A stretch of DNA of 44,833 bases from Calditrichota bacterium (GTDB lineage Bacteria > Calditrichota > Calditrichia > RBG-13-44-9 > J042): assembly GCA_013150955.1 (NCBI GenBank), contig JAADJD010000048.1:1-44833 (forward strand), in the 5' to 3' direction. Every line of letters starts with the position of its first letter. Position 1 is the stretch's first letter. Below the pieces are notes generated by a model that was not told the origin of the DNA, ran no database searches, and was given only the letters and a program-made list of their open reading frames with translations. The translations under genes were made by a program, and so were the position numbers. Below, one piece after another: positions 1 to 44,833 of this stretch.

Positions 1-92
1 ATTGCAATTCCCAAATAATCAATAGGTTAAAATAATTATTTTCTATTGCTACGCATTAGAAATTTCGTTCTATTGCGTAATCTGGGTTAAAG
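1..92. repeat. Interspersed palindromic repeat, degenerate short copy (R1)
   Basis: Bases 71-92, read on the minus strand, match the outer end of the repeat family seen elsewhere in the window (TTAACCCAGATTACGCAATA here, AAACCCAGATTATGCATT at 26813). Bases 8-26 (starting TTCCCAAATAATC) resemble the opposite end. The interior is short and degenerate, so this is probably a collapsed or partial copy. Its inner edge lies inside the 3' end of the minus-strand gene at 70-408. Confidence 0.55.
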
Positions 93-408
93 TGGTGTCT
101 GGCGAATCTGCATCCGGTTGCATGACGAAACCGCCCCACACAATTCCATCAGTGAAAATAACATTGGCTGTTCTTCTGGGGAAAATGCCGCCACCAGAAC
201 TTGATAAATAAAAGCATGCCGAACACCCATCCCGGCGGAGGTAATACGCCCAGTTATTTAAATTGGAGACCGAAAATGTTCCATCTGTTGTCCGGATTTC
301 CTGGACATTTTTCATCGGTTGATGAGTGGACGGTTTGGGTTCTCTGGCCGGAGTTGAGATGAAAAAGACCATAATAAAAATCAAACATAGCACACGAACA
401 AAATTCAT
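70..408 (-). pseudogene. Truncated secreted surface-protein gene, stop codon supplied by a repeat
   Basis: A 112-residue frame begins with a clear signal peptide (residues 1-21, hydrophobic LCLIFIMVFFI). On the minus strand an AGGAGG-type ribosome binding site (ATTGGAGGAATT) directly precedes the ATG. The middle, with GGGIFPRRTANVIFTDGIVWGGFV near residues 73-95, resembles the N-terminal part of large FCB secreted proteins, including the G-G-I-W-I-G-A-I segment of the two tandem paralogs at 14830-18430. Those run to about 600 residues, whereas this one stops soon after the motif. The last codons (L-T-Q-I-T-Q-stop) read straight through the end of an interspersed repeat. I infer a gene cut short by repeat insertion or recombination. 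It could still make a small secreted peptide, and its start signals look intact. Confidence 0.6.
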
Positions 409-656
409 AATTCCTCCAATTAATTTTTGAAAGGATTATGATTTTGTAAATGTCCGTCTTATGTTTTTTAAATGTCTCCTATAGAAACTGATTTGATTAA
501 AGATAAGGGTAAATTATGAAATGATCAAGACACCGCCCGTCTTTATAGTAAAAATTTGATTTTTATCAGAAATGGGGGTGTTTCTGATCGGTTCGATATT
601 TTTCGCCGACCGGTTCCCGGTTTGAATAAAAGGAAATTGTTATTATATTTTCAGAT

Positions 657-662
657 TATAAT
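657..662 (+). promoter_or_regulatory. Candidate -10 element for proC
   Basis: A perfect TATAAT lies 24 bases before the proC start codon, which would give a very short leader. There is no good -35 at 16-18 bp (AAATTG at 17 bp). The rest of 409-686 is an AT-rich divergent intergenic stretch in which I see no gene or RNA. Confidence 0.3.
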
Positions 663-686
663 GAAAAATGAAACACAGGAGATTCC

Positions 687-1514
687 ATGTCCCATTCCAT
701 TGCGATTATTGGTGCCGGTCGTATCGGGACGGCGTTAATTGGTGGATTGATTCGATCCCGCATTGTGGAACCGGTTCAGATTGTGGCCACCGCTCGTTCG
801 GAAGATACCCTGTCGAAGATCCAGTCGCAATACGGGATTCACGTTACCACAGACAATGCCCGGGCGGTGGAACAATCGGATATCATCATCCTGTCGGTCA
901 AACCTCAGAACATTCGCGAGGTGCTGGTTGAGATTACTCCCGCGATTCGCCCCGATCAATTGATCCTTTCCGTCATTGCCGGTATCACCACGGCGGCGAT
1001 CCAGAAAATGATTGGGCAGGCCAATCCCATCGTTCGGGCCATGCCCAATATCCCGGTTGTTGTGGATGCCGGGGCCACGGCCATTGCTGCGGGTAAGGGC
1101 GTGGGGGAGAGCCAGCTGGAGACCGCCCGTACGATTTTTTCCTCTGTGGGAAAGGTGGTGGTGGTTCGCGAATCCCAGATGGATGCCGTGACCGGGCTGT
1201 CGGGTAGCGGGCCGGCGTATATTTACATGGTTATCGAAGCGCTGATTGATGGTGGGGTGAAGATGGGGCTTTCTCGCGATGTGGCCACCGAGCTTTCGGT
1301 GCAGACCGTGCTGGGAGCTGCACGATTGATGCAGGAGACGGGAAAGCATCCGGCGGTGTTGCGGGACGATGTGACCACACCAGGCGGTACGGCCATCGCG
1401 GCCATTCACGAGTTGGAGGAACATGGATTGCGGAACATGCTCATCAGCGCGGTGGAGACCGCCAGTTTGCGTTCGCAGGCGTTAAGTCGACTGCTGGTTA
1501 ACGGGGAAGAATAG
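687..1514 (+). CDS. proC: Pyrroline-5-carboxylate reductase
   Basis: This enzyme makes L-proline from pyrroline-5-carboxylate with NAD(P)H, the last step of proline biosynthesis, in the cytoplasm. The 275-residue length is normal for the family. The N-terminal Rossmann dinucleotide-binding motif is IGAGRIG (residues 8-14), followed by VKPQ (71-74), typical of the family. The C-terminal dimerisation/active-site signature is present as LSGSGPAY (171-178) and DDVTTPGGT (227-235). The ATG is preceded by ACAGGAG at good spacing. The gene stands alone: a divergent remnant is upstream and about 0.5 kb of repeat DNA is downstream, so it is probably monocistronic and unrelated to the sugar genes that follow. 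Confidence 0.97.
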   Translation: MSHSIAIIGAGRIGTALIGGLIRSRIVEPVQIVATARSEDTLSKIQSQYGIHVTTDNARAVEQSDIIILSVKPQNIREVLVEITPAIRPDQLILSVIAGITTAAIQKMIGQANPIVRAMPNIPVVVDAGATAIAAGKGVGESQLETARTIFSSVGKVVVVRESQMDAVTGLSGSGPAYIYMVIEALIDGGVKMGLSRDVATELSVQTVLGAARLMQETGKHPAVLRDDVTTPGGTAIAAIHELEEHGLRNMLISAVETASLRSQALSRLLVNGEE

Positions 1515-1922
1515 CGGATTTAACCCATTTTTAAACCACGAATCACACGAATAATCGCGAATAAAAACAAATTTTTAGAAGATGATATTTTTGTAGAAAA
1601 AACGTACCGGTTCTCAACCAAATAATTTTACATGAACCGGTTGATTATAACTTGGAATAAATCGCAAATGAACCGGTTGCGAATGCATATTCTGGGTTTA
1701 ATCCCGATTGTGCATTAAACCGCGAATGACACGAATGACCACAAATGAAACAAATAAAGTACATTGGATTGTATCTGGATGAAAATGTGTTCCAGGGTTT
1801 ATTTGCGATTTTGTTGATATTTTTTGGTTTCATTCGGGTGATTCGTGGTTCGATGCATTGTTTGGGTTAATGGGGGAACCAGGGGCAAAAGAAAAAAAAA
1901 TGCATTTCCCGCCATTTTGATC
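1515..1922. other. Gene-free stretch with repeat copies
   Basis: I see no coding sequence here. It holds a partial repeat arm (about 1533-1575), an A/T-rich stretch with two AACCGGTT palindromes (1635-1642 and 1671-1678, 36 bp apart) plus a related TACCGGTT (1605-1612), then a nearly full repeat copy at 1701-1870. Confidence 0.6.
1701..1870 (+). repeat. Interspersed palindromic repeat, near-full copy (R2)
   Basis: The copy is about 170 bp. The ends are imperfect inverted repeats (TGCATTAAACCGCGAATGAC at the left; the right end reads CGTGGTTCGATGCATTG and then GGGTTAA). They flank an asymmetric core containing TATCTGGATGAAAATGTG. It is the inverted counterpart of the copy at 44711-44833, and the two agree almost base for base over about 110 bp. 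It ends 52 bp before the -35 box of the LacI-controlled promoter. A partial arm of the same family lies at about 1533-1575. Confidence 0.85.
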
Positions 1923-1951
1923 TTGACATTTTTTTTCTGGAGCCGTAAAAT
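1923..1951 (+). promoter_or_regulatory. Strong sigma70-type promoter of the sugar operon
   Basis: A perfect -35 TTGACA (1923-1928) and a -10 TAAAAT (1946-1951) are separated by exactly 17 bp. The start of transcription would fall near 1958, immediately before or at the first LacI-type operator. This is the best promoter match I see in the window. Confidence 0.8.
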
Positions 1952-1960
1952 ATGGCCAGG

Positions 1961-1976
1961 ATGTTAACGATAACAT
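1961..1976 (+). promoter_or_regulatory. LacI-family operator O1
   Basis: The palindrome ATGTTAACGATAACAT has the central CG and flanking half-sites typical of LacI/GalR-family operators. It lies just after the -10 box, so a bound repressor would block promoter escape. No lacI-type gene is in the window, so the regulator is encoded elsewhere. Confidence 0.8.
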
Positions 1977-2035
1977 GGACGGCTTTCCAGATGTTCTTTG
2001 ATGCCAGCAGGAAGGATTAATTTTTTTAAGCCAAA

Positions 2036-2051
2036 ATGTTATCGTTAACAT
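2036..2051 (+). promoter_or_regulatory. LacI-family operator O2
   Basis: ATGTTATCGTTAACAT is the exact reverse complement of O1. The centres are 75 bp apart, about seven helical turns, which suits repression by DNA looping. It lies in the leader, 42 bp before the start codon of the first gene. Confidence 0.8.
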
Positions 2052-2093
2052 CTGTTGCCGTTTTCAATACATCCGTAACTTCGGGAGGAGGCC

Positions 2094-3389
2094 GTGTCTC
2101 GTTTTCGCTACCTGGTAATCGGTTTCGTCATGATCAGTGGGGTGGCCTGCCAGAACCCTGCACCCGAAAATCCAGACACCAATCTGTGGAAAGGATTGCC
2201 CGCCCACGTAAACACGCCCCGGGAAATCCAGGAAGAACTGCAGGAAAAGATGGAGCGGATCCAGCAATTTCTGAAAAAGGAGCGGCTGAAAGGGATTCTC
2301 TTGACCCAGGTGCGGAATGTTTACTGGGCCACCGCCGGACTGGCCAACAATCAAATTGTCCTGAATAAAGATGTGGGTGCCGCTTCGCTGCTCATCCGCG
2401 CAGACGGCAAAAAGTTTTTAATTTGCAACGGCAGCGAGGCCGCGCGATTGATGGACGAATCCCTCCGAAAGCTGGGCTACCAGTTAAAAATGTACAACTG
2501 GTACGAAGCCAACCCCGTGAAGGACGTCCGGGGCCAGATTATCCGAGAGCTGAGTCTGGGTGGACGCATCGGTAGCGATGTGCCCTTTCCGGAAACGGTG
2601 CTGGTGGCCGATGCCTTCAAGCGGTTGCGGTATCAGCTAACCCCTTCTGAAATCAAACGGTACACCTGGTTGGGGAAGCAGGTGGCCGAGGCCGTGGAAA
2701 CGGTATGCCGCCAATTACGTCCCGGAATGGATGAGTTTGAGATTGAAGCCCGTACGGCGGCTGCATTGCGCGCCCGGGGAATTTTACCTACCGTGTTGTT
2801 GATTGGAGTGGACGAACGGATTTACAAATATCGGCATGCCCTGCCGGCCGGAGCCCGCCTGAAAAATTACGCCATGGTGAATGTGGTTGCCGAGAAATGG
2901 GGCATGCCGGTTGCCGTTACCCGACTGGTCCATTTTGGCCCATTGCCCGAGGAACTAAAAATTAAACTGGAAAAAACGGCCATCGTCAATGCCCATTTTC
3001 AGGAGGCCACCCGTCCGGGAACTCCCTGTGCCGATATTTTTGAATCCTGCAAACGCTGGTATGCCGAGGTCGGCTTTCCGGGAGAATGGCAGAAGCACCA
3101 TCAGGGTGGAGCAATTGGCTACGACGACCGCGAATATGTCCTGTACCCCGGCATTCCGGAAGTGGTACTGGCCAATCAGGCCTTTGCCTGGAATCCCACC
3201 ATTACCGGCGCCAAGGTGGAAGACACCATGATCGCTACCGAGGAAGGATTTCGCGTGATTACCCGAACGGGAAATTGGCCTCTCATTAACGTGCATTTAA
3301 ATGGAAAGGTTTACCCTCAGCCGGCCATTCTGGTCCTTGATCCGGAGACCGGTGCGGTATTGAACGAGGAGGCAATCGATATTCCATGA
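2094..3389 (+). CDS. M24 (creatinase/aminopeptidase P fold) lipoprotein lacking metal ligands
   Basis: This 431-residue protein has a lipobox-like signal (ISGVAC, Cys19), then an N-terminal creatinase-like domain (about 45-180) and a C-terminal pita-bread M24 domain (about 185-415). True M24 peptidases use Asp, Asp, His, Glu and Glu to bind two metals. By my alignment the equivalents here are Asn263 (VNVVAE), Ala274 (VAVTR), Gly339 (HHQGGAIG), Asn367 (AWNPTITG) and Glu376 (KVEDT), so only the last is kept. It is therefore unlikely to be a metallopeptidase. Creatinase is the known example of a metal-free enzyme on this fold, so hydrolysis of a small non-peptide substrate or a binding role is possible. 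The start is GTG with GGGAGGAGG six bases or so upstream. It is first behind the LacI-controlled promoter and overlaps the next gene by four bases. Confidence 0.82.
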   Translation: MSRFRYLVIGFVMISGVACQNPAPENPDTNLWKGLPAHVNTPREIQEELQEKMERIQQFLKKERLKGILLTQVRNVYWATAGLANNQIVLNKDVGAASLLIRADGKKFLICNGSEAARLMDESLRKLGYQLKMYNWYEANPVKDVRGQIIRELSLGGRIGSDVPFPETVLVADAFKRLRYQLTPSEIKRYTWLGKQVAEAVETVCRQLRPGMDEFEIEARTAAALRARGILPTVLLIGVDERIYKYRHALPAGARLKNYAMVNVVAEKWGMPVAVTRLVHFGPLPEELKIKLEKTAIVNAHFQEATRPGTPCADIFESCKRWYAEVGFPGEWQKHHQGGAIGYDDREYVLYPGIPEVVLANQAFAWNPTITGAKVEDTMIATEEGFRVITRTGNWPLINVHLNGKVYPQPAILVLDPETGAVLNEEAIDIP

Positions 3390-4378
3390 GTGCAGAACCT
3401 TCGATATCGGTGGAAGAATGTGAAGGGTTTACCACAATTCGGTTAAGCAATCGGCGTATTACCTGTACCATCTTACCCCAGATTGGGGGGAAAATGATTG
3501 AATTAAGAAATAACATAACGGGCACCCAGTTTTTACTCCAACCGCAATCGGTGCAGGGGTACCGGCAGCCCCATTATGGGGCGGTTTTTGATGATTACGA
3601 CACCAGCGGTTTCGACGAATGTTTTCCCACCGTGGAGGCGTCCCCGTACCGGTACCGAAAAGGAAATCGGGTGCTGGAGGTGGAATTTCCCGATCACGGA
3701 GAACTCTGGAGCCGGGAATGGCAATACCACCTGCACGATTCGACGCTGCGGCTGTGGATCGATGGGGTGCGCTTTCCTTATCGGTTCGAGAAGACCCTGC
3801 AGTTGCAGGAAGATGCGGTTGTGATTCATTACCGCTTACAAAATTGCGGTGAGGTGGAGTTCGATTATCTCTGGTCGGCCCATCCATTGCTGCGGGTGGT
3901 TCCCGGTGCAAAAATTCTGTTCAGGGAAAACATTCAGGAAGTGCTTCTGAATTGGAGTTCCGATCCCGAGCTGGGGGATTACGGGGCGGTTTTACCCTGG
4001 CCCCATTTAAGCCGGAACAGCGGTTCGCTGGATTTTTCGATTGTCCCACCGCAATCGGTGGGGAAGGCAGTGAAATGTTTTACGCCTGCGTTATCCGAGG
4101 GGGGAGTGGCGCTCCACTACCCAGATCGCGACGAAGCCATTGTATTTGAGTTTGATCCCCGGGAAATCCCTTACGTGGGATTGTGGTTGTGCTACGGAGG
4201 CTGGCCAATGGATTCTCCCCGGAAACACTACACCGTGGCTCTGGAGCCGGCTCGAGGCCGGCCGGATTCCCTGCAGAAGGCCATGCAGCGACAGGAACAT
4301 TGTCGGATTGCTCCCGGAGCCACCGATCACTGGTCGTTAAAAATTCGCCTGGTTCGGGGAGGCCCGTTAAACGAATAA
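3386..4378 (+). CDS. Aldose 1-epimerase (galactose mutarotase)-like protein
   Basis: The 330-residue protein has no signal peptide and looks like the mutarotase beta-sandwich superfamily. Supporting segments are the GFDECFPT motif (75-82), a candidate catalytic His166 in the strand ending WSAHPLL, and a candidate catalytic Glu287 in VALEPARG; the His/Glu pair at this spacing is what GalM uses to interconvert alpha and beta anomers. Translational coupling to the upstream gene is shown by the ATGA overlap. Placed between a lipoprotein and a sugar symporter and upstream of galactokinase, it most likely supplies the alpha-anomer to the kinase. The family also contains proteins acting on other sugars, so the exact substrate is uncertain. 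Confidence 0.82.
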   Translation: MSAEPSISVEECEGFTTIRLSNRRITCTILPQIGGKMIELRNNITGTQFLLQPQSVQGYRQPHYGAVFDDYDTSGFDECFPTVEASPYRYRKGNRVLEVEFPDHGELWSREWQYHLHDSTLRLWIDGVRFPYRFEKTLQLQEDAVVIHYRLQNCGEVEFDYLWSAHPLLRVVPGAKILFRENIQEVLLNWSSDPELGDYGAVLPWPHLSRNSGSLDFSIVPPQSVGKAVKCFTPALSEGGVALHYPDRDEAIVFEFDPREIPYVGLWLCYGGWPMDSPRKHYTVALEPARGRPDSLQKAMQRQEHCRIAPGATDHWSLKIRLVRGGPLNE

Positions 4379-4411
4379 ACCCAGTAGGTATCAACGGTAT
4401 TCGGGAGGCCT

Positions 4412-6073
4412 ATGGTATCCATTCATTTAACGGTTATTGATTGGTTAATCATTGCCATTTATTTCGGTTTTGTTCTGGGAATTGGCTGGTATTTAAAGCG
4501 CTACACCCGCAGCGATGAGGATTTCTTCCTGGCCGGTCGGAAGAATTCTTCCTGGGTGGCGGGGCTGGCTTTTCTTTCCGCCAATCTGGGTGCCCTGGAA
4601 CTGCTCGGCATGGCCGGAAACACGTTCAAATATGGCATGTACGTGGCCCATTTTTACTGGATTGGTGCCATTCCCGCCATGCTCTTTCTGGGCATTTATA
4701 TGATGCCATTTTACTATAGCAGTCGGATTAAATCCGTTCCCGGCTATCTCAAGCTTCGCTTCGACGAAAAGACCCGCGTATTAAACGCCATCTCCTTTGC
4801 CATCATGACCCTGCTGGTGTCCGGGATCAACCTGTATGCCATGGCTCTGGTTCTGCACACGTTTCTGGGGTGGAACTGGGATGCCAGCATGTGGGCCTCT
4901 GCCGCCACGGTGGCCATTTACGTTACCCTGAGTGGCCTGATGTCCGCAATTTTTACGGAAATAATCCAATTTTTTCTGATCTGGTTTGGACTGTTTCTGG
5001 TATCGGTGCTGGGAATTGTTGAAATAGGGGGGCTTCAGGAAATTTTTAATCGCATTCCCGATGCATATGCCCGCCTGTGGTCCAATTCCGCCGATCCCAC
5101 CCAGAATGGCATGATGGTAACCTGGGCCGGAATTGTGCTGGGATTGGGATTCGTTCTTTCCTTCGGGTACTGGACCACGGATTTCCTGGTGGTGCAGCGG
5201 GCATTTTCGGCCAGGGATTTAAGGGCGGCCCGGATGACGCCCATCATCGCGTCTTTTTTCAAAATGGCACTGCCGTTCATCGTTATCGTGGCAGGGCTGA
5301 TTGCACTGGTTCTTTCCCGTGACCCCGGCTCCGGATTTCAACTGTTGCAGGATGGCGATCGCATCAATTACGATTCGGCTTTACCCATGTTGATTGCCCG
5401 GTATTACCCCACGGGACTGGTGGGGCTGGGCATTACCGCTCTGCTGGCCGGTTTTATGGCCGGGCAGGCCGGGAACATCAGCGCTTTCAATACGGTGTGG
5501 ACGTACGATATTTATCAGGCCGTTTTACACAAAAAGGCCTCGCCAGAACACCTGCTCTGGATGGGGAGGGTCGCCACCGTTGCTGGAATTTTGCTCAGCG
5601 TGTTAACGGCGTATTGGGCCAAGAGCATGCCCACCATCATGGATTATATGCAGGCGATTTTTTCCTGGGTCAACGCGCCACTGTTTGCCACCATGTTGCT
5701 GGGAATGTTTGTTCGCTGGATCACGCCCAATGGGGCTTTCTGGGGATTGCTGACCGGGATGGTTTCGTCCTTCTCCCTGTTTATCGCGGTGAAGTTCCAC
5801 TGGATTGAGAAGAGCGCGATTACCCTGTCCGAAGTGGCCAGCGATATGGCGGCCAATTTCTGGCGGGCCTGGTGGGCCTGGCTCATCTGCTTTGTGGTCA
5901 CCATCGGGGTAAGTCTTTTTACCAAAAAGAAACCCGAGGAAGAACTGGTGGGACTGGTGAAAGGATTGACGCCGGAAACCGTCGGGCAGCCCGTTCCCTG
6001 GCATAAAAAGCCCGAACTGTACGCCGGCATTTCGCTCGTTTTACTCATCGTGTTGAATCTCTACTTCTGGTAA
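4412..6073 (+). CDS. Sodium:solute symporter (SSS/SGLT type), probable sugar uptake
   Basis: This 553-residue polytopic membrane protein has about 13-14 hydrophobic helices, beginning at residues 8-24 (WLIIAIYFGFVLGIGWY). Features typical of the sodium/solute symporter family include the early SDEDFFLAGR and the mid-protein GYWTTDFLVVQRAFSARD stretch, as in SGLT-type sugar carriers, and length matches. It sits 33 bp after the mutarotase-like gene, with a GGGAGG ribosome binding site shortly before the ATG. Followed by a small membrane peptide and galactokinase, it is best read as the inner-membrane Na+-coupled galactose (or related hexose) importer of the operon. Confidence 0.9.
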   Translation: MVSIHLTVIDWLIIAIYFGFVLGIGWYLKRYTRSDEDFFLAGRKNSSWVAGLAFLSANLGALELLGMAGNTFKYGMYVAHFYWIGAIPAMLFLGIYMMPFYYSSRIKSVPGYLKLRFDEKTRVLNAISFAIMTLLVSGINLYAMALVLHTFLGWNWDASMWASAATVAIYVTLSGLMSAIFTEIIQFFLIWFGLFLVSVLGIVEIGGLQEIFNRIPDAYARLWSNSADPTQNGMMVTWAGIVLGLGFVLSFGYWTTDFLVVQRAFSARDLRAARMTPIIASFFKMALPFIVIVAGLIALVLSRDPGSGFQLLQDGDRINYDSALPMLIARYYPTGLVGLGITALLAGFMAGQAGNISAFNTVWTYDIYQAVLHKKASPEHLLWMGRVATVAGILLSVLTAYWAKSMPTIMDYMQAIFSWVNAPLFATMLLGMFVRWITPNGAFWGLLTGMVSSFSLFIAVKFHWIEKSAITLSEVASDMAANFWRAWWAWLICFVVTIGVSLFTKKKPEEELVGLVKGLTPETVGQPVPWHKKPELYAGISLVLLIVLNLYFW

Positions 6074-6088
6074 ACGAAAGGCAGAGCC

Positions 6089-6298
6089 ATGGAGAAAATG
6101 AAAAGCATCTGGTACTTTGTGGGATTGGTGCTGATAACCATGGGGGCTATCATTTTCCTGACTGGCCTGTATATCTGGATGGGGGGATTGCAAACGCAAA
6201 CGGTGCTTCATCATTTGCATCCGAACATCTGGTGGGGCGGTTTGATGATCCTCTCTGGCATACTGTTTTTCATCAGGAAGAATGATTCAGGTGGATGA
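6089..6298 (+). CDS. Small two-helix membrane protein
   Basis: The 69-residue product has two predicted membrane helices (about 7-31 and 46-63) joined by a short loop rich in His and Trp (LHHLHPNIWWGG). I do not recognise a family. It begins 15 bp after the symporter stop and its TGA overlaps the galactokinase start (ATGA), so it is clearly translated as part of the operon. Position suggests a partner or stabiliser of the symporter, but this is inference only. Confidence 0.75.
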   Translation: MEKMKSIWYFVGLVLITMGAIIFLTGLYIWMGGLQTQTVLHHLHPNIWWGGLMILSGILFFIRKNDSGG

Positions 6299-7461
6299 AC
6301 ATGAACGATCTGGTTGAGAAACTGCATCATCGGTTTCGGAAAACGTTTGGTGAGGAGCCGCTGATGGTGCGCTCTCCCGGACGCATCAACCTGATTGGCG
6401 AGCATACGGATTATAACGAAGGGTTTGTGTTACCTGCGGCGGTGGATAAGGCCATCTATTTTGCGGTGGCCCCTCGAAGCGACCACCACTGTCACCTGGT
6501 GGCCATGGATCTGGAAGCCAGCTTTCAATTCGGACTTTCGGATCTGGAGCCCTCGCCCCGGGGATGGCCCAATTACATCATGGGGGTGGTGGATCAATTA
6601 CAGAAGGCTGGTGGGAGGTTGTGGGGATTTAATTGCATGTTTGGCGGGGACATTCCCATTGCTGCCGGTCTGGCGTCGTCGGCTGCCATTGAGGCGGGGC
6701 TGGCCTTTGCCCTCAACGAGCTGTTTCAGCTGGGATTTTCGCTATCGGAAATTGCCCGAATGGCCATGCAGGCGGAAAATGAATTCGTGGGTGTTCAGTG
6801 TGGCATCATGGATCAACTGGCCAATGTGTATGGCAGGGCGGATCGATTTATTCACCTGGATTGTCGCTCTCTGGATTTTGATTACGTGCCCTTCAGTGAC
6901 CAGCCGGCAGAAATCGTGTTGTGCGATACCCAGATCAGCCGGGAGTTATCGGCATCGGAGTACAATTTGCGTCGCAGGCAATGCGAGGAAGGGGTACGTT
7001 TTTTTCAACAATTTTTTACCACGGTTCACAGCCTGCGGGATGTGACGCTGGATATGCTGGAATCCTACCGGCAGCGCATGGATCCGGTCATCTACCAGCG
7101 ATGCCTGTACGTGTTGCAGGAGAACGATCGGGTCATGGGTGCCGTTCGCGACTTAAGGAATGGCGACCTGGAATCGCTGGGCATCCGCCTGCTGGAATCG
7201 CATATGGGACTGCGGGATATGTTTGAAGTGAGCTGTCCCTCGCTGGACGCGCTGGTGGAGGCCGCATCGCGGGTTGAGGGGGTGTATGGCGCACGCATGA
7301 TGGGAGCCGGTTTCGGGGGATGTACCATTAATCTGGTACATCCGGACGCGCTGCCCGTCTTCCAGCAAACCATGAGCGACACGTTTCAGAAAAGGCTAAA
7401 AAAACCACCCCTCCTGTACCGGGTGAAAATCGAAGAGGGGACATCGGTCATCTCCATGTAA
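6295..7461 (+). CDS. galK: Galactokinase
   Basis: GHMP-family kinase that phosphorylates alpha-D-galactose at C1 with ATP, the entry step of the Leloir pathway. The 388-residue length fits. The galactokinase signature is near-perfect (SPGRINLIGEHTDYNEG, residues 27-43). The ATP-binding loop is GLASSAA, a variant of the usual GLSSSAA. The catalytic Asp lies in CGIMDQ, and the C-terminal GHMP motif is MGAGFGGCT. The start is either of two nearby in-frame ATGs; the first overlaps the preceding stop. galT and galE are not in the window, so galactose-1-phosphate must be processed by genes elsewhere or by another route. Confidence 0.95.
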   Translation: MNMNDLVEKLHHRFRKTFGEEPLMVRSPGRINLIGEHTDYNEGFVLPAAVDKAIYFAVAPRSDHHCHLVAMDLEASFQFGLSDLEPSPRGWPNYIMGVVDQLQKAGGRLWGFNCMFGGDIPIAAGLASSAAIEAGLAFALNELFQLGFSLSEIARMAMQAENEFVGVQCGIMDQLANVYGRADRFIHLDCRSLDFDYVPFSDQPAEIVLCDTQISRELSASEYNLRRRQCEEGVRFFQQFFTTVHSLRDVTLDMLESYRQRMDPVIYQRCLYVLQENDRVMGAVRDLRNGDLESLGIRLLESHMGLRDMFEVSCPSLDALVEAASRVEGVYGARMMGAGFGGCTINLVHPDALPVFQQTMSDTFQKRLKKPPLLYRVKIEEGTSVISM

Positions 7462-7584
7462 CTCAGGGAAAGGAGGTGAGAGGGCAACCAATCTGTCACC
7501 AGATGGGACAGGCATTGACCATTGGAGGAGGTAAATCGCGAAAGGGAATTCCTCATCAGGGAAAAATAAAGTGGAGGGCATGTA
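7462..7584 (+). other. Leader between galK and the LamG gene with extra Shine-Dalgarno-like sites
   Basis: There are two strong anti-16S matches without a usable start codon at the right distance: AAGGAGGTGA (ending 7479) and GGAGGAGGT (7524-7532). The functional site is GGAGGG (7573-7578). A start-stop ATGTAA at 7580-7585 overlaps the true ATG at 7585. I see no terminator, so transcription may continue from galK. Confidence 0.4.
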
Positions 7585-9684
7585 ATGAAAGGTGTATTGA
7601 ATCGCAGTTCGTACGGCCTGGCGTGCTGGATTCTGGTGGTGCTCCTGATGGTGAGTTTGGGGTGGGCCCAGGATCAGCCGCCGGTCGGGGGTCCGTATCA
7701 GGTGGATTCCGCCACCGTGTTGCTGATGCACTTTGATGGCGATTTAACCAATGAATCGCCCCTCTCGGGAGATGGGCAATTTCATGGCGACCCATCCAAC
7801 TTCTTTTTCATTCAGAATCCCATTTCCGGACTGGGTCAGTGCTTGCGGATTGATAACGATTCCAAATCCGATTCCGCCTACGTGACTGTTCCCGATACCG
7901 CCGCATTGGATTTAACGGGAGATTGGACGATTGAGGGATGGATCAACATCTTTACATTTGGGGAGGGGCCGGACGACTGGCGCTGGGTGCCGCGCCTGGT
8001 AATCAAAACCGGGGATGAGGTCTTCTGGCGGCCCAATTATTTTGTCGAGATGTGGGGGACCACTCGCTTTTTTAGCTGCGGATACCACACCGCATCTCAG
8101 GATGCCTGGCCGCAGGCAAATTCCCCGGACAATACCATGGTACCCGGCGAATGGTATCACCTGGCTTTCATTCGGGATACCAGCCGACATCTCCTGTTGA
8201 CCATCATTCATAATGCCAATCGGGAACTGGTGGCGTTTAGTGTTGCCGATTATCTGGAGTTCGGGGCGGCCGATCCCACGCCCATCACCACCGATAAACC
8301 CCTGCATATTGGATACGCTGGCGGTGGGGGCGATTCCTTCCTGGATGGATTTGTGGATGAAATTCGCATTTCGAACGTCGTTCGGGAATTTCCCATTCCG
8401 CCAATCATTACCAACGTGACCAAACTGGGTAACCAGCCATCAGATGTGCCCCAGTACGATGTGAGTGCCAAGATCTTCACCCTGTTTTCTACAACCATTC
8501 AATCGGCAGAATTGTATTATAGCACCGACCTGGGAGAAACCTTCACCCAGGTGCCGATGCAGAATGTTGCCGGGGACTCCTTTGTGGCCACCATTCCGCA
8601 ACAGCCCTTCGGCACCATTATTTACTATTTTCTGAAGGCCACCGATGATCAGGGTCGCTCTTTTACCCAGCCGCAGACCGCGGAAACCGAAGGCGAATAT
8701 TTTAGCTTTGCCGTGTATGCGCCCAACACCCAGGCGCTGGGTTTAACTTTCGAAGAAGGATCCGGTGTGCCTCAGGATACGACCCAGTATCAGAATCCGG
8801 TAACCATGGTGGGGCAGCCCCAGTATTCTACGAACGCCGCCGTGGGTAACTATTCCATTTACCTGGAAGGCGACTCCAGCTATCTGGAGATCGATTCGCC
8901 ATTTCTGGCAGCGGAGGAATTTACGGTGGACTTCTGGTTTAATGCCGATACCATTCGCACCTATTGCCGCATACTCAATCGGCCGTTGAATGATGGTACC
9001 TGGTGGGAGAACAACTACCAGATCCGGTTCAATCCCAATAGCCGCATTACCGCCATCTCCGATGGTAGCGTTGCCATCGAACTGGATGATTCGCTGCATA
9101 CCAACACCTGGTACCATGTGATTTACGAAGTGCGGAAAGCCCCTCCAGGAGATACGGTGAACTATTATGCGGTATTTCAGTTGCGGGATGAAAACGATCA
9201 GATCATGTCGCAGAAATATGCCGGCTTTAATAATCCGGTCATCCAGGCCATGAAGCCGCTGCGGATTGGGAAAGCGGCGTATGGGGATTATCCGCCTTAT
9301 TTTAAGGGATACATCGATAATGTGATGATTTACAATTATCCGGCAGCGGGGCTGTCTCTGGAAAATATTACTTCCGTTCCTCGAGAGGAGTCTCCATCGT
9401 TGCCCTATCGGTTTGAGCTGGCGCAGAATTATCCCAATCCGTTCAATCCTACCACGGAAATTCGCTTTACCGTTGCCCGGAAAACGCTGGTCAAGCTGGT
9501 GGTTTACGATGTTATGGGTCGGAAGGTAAAAACACTGGTAAACGAGCCGCTAACAGCCGGTAAGTATAAGATTCGCTGGGATGGAACCAACGAAAAGGGT
9601 CACGCGGTGGCCAGTGGCGTCTATTTTTACCGGATGGAAGCGGATCAATTTGTAAAAACACGGAAGATGATCCTGTTCCGATAA
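7585..9684 (+). CDS. Secreted two-LamG-domain protein with type IX sorting domain
   Basis: The 699-residue protein has a signal peptide (about 1-29, ending GWAQ) and a LamG/concanavalin-like lectin domain (about 45-260, with LTGDWTIEGWINIF and HIGYAGGG). Next come an Ig/FnIII-like domain (about 265-375), a second LamG domain (about 380-600) and a C-terminal domain. That last domain contains NYPNPFNP (about 613-620) and VYDVMGRKVKTL and ends KTRKMILFR, the type IX secretion signal style of this phylum. LamG domains usually bind carbohydrate or act as adhesins. With the lipoproteins and receptor that follow, it is probably a surface glycan-binding protein of the locus. I see no catalytic residues to suggest an enzyme. 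Confidence 0.85.
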   Translation: MKGVLNRSSYGLACWILVVLLMVSLGWAQDQPPVGGPYQVDSATVLLMHFDGDLTNESPLSGDGQFHGDPSNFFFIQNPISGLGQCLRIDNDSKSDSAYVTVPDTAALDLTGDWTIEGWINIFTFGEGPDDWRWVPRLVIKTGDEVFWRPNYFVEMWGTTRFFSCGYHTASQDAWPQANSPDNTMVPGEWYHLAFIRDTSRHLLLTIIHNANRELVAFSVADYLEFGAADPTPITTDKPLHIGYAGGGGDSFLDGFVDEIRISNVVREFPIPPIITNVTKLGNQPSDVPQYDVSAKIFTLFSTTIQSAELYYSTDLGETFTQVPMQNVAGDSFVATIPQQPFGTIIYYFLKATDDQGRSFTQPQTAETEGEYFSFAVYAPNTQALGLTFEEGSGVPQDTTQYQNPVTMVGQPQYSTNAAVGNYSIYLEGDSSYLEIDSPFLAAEEFTVDFWFNADTIRTYCRILNRPLNDGTWWENNYQIRFNPNSRITAISDGSVAIELDDSLHTNTWYHVIYEVRKAPPGDTVNYYAVFQLRDENDQIMSQKYAGFNNPVIQAMKPLRIGKAAYGDYPPYFKGYIDNVMIYNYPAAGLSLENITSVPREESPSLPYRFELAQNYPNPFNPTTEIRFTVARKTLVKLVVYDVMGRKVKTLVNEPLTAGKYKIRWDGTNEKGHAVASGVYFYRMEADQFVKTRKMILFR

Positions 9685-9699
9685 CGGTGCCTCCACCAG

Positions 9700-9731
9700 C
9701 CCGGAGGAAAAGCGCCGGTTTTTCCTCCGGG
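9700..9731 (+). terminator. 12-bp intercistronic hairpin
   Basis: CCCGGAGGAAAA (9700-9711) and TTTTCCTCCGGG (9720-9731) pair perfectly around an 8-base loop. It starts 15 bases after the LamG stop codon. The following bases (TTAAAAAGTAAG) are not a T-run, so it is either a weak terminator or attenuator, or an RNA processing/stability element that sets different levels for the genes on either side. Confidence 0.55.
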
Positions 9732-9752
9732 TTAAAAAGTAAGAAGATATCG

Positions 9753-10370
9753 ATGGTCATGAAGAACAAAACATTACCCGTTGGCTTTTTAAGTATTCTC
9801 TTCATACTCCTCCTGCTGAATTGCGATACCGGGATTGAGCCCTCGCCCAGTCCCGGTATCCTGCGGGTGACATTACAATCGGATCCGGCGGATACCATCA
9901 TCGTGATTGTAAAGGACACGTTTGTGGTTGCGGAGAAGGACAGCTTTGGGGTAACCATTTTTCAGGGACGGGTGTACAGTGGGGAAACTTACGCCGTTCT
10001 GTATCCCACTCTGAAGAGTTACAAACAGGAAGACCGAGTTTACAACATTATTCGCCGGGAAGCAGGTGGGTATTACCCGTTTACGATTTTCGAAACCTAC
10101 GTGCCGCCAGGAAAATACGATCGAATCCAATTTGGCCTGAAGGCGCACACGCTTAAATTGAAAAACTTTGATGAAATAAAGGTTGAAGCCCCGGAAAATG
10201 CCAATCCCATTGTGTCTCTGGAAGCGGACTTTCGGGTGGAAGAGAATCAGGTTACCGAAATCAATGTATACATTCAGCCCTTTCAGTCCGTTCAGCGGTA
10301 CCGGGATATTTATCAGTTTATTCCCCGGCTGCAGGTCGTTGGGGTGCAATACCTGGGCCAGAAAAAATAA
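9753..10370 (+). CDS. Small outer-surface lipoprotein, unknown function
   Basis: Using the ATG at 9753 (or 9759) gives about 205 residues with a clear lipoprotein signal (VGFLSILFILLLLNC, Cys24). An earlier in-frame ATG at 9687 would put the coding region through the 12-bp hairpin and add a charged, non-signal stretch, so I reject it. The mature part is predicted to be beta-rich, with repeated strand-like stretches and Tyr/Ile/Val richness, and I recognise no family. Only five bases separate it from the next lipoprotein gene. Its position before a TonB-dependent receptor makes an accessory ligand-binding or assembly role plausible. Confidence 0.75.
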   Translation: MVMKNKTLPVGFLSILFILLLLNCDTGIEPSPSPGILRVTLQSDPADTIIVIVKDTFVVAEKDSFGVTIFQGRVYSGETYAVLYPTLKSYKQEDRVYNIIRREAGGYYPFTIFETYVPPGKYDRIQFGLKAHTLKLKNFDEIKVEAPENANPIVSLEADFRVEENQVTEINVYIQPFQSVQRYRDIYQFIPRLQVVGVQYLGQKK

Positions 10371-10375
10371 TTGGA

Positions 10376-11848
10376 ATGTCCATGAAAGGTGTATTCATTT
10401 TCTTTTCCGTCTTTCTGGTTTTGATGATAGGATTGGGTGGGTGTGAACGAAAAACCTCTCCTGCCAATCCGAATGTGCCGCCCAATACCACCCTGGCGAA
10501 TATCCCGGTGGAGGGCGATACCCTGTTTGCGCTGGTGACCCTTCACTGGGATGGCGAAGATGATGATGGTTACATTGCCGGCTACGAGTATCGTTACATT
10601 ACCCATCATCTGTTCCGCGGGGATTCGGTGGTGACGCCGTGGGTGCGGACGGAAGCAACCAGTGTCACCATTCCGTTTGAATCCAGCGACAGCCTGAATT
10701 ACCAGACTTTTCAGGTGCGGGCCGTGGACAATGCGGGAGATGTGGATCCTACGCCTGCCGAGCGCCATTTCTACACCTATCAAACCATTCATCCCGTGAC
10801 GGAAATTCTTTTCCCGCAGGACGAACAACAATTCTTCATTATTGAACAGGTAACCGACTGGTGGCCGGGCATTCAGTTGCGGTTTACTGCCCGGGATGAG
10901 GATGGGGAAGTGGTGGAATATGCCTGGCGGGTGGATGAAGGCGACTGGAACTGGACGACCGACACCAGTGTGTACATCACCCCGGAGCATTTTCAGCCGC
11001 TGGATGGGTGGCACGTGTTGCGGGTAACTTCCCGGGACAACACCAATTTGCTGGATGATGTGGGCGATTCGGTCAAAATTCTGCTCATCCAGCCCACGTT
11101 TGAGAAGGACATTTTAATCATCGATGAGACCGATGAGGGGCTGTTTCCCATTCCCTTACGCTACCAATATTCCGATGCTGATGTGGACAGTTTTTATGCG
11201 GAAATTTTCCAGACCCGTGATCAGTGGGATTATTTCAAGAAAGGAATGCCTCCCAAAACATTGCTGGGGCAGTACAAGCTGGTCATCTGGCATGCGGATA
11301 ATCTTTATTCCAATGAAAATGATGTGCACCGATTGCCCCGGCACATCGAAGACATCATGGATTATCTCAACGTAGGTGGGGATTTTATCATGGGGGGCTG
11401 GCGCATCCTGAAGTCGTTCGCCCCGGCCGATCCGTTCCCCAAATATTTTGATGAAGGCACCTTTATTCATGATTATTTACACATTTTGCAGGCAGACGAA
11501 ACGCCGCTGGTGCCCGGGGATTTGACCGTGGCGCTGGGAAGCAGTGGCTTTTCCGACATCCGGGTGGATTCCATTAAACTCAGCGAGGCCTTTCCCTTTC
11601 TGGGGAAGCTGGCACAGGTTAATGTCATGCCCCGAAGGGCCGGCTTCACCGATGTGATTTATCGCTACGGAAATGATCCGGATGGGTTGACCTTTCCCCG
11701 GGGATTGCCCATTGGCTTGCGCTACTATGGTACCAGTTTTGATGTGATTGTTTTTGGCTTCCCCATGTTTTTTATCCGAAAAGAGGATGCTCACGTTATG
11801 GCCAGGGAAGTTTTGCACAGTCTGGGCTACACATTGCCGGGACAGTGA
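10376..11848 (+). CDS. Large lipoprotein with Ig/FnIII-like domains and a GATase-like C-terminal region
   Basis: The 490-residue protein has a lipobox (MIGLGGC, Cys23). Two Ig/FnIII-like domains follow (about 38-140 and 143-240); the first has the DDDGYIAGYEYRY type of strand seen in FCB surface proteins. The C-terminal half (about 245-490) starts KDILIIDETDEG and contains YKLVIWHAD and YLNVGGDFIMGGWR. That pattern resembles a flavodoxin or class I glutamine amidotransferase-like alpha/beta fold, but I see no catalytic Cys-His-Glu triad. It probably sits on the outer membrane and helps the neighbouring receptor handle its substrate, in the place SusD would occupy; no SusD-type TPR protein is present. 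Confidence 0.75.
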   Translation: MSMKGVFIFFSVFLVLMIGLGGCERKTSPANPNVPPNTTLANIPVEGDTLFALVTLHWDGEDDDGYIAGYEYRYITHHLFRGDSVVTPWVRTEATSVTIPFESSDSLNYQTFQVRAVDNAGDVDPTPAERHFYTYQTIHPVTEILFPQDEQQFFIIEQVTDWWPGIQLRFTARDEDGEVVEYAWRVDEGDWNWTTDTSVYITPEHFQPLDGWHVLRVTSRDNTNLLDDVGDSVKILLIQPTFEKDILIIDETDEGLFPIPLRYQYSDADVDSFYAEIFQTRDQWDYFKKGMPPKTLLGQYKLVIWHADNLYSNENDVHRLPRHIEDIMDYLNVGGDFIMGGWRILKSFAPADPFPKYFDEGTFIHDYLHILQADETPLVPGDLTVALGSSGFSDIRVDSIKLSEAFPFLGKLAQVNVMPRRAGFTDVIYRYGNDPDGLTFPRGLPIGLRYYGTSFDVIVFGFPMFFIRKEDAHVMAREVLHSLGYTLPGQ

Positions 11849-11891
11849 CCCGGAAACAGGGATCCAATTGTTTTAGGGATGGAGGGTCAAG

Positions 11892-14753
11892 GTGTTGGGT
11901 ATGATGAGGCAAAACAGTCATAACATTCGCCGGTGGTTGGGATGGGTGATGTCCATGGGACTTCTGATTACAACCGTTTACGCCGGCAATACGGGCAAAA
12001 TTGCAGGGCGGGTGTACGATCGGCAAACGGGCGAACCGCTGGTCGGGGTGAACATTTTGATTAAGAACACTTATCTGGGTGCCGCAACCGATGAGGATGG
12101 ATTTTTCTACATTTTGCAGGTGCCACCCGGTATCTATGAAGTGGAAGCGGAGTACATCGGGTACCGGAAGGTGGTCATTCGCAACGTCCGGGTACGCGTG
12201 GACCTGACCACAGAATTGAAGATAGCCATGGAACCGGAGACCATTCAGGGTCCGGTGGTGGAGGTGGTTGCCGAAGAACCCATGGTGCAACCGGACATTA
12301 CCTCCACCCGCCGCATCACGTCGGAGGAGGAAATCATCGAGACGCCGGGGTTCGAGACCACCACGGACATCTTTATGTTGCAGGGCGGGGCTGTGGTGGA
12401 CGTGGGGCCGCAATCCATCCCGCTGGGAGATGGCATCCAGCTGCAGGTTCGGGACGAAAGTTTAAAGAACATTCATATTCGTGGCGGTCGCGGGGGCGAA
12501 ATTCTGTACATGGTGGATGGGGTTCCGGTCACCCATCCCATTTATGGTGGACGGGATGTGCTGGATTTGAATGTGGTGGATGTGCAGGCCATGGAATTGT
12601 TAACCGGGGCGTTTAATGCCGAATATGGCCAGGCGCAGTCAGGTGTGGTTAACATTACCACCCGCTCGGGATCGGATCGGTTTGAAGGGGGAATCGAGTT
12701 TAAAGCATCCGATCAAAATTTATTATTCCAATCCTTTTCTTCCCGGTACCTGTCCTTTTATCTGGGAGGGCCGGAACCACTCACCCGGAAACTGTTGCCT
12801 TCCCTGGGAATCCGATTGCCCGGACGATTTTATTATTTTATTTCCGGAAACGCCAATCTGGACAATACGGCCTATAACAACCACCGCAAACGGGGAACCA
12901 TTCAGTTTCTGGGGATGACCATTCGGGAAAAACAACAAAACACGGGCAACCTAAATGCCAAATTAAACTGGAAATTGTCCAATACCTTTGAAATTGTGCT
13001 CAGCTATCATGGATCCTGGCGCAGCTGGAGCAATTTTAACTGGCTCTGGAAGAACTACCCGGATCATATGGCGGCTTATCGCCGAAGCAACCAGAACGTT
13101 AACATCCGATTCAACCACACCCTGTCTCAGTCCACGTTCTACAATATTAATATTGGATATCTGGGAGTGGATTACGATGGCTCGCTGGATGGAAGGCGTC
13201 CCCCGGATTACTGGCGATTTTTTAAGGACAGCGTGGAATATGATTACTGGACTTACAGAGAGCGATTTGGCGATGCCCCGCCGGACTCGGTAAAGTCCAC
13301 CATCTTACCACCGCAGTTTGATCCGTATGGCTTTTTCGATAATCGGGGGTATGAAAACATCTGGCGCGATGATGAAACCCATACCTTCATTTTAAAAGGC
13401 GATCTCACCTCTCAGATTCACCCCGAACACCTGATGAAGACCGGGATCGAAATTCGGTATAATGATATCCGTTATGTGGACATCCAGGACGGCGGGGTGC
13501 TGTTATCCCGCTACGGGCAGCATTTGTATAAGAATGAGCCCTATTTCCCGCCGCCGATAGGGCCCTTTAAGGAATTTGGTCAGAATCGCTGGGTGTTTAA
13601 CGCCTATCCCGTGATCGGTGGTGCCTATATTCAGGATAAGTTCGAGAAGGAGACCATGATCATCAATGCCGGTGTGCGGGTGGACTGGTTTCAGGTGGGC
13701 TCTACCGTGATGCATCCCGAATGGAAGAAAACCTGGGAGGCCGCCACAGGGCTAAAAGCCGACTGGAAATGGATCAAATATAAGATCAGCCCGCGATTTG
13801 GGATTTCGTTTCCAATTTCTGAAAAAACGGTGGTCTTTTTCTCGTACGGACATTTTAATCAGCTTCCCGAATTGCAATTTTTTTATCGCGATCCCTACAC
13901 CGGTGGATTTACTGGCAATCCCCATCTGGATTTTGAGCAGACCATTCTGTATGAATTTGGATTTACCCATCAGCTGGCACGCAATTGGGCGCTGGATATT
14001 AAGAGCTACACCAAGGACATTTCCAAGCAGGTGGGAACCACCCGACTTCGTGCCGCGCTGGGGTTGCCGGTGGATTTGTATGACAATAATGGATATGCCC
14101 GTGCTCGCGGACTGGAATTCGAGCTGACCAAGCGTTATTCCAATTTCCTCCAGGGACGGTTGACTTACACCGTTCAGTGGGCGAATGGCTATTCATCCTC
14201 TGCTTTCGAAGATTACATCCGTTCTATTAATGACTTTCCCAATCCGATTCGAGAACGTCGGTTAAGCTGGGACATTCGCCACCAGTTTATTTTACAGGCA
14301 ATGATTGTTTCGCCACCGAAAAAGCACCTGCGATTTTTCGGCCTGAAGTTGCCCGATGACTGGAACATCACCATTCTTTCGCGCTATGCATCCGGACAGC
14401 CCTATACCCCGTTTACCCTGGATCCGGTGGAAGCGCAGAAAAAGGAGAATTCGGCAACTGCTCCACCCACCTACACCACCGATGTGAAAATTAAAAAAAC
14501 GTTCCGGATCAATGGGGTGAAACTGGCGCTCTTTGTGGATATTTTCAATGTGTTTGATACCCGAAACGTCCAGGTTTCTTACGGTTTTAACACCTACACC
14601 GGAAAGCCCTACCGATATGGCGATATCGATCCGCAGCTGGTGGGGAATAATATTTATCGATACTTCAGCTGGTATGAGATTTTACCCAAGATGGATCCGC
14701 GGCGATTTGCCCCCGGTCGTTATGCAAAGCTGGGCATGCGAATCGATTGGTAG
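11892..14753 (+). CDS. TonB-dependent receptor with carboxypeptidase-regulatory-like N-terminal domain
   Basis: This 953-residue outer-membrane protein would import a ligand using energy from TonB. After a signal peptide (ending near TTVYAG, 26-32) comes a carboxypeptidase-regulatory-like beta domain (about 33-115: GKIAGRVYDRQTGEPLVGVN). The plug follows (about 130-260), with IHIRGGRGGEILYMVDGVPV split over 195-213 and AEYGQAQSGVVNITTRSG over 243-260. The rest is an aromatic-rich 22-strand-type barrel. There is no STN domain, so no direct sigma/anti-sigma signalling is expected. The start is GTG with GGAGGG 6-11 bases upstream. The lipoproteins upstream and FnIII/PorV proteins downstream suggest a SusC-like importer for galactosides. 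Confidence 0.92.
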   Translation: MLGMMRQNSHNIRRWLGWVMSMGLLITTVYAGNTGKIAGRVYDRQTGEPLVGVNILIKNTYLGAATDEDGFFYILQVPPGIYEVEAEYIGYRKVVIRNVRVRVDLTTELKIAMEPETIQGPVVEVVAEEPMVQPDITSTRRITSEEEIIETPGFETTTDIFMLQGGAVVDVGPQSIPLGDGIQLQVRDESLKNIHIRGGRGGEILYMVDGVPVTHPIYGGRDVLDLNVVDVQAMELLTGAFNAEYGQAQSGVVNITTRSGSDRFEGGIEFKASDQNLLFQSFSSRYLSFYLGGPEPLTRKLLPSLGIRLPGRFYYFISGNANLDNTAYNNHRKRGTIQFLGMTIREKQQNTGNLNAKLNWKLSNTFEIVLSYHGSWRSWSNFNWLWKNYPDHMAAYRRSNQNVNIRFNHTLSQSTFYNINIGYLGVDYDGSLDGRRPPDYWRFFKDSVEYDYWTYRERFGDAPPDSVKSTILPPQFDPYGFFDNRGYENIWRDDETHTFILKGDLTSQIHPEHLMKTGIEIRYNDIRYVDIQDGGVLLSRYGQHLYKNEPYFPPPIGPFKEFGQNRWVFNAYPVIGGAYIQDKFEKETMIINAGVRVDWFQVGSTVMHPEWKKTWEAATGLKADWKWIKYKISPRFGISFPISEKTVVFFSYGHFNQLPELQFFYRDPYTGGFTGNPHLDFEQTILYEFGFTHQLARNWALDIKSYTKDISKQVGTTRLRAALGLPVDLYDNNGYARARGLEFELTKRYSNFLQGRLTYTVQWANGYSSSAFEDYIRSINDFPNPIRERRLSWDIRHQFILQAMIVSPPKKHLRFFGLKLPDDWNITILSRYASGQPYTPFTLDPVEAQKKENSATAPPTYTTDVKIKKTFRINGVKLALFVDIFNVFDTRNVQVSYGFNTYTGKPYRYGDIDPQLVGNNIYRYFSWYEILPKMDPRRFAPGRYAKLGMRIDW

Positions 14754-14829
14754 ATCGTGATGGGGCGGTTAACCGGTGGACAGAAAGAATTTGTGTAGAA
14801 ACCCGGTTCTTAACAACAGGAGAGCTGAC

Positions 14830-16632
14830 TTGGTGGTGAGAGGGTACTCCCTTCCTGGAGTGTTACTTGGCCTGTTGCTAACCGGAATGCCCCTTGTGGC
14901 GCAGCAACGGGTCAGTCTGGACTGGAAGATGCACGATGTGGGAAAGGTGCGTCAGTTTGTCTCCAATATCGGGAGTCTCTGGCCAACCTGGGTATTGTGG
15001 GGAAGCTGGACGGGGCTGATCTACTGCGAATTTCCCCCCAACAGTTTTGAGGAACACGTGGGAGAAGGCGGCATCTGGATTGGCGCCATCGTTGGAAGCG
15101 ATACGCTGGTTTCGGTAACCACCAGCTGGAATTCTGCGGTGGAGTTTTATCCCAGTGCGGCACCCTGGGACACCATCTGGGTGGTCTCAAAAAATGATAC
15201 TGTGGACATCCCTTACTGGCCGGGCTATGTGGGAATCTCCGATCAGGATTTTGTTTGCCGTTACAGCGATTATCACGTGCTGAACATTGCCCAGCATCAG
15301 CCCCTGTACGTGGATGTAATACAGGTCAGTTATGCCTGGAGTTCGCCGCCGCTGGATGAATTTATTGTTTATAACTTCTACGTGATTCCCACCCGCATTG
15401 ACCTGGAACAGGTTTACATTGCTTACTGGTTGGACGGGAATGTGGGGTACAGGGGACAGGGCTGGGATTTTGCCCTGGATGATTATTCCATTTATTTTGA
15501 GTCCCGTCATTTGGGCGTTTCCGTGGATGCGGAAGGACATGCCGATGGGAATGCCTTCAGCCCGATTGGTATTCGGGTATACCCACCCGAGGGGATAGCG
15601 GAAGATTCCCTGATCTGGACATTTAACTGGTATCCCGGACAGGGGATGGGCGCTCCGCCGCCACAGGACGGGCTGCGCTACCAGCAAATGTCAGAAGGCA
15701 TCATCATGCAAAATCAGACCCAACCCATCGGCTCGCAGTTCATTGTGGCATTTGGCCCCTTCAATTTGAAGGTGGGCGATACGTTAAATTTTGTAGTTGG
15801 CGAAGTGCTGGGGGAAGGCCTGAAAGGCATGCTGGCAAATGTGGATCGCCTGGATTGGCTCATTGGCAATCGTTTTCGGGTCCCATCACCACCCCCACGG
15901 CCACCGATCCGGCTGGAAACCCGCAACCACGAGATTGTGCTCCGCTGGGATCCGCTTCCCGGTCAGGTGAATCCAGAAACGTATGTGGATCCCTATCGAG
16001 CCGATTCCGTTGCTCAACCGTTTGAAGGCTATCGGGTGTACAAGAGTACGGTCAGTCCTACCGGCCCCTGGACGTTGCTGGCTGAATATGACATTCCAGA
16101 CAATGAATTCGGGCAGAACACCGGCCTGGCATATGAATACCGGGATGTGGGATTGCTCAACAATCTGGAATATTACTACTCGGTTACGGCGTTTTCCAAG
16201 CCGGATACGGTGGCAGATTTTCCATCTCAGGAATCCAGTATTAACAAAAATGTGGTGGTGGCCATTCCGGGTACCAATCCTCCCGAAACGGTTGGCCAGG
16301 TTGCCGTGGTGCCCAATCCATACCGGGGCGATATTGCTTACCACGCGTACAATCCTCCGTGGGAACGCCCGGCGCGAACCCGCGATCGCTGGATGGAGCA
16401 GGACCGACGGATTCAGTTCATTAACCTTCCTGCACGGTGTGAAATTCGCATTTATACCGTATCCGGGGATTGGGTCACCACCATTGTTCATGAAGATCCT
16501 CATCGTGGCTATGAGGATTGGAATCTCACTTCCTATGTGGGGCAGGCGGTTTCCAGCGGTATTTACCTGTTTACGGTAAAAGATCTGGACACCGGAAACG
16601 TTCAGGTTGGGAAATTTGTGATCATTAAGTAG
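14830..16632 (+). CDS. Secreted FnIII surface protein, tandem paralog 1
   Basis: About 600 residues. The AGGAG at 14818-14822 best fits a TTG start at 14830 (or GTG at 14833/14836); a GTG at 14776 would add a polar stretch before the signal peptide (LPGVLLGLLLTGMPLVAQ). The N-terminal half carries a GGIWIGAIVGSDTLVSV segment and a highly conserved block SYAWSSPPLDEFIVYNF. An FnIII domain lies around 375-490. The C-terminal domain has VVPNPYRGD in place of YPNPFNP and ends VGKFVIIK, a variant of the type IX sorting signal. It is closely similar to the next gene along its full length, indicating a recent tandem duplication. The function is unknown; it is a probable cell-surface component of the receptor locus. 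Confidence 0.8.
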   Translation: MVVRGYSLPGVLLGLLLTGMPLVAQQRVSLDWKMHDVGKVRQFVSNIGSLWPTWVLWGSWTGLIYCEFPPNSFEEHVGEGGIWIGAIVGSDTLVSVTTSWNSAVEFYPSAAPWDTIWVVSKNDTVDIPYWPGYVGISDQDFVCRYSDYHVLNIAQHQPLYVDVIQVSYAWSSPPLDEFIVYNFYVIPTRIDLEQVYIAYWLDGNVGYRGQGWDFALDDYSIYFESRHLGVSVDAEGHADGNAFSPIGIRVYPPEGIAEDSLIWTFNWYPGQGMGAPPPQDGLRYQQMSEGIIMQNQTQPIGSQFIVAFGPFNLKVGDTLNFVVGEVLGEGLKGMLANVDRLDWLIGNRFRVPSPPPRPPIRLETRNHEIVLRWDPLPGQVNPETYVDPYRADSVAQPFEGYRVYKSTVSPTGPWTLLAEYDIPDNEFGQNTGLAYEYRDVGLLNNLEYYYSVTAFSKPDTVADFPSQESSINKNVVVAIPGTNPPETVGQVAVVPNPYRGDIAYHAYNPPWERPARTRDRWMEQDRRIQFINLPARCEIRIYTVSGDWVTTIVHEDPHRGYEDWNLTSYVGQAVSSGIYLFTVKDLDTGNVQVGKFVIIK

Positions 16633-16651
16633 ATCATCAAAAGGGGATGGG

Positions 16652-18430
16652 ATGATCCGGTACTTACACATTTTTTCTGCCGTCTTATGGGGGATAAGCT
16701 CCCTGCTGGGGCAATTTACCACGCTGGACTGGAAAATCCACAATGTGGGTAAGGTTCGCCAGATCATCACCAACGTGGGGACCATTGACAATTACAATAA
16801 TATTACCAATTACAAGGGATTGATCAACTGCGAAATGCCGGTGGGCAGTAACGAGGAGCACGTGTATCAGGGAGGCATCTGGATTGGTGCCATTACCCCC
16901 GAAGGCGATACACTGGTTTCCGTGACCCGAACCCATTTCACCCCCGAAGAATTCTTCCCCAGCGCCGAACCCTGGGACACCATCTGGGTGGCCACCAAAG
17001 GCGATACGCTGGATATTCCATACTGGCCTGGATACACCGCCGTGTCCGATCAGGACTTTGTGTGCCGTTACAGCGATTATCATATCCTGACGGTGAAAGA
17101 TCATCAGCCGCTGTATCTGGATGTCATTCAACGCAGCTACGCCTGGAGTTCCCCACCACTGGATGAATTCATCGTGTTTAACTTTGATGTGATCCCGACC
17201 AAATTTGATTTACGGAATGTGTACGTGGGGTACTGGTTGCATGGGGAAATCGGGAACAACGATGTTGCGGATAATTTCATCGATGAATTGACCCTGTTTT
17301 TCCCGGAAAAATTCATGGCCGTAGCGGAGGATAATCCGGGGGGCAATGATGGCACTGCCATCAGCCCCATTGGCATCAAGATTCTCCGTCCGGCGGATTC
17401 GTCGCTGACCTGGACCTTCCGCTGGTATAATCACGAAGATCTGGCGGGTTACGGCCGGGATCCACTGCGATTTCGGGAGGCCATGGCCAGTGGCATTATC
17501 ATGCAGAATCGTCCGGATCCGGAGCGCGCCCACATTTCCGTGTGCTTTGGGCCCATCGAATATCTGCCGGTCGGCGATACCCTGCATTTTGAGGTGGCCG
17601 AGGTGTTTGGCTTCGGGCGCGAAGGGCTCATGAAAAATGCCGAGTACCTGGAGTTTTTGCGCGACCGCAATTATCGAGTGCCCTTTCCGCCACCGCCACC
17701 ACCGCTTCGGGTTATCACTGGAAATCATCGGGTAAAGCTGGTCTGGAAACCGCAACCGGGGGATGTCAATCCAGAAACCTATTTTGATCCCTATCGGGGC
17801 GATAGCAATCCGCAGCCCTTCGAAGGCTATCGGGTCTACAAAAGTACGGTCAGTCGGCAGGGGCCCTGGACGTTGCTGGCCGAGTACGACATTCCTGGAA
17901 ATGAATTCGGGCAAAACACGGGATTGCAGTACGAATACGAAGATGTGGGATTGCTGAACAATGTGGAATATTACTACACGGTGACCGCCTTTTCCAAGCC
18001 CGATTCGGTGACCCGCTTTCCTTCTCAGGAATCCAGTCTGACGGCCAATGCCGTGGTGGCCATTCCCGGTACCCCACCGCCGAAATCGGTAGGCAAAGTT
18101 GCGGTGGTGCCCAATCCTTATCGCGGGGATATCGCTTATCATACGTACAATCCTCAATGGGAAAAGCCAGGAGGAACCCGACGTTACTGGATGGAACAGG
18201 ATCGCCGCATTCAATTCATTAACCTGCCGGCACGCTGTGTCATTAAGATCTACACTCTTGCCGGTGATCTGGTCAATACGCTGTATCACGATAATCCCGA
18301 CCTGGGATATGAGGATTGGAATTTGACCTCCTCTGTGGGGCAGGCCATTTCCAGTGGAATTTATCTGTTTACGGTGGAAGATCTGGACAGCGGGGAGGTT
18401 CAGGTGGGCAAGTTTGTGATTATCAAATAA
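16652..18430 (+). CDS. Secreted FnIII surface protein, tandem paralog 2
   Basis: 592 residues with a signal peptide (FSAVLWGISSLLGQ). It aligns with the preceding protein from end to end: LDWK.HNVGKVRQ near the N terminus, GGIWIGAI, SYAWSSPPLDEFIV, an FnIII domain with FEGYRVYKSTVS, then VVPNPYRGD and the same terminal VGKFVIIK. It starts 19 bp after paralog 1 and is followed 32 bp later by the PorV-like gene. Differences are concentrated in the central third (about 180-330), which may carry ligand specificity. No enzymatic motif is visible. Confidence 0.82.
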   Translation: MIRYLHIFSAVLWGISSLLGQFTTLDWKIHNVGKVRQIITNVGTIDNYNNITNYKGLINCEMPVGSNEEHVYQGGIWIGAITPEGDTLVSVTRTHFTPEEFFPSAEPWDTIWVATKGDTLDIPYWPGYTAVSDQDFVCRYSDYHILTVKDHQPLYLDVIQRSYAWSSPPLDEFIVFNFDVIPTKFDLRNVYVGYWLHGEIGNNDVADNFIDELTLFFPEKFMAVAEDNPGGNDGTAISPIGIKILRPADSSLTWTFRWYNHEDLAGYGRDPLRFREAMASGIIMQNRPDPERAHISVCFGPIEYLPVGDTLHFEVAEVFGFGREGLMKNAEYLEFLRDRNYRVPFPPPPPPLRVITGNHRVKLVWKPQPGDVNPETYFDPYRGDSNPQPFEGYRVYKSTVSRQGPWTLLAEYDIPGNEFGQNTGLQYEYEDVGLLNNVEYYYTVTAFSKPDSVTRFPSQESSLTANAVVAIPGTPPPKSVGKVAVVPNPYRGDIAYHTYNPQWEKPGGTRRYWMEQDRRIQFINLPARCVIKIYTLAGDLVNTLYHDNPDLGYEDWNLTSSVGQAISSGIYLFTVEDLDSGEVQVGKFVIIK

Positions 18431-18462
18431 ATTTTCAAACGATTTAATTTGGGGTGGTTTCG

Positions 18463-19401
18463 ATGAAAATCCGCTGTTATCCCTTCTGGATGGCCCTGTG
18501 GATTGTGGGGATGGTGCCCTTAGCTGTTTGGGGTCAGTATCAGCGGCCCGGGGCCTCGGATGCCCAGTTTTTAAAAATCGACGTTAATGCGCGAGCCGCG
18601 GCTCTGGGGGGTGCTTTTATTGCTGTGACCTCTGGTGCGGAAGCGGCCTATTATAATCCAGCCGCCCTGGCCCGCATCCCCCGATTGGACGTGAGTGTAA
18701 CCCATACCCGTTGGTTTGCCGGAATTAATCACGAATTCGCCGCCATCGCCTATCGCTGGAATCGCGTGGGCACCGTTGCCCTGTCCGTCACTGCACTGTA
18801 CACCGACCTGATGCAGGTGCGTACACCATTGCAGCCCGATGGAACGGGGGAAACCTTCTGGGCGGGCAATTATCGGTTCGGCATTTCTTACGCCCGATTT
18901 TTAACCAACCGGGTAACTTTTGGCGGTACTTTAAATTTTATTCACATGTTTTTGTATCGGGATTTTAAGGCCAACGCCATCGCCGGCGATATTGCCGTTC
19001 TGTATGTTACCGATTTTCGAGGATTCCGCTTTGGAATGAAGATTGCCAACTTCGGTTCCGAAGTGAAGTACGTAAACGAATCCTACCCCCTGCCCACAAA
19101 TTTCCAGTTTGGGCTTTCCATTCACGCTATGGAAAGGGAACAGTCCACGTTGCTGATCAGCGTTTCGGCCATCAAACCAAACGATGGGCAACCGCTCAGT
19201 CAACTGGGAGTGGAGTGGAACTGGAATCAGGTCATTTTTTTAAGAGCAGGATATCAGTTGAATCATGACGTTTCCCGGTTTGGACTGGGCACCGGTTTGT
19301 ATTGGGGGACGGAATCGTTTCGGTTCAAATTTGACTATTCTTATAACGATTACACCCTGCTTGGGGGAACACACCGTTTTGGGTTTGGTCTGGCATTTTA
19401 A
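18463..19401 (+). CDS. PorV/PorQ-family outer-membrane beta-barrel protein
   Basis: About 312 residues from the ATG at 18463, which has GGGGTGG just upstream (a GTG at 18454 is also possible). After a signal peptide ending VWGQ comes the family hallmark AQFLKIDVNARAAALGGAFIAV and AAYYNPAALAR, followed by alternating strands of a FadL/PorV-like barrel ending in the aromatic GFGLAF. PorV-type proteins shuttle or anchor type IX secretion cargo at the outer membrane. Lying directly after two sorting-domain proteins, it may be a dedicated partner for them. It ends the long co-directional gene series; a 265-bp gap follows. Confidence 0.88.
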   Translation: MKIRCYPFWMALWIVGMVPLAVWGQYQRPGASDAQFLKIDVNARAAALGGAFIAVTSGAEAAYYNPAALARIPRLDVSVTHTRWFAGINHEFAAIAYRWNRVGTVALSVTALYTDLMQVRTPLQPDGTGETFWAGNYRFGISYARFLTNRVTFGGTLNFIHMFLYRDFKANAIAGDIAVLYVTDFRGFRFGMKIANFGSEVKYVNESYPLPTNFQFGLSIHAMEREQSTLLISVSAIKPNDGQPLSQLGVEWNWNQVIFLRAGYQLNHDVSRFGLGTGLYWGTESFRFKFDYSYNDYTLLGGTHRFGFGLAF

Positions 19402-19666
19402 TATTTCATCCGGGAACCAGGATGTTCAGGTGCCGCCCGGTTCCCGCCAGAGGGATGTTCAGAGAAAAACCGCTGTTTGCCGGATCCTTTGAAAGAGATT
19501 CGTGGATATTTCCAGCGTCGGTCTACCTGAAATACCAAACGAAGGTGTGAACAGGGTCTGAAAGTTGTACGGCGTGCAATTGTTGGCTTCAGGGATGATC
19601 TTATCAATAAGTGAAGTGAAGGGCCGTAACCATCGGGCGTTTTGAAATGGAGGGATCCGAATCCGA
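19402..19666 (+). other. Intergenic gap before the protease genes
   Basis: These 265 bases contain no gene, repeat copy or obvious terminator. A GGAGGGA lies about 12 bases before the next start codon. I see no confident promoter hexamers, although a separate transcription unit probably begins here. Confidence 0.4.
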
Positions 19667-22450
19667 ATGCATCCATTATCGATGGACAAACGAAAGATTG
19701 GGGAGCGGAAACTGCTGGATAAATCCAGAGACGGAGCGGATGCCGTTTGTTGCTGGCTGATCCACGGATTTTTCGTCCTTTTGTTTTTCTGGGGCTGGCC
19801 GGGAATAGCCATCCCCCAGGTTTCCGTGTATTACAAAAATTTTGTGCGCCACTCCGAGGGAGAATTCTGTGGTCACGTGCCGCCGGTGGCCCGTTTTCAG
19901 GTCTATCGAAATCATCAGTACGATACGTTACTCACCGAGAATGCACCGCGCTGGGAGGAAATGGGAGATCCCAACATTCCGGGCAGCGGGGTTTTTGGCG
20001 TGGAGCTGGGGAACTTTCCGGGACTTCAGGCGGGGGATTCGGTCAGCATCGCGTTTTATTGCCGCCAGACGCAACAGCGGGGTATTTTGAAAGCACGTGT
20101 GGAAGGCATTCCCTGGGCATATTTTCCATCCACCCTCCGGCTGCGACCCACCGATTTTCCGGAACCCCCGCAAGATTTGCGCCTGAACTGGACAACGTCT
20201 GGAGAACGGCGTCTGGAATGGACAGCAAAGGCGGAAACGTTTTACGATATTTACCGCAAAGCATTGTACGATACGGTAGCGGGTGGGCAATGTCGCAACT
20301 TATATGTTCGAATCGCCCGGCAGGTAGCAGAAGGATGGTATGTTGACCTCACCGCAGGTCAAGTACCCCATGGCTATGTTCTGATTCCCTACCGGAATGG
20401 GGTTGCCGGGCCGCATTCCAGGGAAATCGTCGATTATCCCCCGGCGCCCGTTCATCTGGAAGCCGCAGTCGTTTCCGGGGAAGGCCTTGGGGTTGCATTG
20501 AGCTGGATCCAATTGGGGGATACCAGCGGCTTCCAATATCACATTCATCGCTCCCGGGAATCCGATTTTTATCCGGATCAGAGCACGCGCATCGGGATTA
20601 GCAAACAGGCTCGGTTCCTGGATACCACTGTGGTGGCGGGAGAGCGGTATTTTTACCGGGTGGTCCCGGTAAATGCGTATCAGATTCCGGGAGAAGCGTC
20701 CCATACGGTGGGCATAACCGTTCAGATGCCAAAGACATCCGATCCCGATCTTGACGTGCTTTTCATTTCCCGATTACCGCGTTATCCGCGATACGAAGTG
20801 GTGTACGGTCCTCCTGAGGGATACAATCCCCATCTGAAGCCCGGTACCGAGCATCGGAAACATTACCCCGATCCGGGGGAGCTGATGCGCTATGTGGCGG
20901 TTATCCGGAATAGTGGTGGCGCAACCAGTCCTCCCTTTCAGGTGATCTGGCGGGTGAATGGAATTGAATATGCCCGACAGACCATCGCGCCATTGATACC
21001 GGGGCAGCGGGTACGGCATCAAATTCGATTGCCCTGGAAGGAGCGGCCCGACACAATCGAATGCCGGGTCGTGGCCGCGGATTCGTCCAGAGAGGTGAGC
21101 TACAGAAATAATGCGGTGACCATCGTGTCCCATGGGCTGGCTTTCCGGTTTTATATCGAAGCGAGCGCCCGTGCGTTTTTCGAAAACCGCGCCAATCCCA
21201 TGGGATCTTACAGCTTCGAGGACTGGGCACAGCTGCACATTCATCAGTTGAATGCCTTTTTTCAGCAGGCCAAATATCCCCCGTTTGCGCCGGATGGCGT
21301 CCCCGAGGCGGTGTTTCTGGACACTGTCAGTTATCACCCCGATGGGGCTTTGCCGGTTTATGGAACCCACGCGCCGGAAAACCTTATGTGGGATGGACAA
21401 TGGGGGTTTCGGGGAGATGCGTCCTCAATCGCTTATTTTCGAGATGTGGTGTTTGAGCAGCAACGGGGAATGGACTGGGCGTTGTTGCACGAACTGGGAC
21501 ATCAGCTGGGGTTAATCGATCTGTACAACATGGATGTTCAGCAGAGCGAATTTCGGGTCATTGAACCTCGCACCGGAAGGCCTCCGGATTTAGAGCCGAT
21601 TGCCTGGGATGTTCTGTATTACTGCAGCCGGAAAGATTATTTAATGCATACCAATTTTCAGGCGGGAATCTCGGATCATTCAGCGGGAGCGTTGTGGCGG
21701 AATCGAGGGCGGCGACGGGGATTTTTTGGAGATTACCTGGCTGACATTCCCGCAGAGAATACGTTAATCCTCCGCGACGCCAGCGGCCAGCGTCTGCGGC
21801 ACGCGCGGGTTACGGTTTATCAGATGCAGGACAATGTGATCCCCAACATTCCGAAATATCGGGGGATCACGGATGATCAGGGACGCTTTGTTTTTCCCCA
21901 TGTTACCGATTCCATTTATTTCGGAGGCATCTACACGAAAAACCCATTCTCCTCCTACGTATTTCCAGACCCCCACGTCGTGGGCACCAATGCCGTTTTG
22001 TTTATTCGAGTGGAGAAGGGAGACAGTGTGGGGTATCACTTCATGGACATATGTGATTTTAATGTGGCTTACTGGTCAGGGAATCGGGATTCCGCCACCT
22101 ATGAGCGTACAATTCGGATCTGGAGGAATATTCCGCCTGCCTCCCTGCCAAATCCGGAGGAACCCTCCGTCCGGGCGTTCCGCTTAAACCCGATTTTCCC
22201 CAATCCGTTCAATCATCGTTGTTTGATCGCCTTTCAGATACCGGAGAAGGAGAGGGTTCGGCTGGATGTTTACAACATTGGTGGGGAGCGTGTCCGACGG
22301 ATACTGGATGCCCTGCTGCTCCCCGGACGATACCTTTTTGCCTGGAACGGTCAAACAGATCGGGGACAACCCGTTCCCAGTGGAATGTATTTTGTGGTGT
22401 TGCAGACCGATACCCGGCGTGCAGTACGCAAAGTATTGTTGATCCGTTAA
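19667..22450 (+). CDS. Secreted zincin metalloprotease (HELGHQLGLID) with novel N-terminal module and type IX sorting domain
   Basis: 927 residues. The signal segment is about 30-50. The mature N terminus (about 53-165) is a module shared with two other proteins in the window, with a conserved Cys pair (Cys68, Cys132) and the motif GVFGVELGNF (108-117). Two FnIII domains (about 168-255 and 258-352) and a CARDB-like domain (about 395-485) follow. The protease domain has HELGHQLGLID (608-618), i.e. HExxHxxGxxD, with a possible Met-turn at Met660, so the third zinc ligand would be Asp. A carboxypeptidase-regulatory-like domain (about 695-785) and a C-terminal sorting domain (FPNPFNH at 844-850, ends VRKVLLIR) complete it. 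Exported by type IX secretion to degrade extracellular protein. The substrate is unknown. Confidence 0.87.
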   Translation: MHPLSMDKRKIGERKLLDKSRDGADAVCCWLIHGFFVLLFFWGWPGIAIPQVSVYYKNFVRHSEGEFCGHVPPVARFQVYRNHQYDTLLTENAPRWEEMGDPNIPGSGVFGVELGNFPGLQAGDSVSIAFYCRQTQQRGILKARVEGIPWAYFPSTLRLRPTDFPEPPQDLRLNWTTSGERRLEWTAKAETFYDIYRKALYDTVAGGQCRNLYVRIARQVAEGWYVDLTAGQVPHGYVLIPYRNGVAGPHSREIVDYPPAPVHLEAAVVSGEGLGVALSWIQLGDTSGFQYHIHRSRESDFYPDQSTRIGISKQARFLDTTVVAGERYFYRVVPVNAYQIPGEASHTVGITVQMPKTSDPDLDVLFISRLPRYPRYEVVYGPPEGYNPHLKPGTEHRKHYPDPGELMRYVAVIRNSGGATSPPFQVIWRVNGIEYARQTIAPLIPGQRVRHQIRLPWKERPDTIECRVVAADSSREVSYRNNAVTIVSHGLAFRFYIEASARAFFENRANPMGSYSFEDWAQLHIHQLNAFFQQAKYPPFAPDGVPEAVFLDTVSYHPDGALPVYGTHAPENLMWDGQWGFRGDASSIAYFRDVVFEQQRGMDWALLHELGHQLGLIDLYNMDVQQSEFRVIEPRTGRPPDLEPIAWDVLYYCSRKDYLMHTNFQAGISDHSAGALWRNRGRRRGFFGDYLADIPAENTLILRDASGQRLRHARVTVYQMQDNVIPNIPKYRGITDDQGRFVFPHVTDSIYFGGIYTKNPFSSYVFPDPHVVGTNAVLFIRVEKGDSVGYHFMDICDFNVAYWSGNRDSATYERTIRIWRNIPPASLPNPEEPSVRAFRLNPIFPNPFNHRCLIAFQIPEKERVRLDVYNIGGERVRRILDALLLPGRYLFAWNGQTDRGQPVPSGMYFVVLQTDTRRAVRKVLLIR

Positions 22451-22462
22451 AAGGGGAAAGAA

Positions 22463-25237
22463 ATGCCGGTCCGAAATGGGATTTTCATCTTATTGATCCT
22501 GGCTGCGTTGTCATCTGGCCAGGTTCCCTGTGAGCAGGATTCGGTTTACTGGAAGAATTTTGTGCGCCACGCGGACGGATCTACCTGCACCCACGTTCCT
22601 CCACAGGTTGCCCTGAAGGTGTTCCGTGCGTCTCATCCCGATATCATTTTGCTGGAAACCACTCCACGTCGGGAACCGGCAGCCGAGGCGAATGTTCCCG
22701 GCAGCGGGGTGTTTGGTGTGGAACTGGCCAATTTCTCCAATCCGGGAATTCGTGCTGGGGACACGGTAACCGTGCAATTCACCTGCCTGGAAACGCAGCA
22801 ACGAGGAACATTAACGGCTGTGGTTCAGGGCATTCCCTGGTATTATTTTCCCACCACGTTGTATTTGCAGCCAGAGGACTTTCCCGGGAGGCCTGAAAAT
22901 ATCACCATTCAACGAACCGATAATCATCAGCGAATCATTCAATGGGAGGCCAGGGGTAATCTTCGGTATCGCATTTATCGCAGTTCGATTGGAGATACCC
23001 TGTGTAATGGACAGTGGCGTCGAGAATACCGAATGATTGCGGAAGGGATCCAGGGTGGTGTTTACCAGGATACCGTTGTGGCGGATGAGGAGCGGCTTGC
23101 ATATGTGCTCATCGCTTATGATTCCACAGGGACAGCCTCTGCCCATTCTCGTGAAGTCATTGAGGCGGATCGCATCACCGGATTGCAGATCGTTGCCGGT
23201 ACCACCACGGCACAACTTCAGTGGTTGCCTTACCAGCCGCCTTTTGGAACGCTTGCCGGGTACACCATCTACCGACGCGAGAAAGAAGAATCGGTGTACC
23301 GGGCCGTTGGCTATACCAGTGGGGCCACGCAATATCTGGATACGCGCCTGCAGCCGGGAACGCAATATGTCTACAAAATTGTGGGAAGAATTTTTCCAGA
23401 AACAGAGGCCGGAACCTCTGACGAAGTCATGGTGGCAACCGGAACCAATCTTACAGGAAAGGTCTGGTACACCACGTTAAGGGTAGCGGTTGTTATTTAT
23501 CAGCATACGAACCGCGGTGGGATAACGGCAGAAGAACTCTCCGCAATCCGGAGCATGCTGGAAACCGCTCGCCTTTTCATCTGGCGAAATTCTGGTTTTC
23601 AATTAAATCTGGAGCTGGATTTTTATCCAATCTCCGCCTACCGGGGTTTTGGCGATTCTCAGGAATATCATCTGAATCAGACCGCCGAAGATTTAAGACA
23701 ATTTGGGGTGATGAATACCCAGTACGATCTGGTGTTTCGGATATGCCCGGCCATATCCGGATACTGGTCCCTGGGGGTTGTGCATCTGAATCTTCCCGGA
23801 CCGGAGCGATTAACGGGATTTTCTCATACCCAGTGGCCCGTCGTTACCGCTGTGCGCTATCCCGGTCAGGAGCCGCAGCTGGATTATGGCCTGACCTGGA
23901 TATTTGTTCATGAAATTCAGCATGCCATTGATGCACTTTACCATCACGTTGGGCATCCCGAGATGTACCATGGGGATCGTCCCTGGGATTTTCCCGATCC
24001 CTGTGGGGAACACTTTGATTTTCAGGCCAATATCTGGCGCAGTTTTAAAGATTACCGGGATTTGCCTCCGGAGTGGGGAGAAATTTACGAATCGGTGGAT
24101 CAGGATCAGGACGGACTGCCCGATATTGAGCCGCTGGTTCCACTGGACGAAGTTCGTTTCGGGAGCGCTCCGGATAAAGCAGACACCGACGGAGATGGCT
24201 TGAACGATTTAGAAGAAGCCATGGCCGGTATTTACACCGGTAGCGATCCCACCCTGCCCGACACCGATGACGATGGCAGGGAAGATGGGAGTGACACCTG
24301 GCCCCTGTACGCGGTATCTCCTGATGTTCCCCAAACGAACCAGCCGCCACGAATAGATGGATTCATTGAATCGGGGTGGCCGGTGTGGTCTTCCGGGGCG
24401 GCATATTTCCGGGTGCCTTTCTCGCCTCGAGCTTATCTCACCTGGGATGCCGATTCCCTTTACCTGGCGCTGGAAATGGATCGAGTGGCCACCCCGGTAA
24501 TATATCTGGATGTGCAGGCGGATGGCTGGTGGCACTCTGCGGGAAATGTTGAAATGGTGATCGATCCGGAATCCGGGACATTTTCGCGTTTTCGGAGCTG
24601 GGATGCCAGCGAGGCGGTGAAACAGTACAGCCTGAATCGTGGGGGACCGGGAGGCATGTGGGATACGGATCCGGAGTATCAACAGCAGTTCCAGCGTCGG
24701 GTGATTGATCCCGCAACGGTGCATCTCGCCGTTTTGTACGAAAATCCCGTCGTGCAGCTGGAACTGGCCATCCCCCGTTCTCCATTGGCCGGACTCAATT
24801 TACAGGCCGGGGATAGCCTGGGGATCAACGTGGTGTTTGAAGCCGTTGATCAACAGCCCGAAGATTGGGCCAGTCTGTTTGAACGATATGATTTTGTAAC
24901 GGTGACACTGAGAGAGCCGCTGGCTATTGCTGGCGAACAATCCGCAATTGTGCCCAACCGACTGGAACTGCTTCCCGGCTATCCCAATCCATTTAATCCC
25001 GCAACCACCATTACCGTTCTGGTACCGCGTAAAATGGATCTGGAGGTGGCGATTTTCGACGTCATGGGGCGGAGAATTCAGCGTATCGTTTCCGGGGAAT
25101 TTTTACCCGGTCGCTACAAATTTGTCTGGAATGGTATGGATGAAACTGGTACCTTTGTTTCAGGCGGCGTGTATTTTTGTCGCCTGAAAACCTCTGCAGG
25201 GGAGACACGCATACAAAAATTATTGCTCCTGAGGTAG
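22463..25237 (+). CDS. Secreted zincin metalloprotease (HEIQH) with novel module, calcium-binding repeats and type IX sorting domain
   Basis: 924 residues. Signal peptide 1-19. The shared N-terminal module (about 28-145) has Cys42 and Cys108 and GVFGVELANF (82-91). Two FnIII domains follow (about 146-235 and 238-327). The protease domain (about 335-530) has HEIQH at 483-487; a later zinc ligand cannot be named with confidence (His495, His498 and His503 are near). Thrombospondin-3-like calcium loops (about 545-612, with DQDQDGLPD and DTDGDGLND) come next, then a CBM9/DOMON-like beta domain (about 628-815) and a sorting domain (YPNPFNP 840-846). It lies 12 bp after the previous protease, and both start with the same module, so they are probably diverged paralogs with different catalytic cores. 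Confidence 0.85.
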   Translation: MPVRNGIFILLILAALSSGQVPCEQDSVYWKNFVRHADGSTCTHVPPQVALKVFRASHPDIILLETTPRREPAAEANVPGSGVFGVELANFSNPGIRAGDTVTVQFTCLETQQRGTLTAVVQGIPWYYFPTTLYLQPEDFPGRPENITIQRTDNHQRIIQWEARGNLRYRIYRSSIGDTLCNGQWRREYRMIAEGIQGGVYQDTVVADEERLAYVLIAYDSTGTASAHSREVIEADRITGLQIVAGTTTAQLQWLPYQPPFGTLAGYTIYRREKEESVYRAVGYTSGATQYLDTRLQPGTQYVYKIVGRIFPETEAGTSDEVMVATGTNLTGKVWYTTLRVAVVIYQHTNRGGITAEELSAIRSMLETARLFIWRNSGFQLNLELDFYPISAYRGFGDSQEYHLNQTAEDLRQFGVMNTQYDLVFRICPAISGYWSLGVVHLNLPGPERLTGFSHTQWPVVTAVRYPGQEPQLDYGLTWIFVHEIQHAIDALYHHVGHPEMYHGDRPWDFPDPCGEHFDFQANIWRSFKDYRDLPPEWGEIYESVDQDQDGLPDIEPLVPLDEVRFGSAPDKADTDGDGLNDLEEAMAGIYTGSDPTLPDTDDDGREDGSDTWPLYAVSPDVPQTNQPPRIDGFIESGWPVWSSGAAYFRVPFSPRAYLTWDADSLYLALEMDRVATPVIYLDVQADGWWHSAGNVEMVIDPESGTFSRFRSWDASEAVKQYSLNRGGPGGMWDTDPEYQQQFQRRVIDPATVHLAVLYENPVVQLELAIPRSPLAGLNLQAGDSLGINVVFEAVDQQPEDWASLFERYDFVTVTLREPLAIAGEQSAIVPNRLELLPGYPNPFNPATTITVLVPRKMDLEVAIFDVMGRRIQRIVSGEFLPGRYKFVWNGMDETGTFVSGGVYFCRLKTSAGETRIQKLLLLR

Positions 25238-25239
25238 GT

Positions 25240-25983
25240 GTGTCCCGCTATTTTCGACAAGCTGGATGGCCTCTCTGGCTGGCCTGTTTTATGGGTGCAC
25301 TGGCAACCCTGCAGGCACACGGCTATATCTTTAAGTATGCGCGGGAAGAAATGCAGGACGACATTCGCATTCAGGTAATGAACAATCGGATACAGATTTC
25401 CTACCAATCGGTTTACATGGGGCAGATTGCCCCTCATGTGCGGCTGATGATCGATTCGAACCAGGATACGTATTTTTCTGCAGAGGAAATCCAGTCCTTT
25501 TTCAATCAGGTACGGGAACGGGTGAATCAGCAACTCAGGGGATTTCGGGTGCAGCTCAATCAATCTCCACTGACGGTACAACTGGTGCAAATCGATTCGC
25601 CCACATTGCTGGTGGATTCTTTGCTGGCACCACTCACTCTGGAAATGAATTTTCGGGTGGAAGGTTTTGACTTAACCGATGGGCTGTATGAATTGCGCTT
25701 CGATCCACGAATCTTTTTCGTGGTTGGAAGTGAAATCGTCCAGCTGGCCAAAGCGCTGGTGGAATTTACAGACGATCAGGAAAAAGCCATTGCGCGTTAT
25801 GTGCAGATTCGGGTGACGGGAAATGGTGCCATTCGATTTTTGAATACCTATCCAGGGCGACTCCGGCACTCGGGTAAAATGGTTTACATCTTCGGTGTGT
25901 TTTATGATAAAACGGTGCTTCAGATTCAGGAAGGCCAGTTTCCGGATTTTCGGTTTCAATTTCTGGTGGGGGAAATGGAATGA
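25240..25983 (+). CDS. Secreted EF-hand protein, DUF1007-like, linked to metal transporter
   Basis: A GTG at 25240, two bases after the preceding stop and with GAGG five bases upstream, gives 247 residues; the longer frame from 25177 would overlap the protease gene by 61 bases and is less likely. The N terminus is a signal/anchor (WPLWLACFMGALATLQAHG). Residues 72-83 (DSNQDTYFSAEE) fit an EF-hand calcium loop. The rest is beta-rich. Proteins of the DUF1007 type are known to be encoded beside NicO-type nickel/cobalt transporters, and here the stop overlaps the NicO start (ATGA). I infer a periplasmic partner of that transporter; the assignment to DUF1007 is by context and general look. Confidence 0.72.
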   Translation: MSRYFRQAGWPLWLACFMGALATLQAHGYIFKYAREEMQDDIRIQVMNNRIQISYQSVYMGQIAPHVRLMIDSNQDTYFSAEEIQSFFNQVRERVNQQLRGFRVQLNQSPLTVQLVQIDSPTLLVDSLLAPLTLEMNFRVEGFDLTDGLYELRFDPRIFFVVGSEIVQLAKALVEFTDDQEKAIARYVQIRVTGNGAIRFLNTYPGRLRHSGKMVYIFGVFYDKTVLQIQEGQFPDFRFQFLVGEME

Positions 25984-26783
25984 ACCTGTCGACCATTAAC
26001 CGGCTGCTGTACTCTCCGGGAATGTCTCTGGAGACACTTCTGCTGGTGCTGGGAGTGGCTTATTTGTTGGGGGCATTTCATGCGCTGGGCCCCGGGCATG
26101 GCAAGGCGCTGATGGCCGCCTATCTGGTGGGAACGCGCGGACGGGTGCGTGACGCCGTAACCGTGGCCGCCGCAATAACCTTCTCCCATATTTTTAGCGT
26201 GGTGTTGATCGGATTGCTGGCCATGCTGGTGATGGACTTTTTCTTCCCCGAGACGGCCGGAATCTGGTTGAGTCTATTGTCTGGACTGGGCATTCTGGCC
26301 ATTGGCATCTGGCTGTTTGTAAAGCACTGGCGGCGCCGTCGCCATCGCGCGGGAGGTGTAACAGAGGGGCTTTCCCGGGATCACCCGGACACTCACCGAC
26401 TACGGGAGTCCCATTCCCATAAGGAGGATCATCATCATCGGGTGCCTCATTCCCACCAGAAACCGCCCACGTTCTGGGAGAATGTCATGCTGGGCATTTC
26501 CGGTGGGCTGACACCCTGCCCAAAAGCGGTGGTCATCATGTTGCTGGCGATTTCGCTGCATCGGATGGTGCTGGGGTTGCTGGTGATCTCGGCATTTAGT
26601 CTGGGTCTGGCAACAACGCTGTTTGGAATAGGGGTTTTGTTGGTGAAGGCGTCGCACTGGGCCACCCACCATCTCCCCGAAACTCCACTGGAATGGCTCC
26701 CACTGGTAGGAGCCGGCATTATCATCGGATTGGGTGGGTATGTGGTGTATTTAACCCTTGCGACCGGGAAAATACTGGGGTAG
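25980..26783 (+). CDS. NicO/RcnA-family nickel/cobalt transporter
   Basis: 267 residues with six membrane helices in two groups of three. The first half has LGAFHALGPGHGKALMAAYL (51-70) and the second GISGGLTPCPKAVVIMLL, the paired motifs of the NicO family, which exports or imports Ni2+/Co2+. The cytoplasmic or periplasmic linker (about 118-162) is His-rich (e.g. SHSHKEDHHHRVPHSHQK), as expected for metal binding. It is translationally coupled to the EF-hand protein. Direction of transport cannot be told from sequence; RcnA members are exporters, others feed metalloenzymes. It ends the group and a repeat copy follows. Confidence 0.88.
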   Translation: MNLSTINRLLYSPGMSLETLLLVLGVAYLLGAFHALGPGHGKALMAAYLVGTRGRVRDAVTVAAAITFSHIFSVVLIGLLAMLVMDFFFPETAGIWLSLLSGLGILAIGIWLFVKHWRRRRHRAGGVTEGLSRDHPDTHRLRESHSHKEDHHHRVPHSHQKPPTFWENVMLGISGGLTPCPKAVVIMLLAISLHRMVLGLLVISAFSLGLATTLFGIGVLLVKASHWATHHLPETPLEWLPLVGAGIIIGLGGYVVYLTLATGKILG

Positions 26784-26812
26784 AAATTGACCTGCGAAAA
26801 CCTGCGGGAAAT

Positions 26813-26968
26813 AAACCCAGATTATGCATTGGAACCACGAATTACACGAATTAACACAAATAAGAATAATATCTGGATGAAAATTTGATTCGAAGTTTAT
26901 TCGCGATTTGATTGATATTTTTTGGGTTCATTCGCGTGGTTCAGGGTTTCATGCATTATGTGGGATAA
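26813..26968 (+). repeat. Interspersed palindromic repeat, full copy (R3)
   Basis: A compact copy of about 156 bp with ends AAACCCAGATTATGCATT (left) and TGCATTATGTGGGATAAAA (right, inverted relation). The core TATCTGGATGAAAATTTG is in the forward orientation. It fills most of the gap between the NicO gene and the next glycosidase, whose ribosome binding site begins 12 bases downstream. Confidence 0.85.
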
Positions 26969-26992
26969 AAGGTAAACTTCGGGAGCGAGTTT

Positions 26993-29797
26993 ATGCGTGG
27001 AAAGATGATCGGTTTCACTCCCCGAATCGGCATTCCGGGATGGCTTCTGGCGATGGGCCTGGTGGCAACCCTTGTTGCTCAAACCACCGTTCCTCTCCTG
27101 TCGCAGCTGTCGGTGGATCGGAACGATCCCATTTACACCACCTATGCAGCAGCGATAGAGCGTTCCGAATTTATTCTGGACGAAGGGTATCATTTTCTGT
27201 TTTATGATTCTTCCCGCGGGGCCGATTTTACCACGGACACCGGCGGCGACCTGTGTCTGGCCTTTCAGCAGGGGATGCACTACGTTTACCAGACCGGTCA
27301 ATATTTCCGGCAACCGATCATTCGCATGTCCTACCCGGATCTGGTGCGTTACGAATTTTTCCCCTTTCCATTTTTACAGGTGGAGGCCACTTTTCTGGTA
27401 TATAGCTCCCACATCGCCATCTGGGACGTGAAGATCACCAATGTCAGTCAAACCCAACAGGTATTTCAGGTAATTCCTTTTGTGTGGAATCGCTATCGGG
27501 TGTTTAACGAAGTGACCTTTCATGAGCAGGATCGGGCCATTCATTTTGTGCACGAAGAGCTCCCGGATAGCTGGACACTGAATCACCAGGTGCCTTACGT
27601 GAAAGATGTCCGGAATGTGGTGATGGTTTCCCGAAAGCCACAACGGTTGACCAGCTATCGAAGTTACCACTGGGGAACGGTACCCATTCCGCAAAAGGTG
27701 GTCATCGAAAAGCCGGCCCGTTTTCTGGTATGGGGTAAGATGGTGCATTCCAATGGAGAGCGGTGCCGTCATCAGGATCCAGCGCCGCGGTTTCAGGTGG
27801 TGTTGCATCGGGATTCCACCCGATTGTTGACCGAAACCGCCCCCCGATGGGGAAGCGCCGATCCCAACATCAGTCCCTACGGTTTTTACGGCGTGGAGCT
27901 GGGGAATTTTTCGGATTTGCGGGATGACGACCGTTTTACCCTGATGATGTTCTGTCCGGCCACAAAAGAAGGGGCTGCCATCACCGACACGGTGCGGTTT
28001 AAAGAAACCTCTACCATCCAGCGTCGGGATCTTTTTCTGGAACCCGCACCGTTTCCGGAGGCGCCGCAACAGGTGGATCGGGACATCTGGGGTAGCGGGA
28101 CGGAAATTCGGCTGTTCTGGAAAAAATCGGGAACGGCCACAACCTACCATGTGTTCCGCCGGGATTATCGCCGGGAAGGGGTTTACCGATTACTGGCAAC
28201 CCGGCAGTCGCGAACGTTTTACACCGATCGCAATATTCAGGGGGATCAAATCTACGGGTATGTGGTCATTGCCGAAGATTCGCTGGGACGCTGGAGTATG
28301 CATTCAACAGAAATCAACAACATTGCGGGTAGCGATTTCTTAACGGACATGCGCTATCCCGATCAACTGCGGAATCGGGTACGGGACATGGCCCGGGTGG
28401 TGGCATTGCCCATCCGCTTTCAGCTGGCTCCCGGGCAATCGGATTCCCTGCGGATCATTCGCATGGTCGCGCGTCCCGGCACACCCGTTCAGGAAATGCT
28501 GGATTCCGCCCGTGCCCTGATGAGGTTCGATCTGCAGCCGTTCATTCGGGCAAACGAAGAATTATTTGCGCGGCTGCCGGTACCCGATTTCCCCGATCCC
28601 GACCTCACCCTGCTGTACTGGAGCAGCTTTAACCTGATGCGTCAGCTGATGTTGCCTCCGGAAGGAAAATGCGGATACAATTATTACGTCTTCTCCCGCG
28701 AACCGCAATGGGGATGGGGACATGGGGGCCAGGTTTTCCACGAGAGCCTGACCATGCTGGCCTACGCATTTCTGGATCCCCGGAGTGCCATGGATTCTCA
28801 GCGCATCTATCGCGAGCGGCAGCAAAGGAACGGCTACATCAATTACCGCACCGGCCCCTATCTGGATGAAACGATCCCTTACAATCATCAACTGACCACC
28901 TCGGCGCCCTGGTATGCCTGGCAAAACTGGATGTTGTATCGGATAACCGGCGATCGACAGTTTTTAAAAGAGATGTACAAATCCAGCAAAGCGTTTTATG
29001 AATATTATGTGCGGAATCGAGATCAGGATGGCGATGGTCTTTGCGAATGGGGGGCGCATGCGGTGCTGGAGTCGGTGCGGGATGCGCGGGTGGCCGTGTG
29101 GGACGAGGTCGGCTGGCCGTCCCACTTTGAGGCGCTGGATTTGAATACCATGCTGGTTCAGGAGGCGCGCAGCCTGGCGGCCATGGCCCGGGAGCTGGGA
29201 AAAACCCGCGAAGCCCGTCGATGGGAGCGGGAGGCCCGGGAACGGGACCGGAAAATCAACCAGTTCATGTGGGATCCGGAGACCGGTTTTTATTACCATG
29301 TGGACAGAACCGATCACGACTTTAGCTACAAAGCACCGGACGATTTGAAACGGCAGGAAATTATCGGCTTTTTGCCCCTGTGGGCGGGGATTGCCAGCCG
29401 GGAGCAGGCCAAACAACTGGTGAACCACCTAACGAATCCCGCAAAATTCTGGCGGCCGTACGGCATCCCCTCACTGGCGGCGGATGATCCCTATTACAAT
29501 CCAAAAGGCTACTGGAACGGCCCGGTGTGGGTGGAATGGAATTACCTCATCGTCCACGGGTTGTTGCAATATGGCTATCGAGAAGAAGCAAAAATGCTGG
29601 TACAGCGCGTGGCAGCCAACATGATCAATCAACTCAAGAAGGATCACCAGTTCTGGGAGTTTTACAGTCCGGACGAACCGTGGGCGGGATATCATCGGCA
29701 GTACATCTGGGCGGGACTGATCGCCCGCATGTTGCTGGATGTGTACGCTCCGGAAGTCTCAGGGGTAAGGGAATCTTTTTTATCGAAGCCAGACTGA
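26993..29797 (+). CDS. MGH1/GH63-like glycoside hydrolase with inserted Cys-pair module and FnIII
   Basis: 934 residues with a signal peptide (LAMGLVATLVAQ) and no sorting domain, so probably periplasmic. The N-terminal beta domain (about 35-241) is interrupted by the shared module (about 242-360: Cys258, Cys321, GFYGVELGNF at 297-306) and an FnIII domain (about 365-448), then resumes (about 466-530). The catalytic (alpha/alpha)6 barrel (about 540-920) has WGWGHGGQVFHES, a calcium-loop-like DQDGDGLCEWG and YWNGPVWVEWNYL, the style of the GH63/mannosylglycerate-hydrolase-like group. The second protein of this type at 36680 lacks the insertion. It starts at ATG 26993 with GGGAG seven bases upstream; ATG 27005 is an alternative. 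It is probably exo-acting on alpha-linked oligosaccharides; the substrate is unknown. Confidence 0.85.
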   Translation: MRGKMIGFTPRIGIPGWLLAMGLVATLVAQTTVPLLSQLSVDRNDPIYTTYAAAIERSEFILDEGYHFLFYDSSRGADFTTDTGGDLCLAFQQGMHYVYQTGQYFRQPIIRMSYPDLVRYEFFPFPFLQVEATFLVYSSHIAIWDVKITNVSQTQQVFQVIPFVWNRYRVFNEVTFHEQDRAIHFVHEELPDSWTLNHQVPYVKDVRNVVMVSRKPQRLTSYRSYHWGTVPIPQKVVIEKPARFLVWGKMVHSNGERCRHQDPAPRFQVVLHRDSTRLLTETAPRWGSADPNISPYGFYGVELGNFSDLRDDDRFTLMMFCPATKEGAAITDTVRFKETSTIQRRDLFLEPAPFPEAPQQVDRDIWGSGTEIRLFWKKSGTATTYHVFRRDYRREGVYRLLATRQSRTFYTDRNIQGDQIYGYVVIAEDSLGRWSMHSTEINNIAGSDFLTDMRYPDQLRNRVRDMARVVALPIRFQLAPGQSDSLRIIRMVARPGTPVQEMLDSARALMRFDLQPFIRANEELFARLPVPDFPDPDLTLLYWSSFNLMRQLMLPPEGKCGYNYYVFSREPQWGWGHGGQVFHESLTMLAYAFLDPRSAMDSQRIYRERQQRNGYINYRTGPYLDETIPYNHQLTTSAPWYAWQNWMLYRITGDRQFLKEMYKSSKAFYEYYVRNRDQDGDGLCEWGAHAVLESVRDARVAVWDEVGWPSHFEALDLNTMLVQEARSLAAMARELGKTREARRWEREARERDRKINQFMWDPETGFYYHVDRTDHDFSYKAPDDLKRQEIIGFLPLWAGIASREQAKQLVNHLTNPAKFWRPYGIPSLAADDPYYNPKGYWNGPVWVEWNYLIVHGLLQYGYREEAKMLVQRVAANMINQLKKDHQFWEFYSPDEPWAGYHRQYIWAGLIARMLLDVYAPEVSGVRESFLSKPD

Positions 29798-29954
29798 GCC
29801 GAAATAAGCGGGGAATGGGTGTGGGTAAACTGAATGGCGAAGGGATCCGGAAAAGGGACAATTAACAACCATTTGTGCTCTGAGGAAATCGGGTTGAGGT
29901 GGGGGCTTCAGAAGGCATTTAAAATGTAATCATTCACAAAACCGCGAGGGGAAG

Positions 29955-32522
29955 ATGAAAGCCATTTTGCTGATGGGGCTGATTATTTTTACCGGCCTGG
30001 CCCGGGGCGATTCGGGCACCATTCCGGCGTTCCGCCTGGAATCCAGTGACATCGCGCTTCATCGACTGGCTCAGCCGGGTACGCCATTTGATAAGGTGGG
30101 GCGCCGCTTTGCCATTCTGGGAGACGAAAGCGGATCCTTCGAGGCGTGGGCCTATCCGCTTAAGTTATTCCGGAATGCCCGGCTCACCTTCTTTGTGGGA
30201 AACTCCACCCGCGGCATCCCTGCCAGCCAGATCGTTCGCTACATCGATGTGTCCCCCGCGGTCACCACACTCACCTTTACCTATCAATCGTTCACCGTAA
30301 AGGCCCATTACATTGTGCCCATCAAGGAACCCGGTGGCCTGGTGTTGCTGGAAGTGGACGCCTCCGTGCCGTTGAAAATTGTGGTTGGATTTGTTCCGGT
30401 GCTGCAACCCATGTGGCCGGCGGGATTGGGCGGACAGTACGCGTACTGGAACCAGCAGCTCCGGGCATACGTCATTTCCGAATCCAGCGGAAACAATCAC
30501 GCCCTGTTTGGTTCCCCGGCGGGAACGGGTATTTCCTACACGCCGGCCCACATGCTTTCCGATTATCCCAACGAATTTGTTATCGATATTCCCGATCCCG
30601 ATCCGGTGCGGGGCAAATACATCCCCATCATTATGGCTGGTGGTCGAGGCGAACGCGATTCCATCACCGCGGTGTACCAGCGTCTGGCACGAAACGTGGA
30701 GGCCTATTATCAACAGGCCCGGGCGCATTATCGCCATTTGCGGCAACAGACCATGAAGGTGCAAACGCCAGTTTCGGAAATCAACCTGGCGTTTGAATGG
30801 GCAAAGATTGCCTATGACAACCTGGTGGTGGACAATCCGGATCTGGGAACCGGTCTGGTGGCCGGCCTGGGAGCATCCGGAAGCAGCGGTCGTCCGGGAT
30901 TTGGCTGGTTTTTCGGCGGCGATGCCTATATCAATGCCCTCAGTTTGAATAGCCTGAATGCCTACTCAACCGTTCGGGATGCGCTGGCATTTACCCGGAA
31001 ATGGCAACGAGAGGATGGTAAAATGGCCCATGAATTAACCCAGGCGGCCGCCTATGTGGACTGGTGGAAGGATTACCATTATGGCTACATCCATGGAGAT
31101 ACGACGCCTTACTACATTGTGGCCATGTGGGACTATGTGCGCATGAGCGGGGATGTGGCATTTTTACGGCAAAGCTGGGAATCGATTGTGCGGGCGTATC
31201 GCTGGTGTTTGCAAACCGATGCCAATAAGGATGGGTTGATGGACAATCGGAAGGCCGGGCTGGGTGCCACCGAATATGGGGCATTCACCGGGGTGGAAAC
31301 CGATATCTATCTGGGGGCCATCTGGGTTCAGGCCACCCGGGCCATGGCCGCCCTGGCCCGAATTATGGAAGATCAGCAGTGGGCCCGAACGGCCAGCGCC
31401 GATTTCCAGCGCGCCCGAAAGGCTTTTGACCGGAAATTCTGGGATCCTTCCCACCAGATGTACTCCTTCGCCTTCAACGCCAGAGGGGAACGGGTCACCG
31501 AGGTTACCCCCTGGTGTGCGGTGGGACTCATGTGGGAGTTGGGTCAACCGGAACGCAGTTTGCAATCGCTGGAGAAAATCGCTACAGCGGAGTTAACCAC
31601 CGACTGGGGCGTTCGCAGCCTGTCCATTCACAGCAAGTTTTATCAACCGCTCAATTACAACTACGGTGCAGTCTGGCCTTTCCTGACCAGCTGGGTGACC
31701 ACCGCTCAATTTAAGCATCATCAGTTGTTGCAGGGATTTGCCACCTTGATGAGCACGGTGCGGCATACGTTCGACCATCAACTGGGGGCCATTACCGAGG
31801 TATTTTCCGGCAGTCTTAACGTCTGGCCGCAGGAAGCGGTGGCCCATCAGGGATTCTCCACTGCCGGAGTGGTGCTGCCTTTTGTCCGAGGGTTGCTGGG
31901 ACTGGAGGGCGACGCCATCCAGCATCGCGTGCAGTTTATGCCGCATTTTCCACCCGACTGGCGGGAAGTGCACATTCGGGACTACAGGGTTGGGGAGTCA
32001 CGCTGGAATTTTCACTATTTCCGACGGGACGATCGCATCGAATTGCAGGTGACGGTGGAAAATGGGGTGGGGTATCGGCTGGACTTTGCCCCCGCTCTGG
32101 CTTACGATGCCCCCATTGAACAGGTGCGGGTGAACGGGCAATCTGTTGCCTATCAGGAGCAGATCTCCGCGTATTTGAAGCACCCGGAAATGAGCCTGCC
32201 CATCCAGGGCGAACAGCTGACCGTGGTGATTCAGTTTCAACCTTCACTGGAATTTTTGCCGGTTACCTACCCCTCCCGAACCGGGGAAGCCAACCGGGGC
32301 CTGAAGGTGGTATCGCTCCGTTATCGCGATCAGGGATACGATCTGCTGGTGGAAGGTCTTGCCGGTGAACGCTACGGGCTGCCCCTGCAGAATGCACAGC
32401 GTATCAAAAAAGTGCGTGGAGCCCGTTTACAAAATGATCAATTGCAGATTGAATTTCCCGAAGGAGCGCCGGGCGAATTTAAGCGCCTGCAGGTGCGAAT
32501 TGAACTCCAGGCGGCACCCTGA
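29955..32522 (+). CDS. GDE/GH133-like (alpha/alpha)6-barrel glycoside hydrolase
   Basis: 855 residues with a signal peptide (1-18) and no sorting domain. The N-terminal beta-sandwich spans about 25-265. The (alpha/alpha)6 barrel (about 275-660) contains GRPGFGWFFGGDAYINAL (312-329), close to the RPGFPWFFGRD hallmark of amylo-alpha-1,6-glucosidase-type proteins. It also has MAHELTQ (357-363) and a Glu/Asp-rich stretch ATEYGAFTGVETD (438-450) that may hold catalytic acids. The C-terminal part (about 680-855) is beta-rich. It follows the first MGH1-like hydrolase after a 157-bp gap with no clear terminator. Family members debranch glycogen-type glucans or act on related alpha-glycosides; a periplasmic location argues for an imported oligosaccharide rather than storage glycogen. 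Confidence 0.83.
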   Translation: MKAILLMGLIIFTGLARGDSGTIPAFRLESSDIALHRLAQPGTPFDKVGRRFAILGDESGSFEAWAYPLKLFRNARLTFFVGNSTRGIPASQIVRYIDVSPAVTTLTFTYQSFTVKAHYIVPIKEPGGLVLLEVDASVPLKIVVGFVPVLQPMWPAGLGGQYAYWNQQLRAYVISESSGNNHALFGSPAGTGISYTPAHMLSDYPNEFVIDIPDPDPVRGKYIPIIMAGGRGERDSITAVYQRLARNVEAYYQQARAHYRHLRQQTMKVQTPVSEINLAFEWAKIAYDNLVVDNPDLGTGLVAGLGASGSSGRPGFGWFFGGDAYINALSLNSLNAYSTVRDALAFTRKWQREDGKMAHELTQAAAYVDWWKDYHYGYIHGDTTPYYIVAMWDYVRMSGDVAFLRQSWESIVRAYRWCLQTDANKDGLMDNRKAGLGATEYGAFTGVETDIYLGAIWVQATRAMAALARIMEDQQWARTASADFQRARKAFDRKFWDPSHQMYSFAFNARGERVTEVTPWCAVGLMWELGQPERSLQSLEKIATAELTTDWGVRSLSIHSKFYQPLNYNYGAVWPFLTSWVTTAQFKHHQLLQGFATLMSTVRHTFDHQLGAITEVFSGSLNVWPQEAVAHQGFSTAGVVLPFVRGLLGLEGDAIQHRVQFMPHFPPDWREVHIRDYRVGESRWNFHYFRRDDRIELQVTVENGVGYRLDFAPALAYDAPIEQVRVNGQSVAYQEQISAYLKHPEMSLPIQGEQLTVVIQFQPSLEFLPVTYPSRTGEANRGLKVVSLRYRDQGYDLLVEGLAGERYGLPLQNAQRIKKVRGARLQNDQLQIEFPEGAPGEFKRLQVRIELQAAP

Positions 32523-32837
32523 TGGGCATAAGTTTGCGCCGTTTACTAATGGGAAAATGAAGATCCAATTGAACAGGAGCAAATGACAGACAAATGAACC
32601 CGGATTATGCAATCGCCTACGGATTGTACGAATGAACACAAACAAAAATTAGACCCAGATTATGCATTAAACCCCGAATTACACGAATTAACACAAATAA
32701 AATTAATAAAATAAATCGGGTAGTATCTGGATGAAAAATGGTTTTCGTGATTTATTCGCTATTTTGTGGATGTGTTTTGGTTTCATTCGCGTGATTCGCG
32801 GTTTCAGGCATTATTTAGGTTAAAAACAAGGTTCGAT
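32523..32837 (+). other. Gene-free stretch: repeat copies before the GH172 gene
   Basis: The first 70 bases hold nothing I recognise apart from a ribosome-binding-like AGGAG followed by a four-codon ATG-to-TGA frame near 32583, which I regard as chance. A partial repeat end (about 32593-32651) and a full copy (32652-32823) fill the remainder. Confidence 0.5.
32652..32823 (+). repeat. Interspersed palindromic repeat, full copy (R4) with a partial copy upstream
   Basis: The full copy has ACCCAGATTATGCATTAAACC at its left end and GGCATTATTTAGGTTAAAA at its right end, with a forward core TATCTGGATGAAAAATGG. A partial left arm of another copy (AACCCGGATTATGCAATCG) lies just before it at 32596-32651. 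The right arm is open in frame with the following gene, which could mislead start prediction. Confidence 0.82.
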
Positions 32838-34850
32838 ATGAAACACCAGCATCGATTGAACCGTCGGGTTTCCGGAGGAAGCAGGGGCGTTTTTCTCGGA
32901 TTGGGAATACTCCCTGTCCTGATTCTGCTGTCCACTCTATCCGCTCAGAGCCTCTGGGAAACGCTGCTCAGTCCTGCCCGATTACCCGTGTTAAAGCCAT
33001 ACCGACTGGTGCAAATTTCCAGTTTTGATTCGACGGGCGGAAATGAAGATCGCATTCAAATTCCGCCGGGTCGCACCGTTCCCCTTGCGCAAATCACCGG
33101 GCCGGGTATCATCACCCGAATCTGGTTGACCATCGACTCCCGCGATCCCTACTTTCTGCGCCGCTTGCTGTTACGCATGTACTGGGATGATGAAACCCAC
33201 CCCTCCGTGGAAGTCCCCATCGGCGATTTTTTCGGCAATGGGTTTCAATATACTCACTATATTTCCCAATTTCTGGGGATGAGCAGTGGTGGCTATTATT
33301 GCTATTTTCCCATGCCGTTCCGTCGCTCCGCACGAATCGAAGTAGAAAATCAAAGCGACTTCGAGGTGCTGGCATTTTATTATCAAATTGATTATCAGCA
33401 GTTAAACCAATCGCTTCCGGAAGATGCCGCTTACTTTCATGCTTTCTGGAATCGGGACATCCGAACCCCTCCCGGAAAACCGTACACGGTGCTGGAAGCC
33501 CGGGGAAAAGGGCATTTTGTTGGAATGAATCTCCACATGCAAAGTCATCAGAACCGTCTCTGGTTTCTGGAAGGGGATGAGATGATTTACGTGGATGATG
33601 AATCGGTTCCTTCCATTCATGGCACCGGTACGGAGGATTATTTTACCAGCGGATGGTATTTCCAGCACGGCCCATTTAGTGCCCCATTTCATGGACTGTT
33701 GTTAAAGGACGATTCTCTGGCACGGGTGGTGGCCTATCGGTTTCACGTGGCGGATGCCATTCCCTTTACCTCAGCCTTTCGCTTTACCATCGAGCATGGG
33801 CATGCCAATCAGGAAGTTGCCGATTACAGCAGCACCGCCTACTGGTATCAGCTGGAGCCCCACCAGCCATTTCCACCCATTCTGCCAGCCTCCCTGCGGA
33901 TTCCGTTGCGGGTAACCATTCCACCGGGTGTGCGGGAATTTGAGACCCTTCGTCCCCTGGAAACGAATGTTGATTACCAGGTGGAGGATATGCGATCCTG
34001 GGGACCTGACTGGAGCCAGTTGCAGCAGCTGTATGTCCGGGTGTCTCAATCGGGAGAGGCATTTACTCTGGAGCTTTCGGATCTGGAAGAACGGGCTTAT
34101 GCCATCGGCGTGTATTACACCAGAGGCCCCGATTACGGGAAGGTTACTGTTTTTAGTGGGGATACGGTTGTAGGGCGCTGGAATGGCCATGCACCCCGTG
34201 TCCGTCCGGGTGGGCGCATGTCCCTGAAGCCCATTTCCGTTAAAAATGGGAAAATTACATTACGATTTCGCGTGGAGTCGGGGGAGCATCCATCTGCCCT
34301 GGCCGTGGGATTGGATGCGTATCGGCTGGAGCCGGTGCGGGAATTTATTCCAGAATGGATGATCATTGGGCCCTTTCCCAATCCCATGCGTTCGGAAAAG
34401 GAGCGGCTGGGCCTGGATGTGGTCTATCCACCAGAAAGAGAGTTGGATTTCACCCGCAGGTATCGCGGTGCCGATGATCAGTGGGTTCGATGGCAACGCA
34501 TTTTAACCCCGGATGACGGACGGATTCACCTCTGGAATCGGTTTCAACCGTATGAACGGGTGGTGGCATACGCATTCACCTACGTGTATTCACCGCGGGA
34601 TCAGGTGCTGCCCTTGCTGATCGGCTCCGATGATGGCATTAAAATTTACGTGAATGGCAAACCGGTATTTCAAAAGCTGGAGGTGCGAATTGCCATGCCC
34701 GATCAGGACCGCATTCCGGTTCGTTTGTGCAAAGGGTGGAATCGGCTATTGTTAAAAATCGAAAACAATCTGGGTGGTTACGCATTTTTTGCCCGTTTCC
34801 TGGATCCCGGTCGGGAGTTGACGTACCGGCTGGATCCACCGGAAAGGTGA
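32838..34850 (+). CDS. GH172 (DUF2961) enzyme with extra C-terminal beta domain
   Basis: From the ATG at 32838 this is 670 residues with a signal peptide (about 17-37); an earlier in-frame ATG at 32766 lies inside the repeat and is rejected. The GH172 core spans about 40-390. Candidate catalytic acids are Glu245 (FLEGDE) and Glu266 (HGTGTEDYF); their 21-residue spacing equals that of the nucleophile and acid/base (Glu270, Glu291) I recall for bifidobacterial GH172. Characterised members act on alpha-D-fructofuranosyl or D-arabinofuranosyl linkages. Residues about 505-670 form an extra beta domain (EWMIIGPFPN, LLIGSDDGIKIYVNG, KGWNRLLLKIENN) of the PA14/jelly-roll type, possibly sugar binding. 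There is no sorting domain, so it is probably periplasmic. Confidence 0.87.
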   Translation: MKHQHRLNRRVSGGSRGVFLGLGILPVLILLSTLSAQSLWETLLSPARLPVLKPYRLVQISSFDSTGGNEDRIQIPPGRTVPLAQITGPGIITRIWLTIDSRDPYFLRRLLLRMYWDDETHPSVEVPIGDFFGNGFQYTHYISQFLGMSSGGYYCYFPMPFRRSARIEVENQSDFEVLAFYYQIDYQQLNQSLPEDAAYFHAFWNRDIRTPPGKPYTVLEARGKGHFVGMNLHMQSHQNRLWFLEGDEMIYVDDESVPSIHGTGTEDYFTSGWYFQHGPFSAPFHGLLLKDDSLARVVAYRFHVADAIPFTSAFRFTIEHGHANQEVADYSSTAYWYQLEPHQPFPPILPASLRIPLRVTIPPGVREFETLRPLETNVDYQVEDMRSWGPDWSQLQQLYVRVSQSGEAFTLELSDLEERAYAIGVYYTRGPDYGKVTVFSGDTVVGRWNGHAPRVRPGGRMSLKPISVKNGKITLRFRVESGEHPSALAVGLDAYRLEPVREFIPEWMIIGPFPNPMRSEKERLGLDVVYPPERELDFTRRYRGADDQWVRWQRILTPDDGRIHLWNRFQPYERVVAYAFTYVYSPRDQVLPLLIGSDDGIKIYVNGKPVFQKLEVRIAMPDQDRIPVRLCKGWNRLLLKIENNLGGYAFFARFLDPGRELTYRLDPPER

Positions 34851-35345
34851 AGCAGTGGGGCAATTCCAGAATGATCATGGGATAAACGAAAAACGCCGGT
34901 GGAGATACTCATGATCTGAGAATATTGTTTCCGATCTGTTAAGGATGATGCGAAGAGAGCAAATTAGCCCGGATTTTACATTAGACCACGGATTACACGA
35001 ATGGACAAAATAAACCCAAATAAAGCGTTAAACCACGAATCTCACGAATGAATTCGAAAAAAATCAACAAAATAGCGAATATGTCCAGGAAAACATTTTC
35101 ATTCAGGGAAAACATTTTCATTCAGATAAAATCAAGTGCATTTTATTATTTTTATTGGTGTTAATTCGTGTGATTCGTAGGCTATCGCATAATTTGGGAT
35201 AAAAATTAAAATCCATCGGATTATATCTGAATGAAAGTGCATTCGGGATGGGTTCGCGATTTTGTGGATGTGTTTTGGTTTCATTCGCGTGATTCGCGGT
35301 TAAATGCATTTTTTGGGATAAACGGTAAAAATTCAGGAGGATGGA
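34851..35345 (+). other. Gene-free stretch with three repeat segments
   Basis: No coding sequence is evident. The first 115 bp contain 7-bp inverted arms GATCATG (34873-34879) and CATGATC (34910-34916) of doubtful meaning. Repeat segments occupy about 34965-35322. The last bases carry AGGAGG, the ribosome binding site of the next gene. Confidence 0.5.
34965..35322. repeat. Cluster of three interspersed repeat segments (R5)
   Basis: A partial left end (34965-35024), a nearly complete copy in reverse orientation (about 35025-35203, core AACATTTTCATTCAG) and a forward half copy (about 35204-35322, core ATATCTGAATGAAAGTGC and right arm) lie side by side. Within the middle copy an 18-19 bp unit (CAGGAAAACATTTTCATT) is tandemly duplicated at 35086-35122. 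Confidence 0.8.
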
Positions 35346-36683
35346 TTGAGTCAGCAGCCGGCGCTGGTGCGCAAGCTTTCGCGGTTTGATTTGACCATCA
35401 TCGTGATCGGTTCGGTGATTGGTTCGGGTATTTTTCTAACCCCATCGGGAATTGCCCGGCAATTGCCATCGCCCTTGCTGATTTTGATGGTGTGGGTGCT
35501 GGGAGGATTGCTGGCCCTGAGCGGGGCGCTGACCTTTGCCGAACTGGGCGCCCGCATGCCCCATGCCGGCGGGGTGTACGTGTTTTTAACCCGCGCCTAC
35601 GGGGGATTGGCCGGATTCTTGTACGGATGGGCATATTTTCTGGTGGTCAATACCGGGGGACTGGCGGCCCTGTCCATTGCTTTCGCGACTTACCTGGGAT
35701 TTTTTGTCCCCCTTTCTCCCCTCGGAATCAAGCTGGTGGCCATCGGCGGGCTCATTCTGTTGACTGCGATTAATTACGTGGGCGTAAAATCCGGGGGCAT
35801 CTTTGCAGACGTGTTCACCCTGCTGAAACTGATCGGGATTTTCGGGGTTATTCTGGTGGGATTTGTGGGTGGTCAGGCGAACTGGGATGCTTTTACCACC
35901 CTCTGGCCCGAAAAAGAAGTGCCACTGGGCCATGCCCTGGCCCTGGCCATGGTCGGAGTATTGTGGTCGTATGGCGGCTGGCAGCACGCCACTTATGTGG
36001 CAGGGGAAACCCGGAATGAACGCCAGAATCTGCCCTTTGCACTGGTAACCGGGACTTTCATTGTGGTGCTGGTGTACGTGTGTACCAATCTGGCCTACTT
36101 CTTTTTACTGCCGCTGGAAGCCATTGCGGCCAGCGAGCGGGTGGCAGCCGATGCCGTTGCCACCATTCTGGGACCTCTTGGCGGTCAATTGATTGCCGTG
36201 GCCATTTTCATTTCCGTCTTTGGCACGGCAGGCATTTACACCATGACCGCGCCCCGAATTTACTACGCCATGGCCCGCGATGGCGTCTTTTTCCCGAAGC
36301 TGGCCGAAATTCATCCCCGATTTCATGTTCCCACTTATGCCATTCTCTTCCAGACGGTATGGGCCATTTTTTTGATTCTCAGCGGTACCTTTTACCAGCT
36401 CATCACTTATGTGGCCTTCACAGACTGGATCTTTTTTGCCCTGGCAGGCGCCAGCGTGTTCATTTTTCGGCGCCGATCCCACAGCCAGGCAGAAGGGTTT
36501 AAAACACCGGGATATCCATTCACTCCGCTCTTTTTTGTGATCGTTTCCACCTGGTTTGTGCTCAATACACTGGTGAGTTCGCCGATGCAATCCCTGGCGG
36601 GGCTGGGCTTTCTGGCTCTGGGCATTCCCGTCTATGTTTACTGGAAACGCCGGTTGAAAACCGGGGGAGGCAGGAATCCATGA
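35346..36683 (+). CDS. APC-superfamily amino-acid permease (LAT-like)
   Basis: 445 residues with about 12 membrane helices. The first helix contains IIVIGSVIGSGIFLTPSGIA (18-37), the substrate-binding GSGIF motif of the amino-acid/polyamine/organocation superfamily, and LTFAELGARMPHAGGVYVFL is the next conserved block. It would carry amino acids by proton or Na+ coupling, or by exchange, across the inner membrane. The start is TTG at 35346, five bases after a perfect AGGAGG. It overlaps the following glycosidase gene by four bases (ATGA), an unusual pairing of amino-acid permease and secreted hydrolase. Confidence 0.92.
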   Translation: MSQQPALVRKLSRFDLTIIVIGSVIGSGIFLTPSGIARQLPSPLLILMVWVLGGLLALSGALTFAELGARMPHAGGVYVFLTRAYGGLAGFLYGWAYFLVVNTGGLAALSIAFATYLGFFVPLSPLGIKLVAIGGLILLTAINYVGVKSGGIFADVFTLLKLIGIFGVILVGFVGGQANWDAFTTLWPEKEVPLGHALALAMVGVLWSYGGWQHATYVAGETRNERQNLPFALVTGTFIVVLVYVCTNLAYFFLLPLEAIAASERVAADAVATILGPLGGQLIAVAIFISVFGTAGIYTMTAPRIYYAMARDGVFFPKLAEIHPRFHVPTYAILFQTVWAIFLILSGTFYQLITYVAFTDWIFFALAGASVFIFRRRSHSQAEGFKTPGYPFTPLFFVIVSTWFVLNTLVSSPMQSLAGLGFLALGIPVYVYWKRRLKTGGGRNP

Positions 36684-38878
36684 AGATTGTTTTCTGGTTC
36701 CGGGGAGCCATCCTTTATTTTTCTACGGCATGGTTAATGGCGCTTAGCACTCAGGTACAGCTCCGCGATGCCTATTTGCGAGTGGATGCAGCACCCGACG
36801 ATCCGTTGTTCACCACCTACGCGGCGGCGCCGGAGCGATCGCGCTTTTTTGCCGATAAAGCCTACTTTATGGATTATTTCACCCCGGATAAACCCATTAC
36901 TTATAGCAGCCAGTATGCCGGGGAATGGGCGATCATCTGGAAAATTAACAATGTGGTCATTCAACAAACCCGGGATTTTGCGCGGCCACCGGTGGTTGTG
37001 GCGTCCTTTCCCGATATGGCCATTCTGGAATACGCGCCCTTTGTGGGGTTGGAGGTGCAGGAGGTATTCTGGGTCTACAGCTCCGGGGCCGCGCGAATTC
37101 AATTGTTTCTAAAAAACACGGGCAGTCGGGATTTAAACCTCACCCTTTACTCCGTGTTGCACCTACCAGACGATTCCCTGATGGCCGTCGATTTCATCCC
37201 TGATCGGGGATACCTGTTTACCCATTACGAATCCCGAATCCGTCTGCACAGCAACCTTTACGCCGATCGGGACTATCCCACCCATTTTCGGAATCTGCTG
37301 GCATCCCAACCCCGCCCGGTAAGCTTTGGGACCCATCGCGGATGTCGTTTTCGGGATGTGTATTTTGCCATAAAACGGAAGAGCAAGATTCACGAATATG
37401 TGCGTTGTTTAAACGAACGGAAAAGTGGGCCTGCGGATTTTGTTCTGCTGCAAACCGATTTGCATCTGAAACCGGGGCAGTCAGCCCGGGTAGGATTTGT
37501 CCGTGGGGTTCAGGATGCGCGTCGGGATGTGCAGGAATTATTCACCGATGTGGAAAATGCGCTACGTGCCGATGTTCAGCAACAGGTGATAGCCAACGAG
37601 GCGCTGTTCTCCCGGATTCCCCGAATCTCATTCCGCACCAGGGCAGAACGAATGGTGTACCTGAGCGCATTCAATCTGGTGCGCCAGTGCATTTTGCCGC
37701 CCAGAGGGCAAACCCGGTACAATTACTACGTGTTTTCCCGCAATCCCATCTGGGGATGGGGACACGGTCATCAGGTGATGCACGAATCGTTGTCCATGCT
37801 GGCGTATGCCTTTCTGGCGCCCCCGTCAGCGGTGGCATCCCAGCGCATTTTTATCGAACAACAATATCCCGACGGATTGATTCCCTATCGGGTGGGGCCA
37901 CGGGGACCTCAGTGTTATCCCCATAAGGGGGTGGGAACCACATCGGCTCCGTTTTTTGCCTGGACCAGCTGGGAGGTGTACCGGGTCAGTCAGGATCGGG
38001 AGTTTTTAAAGGATGCTTACCAGGCCGGGGCGCGCTATCTGGAATATCTGGATCGGGAGCGGGATAAGGATGGCGATGGCATGTACGAATGGGGGCCGTA
38101 CGGGATCATCGAGAATGTCCGCGATGGATGGAATGTGGTGTTTCAATTGTTCTCCGAGGGGGAAGACGAAGGACGGGACATTTCCGATGAACTGGATGCG
38201 TTGGATTTGACCTGCCAGGTGGCCAACGAAGCGTACCATTTGTCCCTGATGGCGCGGGAGCTGGGAGATCGGGAGGGCGAACGGCGATGGTCCCGTAAAT
38301 TTCAGCAATTAAAGCGGCTGATCAATCAATATATGTGGGATGAGGAAACGGGATTTTATTATCACATCCACATGCAAACCCACAGGTTCGATTTTGAAGG
38401 ACACAGCCTGAAGCGCAAGGAGATTATTGGATTTTTACCCCTGTGGGCGCGGGTGGCACCGAAAGATCGCGCCCGTCGTTTAATCCAGCACCTGACCAAT
38501 CCCGAATCCTTCTGGCGCAAGTACGGGGTGCCGACCCTGGCCGCTGATGATCCCCACTACACCCCGTTTGTGGACGGATGCTGCCGCTGGAATGGTCCGG
38601 TGTGGTTGTTGTGGGATTATATGGTGCTGGTGGGGCTTCGCAATTACGGGTACGAGCGGTTGGCCCGGCAATTGGCCGATAAAATGATGCTGGCCGTTTC
38701 CACCCAGCTGCGAAAAAATCACCGGTTCTGGGAATCTTATAGTCCCGATTTCCCGGTACAGGAATCCCCCTCCAATTACATCTGGGACGCCATCATGGCC
38801 CGGGTGTTCATCGATCTGTATCTGGGGGAATCAGCATTTAAGCCAAATAGTGTGTTAAACCACGAATCACGCGAATGA
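36680..38878 (+). CDS. MGH1/GH63-like glycoside hydrolase with repeat-derived C-terminal tail
   Basis: 732 residues with a signal peptide (about 8-24) and no sorting domain. The N-terminal beta domain (about 30-300) is uninterrupted, unlike the related protein at 26993. The (alpha/alpha)6 barrel (about 320-715) has WGWGHGHQVMHES (358-370), DGDGMYEWGPYG, a longer acidic loop (FSEGEDEGRD) and WNGPVWLLWDYM. The two share the same N-terminal start (DPLFTTYAAAPERS against DPIYTTYAAAIERS). The last 12 residues (KPNSVLNHESRE) and the stop codon are encoded by the left end of a repeat copy, so the native C terminus was probably replaced. The barrel appears complete, so activity may be kept. Confidence 0.85.
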   Translation: MKIVFWFRGAILYFSTAWLMALSTQVQLRDAYLRVDAAPDDPLFTTYAAAPERSRFFADKAYFMDYFTPDKPITYSSQYAGEWAIIWKINNVVIQQTRDFARPPVVVASFPDMAILEYAPFVGLEVQEVFWVYSSGAARIQLFLKNTGSRDLNLTLYSVLHLPDDSLMAVDFIPDRGYLFTHYESRIRLHSNLYADRDYPTHFRNLLASQPRPVSFGTHRGCRFRDVYFAIKRKSKIHEYVRCLNERKSGPADFVLLQTDLHLKPGQSARVGFVRGVQDARRDVQELFTDVENALRADVQQQVIANEALFSRIPRISFRTRAERMVYLSAFNLVRQCILPPRGQTRYNYYVFSRNPIWGWGHGHQVMHESLSMLAYAFLAPPSAVASQRIFIEQQYPDGLIPYRVGPRGPQCYPHKGVGTTSAPFFAWTSWEVYRVSQDREFLKDAYQAGARYLEYLDRERDKDGDGMYEWGPYGIIENVRDGWNVVFQLFSEGEDEGRDISDELDALDLTCQVANEAYHLSLMARELGDREGERRWSRKFQQLKRLINQYMWDEETGFYYHIHMQTHRFDFEGHSLKRKEIIGFLPLWARVAPKDRARRLIQHLTNPESFWRKYGVPTLAADDPHYTPFVDGCCRWNGPVWLLWDYMVLVGLRNYGYERLARQLADKMMLAVSTQLRKNHRFWESYSPDFPVQESPSNYIWDAIMARVFIDLYLGESAFKPNSVLNHESRE

Positions 38879-39010
38879 ATCCGAAAAATATGCACAAAAT
38901 CGTTAATATCTCACAGAACATATTTTCATCCAGATAGAGTCAAACGTATTTTATTATTTCTTTTGAGTTTATTCGTGTAATTGGTAGGAAAGGCATAATC
39001 CGGGATTAAC
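38840..39010 (-). repeat. Interspersed palindromic repeat copy (R6) fused to the end of a gene
   Basis: Starts AAGCCAAATAGTGTGTTAAA inside the coding region of the preceding hydrolase and ends GGCATAATCCGGGATTAAC. The core (AACATATTTTCATCCAGAT) is in the reverse orientation, matching the copy at 44711. Confidence 0.82.
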
Positions 39011-39243
39011 GATTTGGCGGTGAATCATTGTGAATCGATTGCTCAAATGGTATATTGAGGGAAAGGACGCTTTGTGGTATCCGAACGCGGCGGGTAGTTG
39101 GCAGCACCAGAAGAAGGCGATTTTGTTTGAAAGTCGAAATTTGACCCGAATGAGGCAAATGAGCCGGACTTGCATCATTCGGGAAAATAAAGGCTTATTT
39201 TAATATGTGATAGCCTGGTCAGCAAAAATTGGAGAACCCACCC
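38879..39243 (+). other. Gene-free stretch: repeat plus two hairpins
   Basis: No gene is apparent. It holds most of the R6 repeat and, further on, the tandem hairpins described separately (39145-39201). A GGAG at 39231-39234 sets the start of the next gene. Confidence 0.55.
39145..39201 (+). terminator. Two consecutive hairpins upstream of a surface-protein gene
   Basis: The first stem pairs CCCGAATG (39145-39152) with CATTCGGG (39176-39183) and, after a symmetrical two-base bulge on each side, GCAA (39155-39158) with TTGC (39170-39173). Immediately after, AAAATAA (39184-39190) pairs with TTATTTT (39195-39201) around AGGC. They could end transcription from the hydrolase gene or protect the leader of the next mRNA. 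Confidence 0.5.
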
Positions 39244-41298
39244 ATGAAGAAAATCCTGTTTATTCTGGTTTTGTTTGTTTGGATGGGACAGGGGACCGGA
39301 CAGGTTGTAATCGAAGAACCCATCGATGTGGCGGCGGGATTGGCCGCGGGAACCATCCAGGCCACAGTGGAGCCCCCGTTTACCAACGATAGTTTAACCG
39401 AAGTATTCGATGGCAATCCCTTAACCGAAGCCGCATTGCCCGACACCAACACGGTACAAATCACGCTGCACTTTCTGAATGGCGTTACCTTCTCCACCAG
39501 CCGGGTGTATTTCTGGAACACGGGCACCTGGACCCTGGAGGTTGCCGATTATCTGGAAGATCTGGAAAATCAATCCGGAAGTTATCAGCGACTGGTGGAT
39601 CAGCAGGTGCATCCAGCCTTTTCCTGGGATTCCCTGACGGTCTCTCCGGTTTCGACAGCCTATGTTCGATTAACAGCGACCAATCCCCAGACCAACGGGG
39701 TGTACCTCGGCGAATGGGAATTGCGATCCCGTTTAACCCTCACGGGACTGTATATTTATCCCTATCCGCCGCGGGTGATTCCGGGCCATTCGCTGCAGCT
39801 GAAGGTAAAGCTGGTGGATGATCAGCAGCGGTTGCATCCGTACACCCTGAGCGATCCGCTGGTGTGGGCAGTGGACGATCTAAGTGTGGCCACCATCAGT
39901 GAATTTGGACGGCTAACCGGAGTGTCCACCGGCAATACCCGTGTGCGGGTCCAGACGGCTTCGCAGTCGCTAAACGGGGAGGCACCGGTTTCGGTGGTCA
40001 CCGATTTTACCGCTCCCCGCGCCGAAACGCGAGTGGTGAAGGTCGCCCTGGTCCTTCAAAATCCGGTGATCGACTCCACCAATAACCGCCGTATCCACCA
40101 GATGTGGGGCTGGAACGATCCTTATGACCTGATCAGTCAATTGCTGGAGGAGTTCCGGCAGATCAGCCACGGAGTGGTCGATTTTCAGATCGTGGAAATT
40201 CACGACGATGCCCATATTTTCACGGCGCTGGATGGGCAACTCATGAGCGTGGATACCCTGGCCTATTATTTCACCCCGGCCAATCAAATGCTGTATGGTC
40301 GGGATAAAGACGGAACCTTGCAGAATCTGGCCGAAGTGCAGGGACGGGTCAAATTCGATTATAAGGCCATGTGTGATCAGTACGACTTCGGCACCAAACG
40401 GAATAGCGGAGCAATCGATGAAGTCTGGGTATATTCTTTTCCATTCAGCGGGATGTACGAATCCCAATTGATGGGGCCGAATGCCTTTTGGTGGAATTCG
40501 CCGCCGATCCGCGATTACGATAAGCTGGAAAAATTGCTGTCCGTAATGGGCTGGAATTACGAGCGTGGCGTTGCCGAGGCGCTGCACAGTTTTGGCCACC
40601 GCATGGAAAGCGCCATGTGGCATGCCTATGGCCGCTGGCAAACCGACCACGAAACCCCCAATAGCTGGGAATTGTTCACCCGCATTGATCGCGATGTGCC
40701 CGGTGGGGCCCATGTGGGCAACGTTCACTTTCCACCCAATGGCCAGTCGGATTACGACTATGGCAACACCCGTGTGGTCGTCAGTTACGCCGATAACTGG
40801 AAACGCTATCCTTACTTGCTGGATCAAACCCGCCGCTTCAACTGCGATGAGTGGCAGTGCAGTCATCTGGGCTACATGCGCTGGTGGTTCAAAAAAATCC
40901 CTCATTTTCAGGGAGTGTACGAAGGGGTGCTGAACAACTGGTGGCTTTACGCAGTGGATTACGAGGAAGCCGAACGTCTGGCCCGCGAGCTGGAGGTTAC
41001 CCGTCTCGACAACCTGTCCAATCCATCCCTGCCCAGAGGATTCATCCTGAAGCAAAACTGGCCCAATCCGTTCAATCCCGTGACCCATATCAAATTTTTT
41101 GTTCCCCACAAATCACGAATTACACTGGAGATTTTCAACGTGCTGGGCCAGCGTGTTCAATTGCTGTATACCGGCGAACTGGAAACCGGCTGGTACCAGG
41201 TAACGGTCGATGGTTCCCGATGGGGTAGCGGCATCTATTATTACCGCTTGCGGGCGGATGATTTTGCCGAAACGCGGAAAATGTTGCTGCTGAAGTAA
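39244..41298 (+). CDS. Secreted discoidin/BIG2 protein with HSFGH motif and type IX sorting domain
   Basis: The ATG at 39244 with GGAG nine bases upstream gives 684 residues. After the signal peptide (1-19) comes an F5/8-type (discoidin-like) beta domain (about 35-165), then a BIG2-like Ig domain (about 166-252: LVWAVDDLSVATISEFGRLTGVSTG). A large domain follows (about 262-585) for which I recognise no named family. It contains EALHSFGHRMES (445-456), where His448 and His452 are spaced as in a zincin HExxH but Ser takes the place of the catalytic Glu; Glu455 is nearby. The C-terminal sorting domain has WPNPFNP (606-612) and ends RKMLLLK. It may be a zinc-binding protein or an unusual hydrolase; the fold looks intact. 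Confidence 0.78.
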   Translation: MKKILFILVLFVWMGQGTGQVVIEEPIDVAAGLAAGTIQATVEPPFTNDSLTEVFDGNPLTEAALPDTNTVQITLHFLNGVTFSTSRVYFWNTGTWTLEVADYLEDLENQSGSYQRLVDQQVHPAFSWDSLTVSPVSTAYVRLTATNPQTNGVYLGEWELRSRLTLTGLYIYPYPPRVIPGHSLQLKVKLVDDQQRLHPYTLSDPLVWAVDDLSVATISEFGRLTGVSTGNTRVRVQTASQSLNGEAPVSVVTDFTAPRAETRVVKVALVLQNPVIDSTNNRRIHQMWGWNDPYDLISQLLEEFRQISHGVVDFQIVEIHDDAHIFTALDGQLMSVDTLAYYFTPANQMLYGRDKDGTLQNLAEVQGRVKFDYKAMCDQYDFGTKRNSGAIDEVWVYSFPFSGMYESQLMGPNAFWWNSPPIRDYDKLEKLLSVMGWNYERGVAEALHSFGHRMESAMWHAYGRWQTDHETPNSWELFTRIDRDVPGGAHVGNVHFPPNGQSDYDYGNTRVVVSYADNWKRYPYLLDQTRRFNCDEWQCSHLGYMRWWFKKIPHFQGVYEGVLNNWWLYAVDYEEAERLARELEVTRLDNLSNPSLPRGFILKQNWPNPFNPVTHIKFFVPHKSRITLEIFNVLGQRVQLLYTGELETGWYQVTVDGSRWGSGIYYYRLRADDFAETRKMLLLK

Positions 41299-41484
41299 CC
41301 CCTTCATTTTACACGGGTTATCTACTGGAAAAGGCTTTGGGCAGCCTCCCGACTCAACCAGCATGTTTGGCCCTTCCATACCGTACATTGAATTTTCGAA
41401 TGGATCGATTTTGTTAATCATCACACCCGAAAGTAGCGCTTTCTGGTTACCTTTCGGCTTTATGAACCAAAATCAGGAGGAAAG
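41299..41484 (+). promoter_or_regulatory. Structured leader of the subtilase gene with alternative hairpins
   Basis: GAAAG (41429-41433) can pair either with CTTTC at 41439-41443 or, as the longer CCGAAAG, with CTTTCGG at 41451-41457; the two hairpins exclude each other. An additional AGGCT/AGCCT stem lies at 41332-41347. The layout is switch-like, but I cannot assign it to a known riboswitch class. The ribosome binding site AGGAGG follows at 41475-41480. Confidence 0.3.
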
Positions 41485-44400
41485 ATGGTTAATCGATTCG
41501 GGATGCTGCTGGGATTTCTTTTACTGGTGAATGCATTGCTGGCCCAATCCTTCCCCCAATTTTATTACTATCAGGGACAACCCTATTACCTGGACTATCG
41601 TCCCGATCAAATTCATATTCGTTTTGAATCGGGATTCGATATAAACAATCGCGATACTTTCTTGAGTCAAAAATTAGGAACTTTGTTGAAGTCCCAGCGA
41701 CCTACGGTTTCCGGGTGGGACATTCTGGTGGAGCTAAACGATTGGCTGGATGGCCCGCAGATGGCTCAGCTGGTGCAGTCGTTAACCGCCGAGGTGGAGG
41801 TGCTGGTGGCCACTCCGGTGTATCGACACGACCGGGTCCGTCAAATCATCACCGATGAATTCATTGTCGGCTTCCGGCCGGGAGTGAGCACCCAGGAGAT
41901 CGAGCAACTGAATCAACAGTATGGGGCAACGGTTCAGAGGGTAAATGCCAGCGGATTGTATTACCTGAAGGCCCCATCCGGTGTGGATGCTATGACCATG
42001 GCCAATCAATACGCCCAGGAAGCGATCGTGGCTTTTGCGGAGCCGAATTTTATTTATCCCCATGGCGATCTACTGCACGCCACCGTGAATGATCCGCTCT
42101 GGTCGTCGCAGTGGGCCCATCGCAACACCGGGCAAAGCGTGGCCACGGGGGCATCTGTTGGGCCATCCACGGTGAACGGCTCCCCGGATGCCGACATGGA
42201 TGTGGATCAGGCCTGGGACATCACCACCGGCGATCCCAACATCATTGTGGCTATTGTCGATACCGGAACGGATCTGGATCACCCGGATCTGCAGGCCAAT
42301 ATTGTGGGCGGGTACGATCCCACGGAAAACGATTTTGTTCCCAATGACGACACCGAGGGGCACGGAACCGCCACTTCCGGGGTGGTTGCCGCCGTGGGGA
42401 ACAACGGCATTGGAGTGGCAGGGATTGCCTACAATTGCAAGATTATGCCTATTCGGATTTTTGATGATGGAGGCAGTTCCAGCGATCAATGGATTGCCGA
42501 TGGGATTAACTGGGCCTGGCAAAATGGGGCCGATGTGTTAAACAACAGCTGGGGTGGGGGATCGCCTTCCACGGCCATCGAAAGCGCGATTAGCGATGCC
42601 AAAACCCAGGGGCGGGGCGGCAAGGGATGCGTCATCTTATTTTCCAGCGGAAACGACGGTCGCGATCCGGTGAATTACCCCGCTTACCTGACCGATGTCA
42701 TCGCCGTGGGGGCCACTTCCATGTTCGACGAGAAGAAAAATCCCGGCAGCGGGGACCAACAACACTGGTGGGGCGGAAACTATGGAAAGGATCTGGACAT
42801 TGTTGCCCCGACCATTGTGTATACCACGGACATAGCCGGTGCAGATGGATACACATCCGGGGATTATAACGATACGTTCAATGGAACCTCAGCGGCCTGT
42901 CCCAATGCCGCCGGCGTTGCCGCTCTGGTGCTGTCCGTGGACAGTAATTTGACGGCCAATCAGGTGCAGGATATTCTACAAAAAACCGCTGACAAAATTG
43001 AAAAATATGCCTATAACAGTAGCGGCTGGAACAAACATGTGGGCTATGGACGGGTGAATGCCTATAAAGCGGTGCTGGCCGCGCAGGGGCAGGATGCCAC
43101 CCATCCCATTGTGGTGCATACCCGCCTGCAACCAACCAGCAATACCGCCGCCCAGGTGGTCGAAGCAACCATTATCGATGACACCGGACTGGCGGGCGGC
43201 TCCCTGCAACCCAAAGTGTACTATCGGGTCAATACGGGGAGTGGATTCGGTAGCTGGCAGGAAGTGATCGATACTGATGGGCCTTCGGGCAATGTTTATC
43301 AATTCATTATTCCGGGGCAATCCCACGGCACCCAGGTGGAATATTACATTGTTGCGCATGACAATTCCTCCAATCAAAATCAGGTGACCTACCCGTTTGG
43401 CGCCAACGTGACCGGAGTAAGTGGAAGCGCGGCCACGCCATTTACCTTTCGTGTGGATAATTTTACGGCATTGTCCTACAGTGGAACGGGGCCGAGCTGG
43501 GGCATTTTTGGAGGGACCGCAACGGCAACACTCACCGTACCGGATAATTTTGTGATCGCTGATCTGGATCTCAAGGTTAGCGGCACCGGAAACACCTCAT
43601 CCATTTTGATTGGTCTGGAAGCGCCTTCGGGTACCCGTGCTGGACCCTTTGTCAATACGGGAGGAAGCGGTGGCTGGTCCAATACCAATCTGGATGATGA
43701 GGCCACCACGACGTTGGCCAGTTCCAGTAATCCCTTTACCGGGGATTTTTTACCGGATAACGCCCTCTGGGTGTTCGATGGAGAAAATGCCTCTGGCACC
43801 TGGACGTTGCGCATCTACGTGGACGGCCTCCTTAACTCCGGCGAAATCACCAGCTGGACCCTGTCCTTCAACTCCGATGAAGTGCCCGATCAGGGATTGC
43901 CGGTCTTCCTGAATAGCTTTCAGGCACTGGTGCAGAAAGATGGGGTGTTGCTACGCTGGGAGACGGCATCGGAAATTAACAATCAGGGATTTGAAATCTG
44001 GCGGGCTGAAGACCGGCCCGAGAATTTCCGCCTGATTGCCGATTACAATAGCGATCCCGCATTGCAGGGAGCGGGAAATTCCAGTCAAACCAATGTGTAC
44101 GAATACCGGGATTTTCAGGTTCAGCCGGGGATGACCTACTATTATAAACTGGCGGATGTGGATTTAAATGGCAATCGCACGTTTCATGGGCCATTAAAAG
44201 TCAAAGTAGTGGGTGACGGGGTGGAAGTGCTGGAAGCAGGGAACCTTCCCCGGGAGTTTAAGCTATCTCCGGCATACCCCAATCCTTTTAACCCGGAGAC
44301 GCAGCTTCGCTTCGCCATTCCCCGGAATTCCCGCAGCCGCACTGAATATGTGCGATTGCTGGTGTTTGATACCCTGGGACGAAAGGTGAAAACCCTGTAT

Positions 44401-44544
44401 GAAGGGCAACTGGCGCCGGGGTATTATCAGAGCCGCTGGAATGGGCGCACCGATGCCGGACGGCCGGTGGCCTCCGGTACCTATTACATTTTATTGATCG
44501 GGGAATACCAGCGCCAGTCACAGAAGGTCACGCTAATGAAATAA
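41485..44544 (+). CDS. Secreted subtilisin-family serine protease with P-domain and type IX sorting domain
   Basis: 1019 residues. Signal peptide 1-20; a fervidolysin-like propeptide region (about 30-200, DEFIVGFRPGVSTQEIEQLN). The S8 catalytic domain (about 235-545) has the full triad Asp259 (VAIVDTGTD), His293 (EGHGTATSG) and Ser469 (NGTSAACP), and the oxyanion Asn390 (SSGND). A beta domain (about 550-650) precedes a proprotein-convertase P-domain (about 655-795: WGIFGGTATATLTVPDN ... ASGTWTLRIYVDG). An FnIII-like domain (about 800-915) and the sorting domain (YPNPFNP near 932-938, ends SQKVTLMK) follow. It would be exported, anchored or released at the surface and degrade protein. Its own leader and a 186-bp gap suggest separate control. 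Confidence 0.94.
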   Translation: MVNRFGMLLGFLLLVNALLAQSFPQFYYYQGQPYYLDYRPDQIHIRFESGFDINNRDTFLSQKLGTLLKSQRPTVSGWDILVELNDWLDGPQMAQLVQSLTAEVEVLVATPVYRHDRVRQIITDEFIVGFRPGVSTQEIEQLNQQYGATVQRVNASGLYYLKAPSGVDAMTMANQYAQEAIVAFAEPNFIYPHGDLLHATVNDPLWSSQWAHRNTGQSVATGASVGPSTVNGSPDADMDVDQAWDITTGDPNIIVAIVDTGTDLDHPDLQANIVGGYDPTENDFVPNDDTEGHGTATSGVVAAVGNNGIGVAGIAYNCKIMPIRIFDDGGSSSDQWIADGINWAWQNGADVLNNSWGGGSPSTAIESAISDAKTQGRGGKGCVILFSSGNDGRDPVNYPAYLTDVIAVGATSMFDEKKNPGSGDQQHWWGGNYGKDLDIVAPTIVYTTDIAGADGYTSGDYNDTFNGTSAACPNAAGVAALVLSVDSNLTANQVQDILQKTADKIEKYAYNSSGWNKHVGYGRVNAYKAVLAAQGQDATHPIVVHTRLQPTSNTAAQVVEATIIDDTGLAGGSLQPKVYYRVNTGSGFGSWQEVIDTDGPSGNVYQFIIPGQSHGTQVEYYIVAHDNSSNQNQVTYPFGANVTGVSGSAATPFTFRVDNFTALSYSGTGPSWGIFGGTATATLTVPDNFVIADLDLKVSGTGNTSSILIGLEAPSGTRAGPFVNTGGSGGWSNTNLDDEATTTLASSSNPFTGDFLPDNALWVFDGENASGTWTLRIYVDGLLNSGEITSWTLSFNSDEVPDQGLPVFLNSFQALVQKDGVLLRWETASEINNQGFEIWRAEDRPENFRLIADYNSDPALQGAGNSSQTNVYEYRDFQVQPGMTYYYKLADVDLNGNRTFHGPLKVKVVGDGVEVLEAGNLPREFKLSPAYPNPFNPETQLRFAIPRNSRSRTEYVRLLVFDTLGRKVKTLYEGQLAPGYYQSRWNGRTDAGRPVASGTYYILLIGEYQRQSQKVTLMK

Positions 44545-44640
44545 ACGGACAGCTGTTGGGGGGTGGAAATAAGCGCCGCCCCCGGCAGCGAACCGGTTCA
44601 AGCGCTACCGGAACTTTCGCCTTTCAGAGAATCCCTTTTC
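44545..44640 (+). other. Gap after the subtilase gene
   Basis: No gene seen. There is a GAACCGGTTC palindrome at 44590-44599 and short G/C-rich inverted segments, but no clear hairpin plus T-run terminator. Confidence 0.35.
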
Positions 44641-44833
44641 TATCCCAAATCATGCATTGAACCGCAAATCACACACATGAAACCGAAAAGTGTCCACAAA
44701 ATTGTGAATGAACCCATATAATGCAATAAACCACGAATCACGCGAATGAAACCAAAAAATATCTACAAAATCGCGAATAATCCCTGGAACACATTTTCAT
44801 ACAGACACAATCCAATGTATTTTATTTGTTTTA
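44641..44833 (-). repeat. Interspersed palindromic repeat copies (R7), cut by the window edge
   Basis: A partial arm (44641-44709, starting TATCCCAAATCATGCATTGA) is followed by a reverse-orientation copy from 44711 (AACCCATATAATGCAATAAA ...). The latter is almost identical over about 110 bp to the reverse complement of 1740-1870, so it is a recent or conserved copy. It continues beyond the window. Confidence 0.85.

Follow-up and report, generated by a model that had tools for sequence, protein, structure and literature searches.

A predicted beta-sandwich module shared by secreted proteases and a glycosidase of one nutrient-utilisation locus

Introduction

Enzymes of glycoprotein-degrading loci are known to carry carbohydrate-binding modules (CBMs): a B. 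fragilis mucinase is reported to work by a CBM-dependent mechanism (PMC13003899), and a mucin locus of B. thetaiotaomicron (PMC11992087) is a further example of a glycoprotein-degrading locus. In the 44,833-nucleotide stretch of DNA analysed here, which is called the window throughout, two secreted metalloproteases and a neighbouring secreted glycosidase each have one homologous module of ~120 residues. Like those CBMs, this would be an accessory domain borne by secreted enzymes, proteases as well as glycosidases, with one kind of target; unlike them, it matches no Pfam CBM family, it is found in other phyla and the proteases of its locus have T9SS tails.

The locus itself resembles the SusCD utilisomes (PMC7618045) in combining a TonB-dependent receptor with co-encoded surface enzymes. 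It differs in having no SusD match among the window proteins scanned and in having ~600-aa proteins and a PorV-like protein instead. The C-terminal sorting domains of the T9SS (PF18962, PF13860) are, like the module, small domains that recur on several of a cell's secreted proteins, but the module is N-terminal or internal, belongs here to one locus and is unrelated in sequence. There is also a loose Foldseek likeness (TMq 0.37) to the carboxypeptidase regulatory-like/EMC7-type beta-sandwich (PF13620; 7kra_G), from which the module is set apart by an E of 0.75, an rmsd of 12.5 and the lack of a sequence match. Accessory modules are a kind already known; the family of this one is new, and literature searches returned nothing on it.

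Results and discussion

The three copies were located with a profile of the module.

19823..20182, + strand: module copy 1, residues 53-172 of a 927-aa metalloprotease (host 1, ORF 19667-22450); hmmsearch 3.7e-48
22541..22906, + strand: module copy 2, residues 27-148 of a 924-aa metalloprotease (host 2, ORF 22463-25237); hmmsearch 2.2e-45
27725..28075, + strand: module copy 3, residues 245-361 of a 934-aa GH63/MGH1-like glycosidase (host 3, ORF 26993-29797); hmmsearch 1.7e-41

Pairwise BLASTP between the module segments gave E = 3e-51, 4e-23 and 3e-14, the first two values being those of copy 1 against the other copies, and values in this range exclude chance similarity. The initial annotation had proposed one module common to the three proteins, which is borne out by the profile matches and these BLASTP values, and the motif and cysteine positions that it gave were nearly exact on rechecking. 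H-x-x-G-x-x-C-x-H is at residues 62, 36 and 252 of hosts 1, 2 and 3, L-x-E-[TN]-x-P-R at 89, 63 and 279, and G-[VF]-[FY]-G-V-E-L-[GA]-N-F at 108, 82 and 297; the cysteine pairs are 68/132, 42/108 and 258/321. A profile search of the 4.07-Mb genome at E <0.5 found these three copies only, all within 9 kb.

Across the genomes searched, 62 distinct copies were found in 28 genomes of three phyla. Carriers make up 13 of the 40 genomes of the window's phylum, 8 of 82 in a second phylum, to which the one match among ~350 genomes outside the window's phylum had pointed, and 7 of 245 in a third. A hit at E 0.59 (G000:C41) was too weak and was left out, and L005 and G675:C275, which are one contig, were entered once in the counts. 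Two Spirochaetaceae hits of the contig scan (L006, L007) proved to be MreC-like proteins with a chance SGVYGVEL stretch and were discarded. In the genome paper on the possible relative Caldithrix there is no mention of T9SS or of C25.

Pfam and NCBIfam profiles gave nothing above their curated cut-offs in the module region of the three host proteins. When 32 module members were compared with Pfam, the best E was 0.04, and such matches came from single members and scattered families; a profile search of PDB sequences with the module gave no match (best E 0.37). The earlier suggestion that this may be an undescribed domain is supported, as no family in Pfam, NCBIfam or the PDB sequences covers the module.

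AlphaFold2 predicted seven strands for copy 2 (alignment of 32 rows, pLDDT 88.6), at 6-12, 26-32, 35-41, 60-64, 78-85, 90-97 and 109-111. In the model of copy 3 with its FnIII domain (43 rows, pLDDT 91.4, pTM 0.88) the module strands are at 5-11, 26-31, 34-40, 58-62, 74-81, 86-93 and 102-104, and the strand order is identical. Different folds for the segments would have spoken against a common module; the models of copies 2 and 3 have the same fold, and copy 1 should share it because it is 54% identical to copy 2. Foldseek with the module alone found no good match in the PDB (best E 0.34, TM at most 0.37 among the matches listed) and weak phage beta-sandwich matches in a viral structure library (best E 0.008, TM at most 0.45). 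No carbohydrate-binding module was among the best matches. On these models the module is a real, undescribed domain family with a predicted seven-strand beta-sandwich fold. It might instead be a divergent member of a described Ig-like, carboxypeptidase-regulatory or known CBM family missed by sequence libraries, as a seven-strand beta-sandwich that weakly resembles other beta-sandwiches in structure (TM-score up to ~0.45) would allow. Pfam and NCBIfam offer no match at a meaningful E, however, and no PDB structure matches the module alone at E <0.3, and we consider such a membership unlikely; it concerns naming and is compatible with any functional reading.

The best conserved stretch of the 62 copies is A-P-R-W...D-P-N-I-x-G-x-G-x-x-G-x-E-L-G-N-F, the conservation of which exceeds that of the strands.

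19931..20017, + strand: signature loop of copy 1, LTENAPRWEEMGDPNIPGSGVFGVELGNF, from conservation in 62 copies
19868..19870, + strand: codon of Cys68 in copy 1; its putative disulfide partner Cys132 is at 20060-20062

Residues P, W, N, I, G, G, E, L, G, N and F of the loop are 90-100% conserved in these copies; the columns lie mostly outside predicted strands, yet have high pLDDT. Copy 2 departs from the consensus: it is without the conserved Trp and DPNI (it has PRREPAAEANV) and has LANF in place of LGNF. The cysteine pair, put forward at first as a common feature, is one in all three copies of the window but not throughout the family, where 50 of the 59 copies covering the two sites have both cysteines (both lost in 3, the second alone in 6, the first alone in none). 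Since the pair is missing or partial in 9 of 59 copies, the disulfide is not obligatory, and a stabilising but non-essential role is plausible. The glycosidase module copies of L052 (G004) and L137 (G648) lack both cysteines; the L052 module has also lost its start, and no full-length core marker was found in G004.

Each copy is followed by a domain of the FnIII type.

20183..20452, + strand: FnIII-like domain after copy 1, from the alignment; class-specific divergence
22907..23176, + strand: FnIII-like domain after copy 2, from the alignment
28076..28342, + strand: FnIII domain after copy 3, from model strands 119-197 and FnIII matches in the PDB

That an FnIII domain lies directly C-terminal of the module, as noted from the outset, was corroborated by Foldseek with the module and FnIII model, where FnIII proteins dominate the matches (E from 2e-7), and by a W, a D and a Y in the FnIII part that are invariant across 43 rows. 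Pfam fn3 matched in 5 of 43 members. Host 2 has a second FnIII domain at residues 239-307 (Pfam fn3, E 2e-5).

The glycosidase has a paralogue without the module in the same locus, 7 kb away, which provides a natural control.

36680..38878, + strand: module-less glycosidase paralogue, 45% identity over the catalytic part
27665..28363, + strand: insertion with module and FnIII domain in host 3, residues 225-457, missing from the paralogue

A profile of three module-less paralogues matches host 3 at residues 38-224 and 458-919 only. Judged from this profile match, the module and FnIII domain are an insertion into one of two glycosidase paralogues. This bears on the possibility that the module has a structural or export role, as a prodomain, folding aid or stabiliser of secreted enzymes that has no specific ligand. 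Such a role would suit the N-terminal position after the signal peptide in most proteases and the possible stabilising disulfide; it is at odds with an internal insertion in a glycosidase whose paralogue does without the module, with the joining through FnIII to unrelated catalytic domains and with a loop that is better conserved than the strands. We judge it improbable.

The catalytic parts of the two proteases contain the following motifs.

21488..21520, + strand: zinc-protease motif HELGHQLGLID of host 1, a sequence motif with a weak M6-like NCBIfam match
23909..23923, + strand: HEIQH motif of host 2, a sequence motif

Host 1 is zinc-protease-like, with the weak M6-like match and CARDB. Its T9SS tail scores 25.8 bits with TIGR04183 (cut-off 23) and its genome encodes a T9SS translocon (SprA_N, E 1e-37); by its sorting domain and this translocon, host 1 is a predicted T9SS substrate. 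Host 2 matched no peptidase family in Pfam or NCBIfam. Its T9SS-like tail, at 22.1 bits, is slightly below the TIGR04183 cut-off of 23, and a CBM9-like region was weakly matched in an orthologue. The catalytic domain of host 3 is GH63/MGH1-like (PF22422, E 9e-48; YgjK in the PDB, E 3e-22); Pfam and NCBIfam scans found no T9SS sorting domain in this protein, which ends shortly past the catalytic domain. Some module glycosidases, host 3 among them, have no T9SS tail and for this reason are probably periplasmic.

Across the family the hosts are three metalloprotease types, the glycosidase, C25 (gingipain-family) peptidases (PF01364) and a TlpA-like protein. Sharing by unrelated enzyme classes, which had been claimed for the window, therefore extends to C25 peptidases and a TlpA-like protein. 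The predicted beta-sandwich is attached to a glycosidase and, more often, to proteases; in most protease hosts it is N-terminal, directly past the signal peptide, and most of these also have a C-terminal sorting domain. The TlpA-like host is in L049 (G012:C311), and a close relative, split over several ORFs, adjoins a module glycosidase in L129 (G477:C436). The two TlpA-like proteins, from genomes of two phyla, are 88-89% identical, which suggests recent transfer or a contaminated bin.

The reading proposed here is that the module, with FnIII as spacer, is fused to enzymes of a SusC-like nutrient-utilisation locus, namely its proteases and a glycosidase. As a CBM does, it would keep enzymes of different kinds on a single common substrate, with contact by way of the conserved loop E-x-A-P-R-W...D-P-N-I-x-G-x-G-x-x-G-x-E-L-G-N-F. 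That proteases occur together with glycosidases suggests that the substrate may be, for example, a glycoprotein or proteoglycan. We infer each of the three steps: that the module binds at all, that what it binds is the substrate, and that this substrate is a glycosylated protein. The exported hosts differ in chemistry (zinc proteases, C25 peptidases, GH63/MGH1-like glycosidase), no catalytic family in Pfam or NCBIfam was matched within the module, and its best conserved columns are mainly in a confidently predicted loop, with few in strands; these observations speak for targeting. Against it stand the absence of a CBM from the best Foldseek matches and the lack of the conserved Trp and DPNI in copy 2. 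A new non-catalytic beta-sandwich accessory family that targets the enzymes of the locus to one shared substrate has, in our estimate, an even chance of being correct. The broader suggestion of the initial annotation, a shared target or surface, is reasonable.

The genes around the module enzymes are as follows.

11892..14753, + strand: TonB-dependent receptor (Pfam Plug, CarboxypepD_reg, OMP_b-brl_4), conserved near module genes
14776..18430, + strand: two paralogous ~600-aa secreted proteins, 61-63% identical, of the family that marks the locus
18454..19401, + strand: PorV-like outer-membrane protein, directly upstream of module gene 1 (Pfam PorV, E 3e-5, slightly below cut-off), position conserved
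25252..26783, + strand: small secreted protein and membrane protein of the NicO/DsbD_2 type, lying between module genes 2 and 3, a pair conserved elsewhere

The locus core consists of a LamG protein with a T9SS tail, two smaller secreted proteins (9687, 10376), the TonB-dependent receptor, one to three ~600-aa proteins and the PorV-like protein. After it come module proteases, the small protein and NicO, then the module glycosidase, other glycosidases and DUF2961; in L104, from the second phylum, the gene order is nearly that of the window. No match to the SusD family was found among the window proteins scanned, and the two ~600-aa proteins belong to no Pfam family. The C-terminal part of the ~600-aa family matches proteins of many other genomes, and it is the full-length relatives that mark this locus type. 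The small secreted protein matched no known family; its pair with NicO/DsbD_2 recurs at module loci of three phyla, and one might guess that it supplies metal to the metalloproteases. The downstream part of the locus (29955-38878) encodes a GH116-like/DUF608 protein, a DUF2961 protein, an amino-acid permease and the module-less glycosidase.

Of the 13 module genomes, 11 have full-length members of the ~600-aa family (>500 bits, a threshold chosen after the scores were seen), compared with 5 of the 372 others (Fisher 6e-16); within the phylum the counts are 10 of 12 and 3 of 25 respectively (p 4e-5), the genomes being phylogenetically non-independent in these statistics. Such co-occurrence is also expected if the module docks to another product of the locus. 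The main rival of substrate targeting is a docking domain, by which the enzymes would be recruited to the co-encoded TonB-dependent receptor, ~600-aa or PorV-like protein in a utilisome-like outer-membrane complex. Adjacent genes in an order conserved across phyla, the strong co-occurrence with the ~600-aa family and the likeness of the modules of co-encoded proteases in some genomes, as one common partner predicts, are all in keeping with docking. The five non-module genomes with a full-length ~600-aa protein are harder to accommodate, as they keep the core genes in loci without the module. In one of them (L107, G002:C57, annotated with Pfam) a GH2 and a GH43 with T9SS tails, both module-less, lie between core genes; the module therefore follows the enzyme set, not the receptor core. 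L107 and L108-L111 represent a sister form of the locus in which the receptor core is the same. Conversely, some module enzymes have no core genes in their vicinity (loci L037, L040; genomes G029, G030 C63, G004), and the module is present on tail-less, probably periplasmic glycosidases, to which substrate binding fits better than surface docking. We regard docking as rather improbable.

A tree of the modules was compared with the enzyme classes of the hosts. Glycosidase modules fall into two groups, and protease modules are not sorted by enzyme class; the two protease modules of the window are sisters (99/96). With class labels taken from the catalytic domains and the module tree already seen beforehand, AU tests rejected class monophyly for the HExQH class (p 0.001) and were marginal for the other two protease classes (p 0.025, 0.031). 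This lack of sorting by class, the sister loci without the module and the tail-less glycosidases together favour substrate targeting over docking to receptor machinery.

In the eight genomes with at least two protease classes, the similarity of the home pair was compared with same-class matches elsewhere. For the module, the home pair is above both same-class values in G029 and G030, between them in G000, G037 and G440, slightly under both in G014 and far under both in G430 and G431. For the adjoining FnIII domain, which mostly sorts by enzyme class, unlike the protease modules, the home pair is under both, save two G030 pairs that are between. From these comparisons we read that, in some lineages, the module alone has probably been exchanged or homogenised between protease genes that lie side by side; part of the pattern is accounted for by a generally slow change of the module. 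As the modules of the two proteases within G430 and within G431 are only 39-41% identical, any homogenisation is not universal. The description of the module as mobile holds in that it moves between proteases of the locus and was inserted into one of two glycosidase paralogues; it does not roam freely, being found in the window's genome in three genes of one locus and elsewhere mostly with the locus.

Conclusions

An unannotated domain family, found in at least three bacterial phyla, has been defined. The module may be the address tag of one nutrient system, structurally new and exchanged among unrelated proteases, glycosidases and a thioredoxin-like protein, which would bring all of them to one glycoprotein substrate or surface complex and whose lineage-specific sequence recombination would keep matched between co-encoded proteases; this fuller picture is tentative and, as a whole, somewhat doubtful. 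The module is the mark of an entire nutrient locus in which no SusD is recognised, and offers a testable handle on what is degraded by bacteria that are known here mostly from draft genomes. It suggests that a shared, exchangeable domain may keep the proteases and glycosidases of one locus on the same target.
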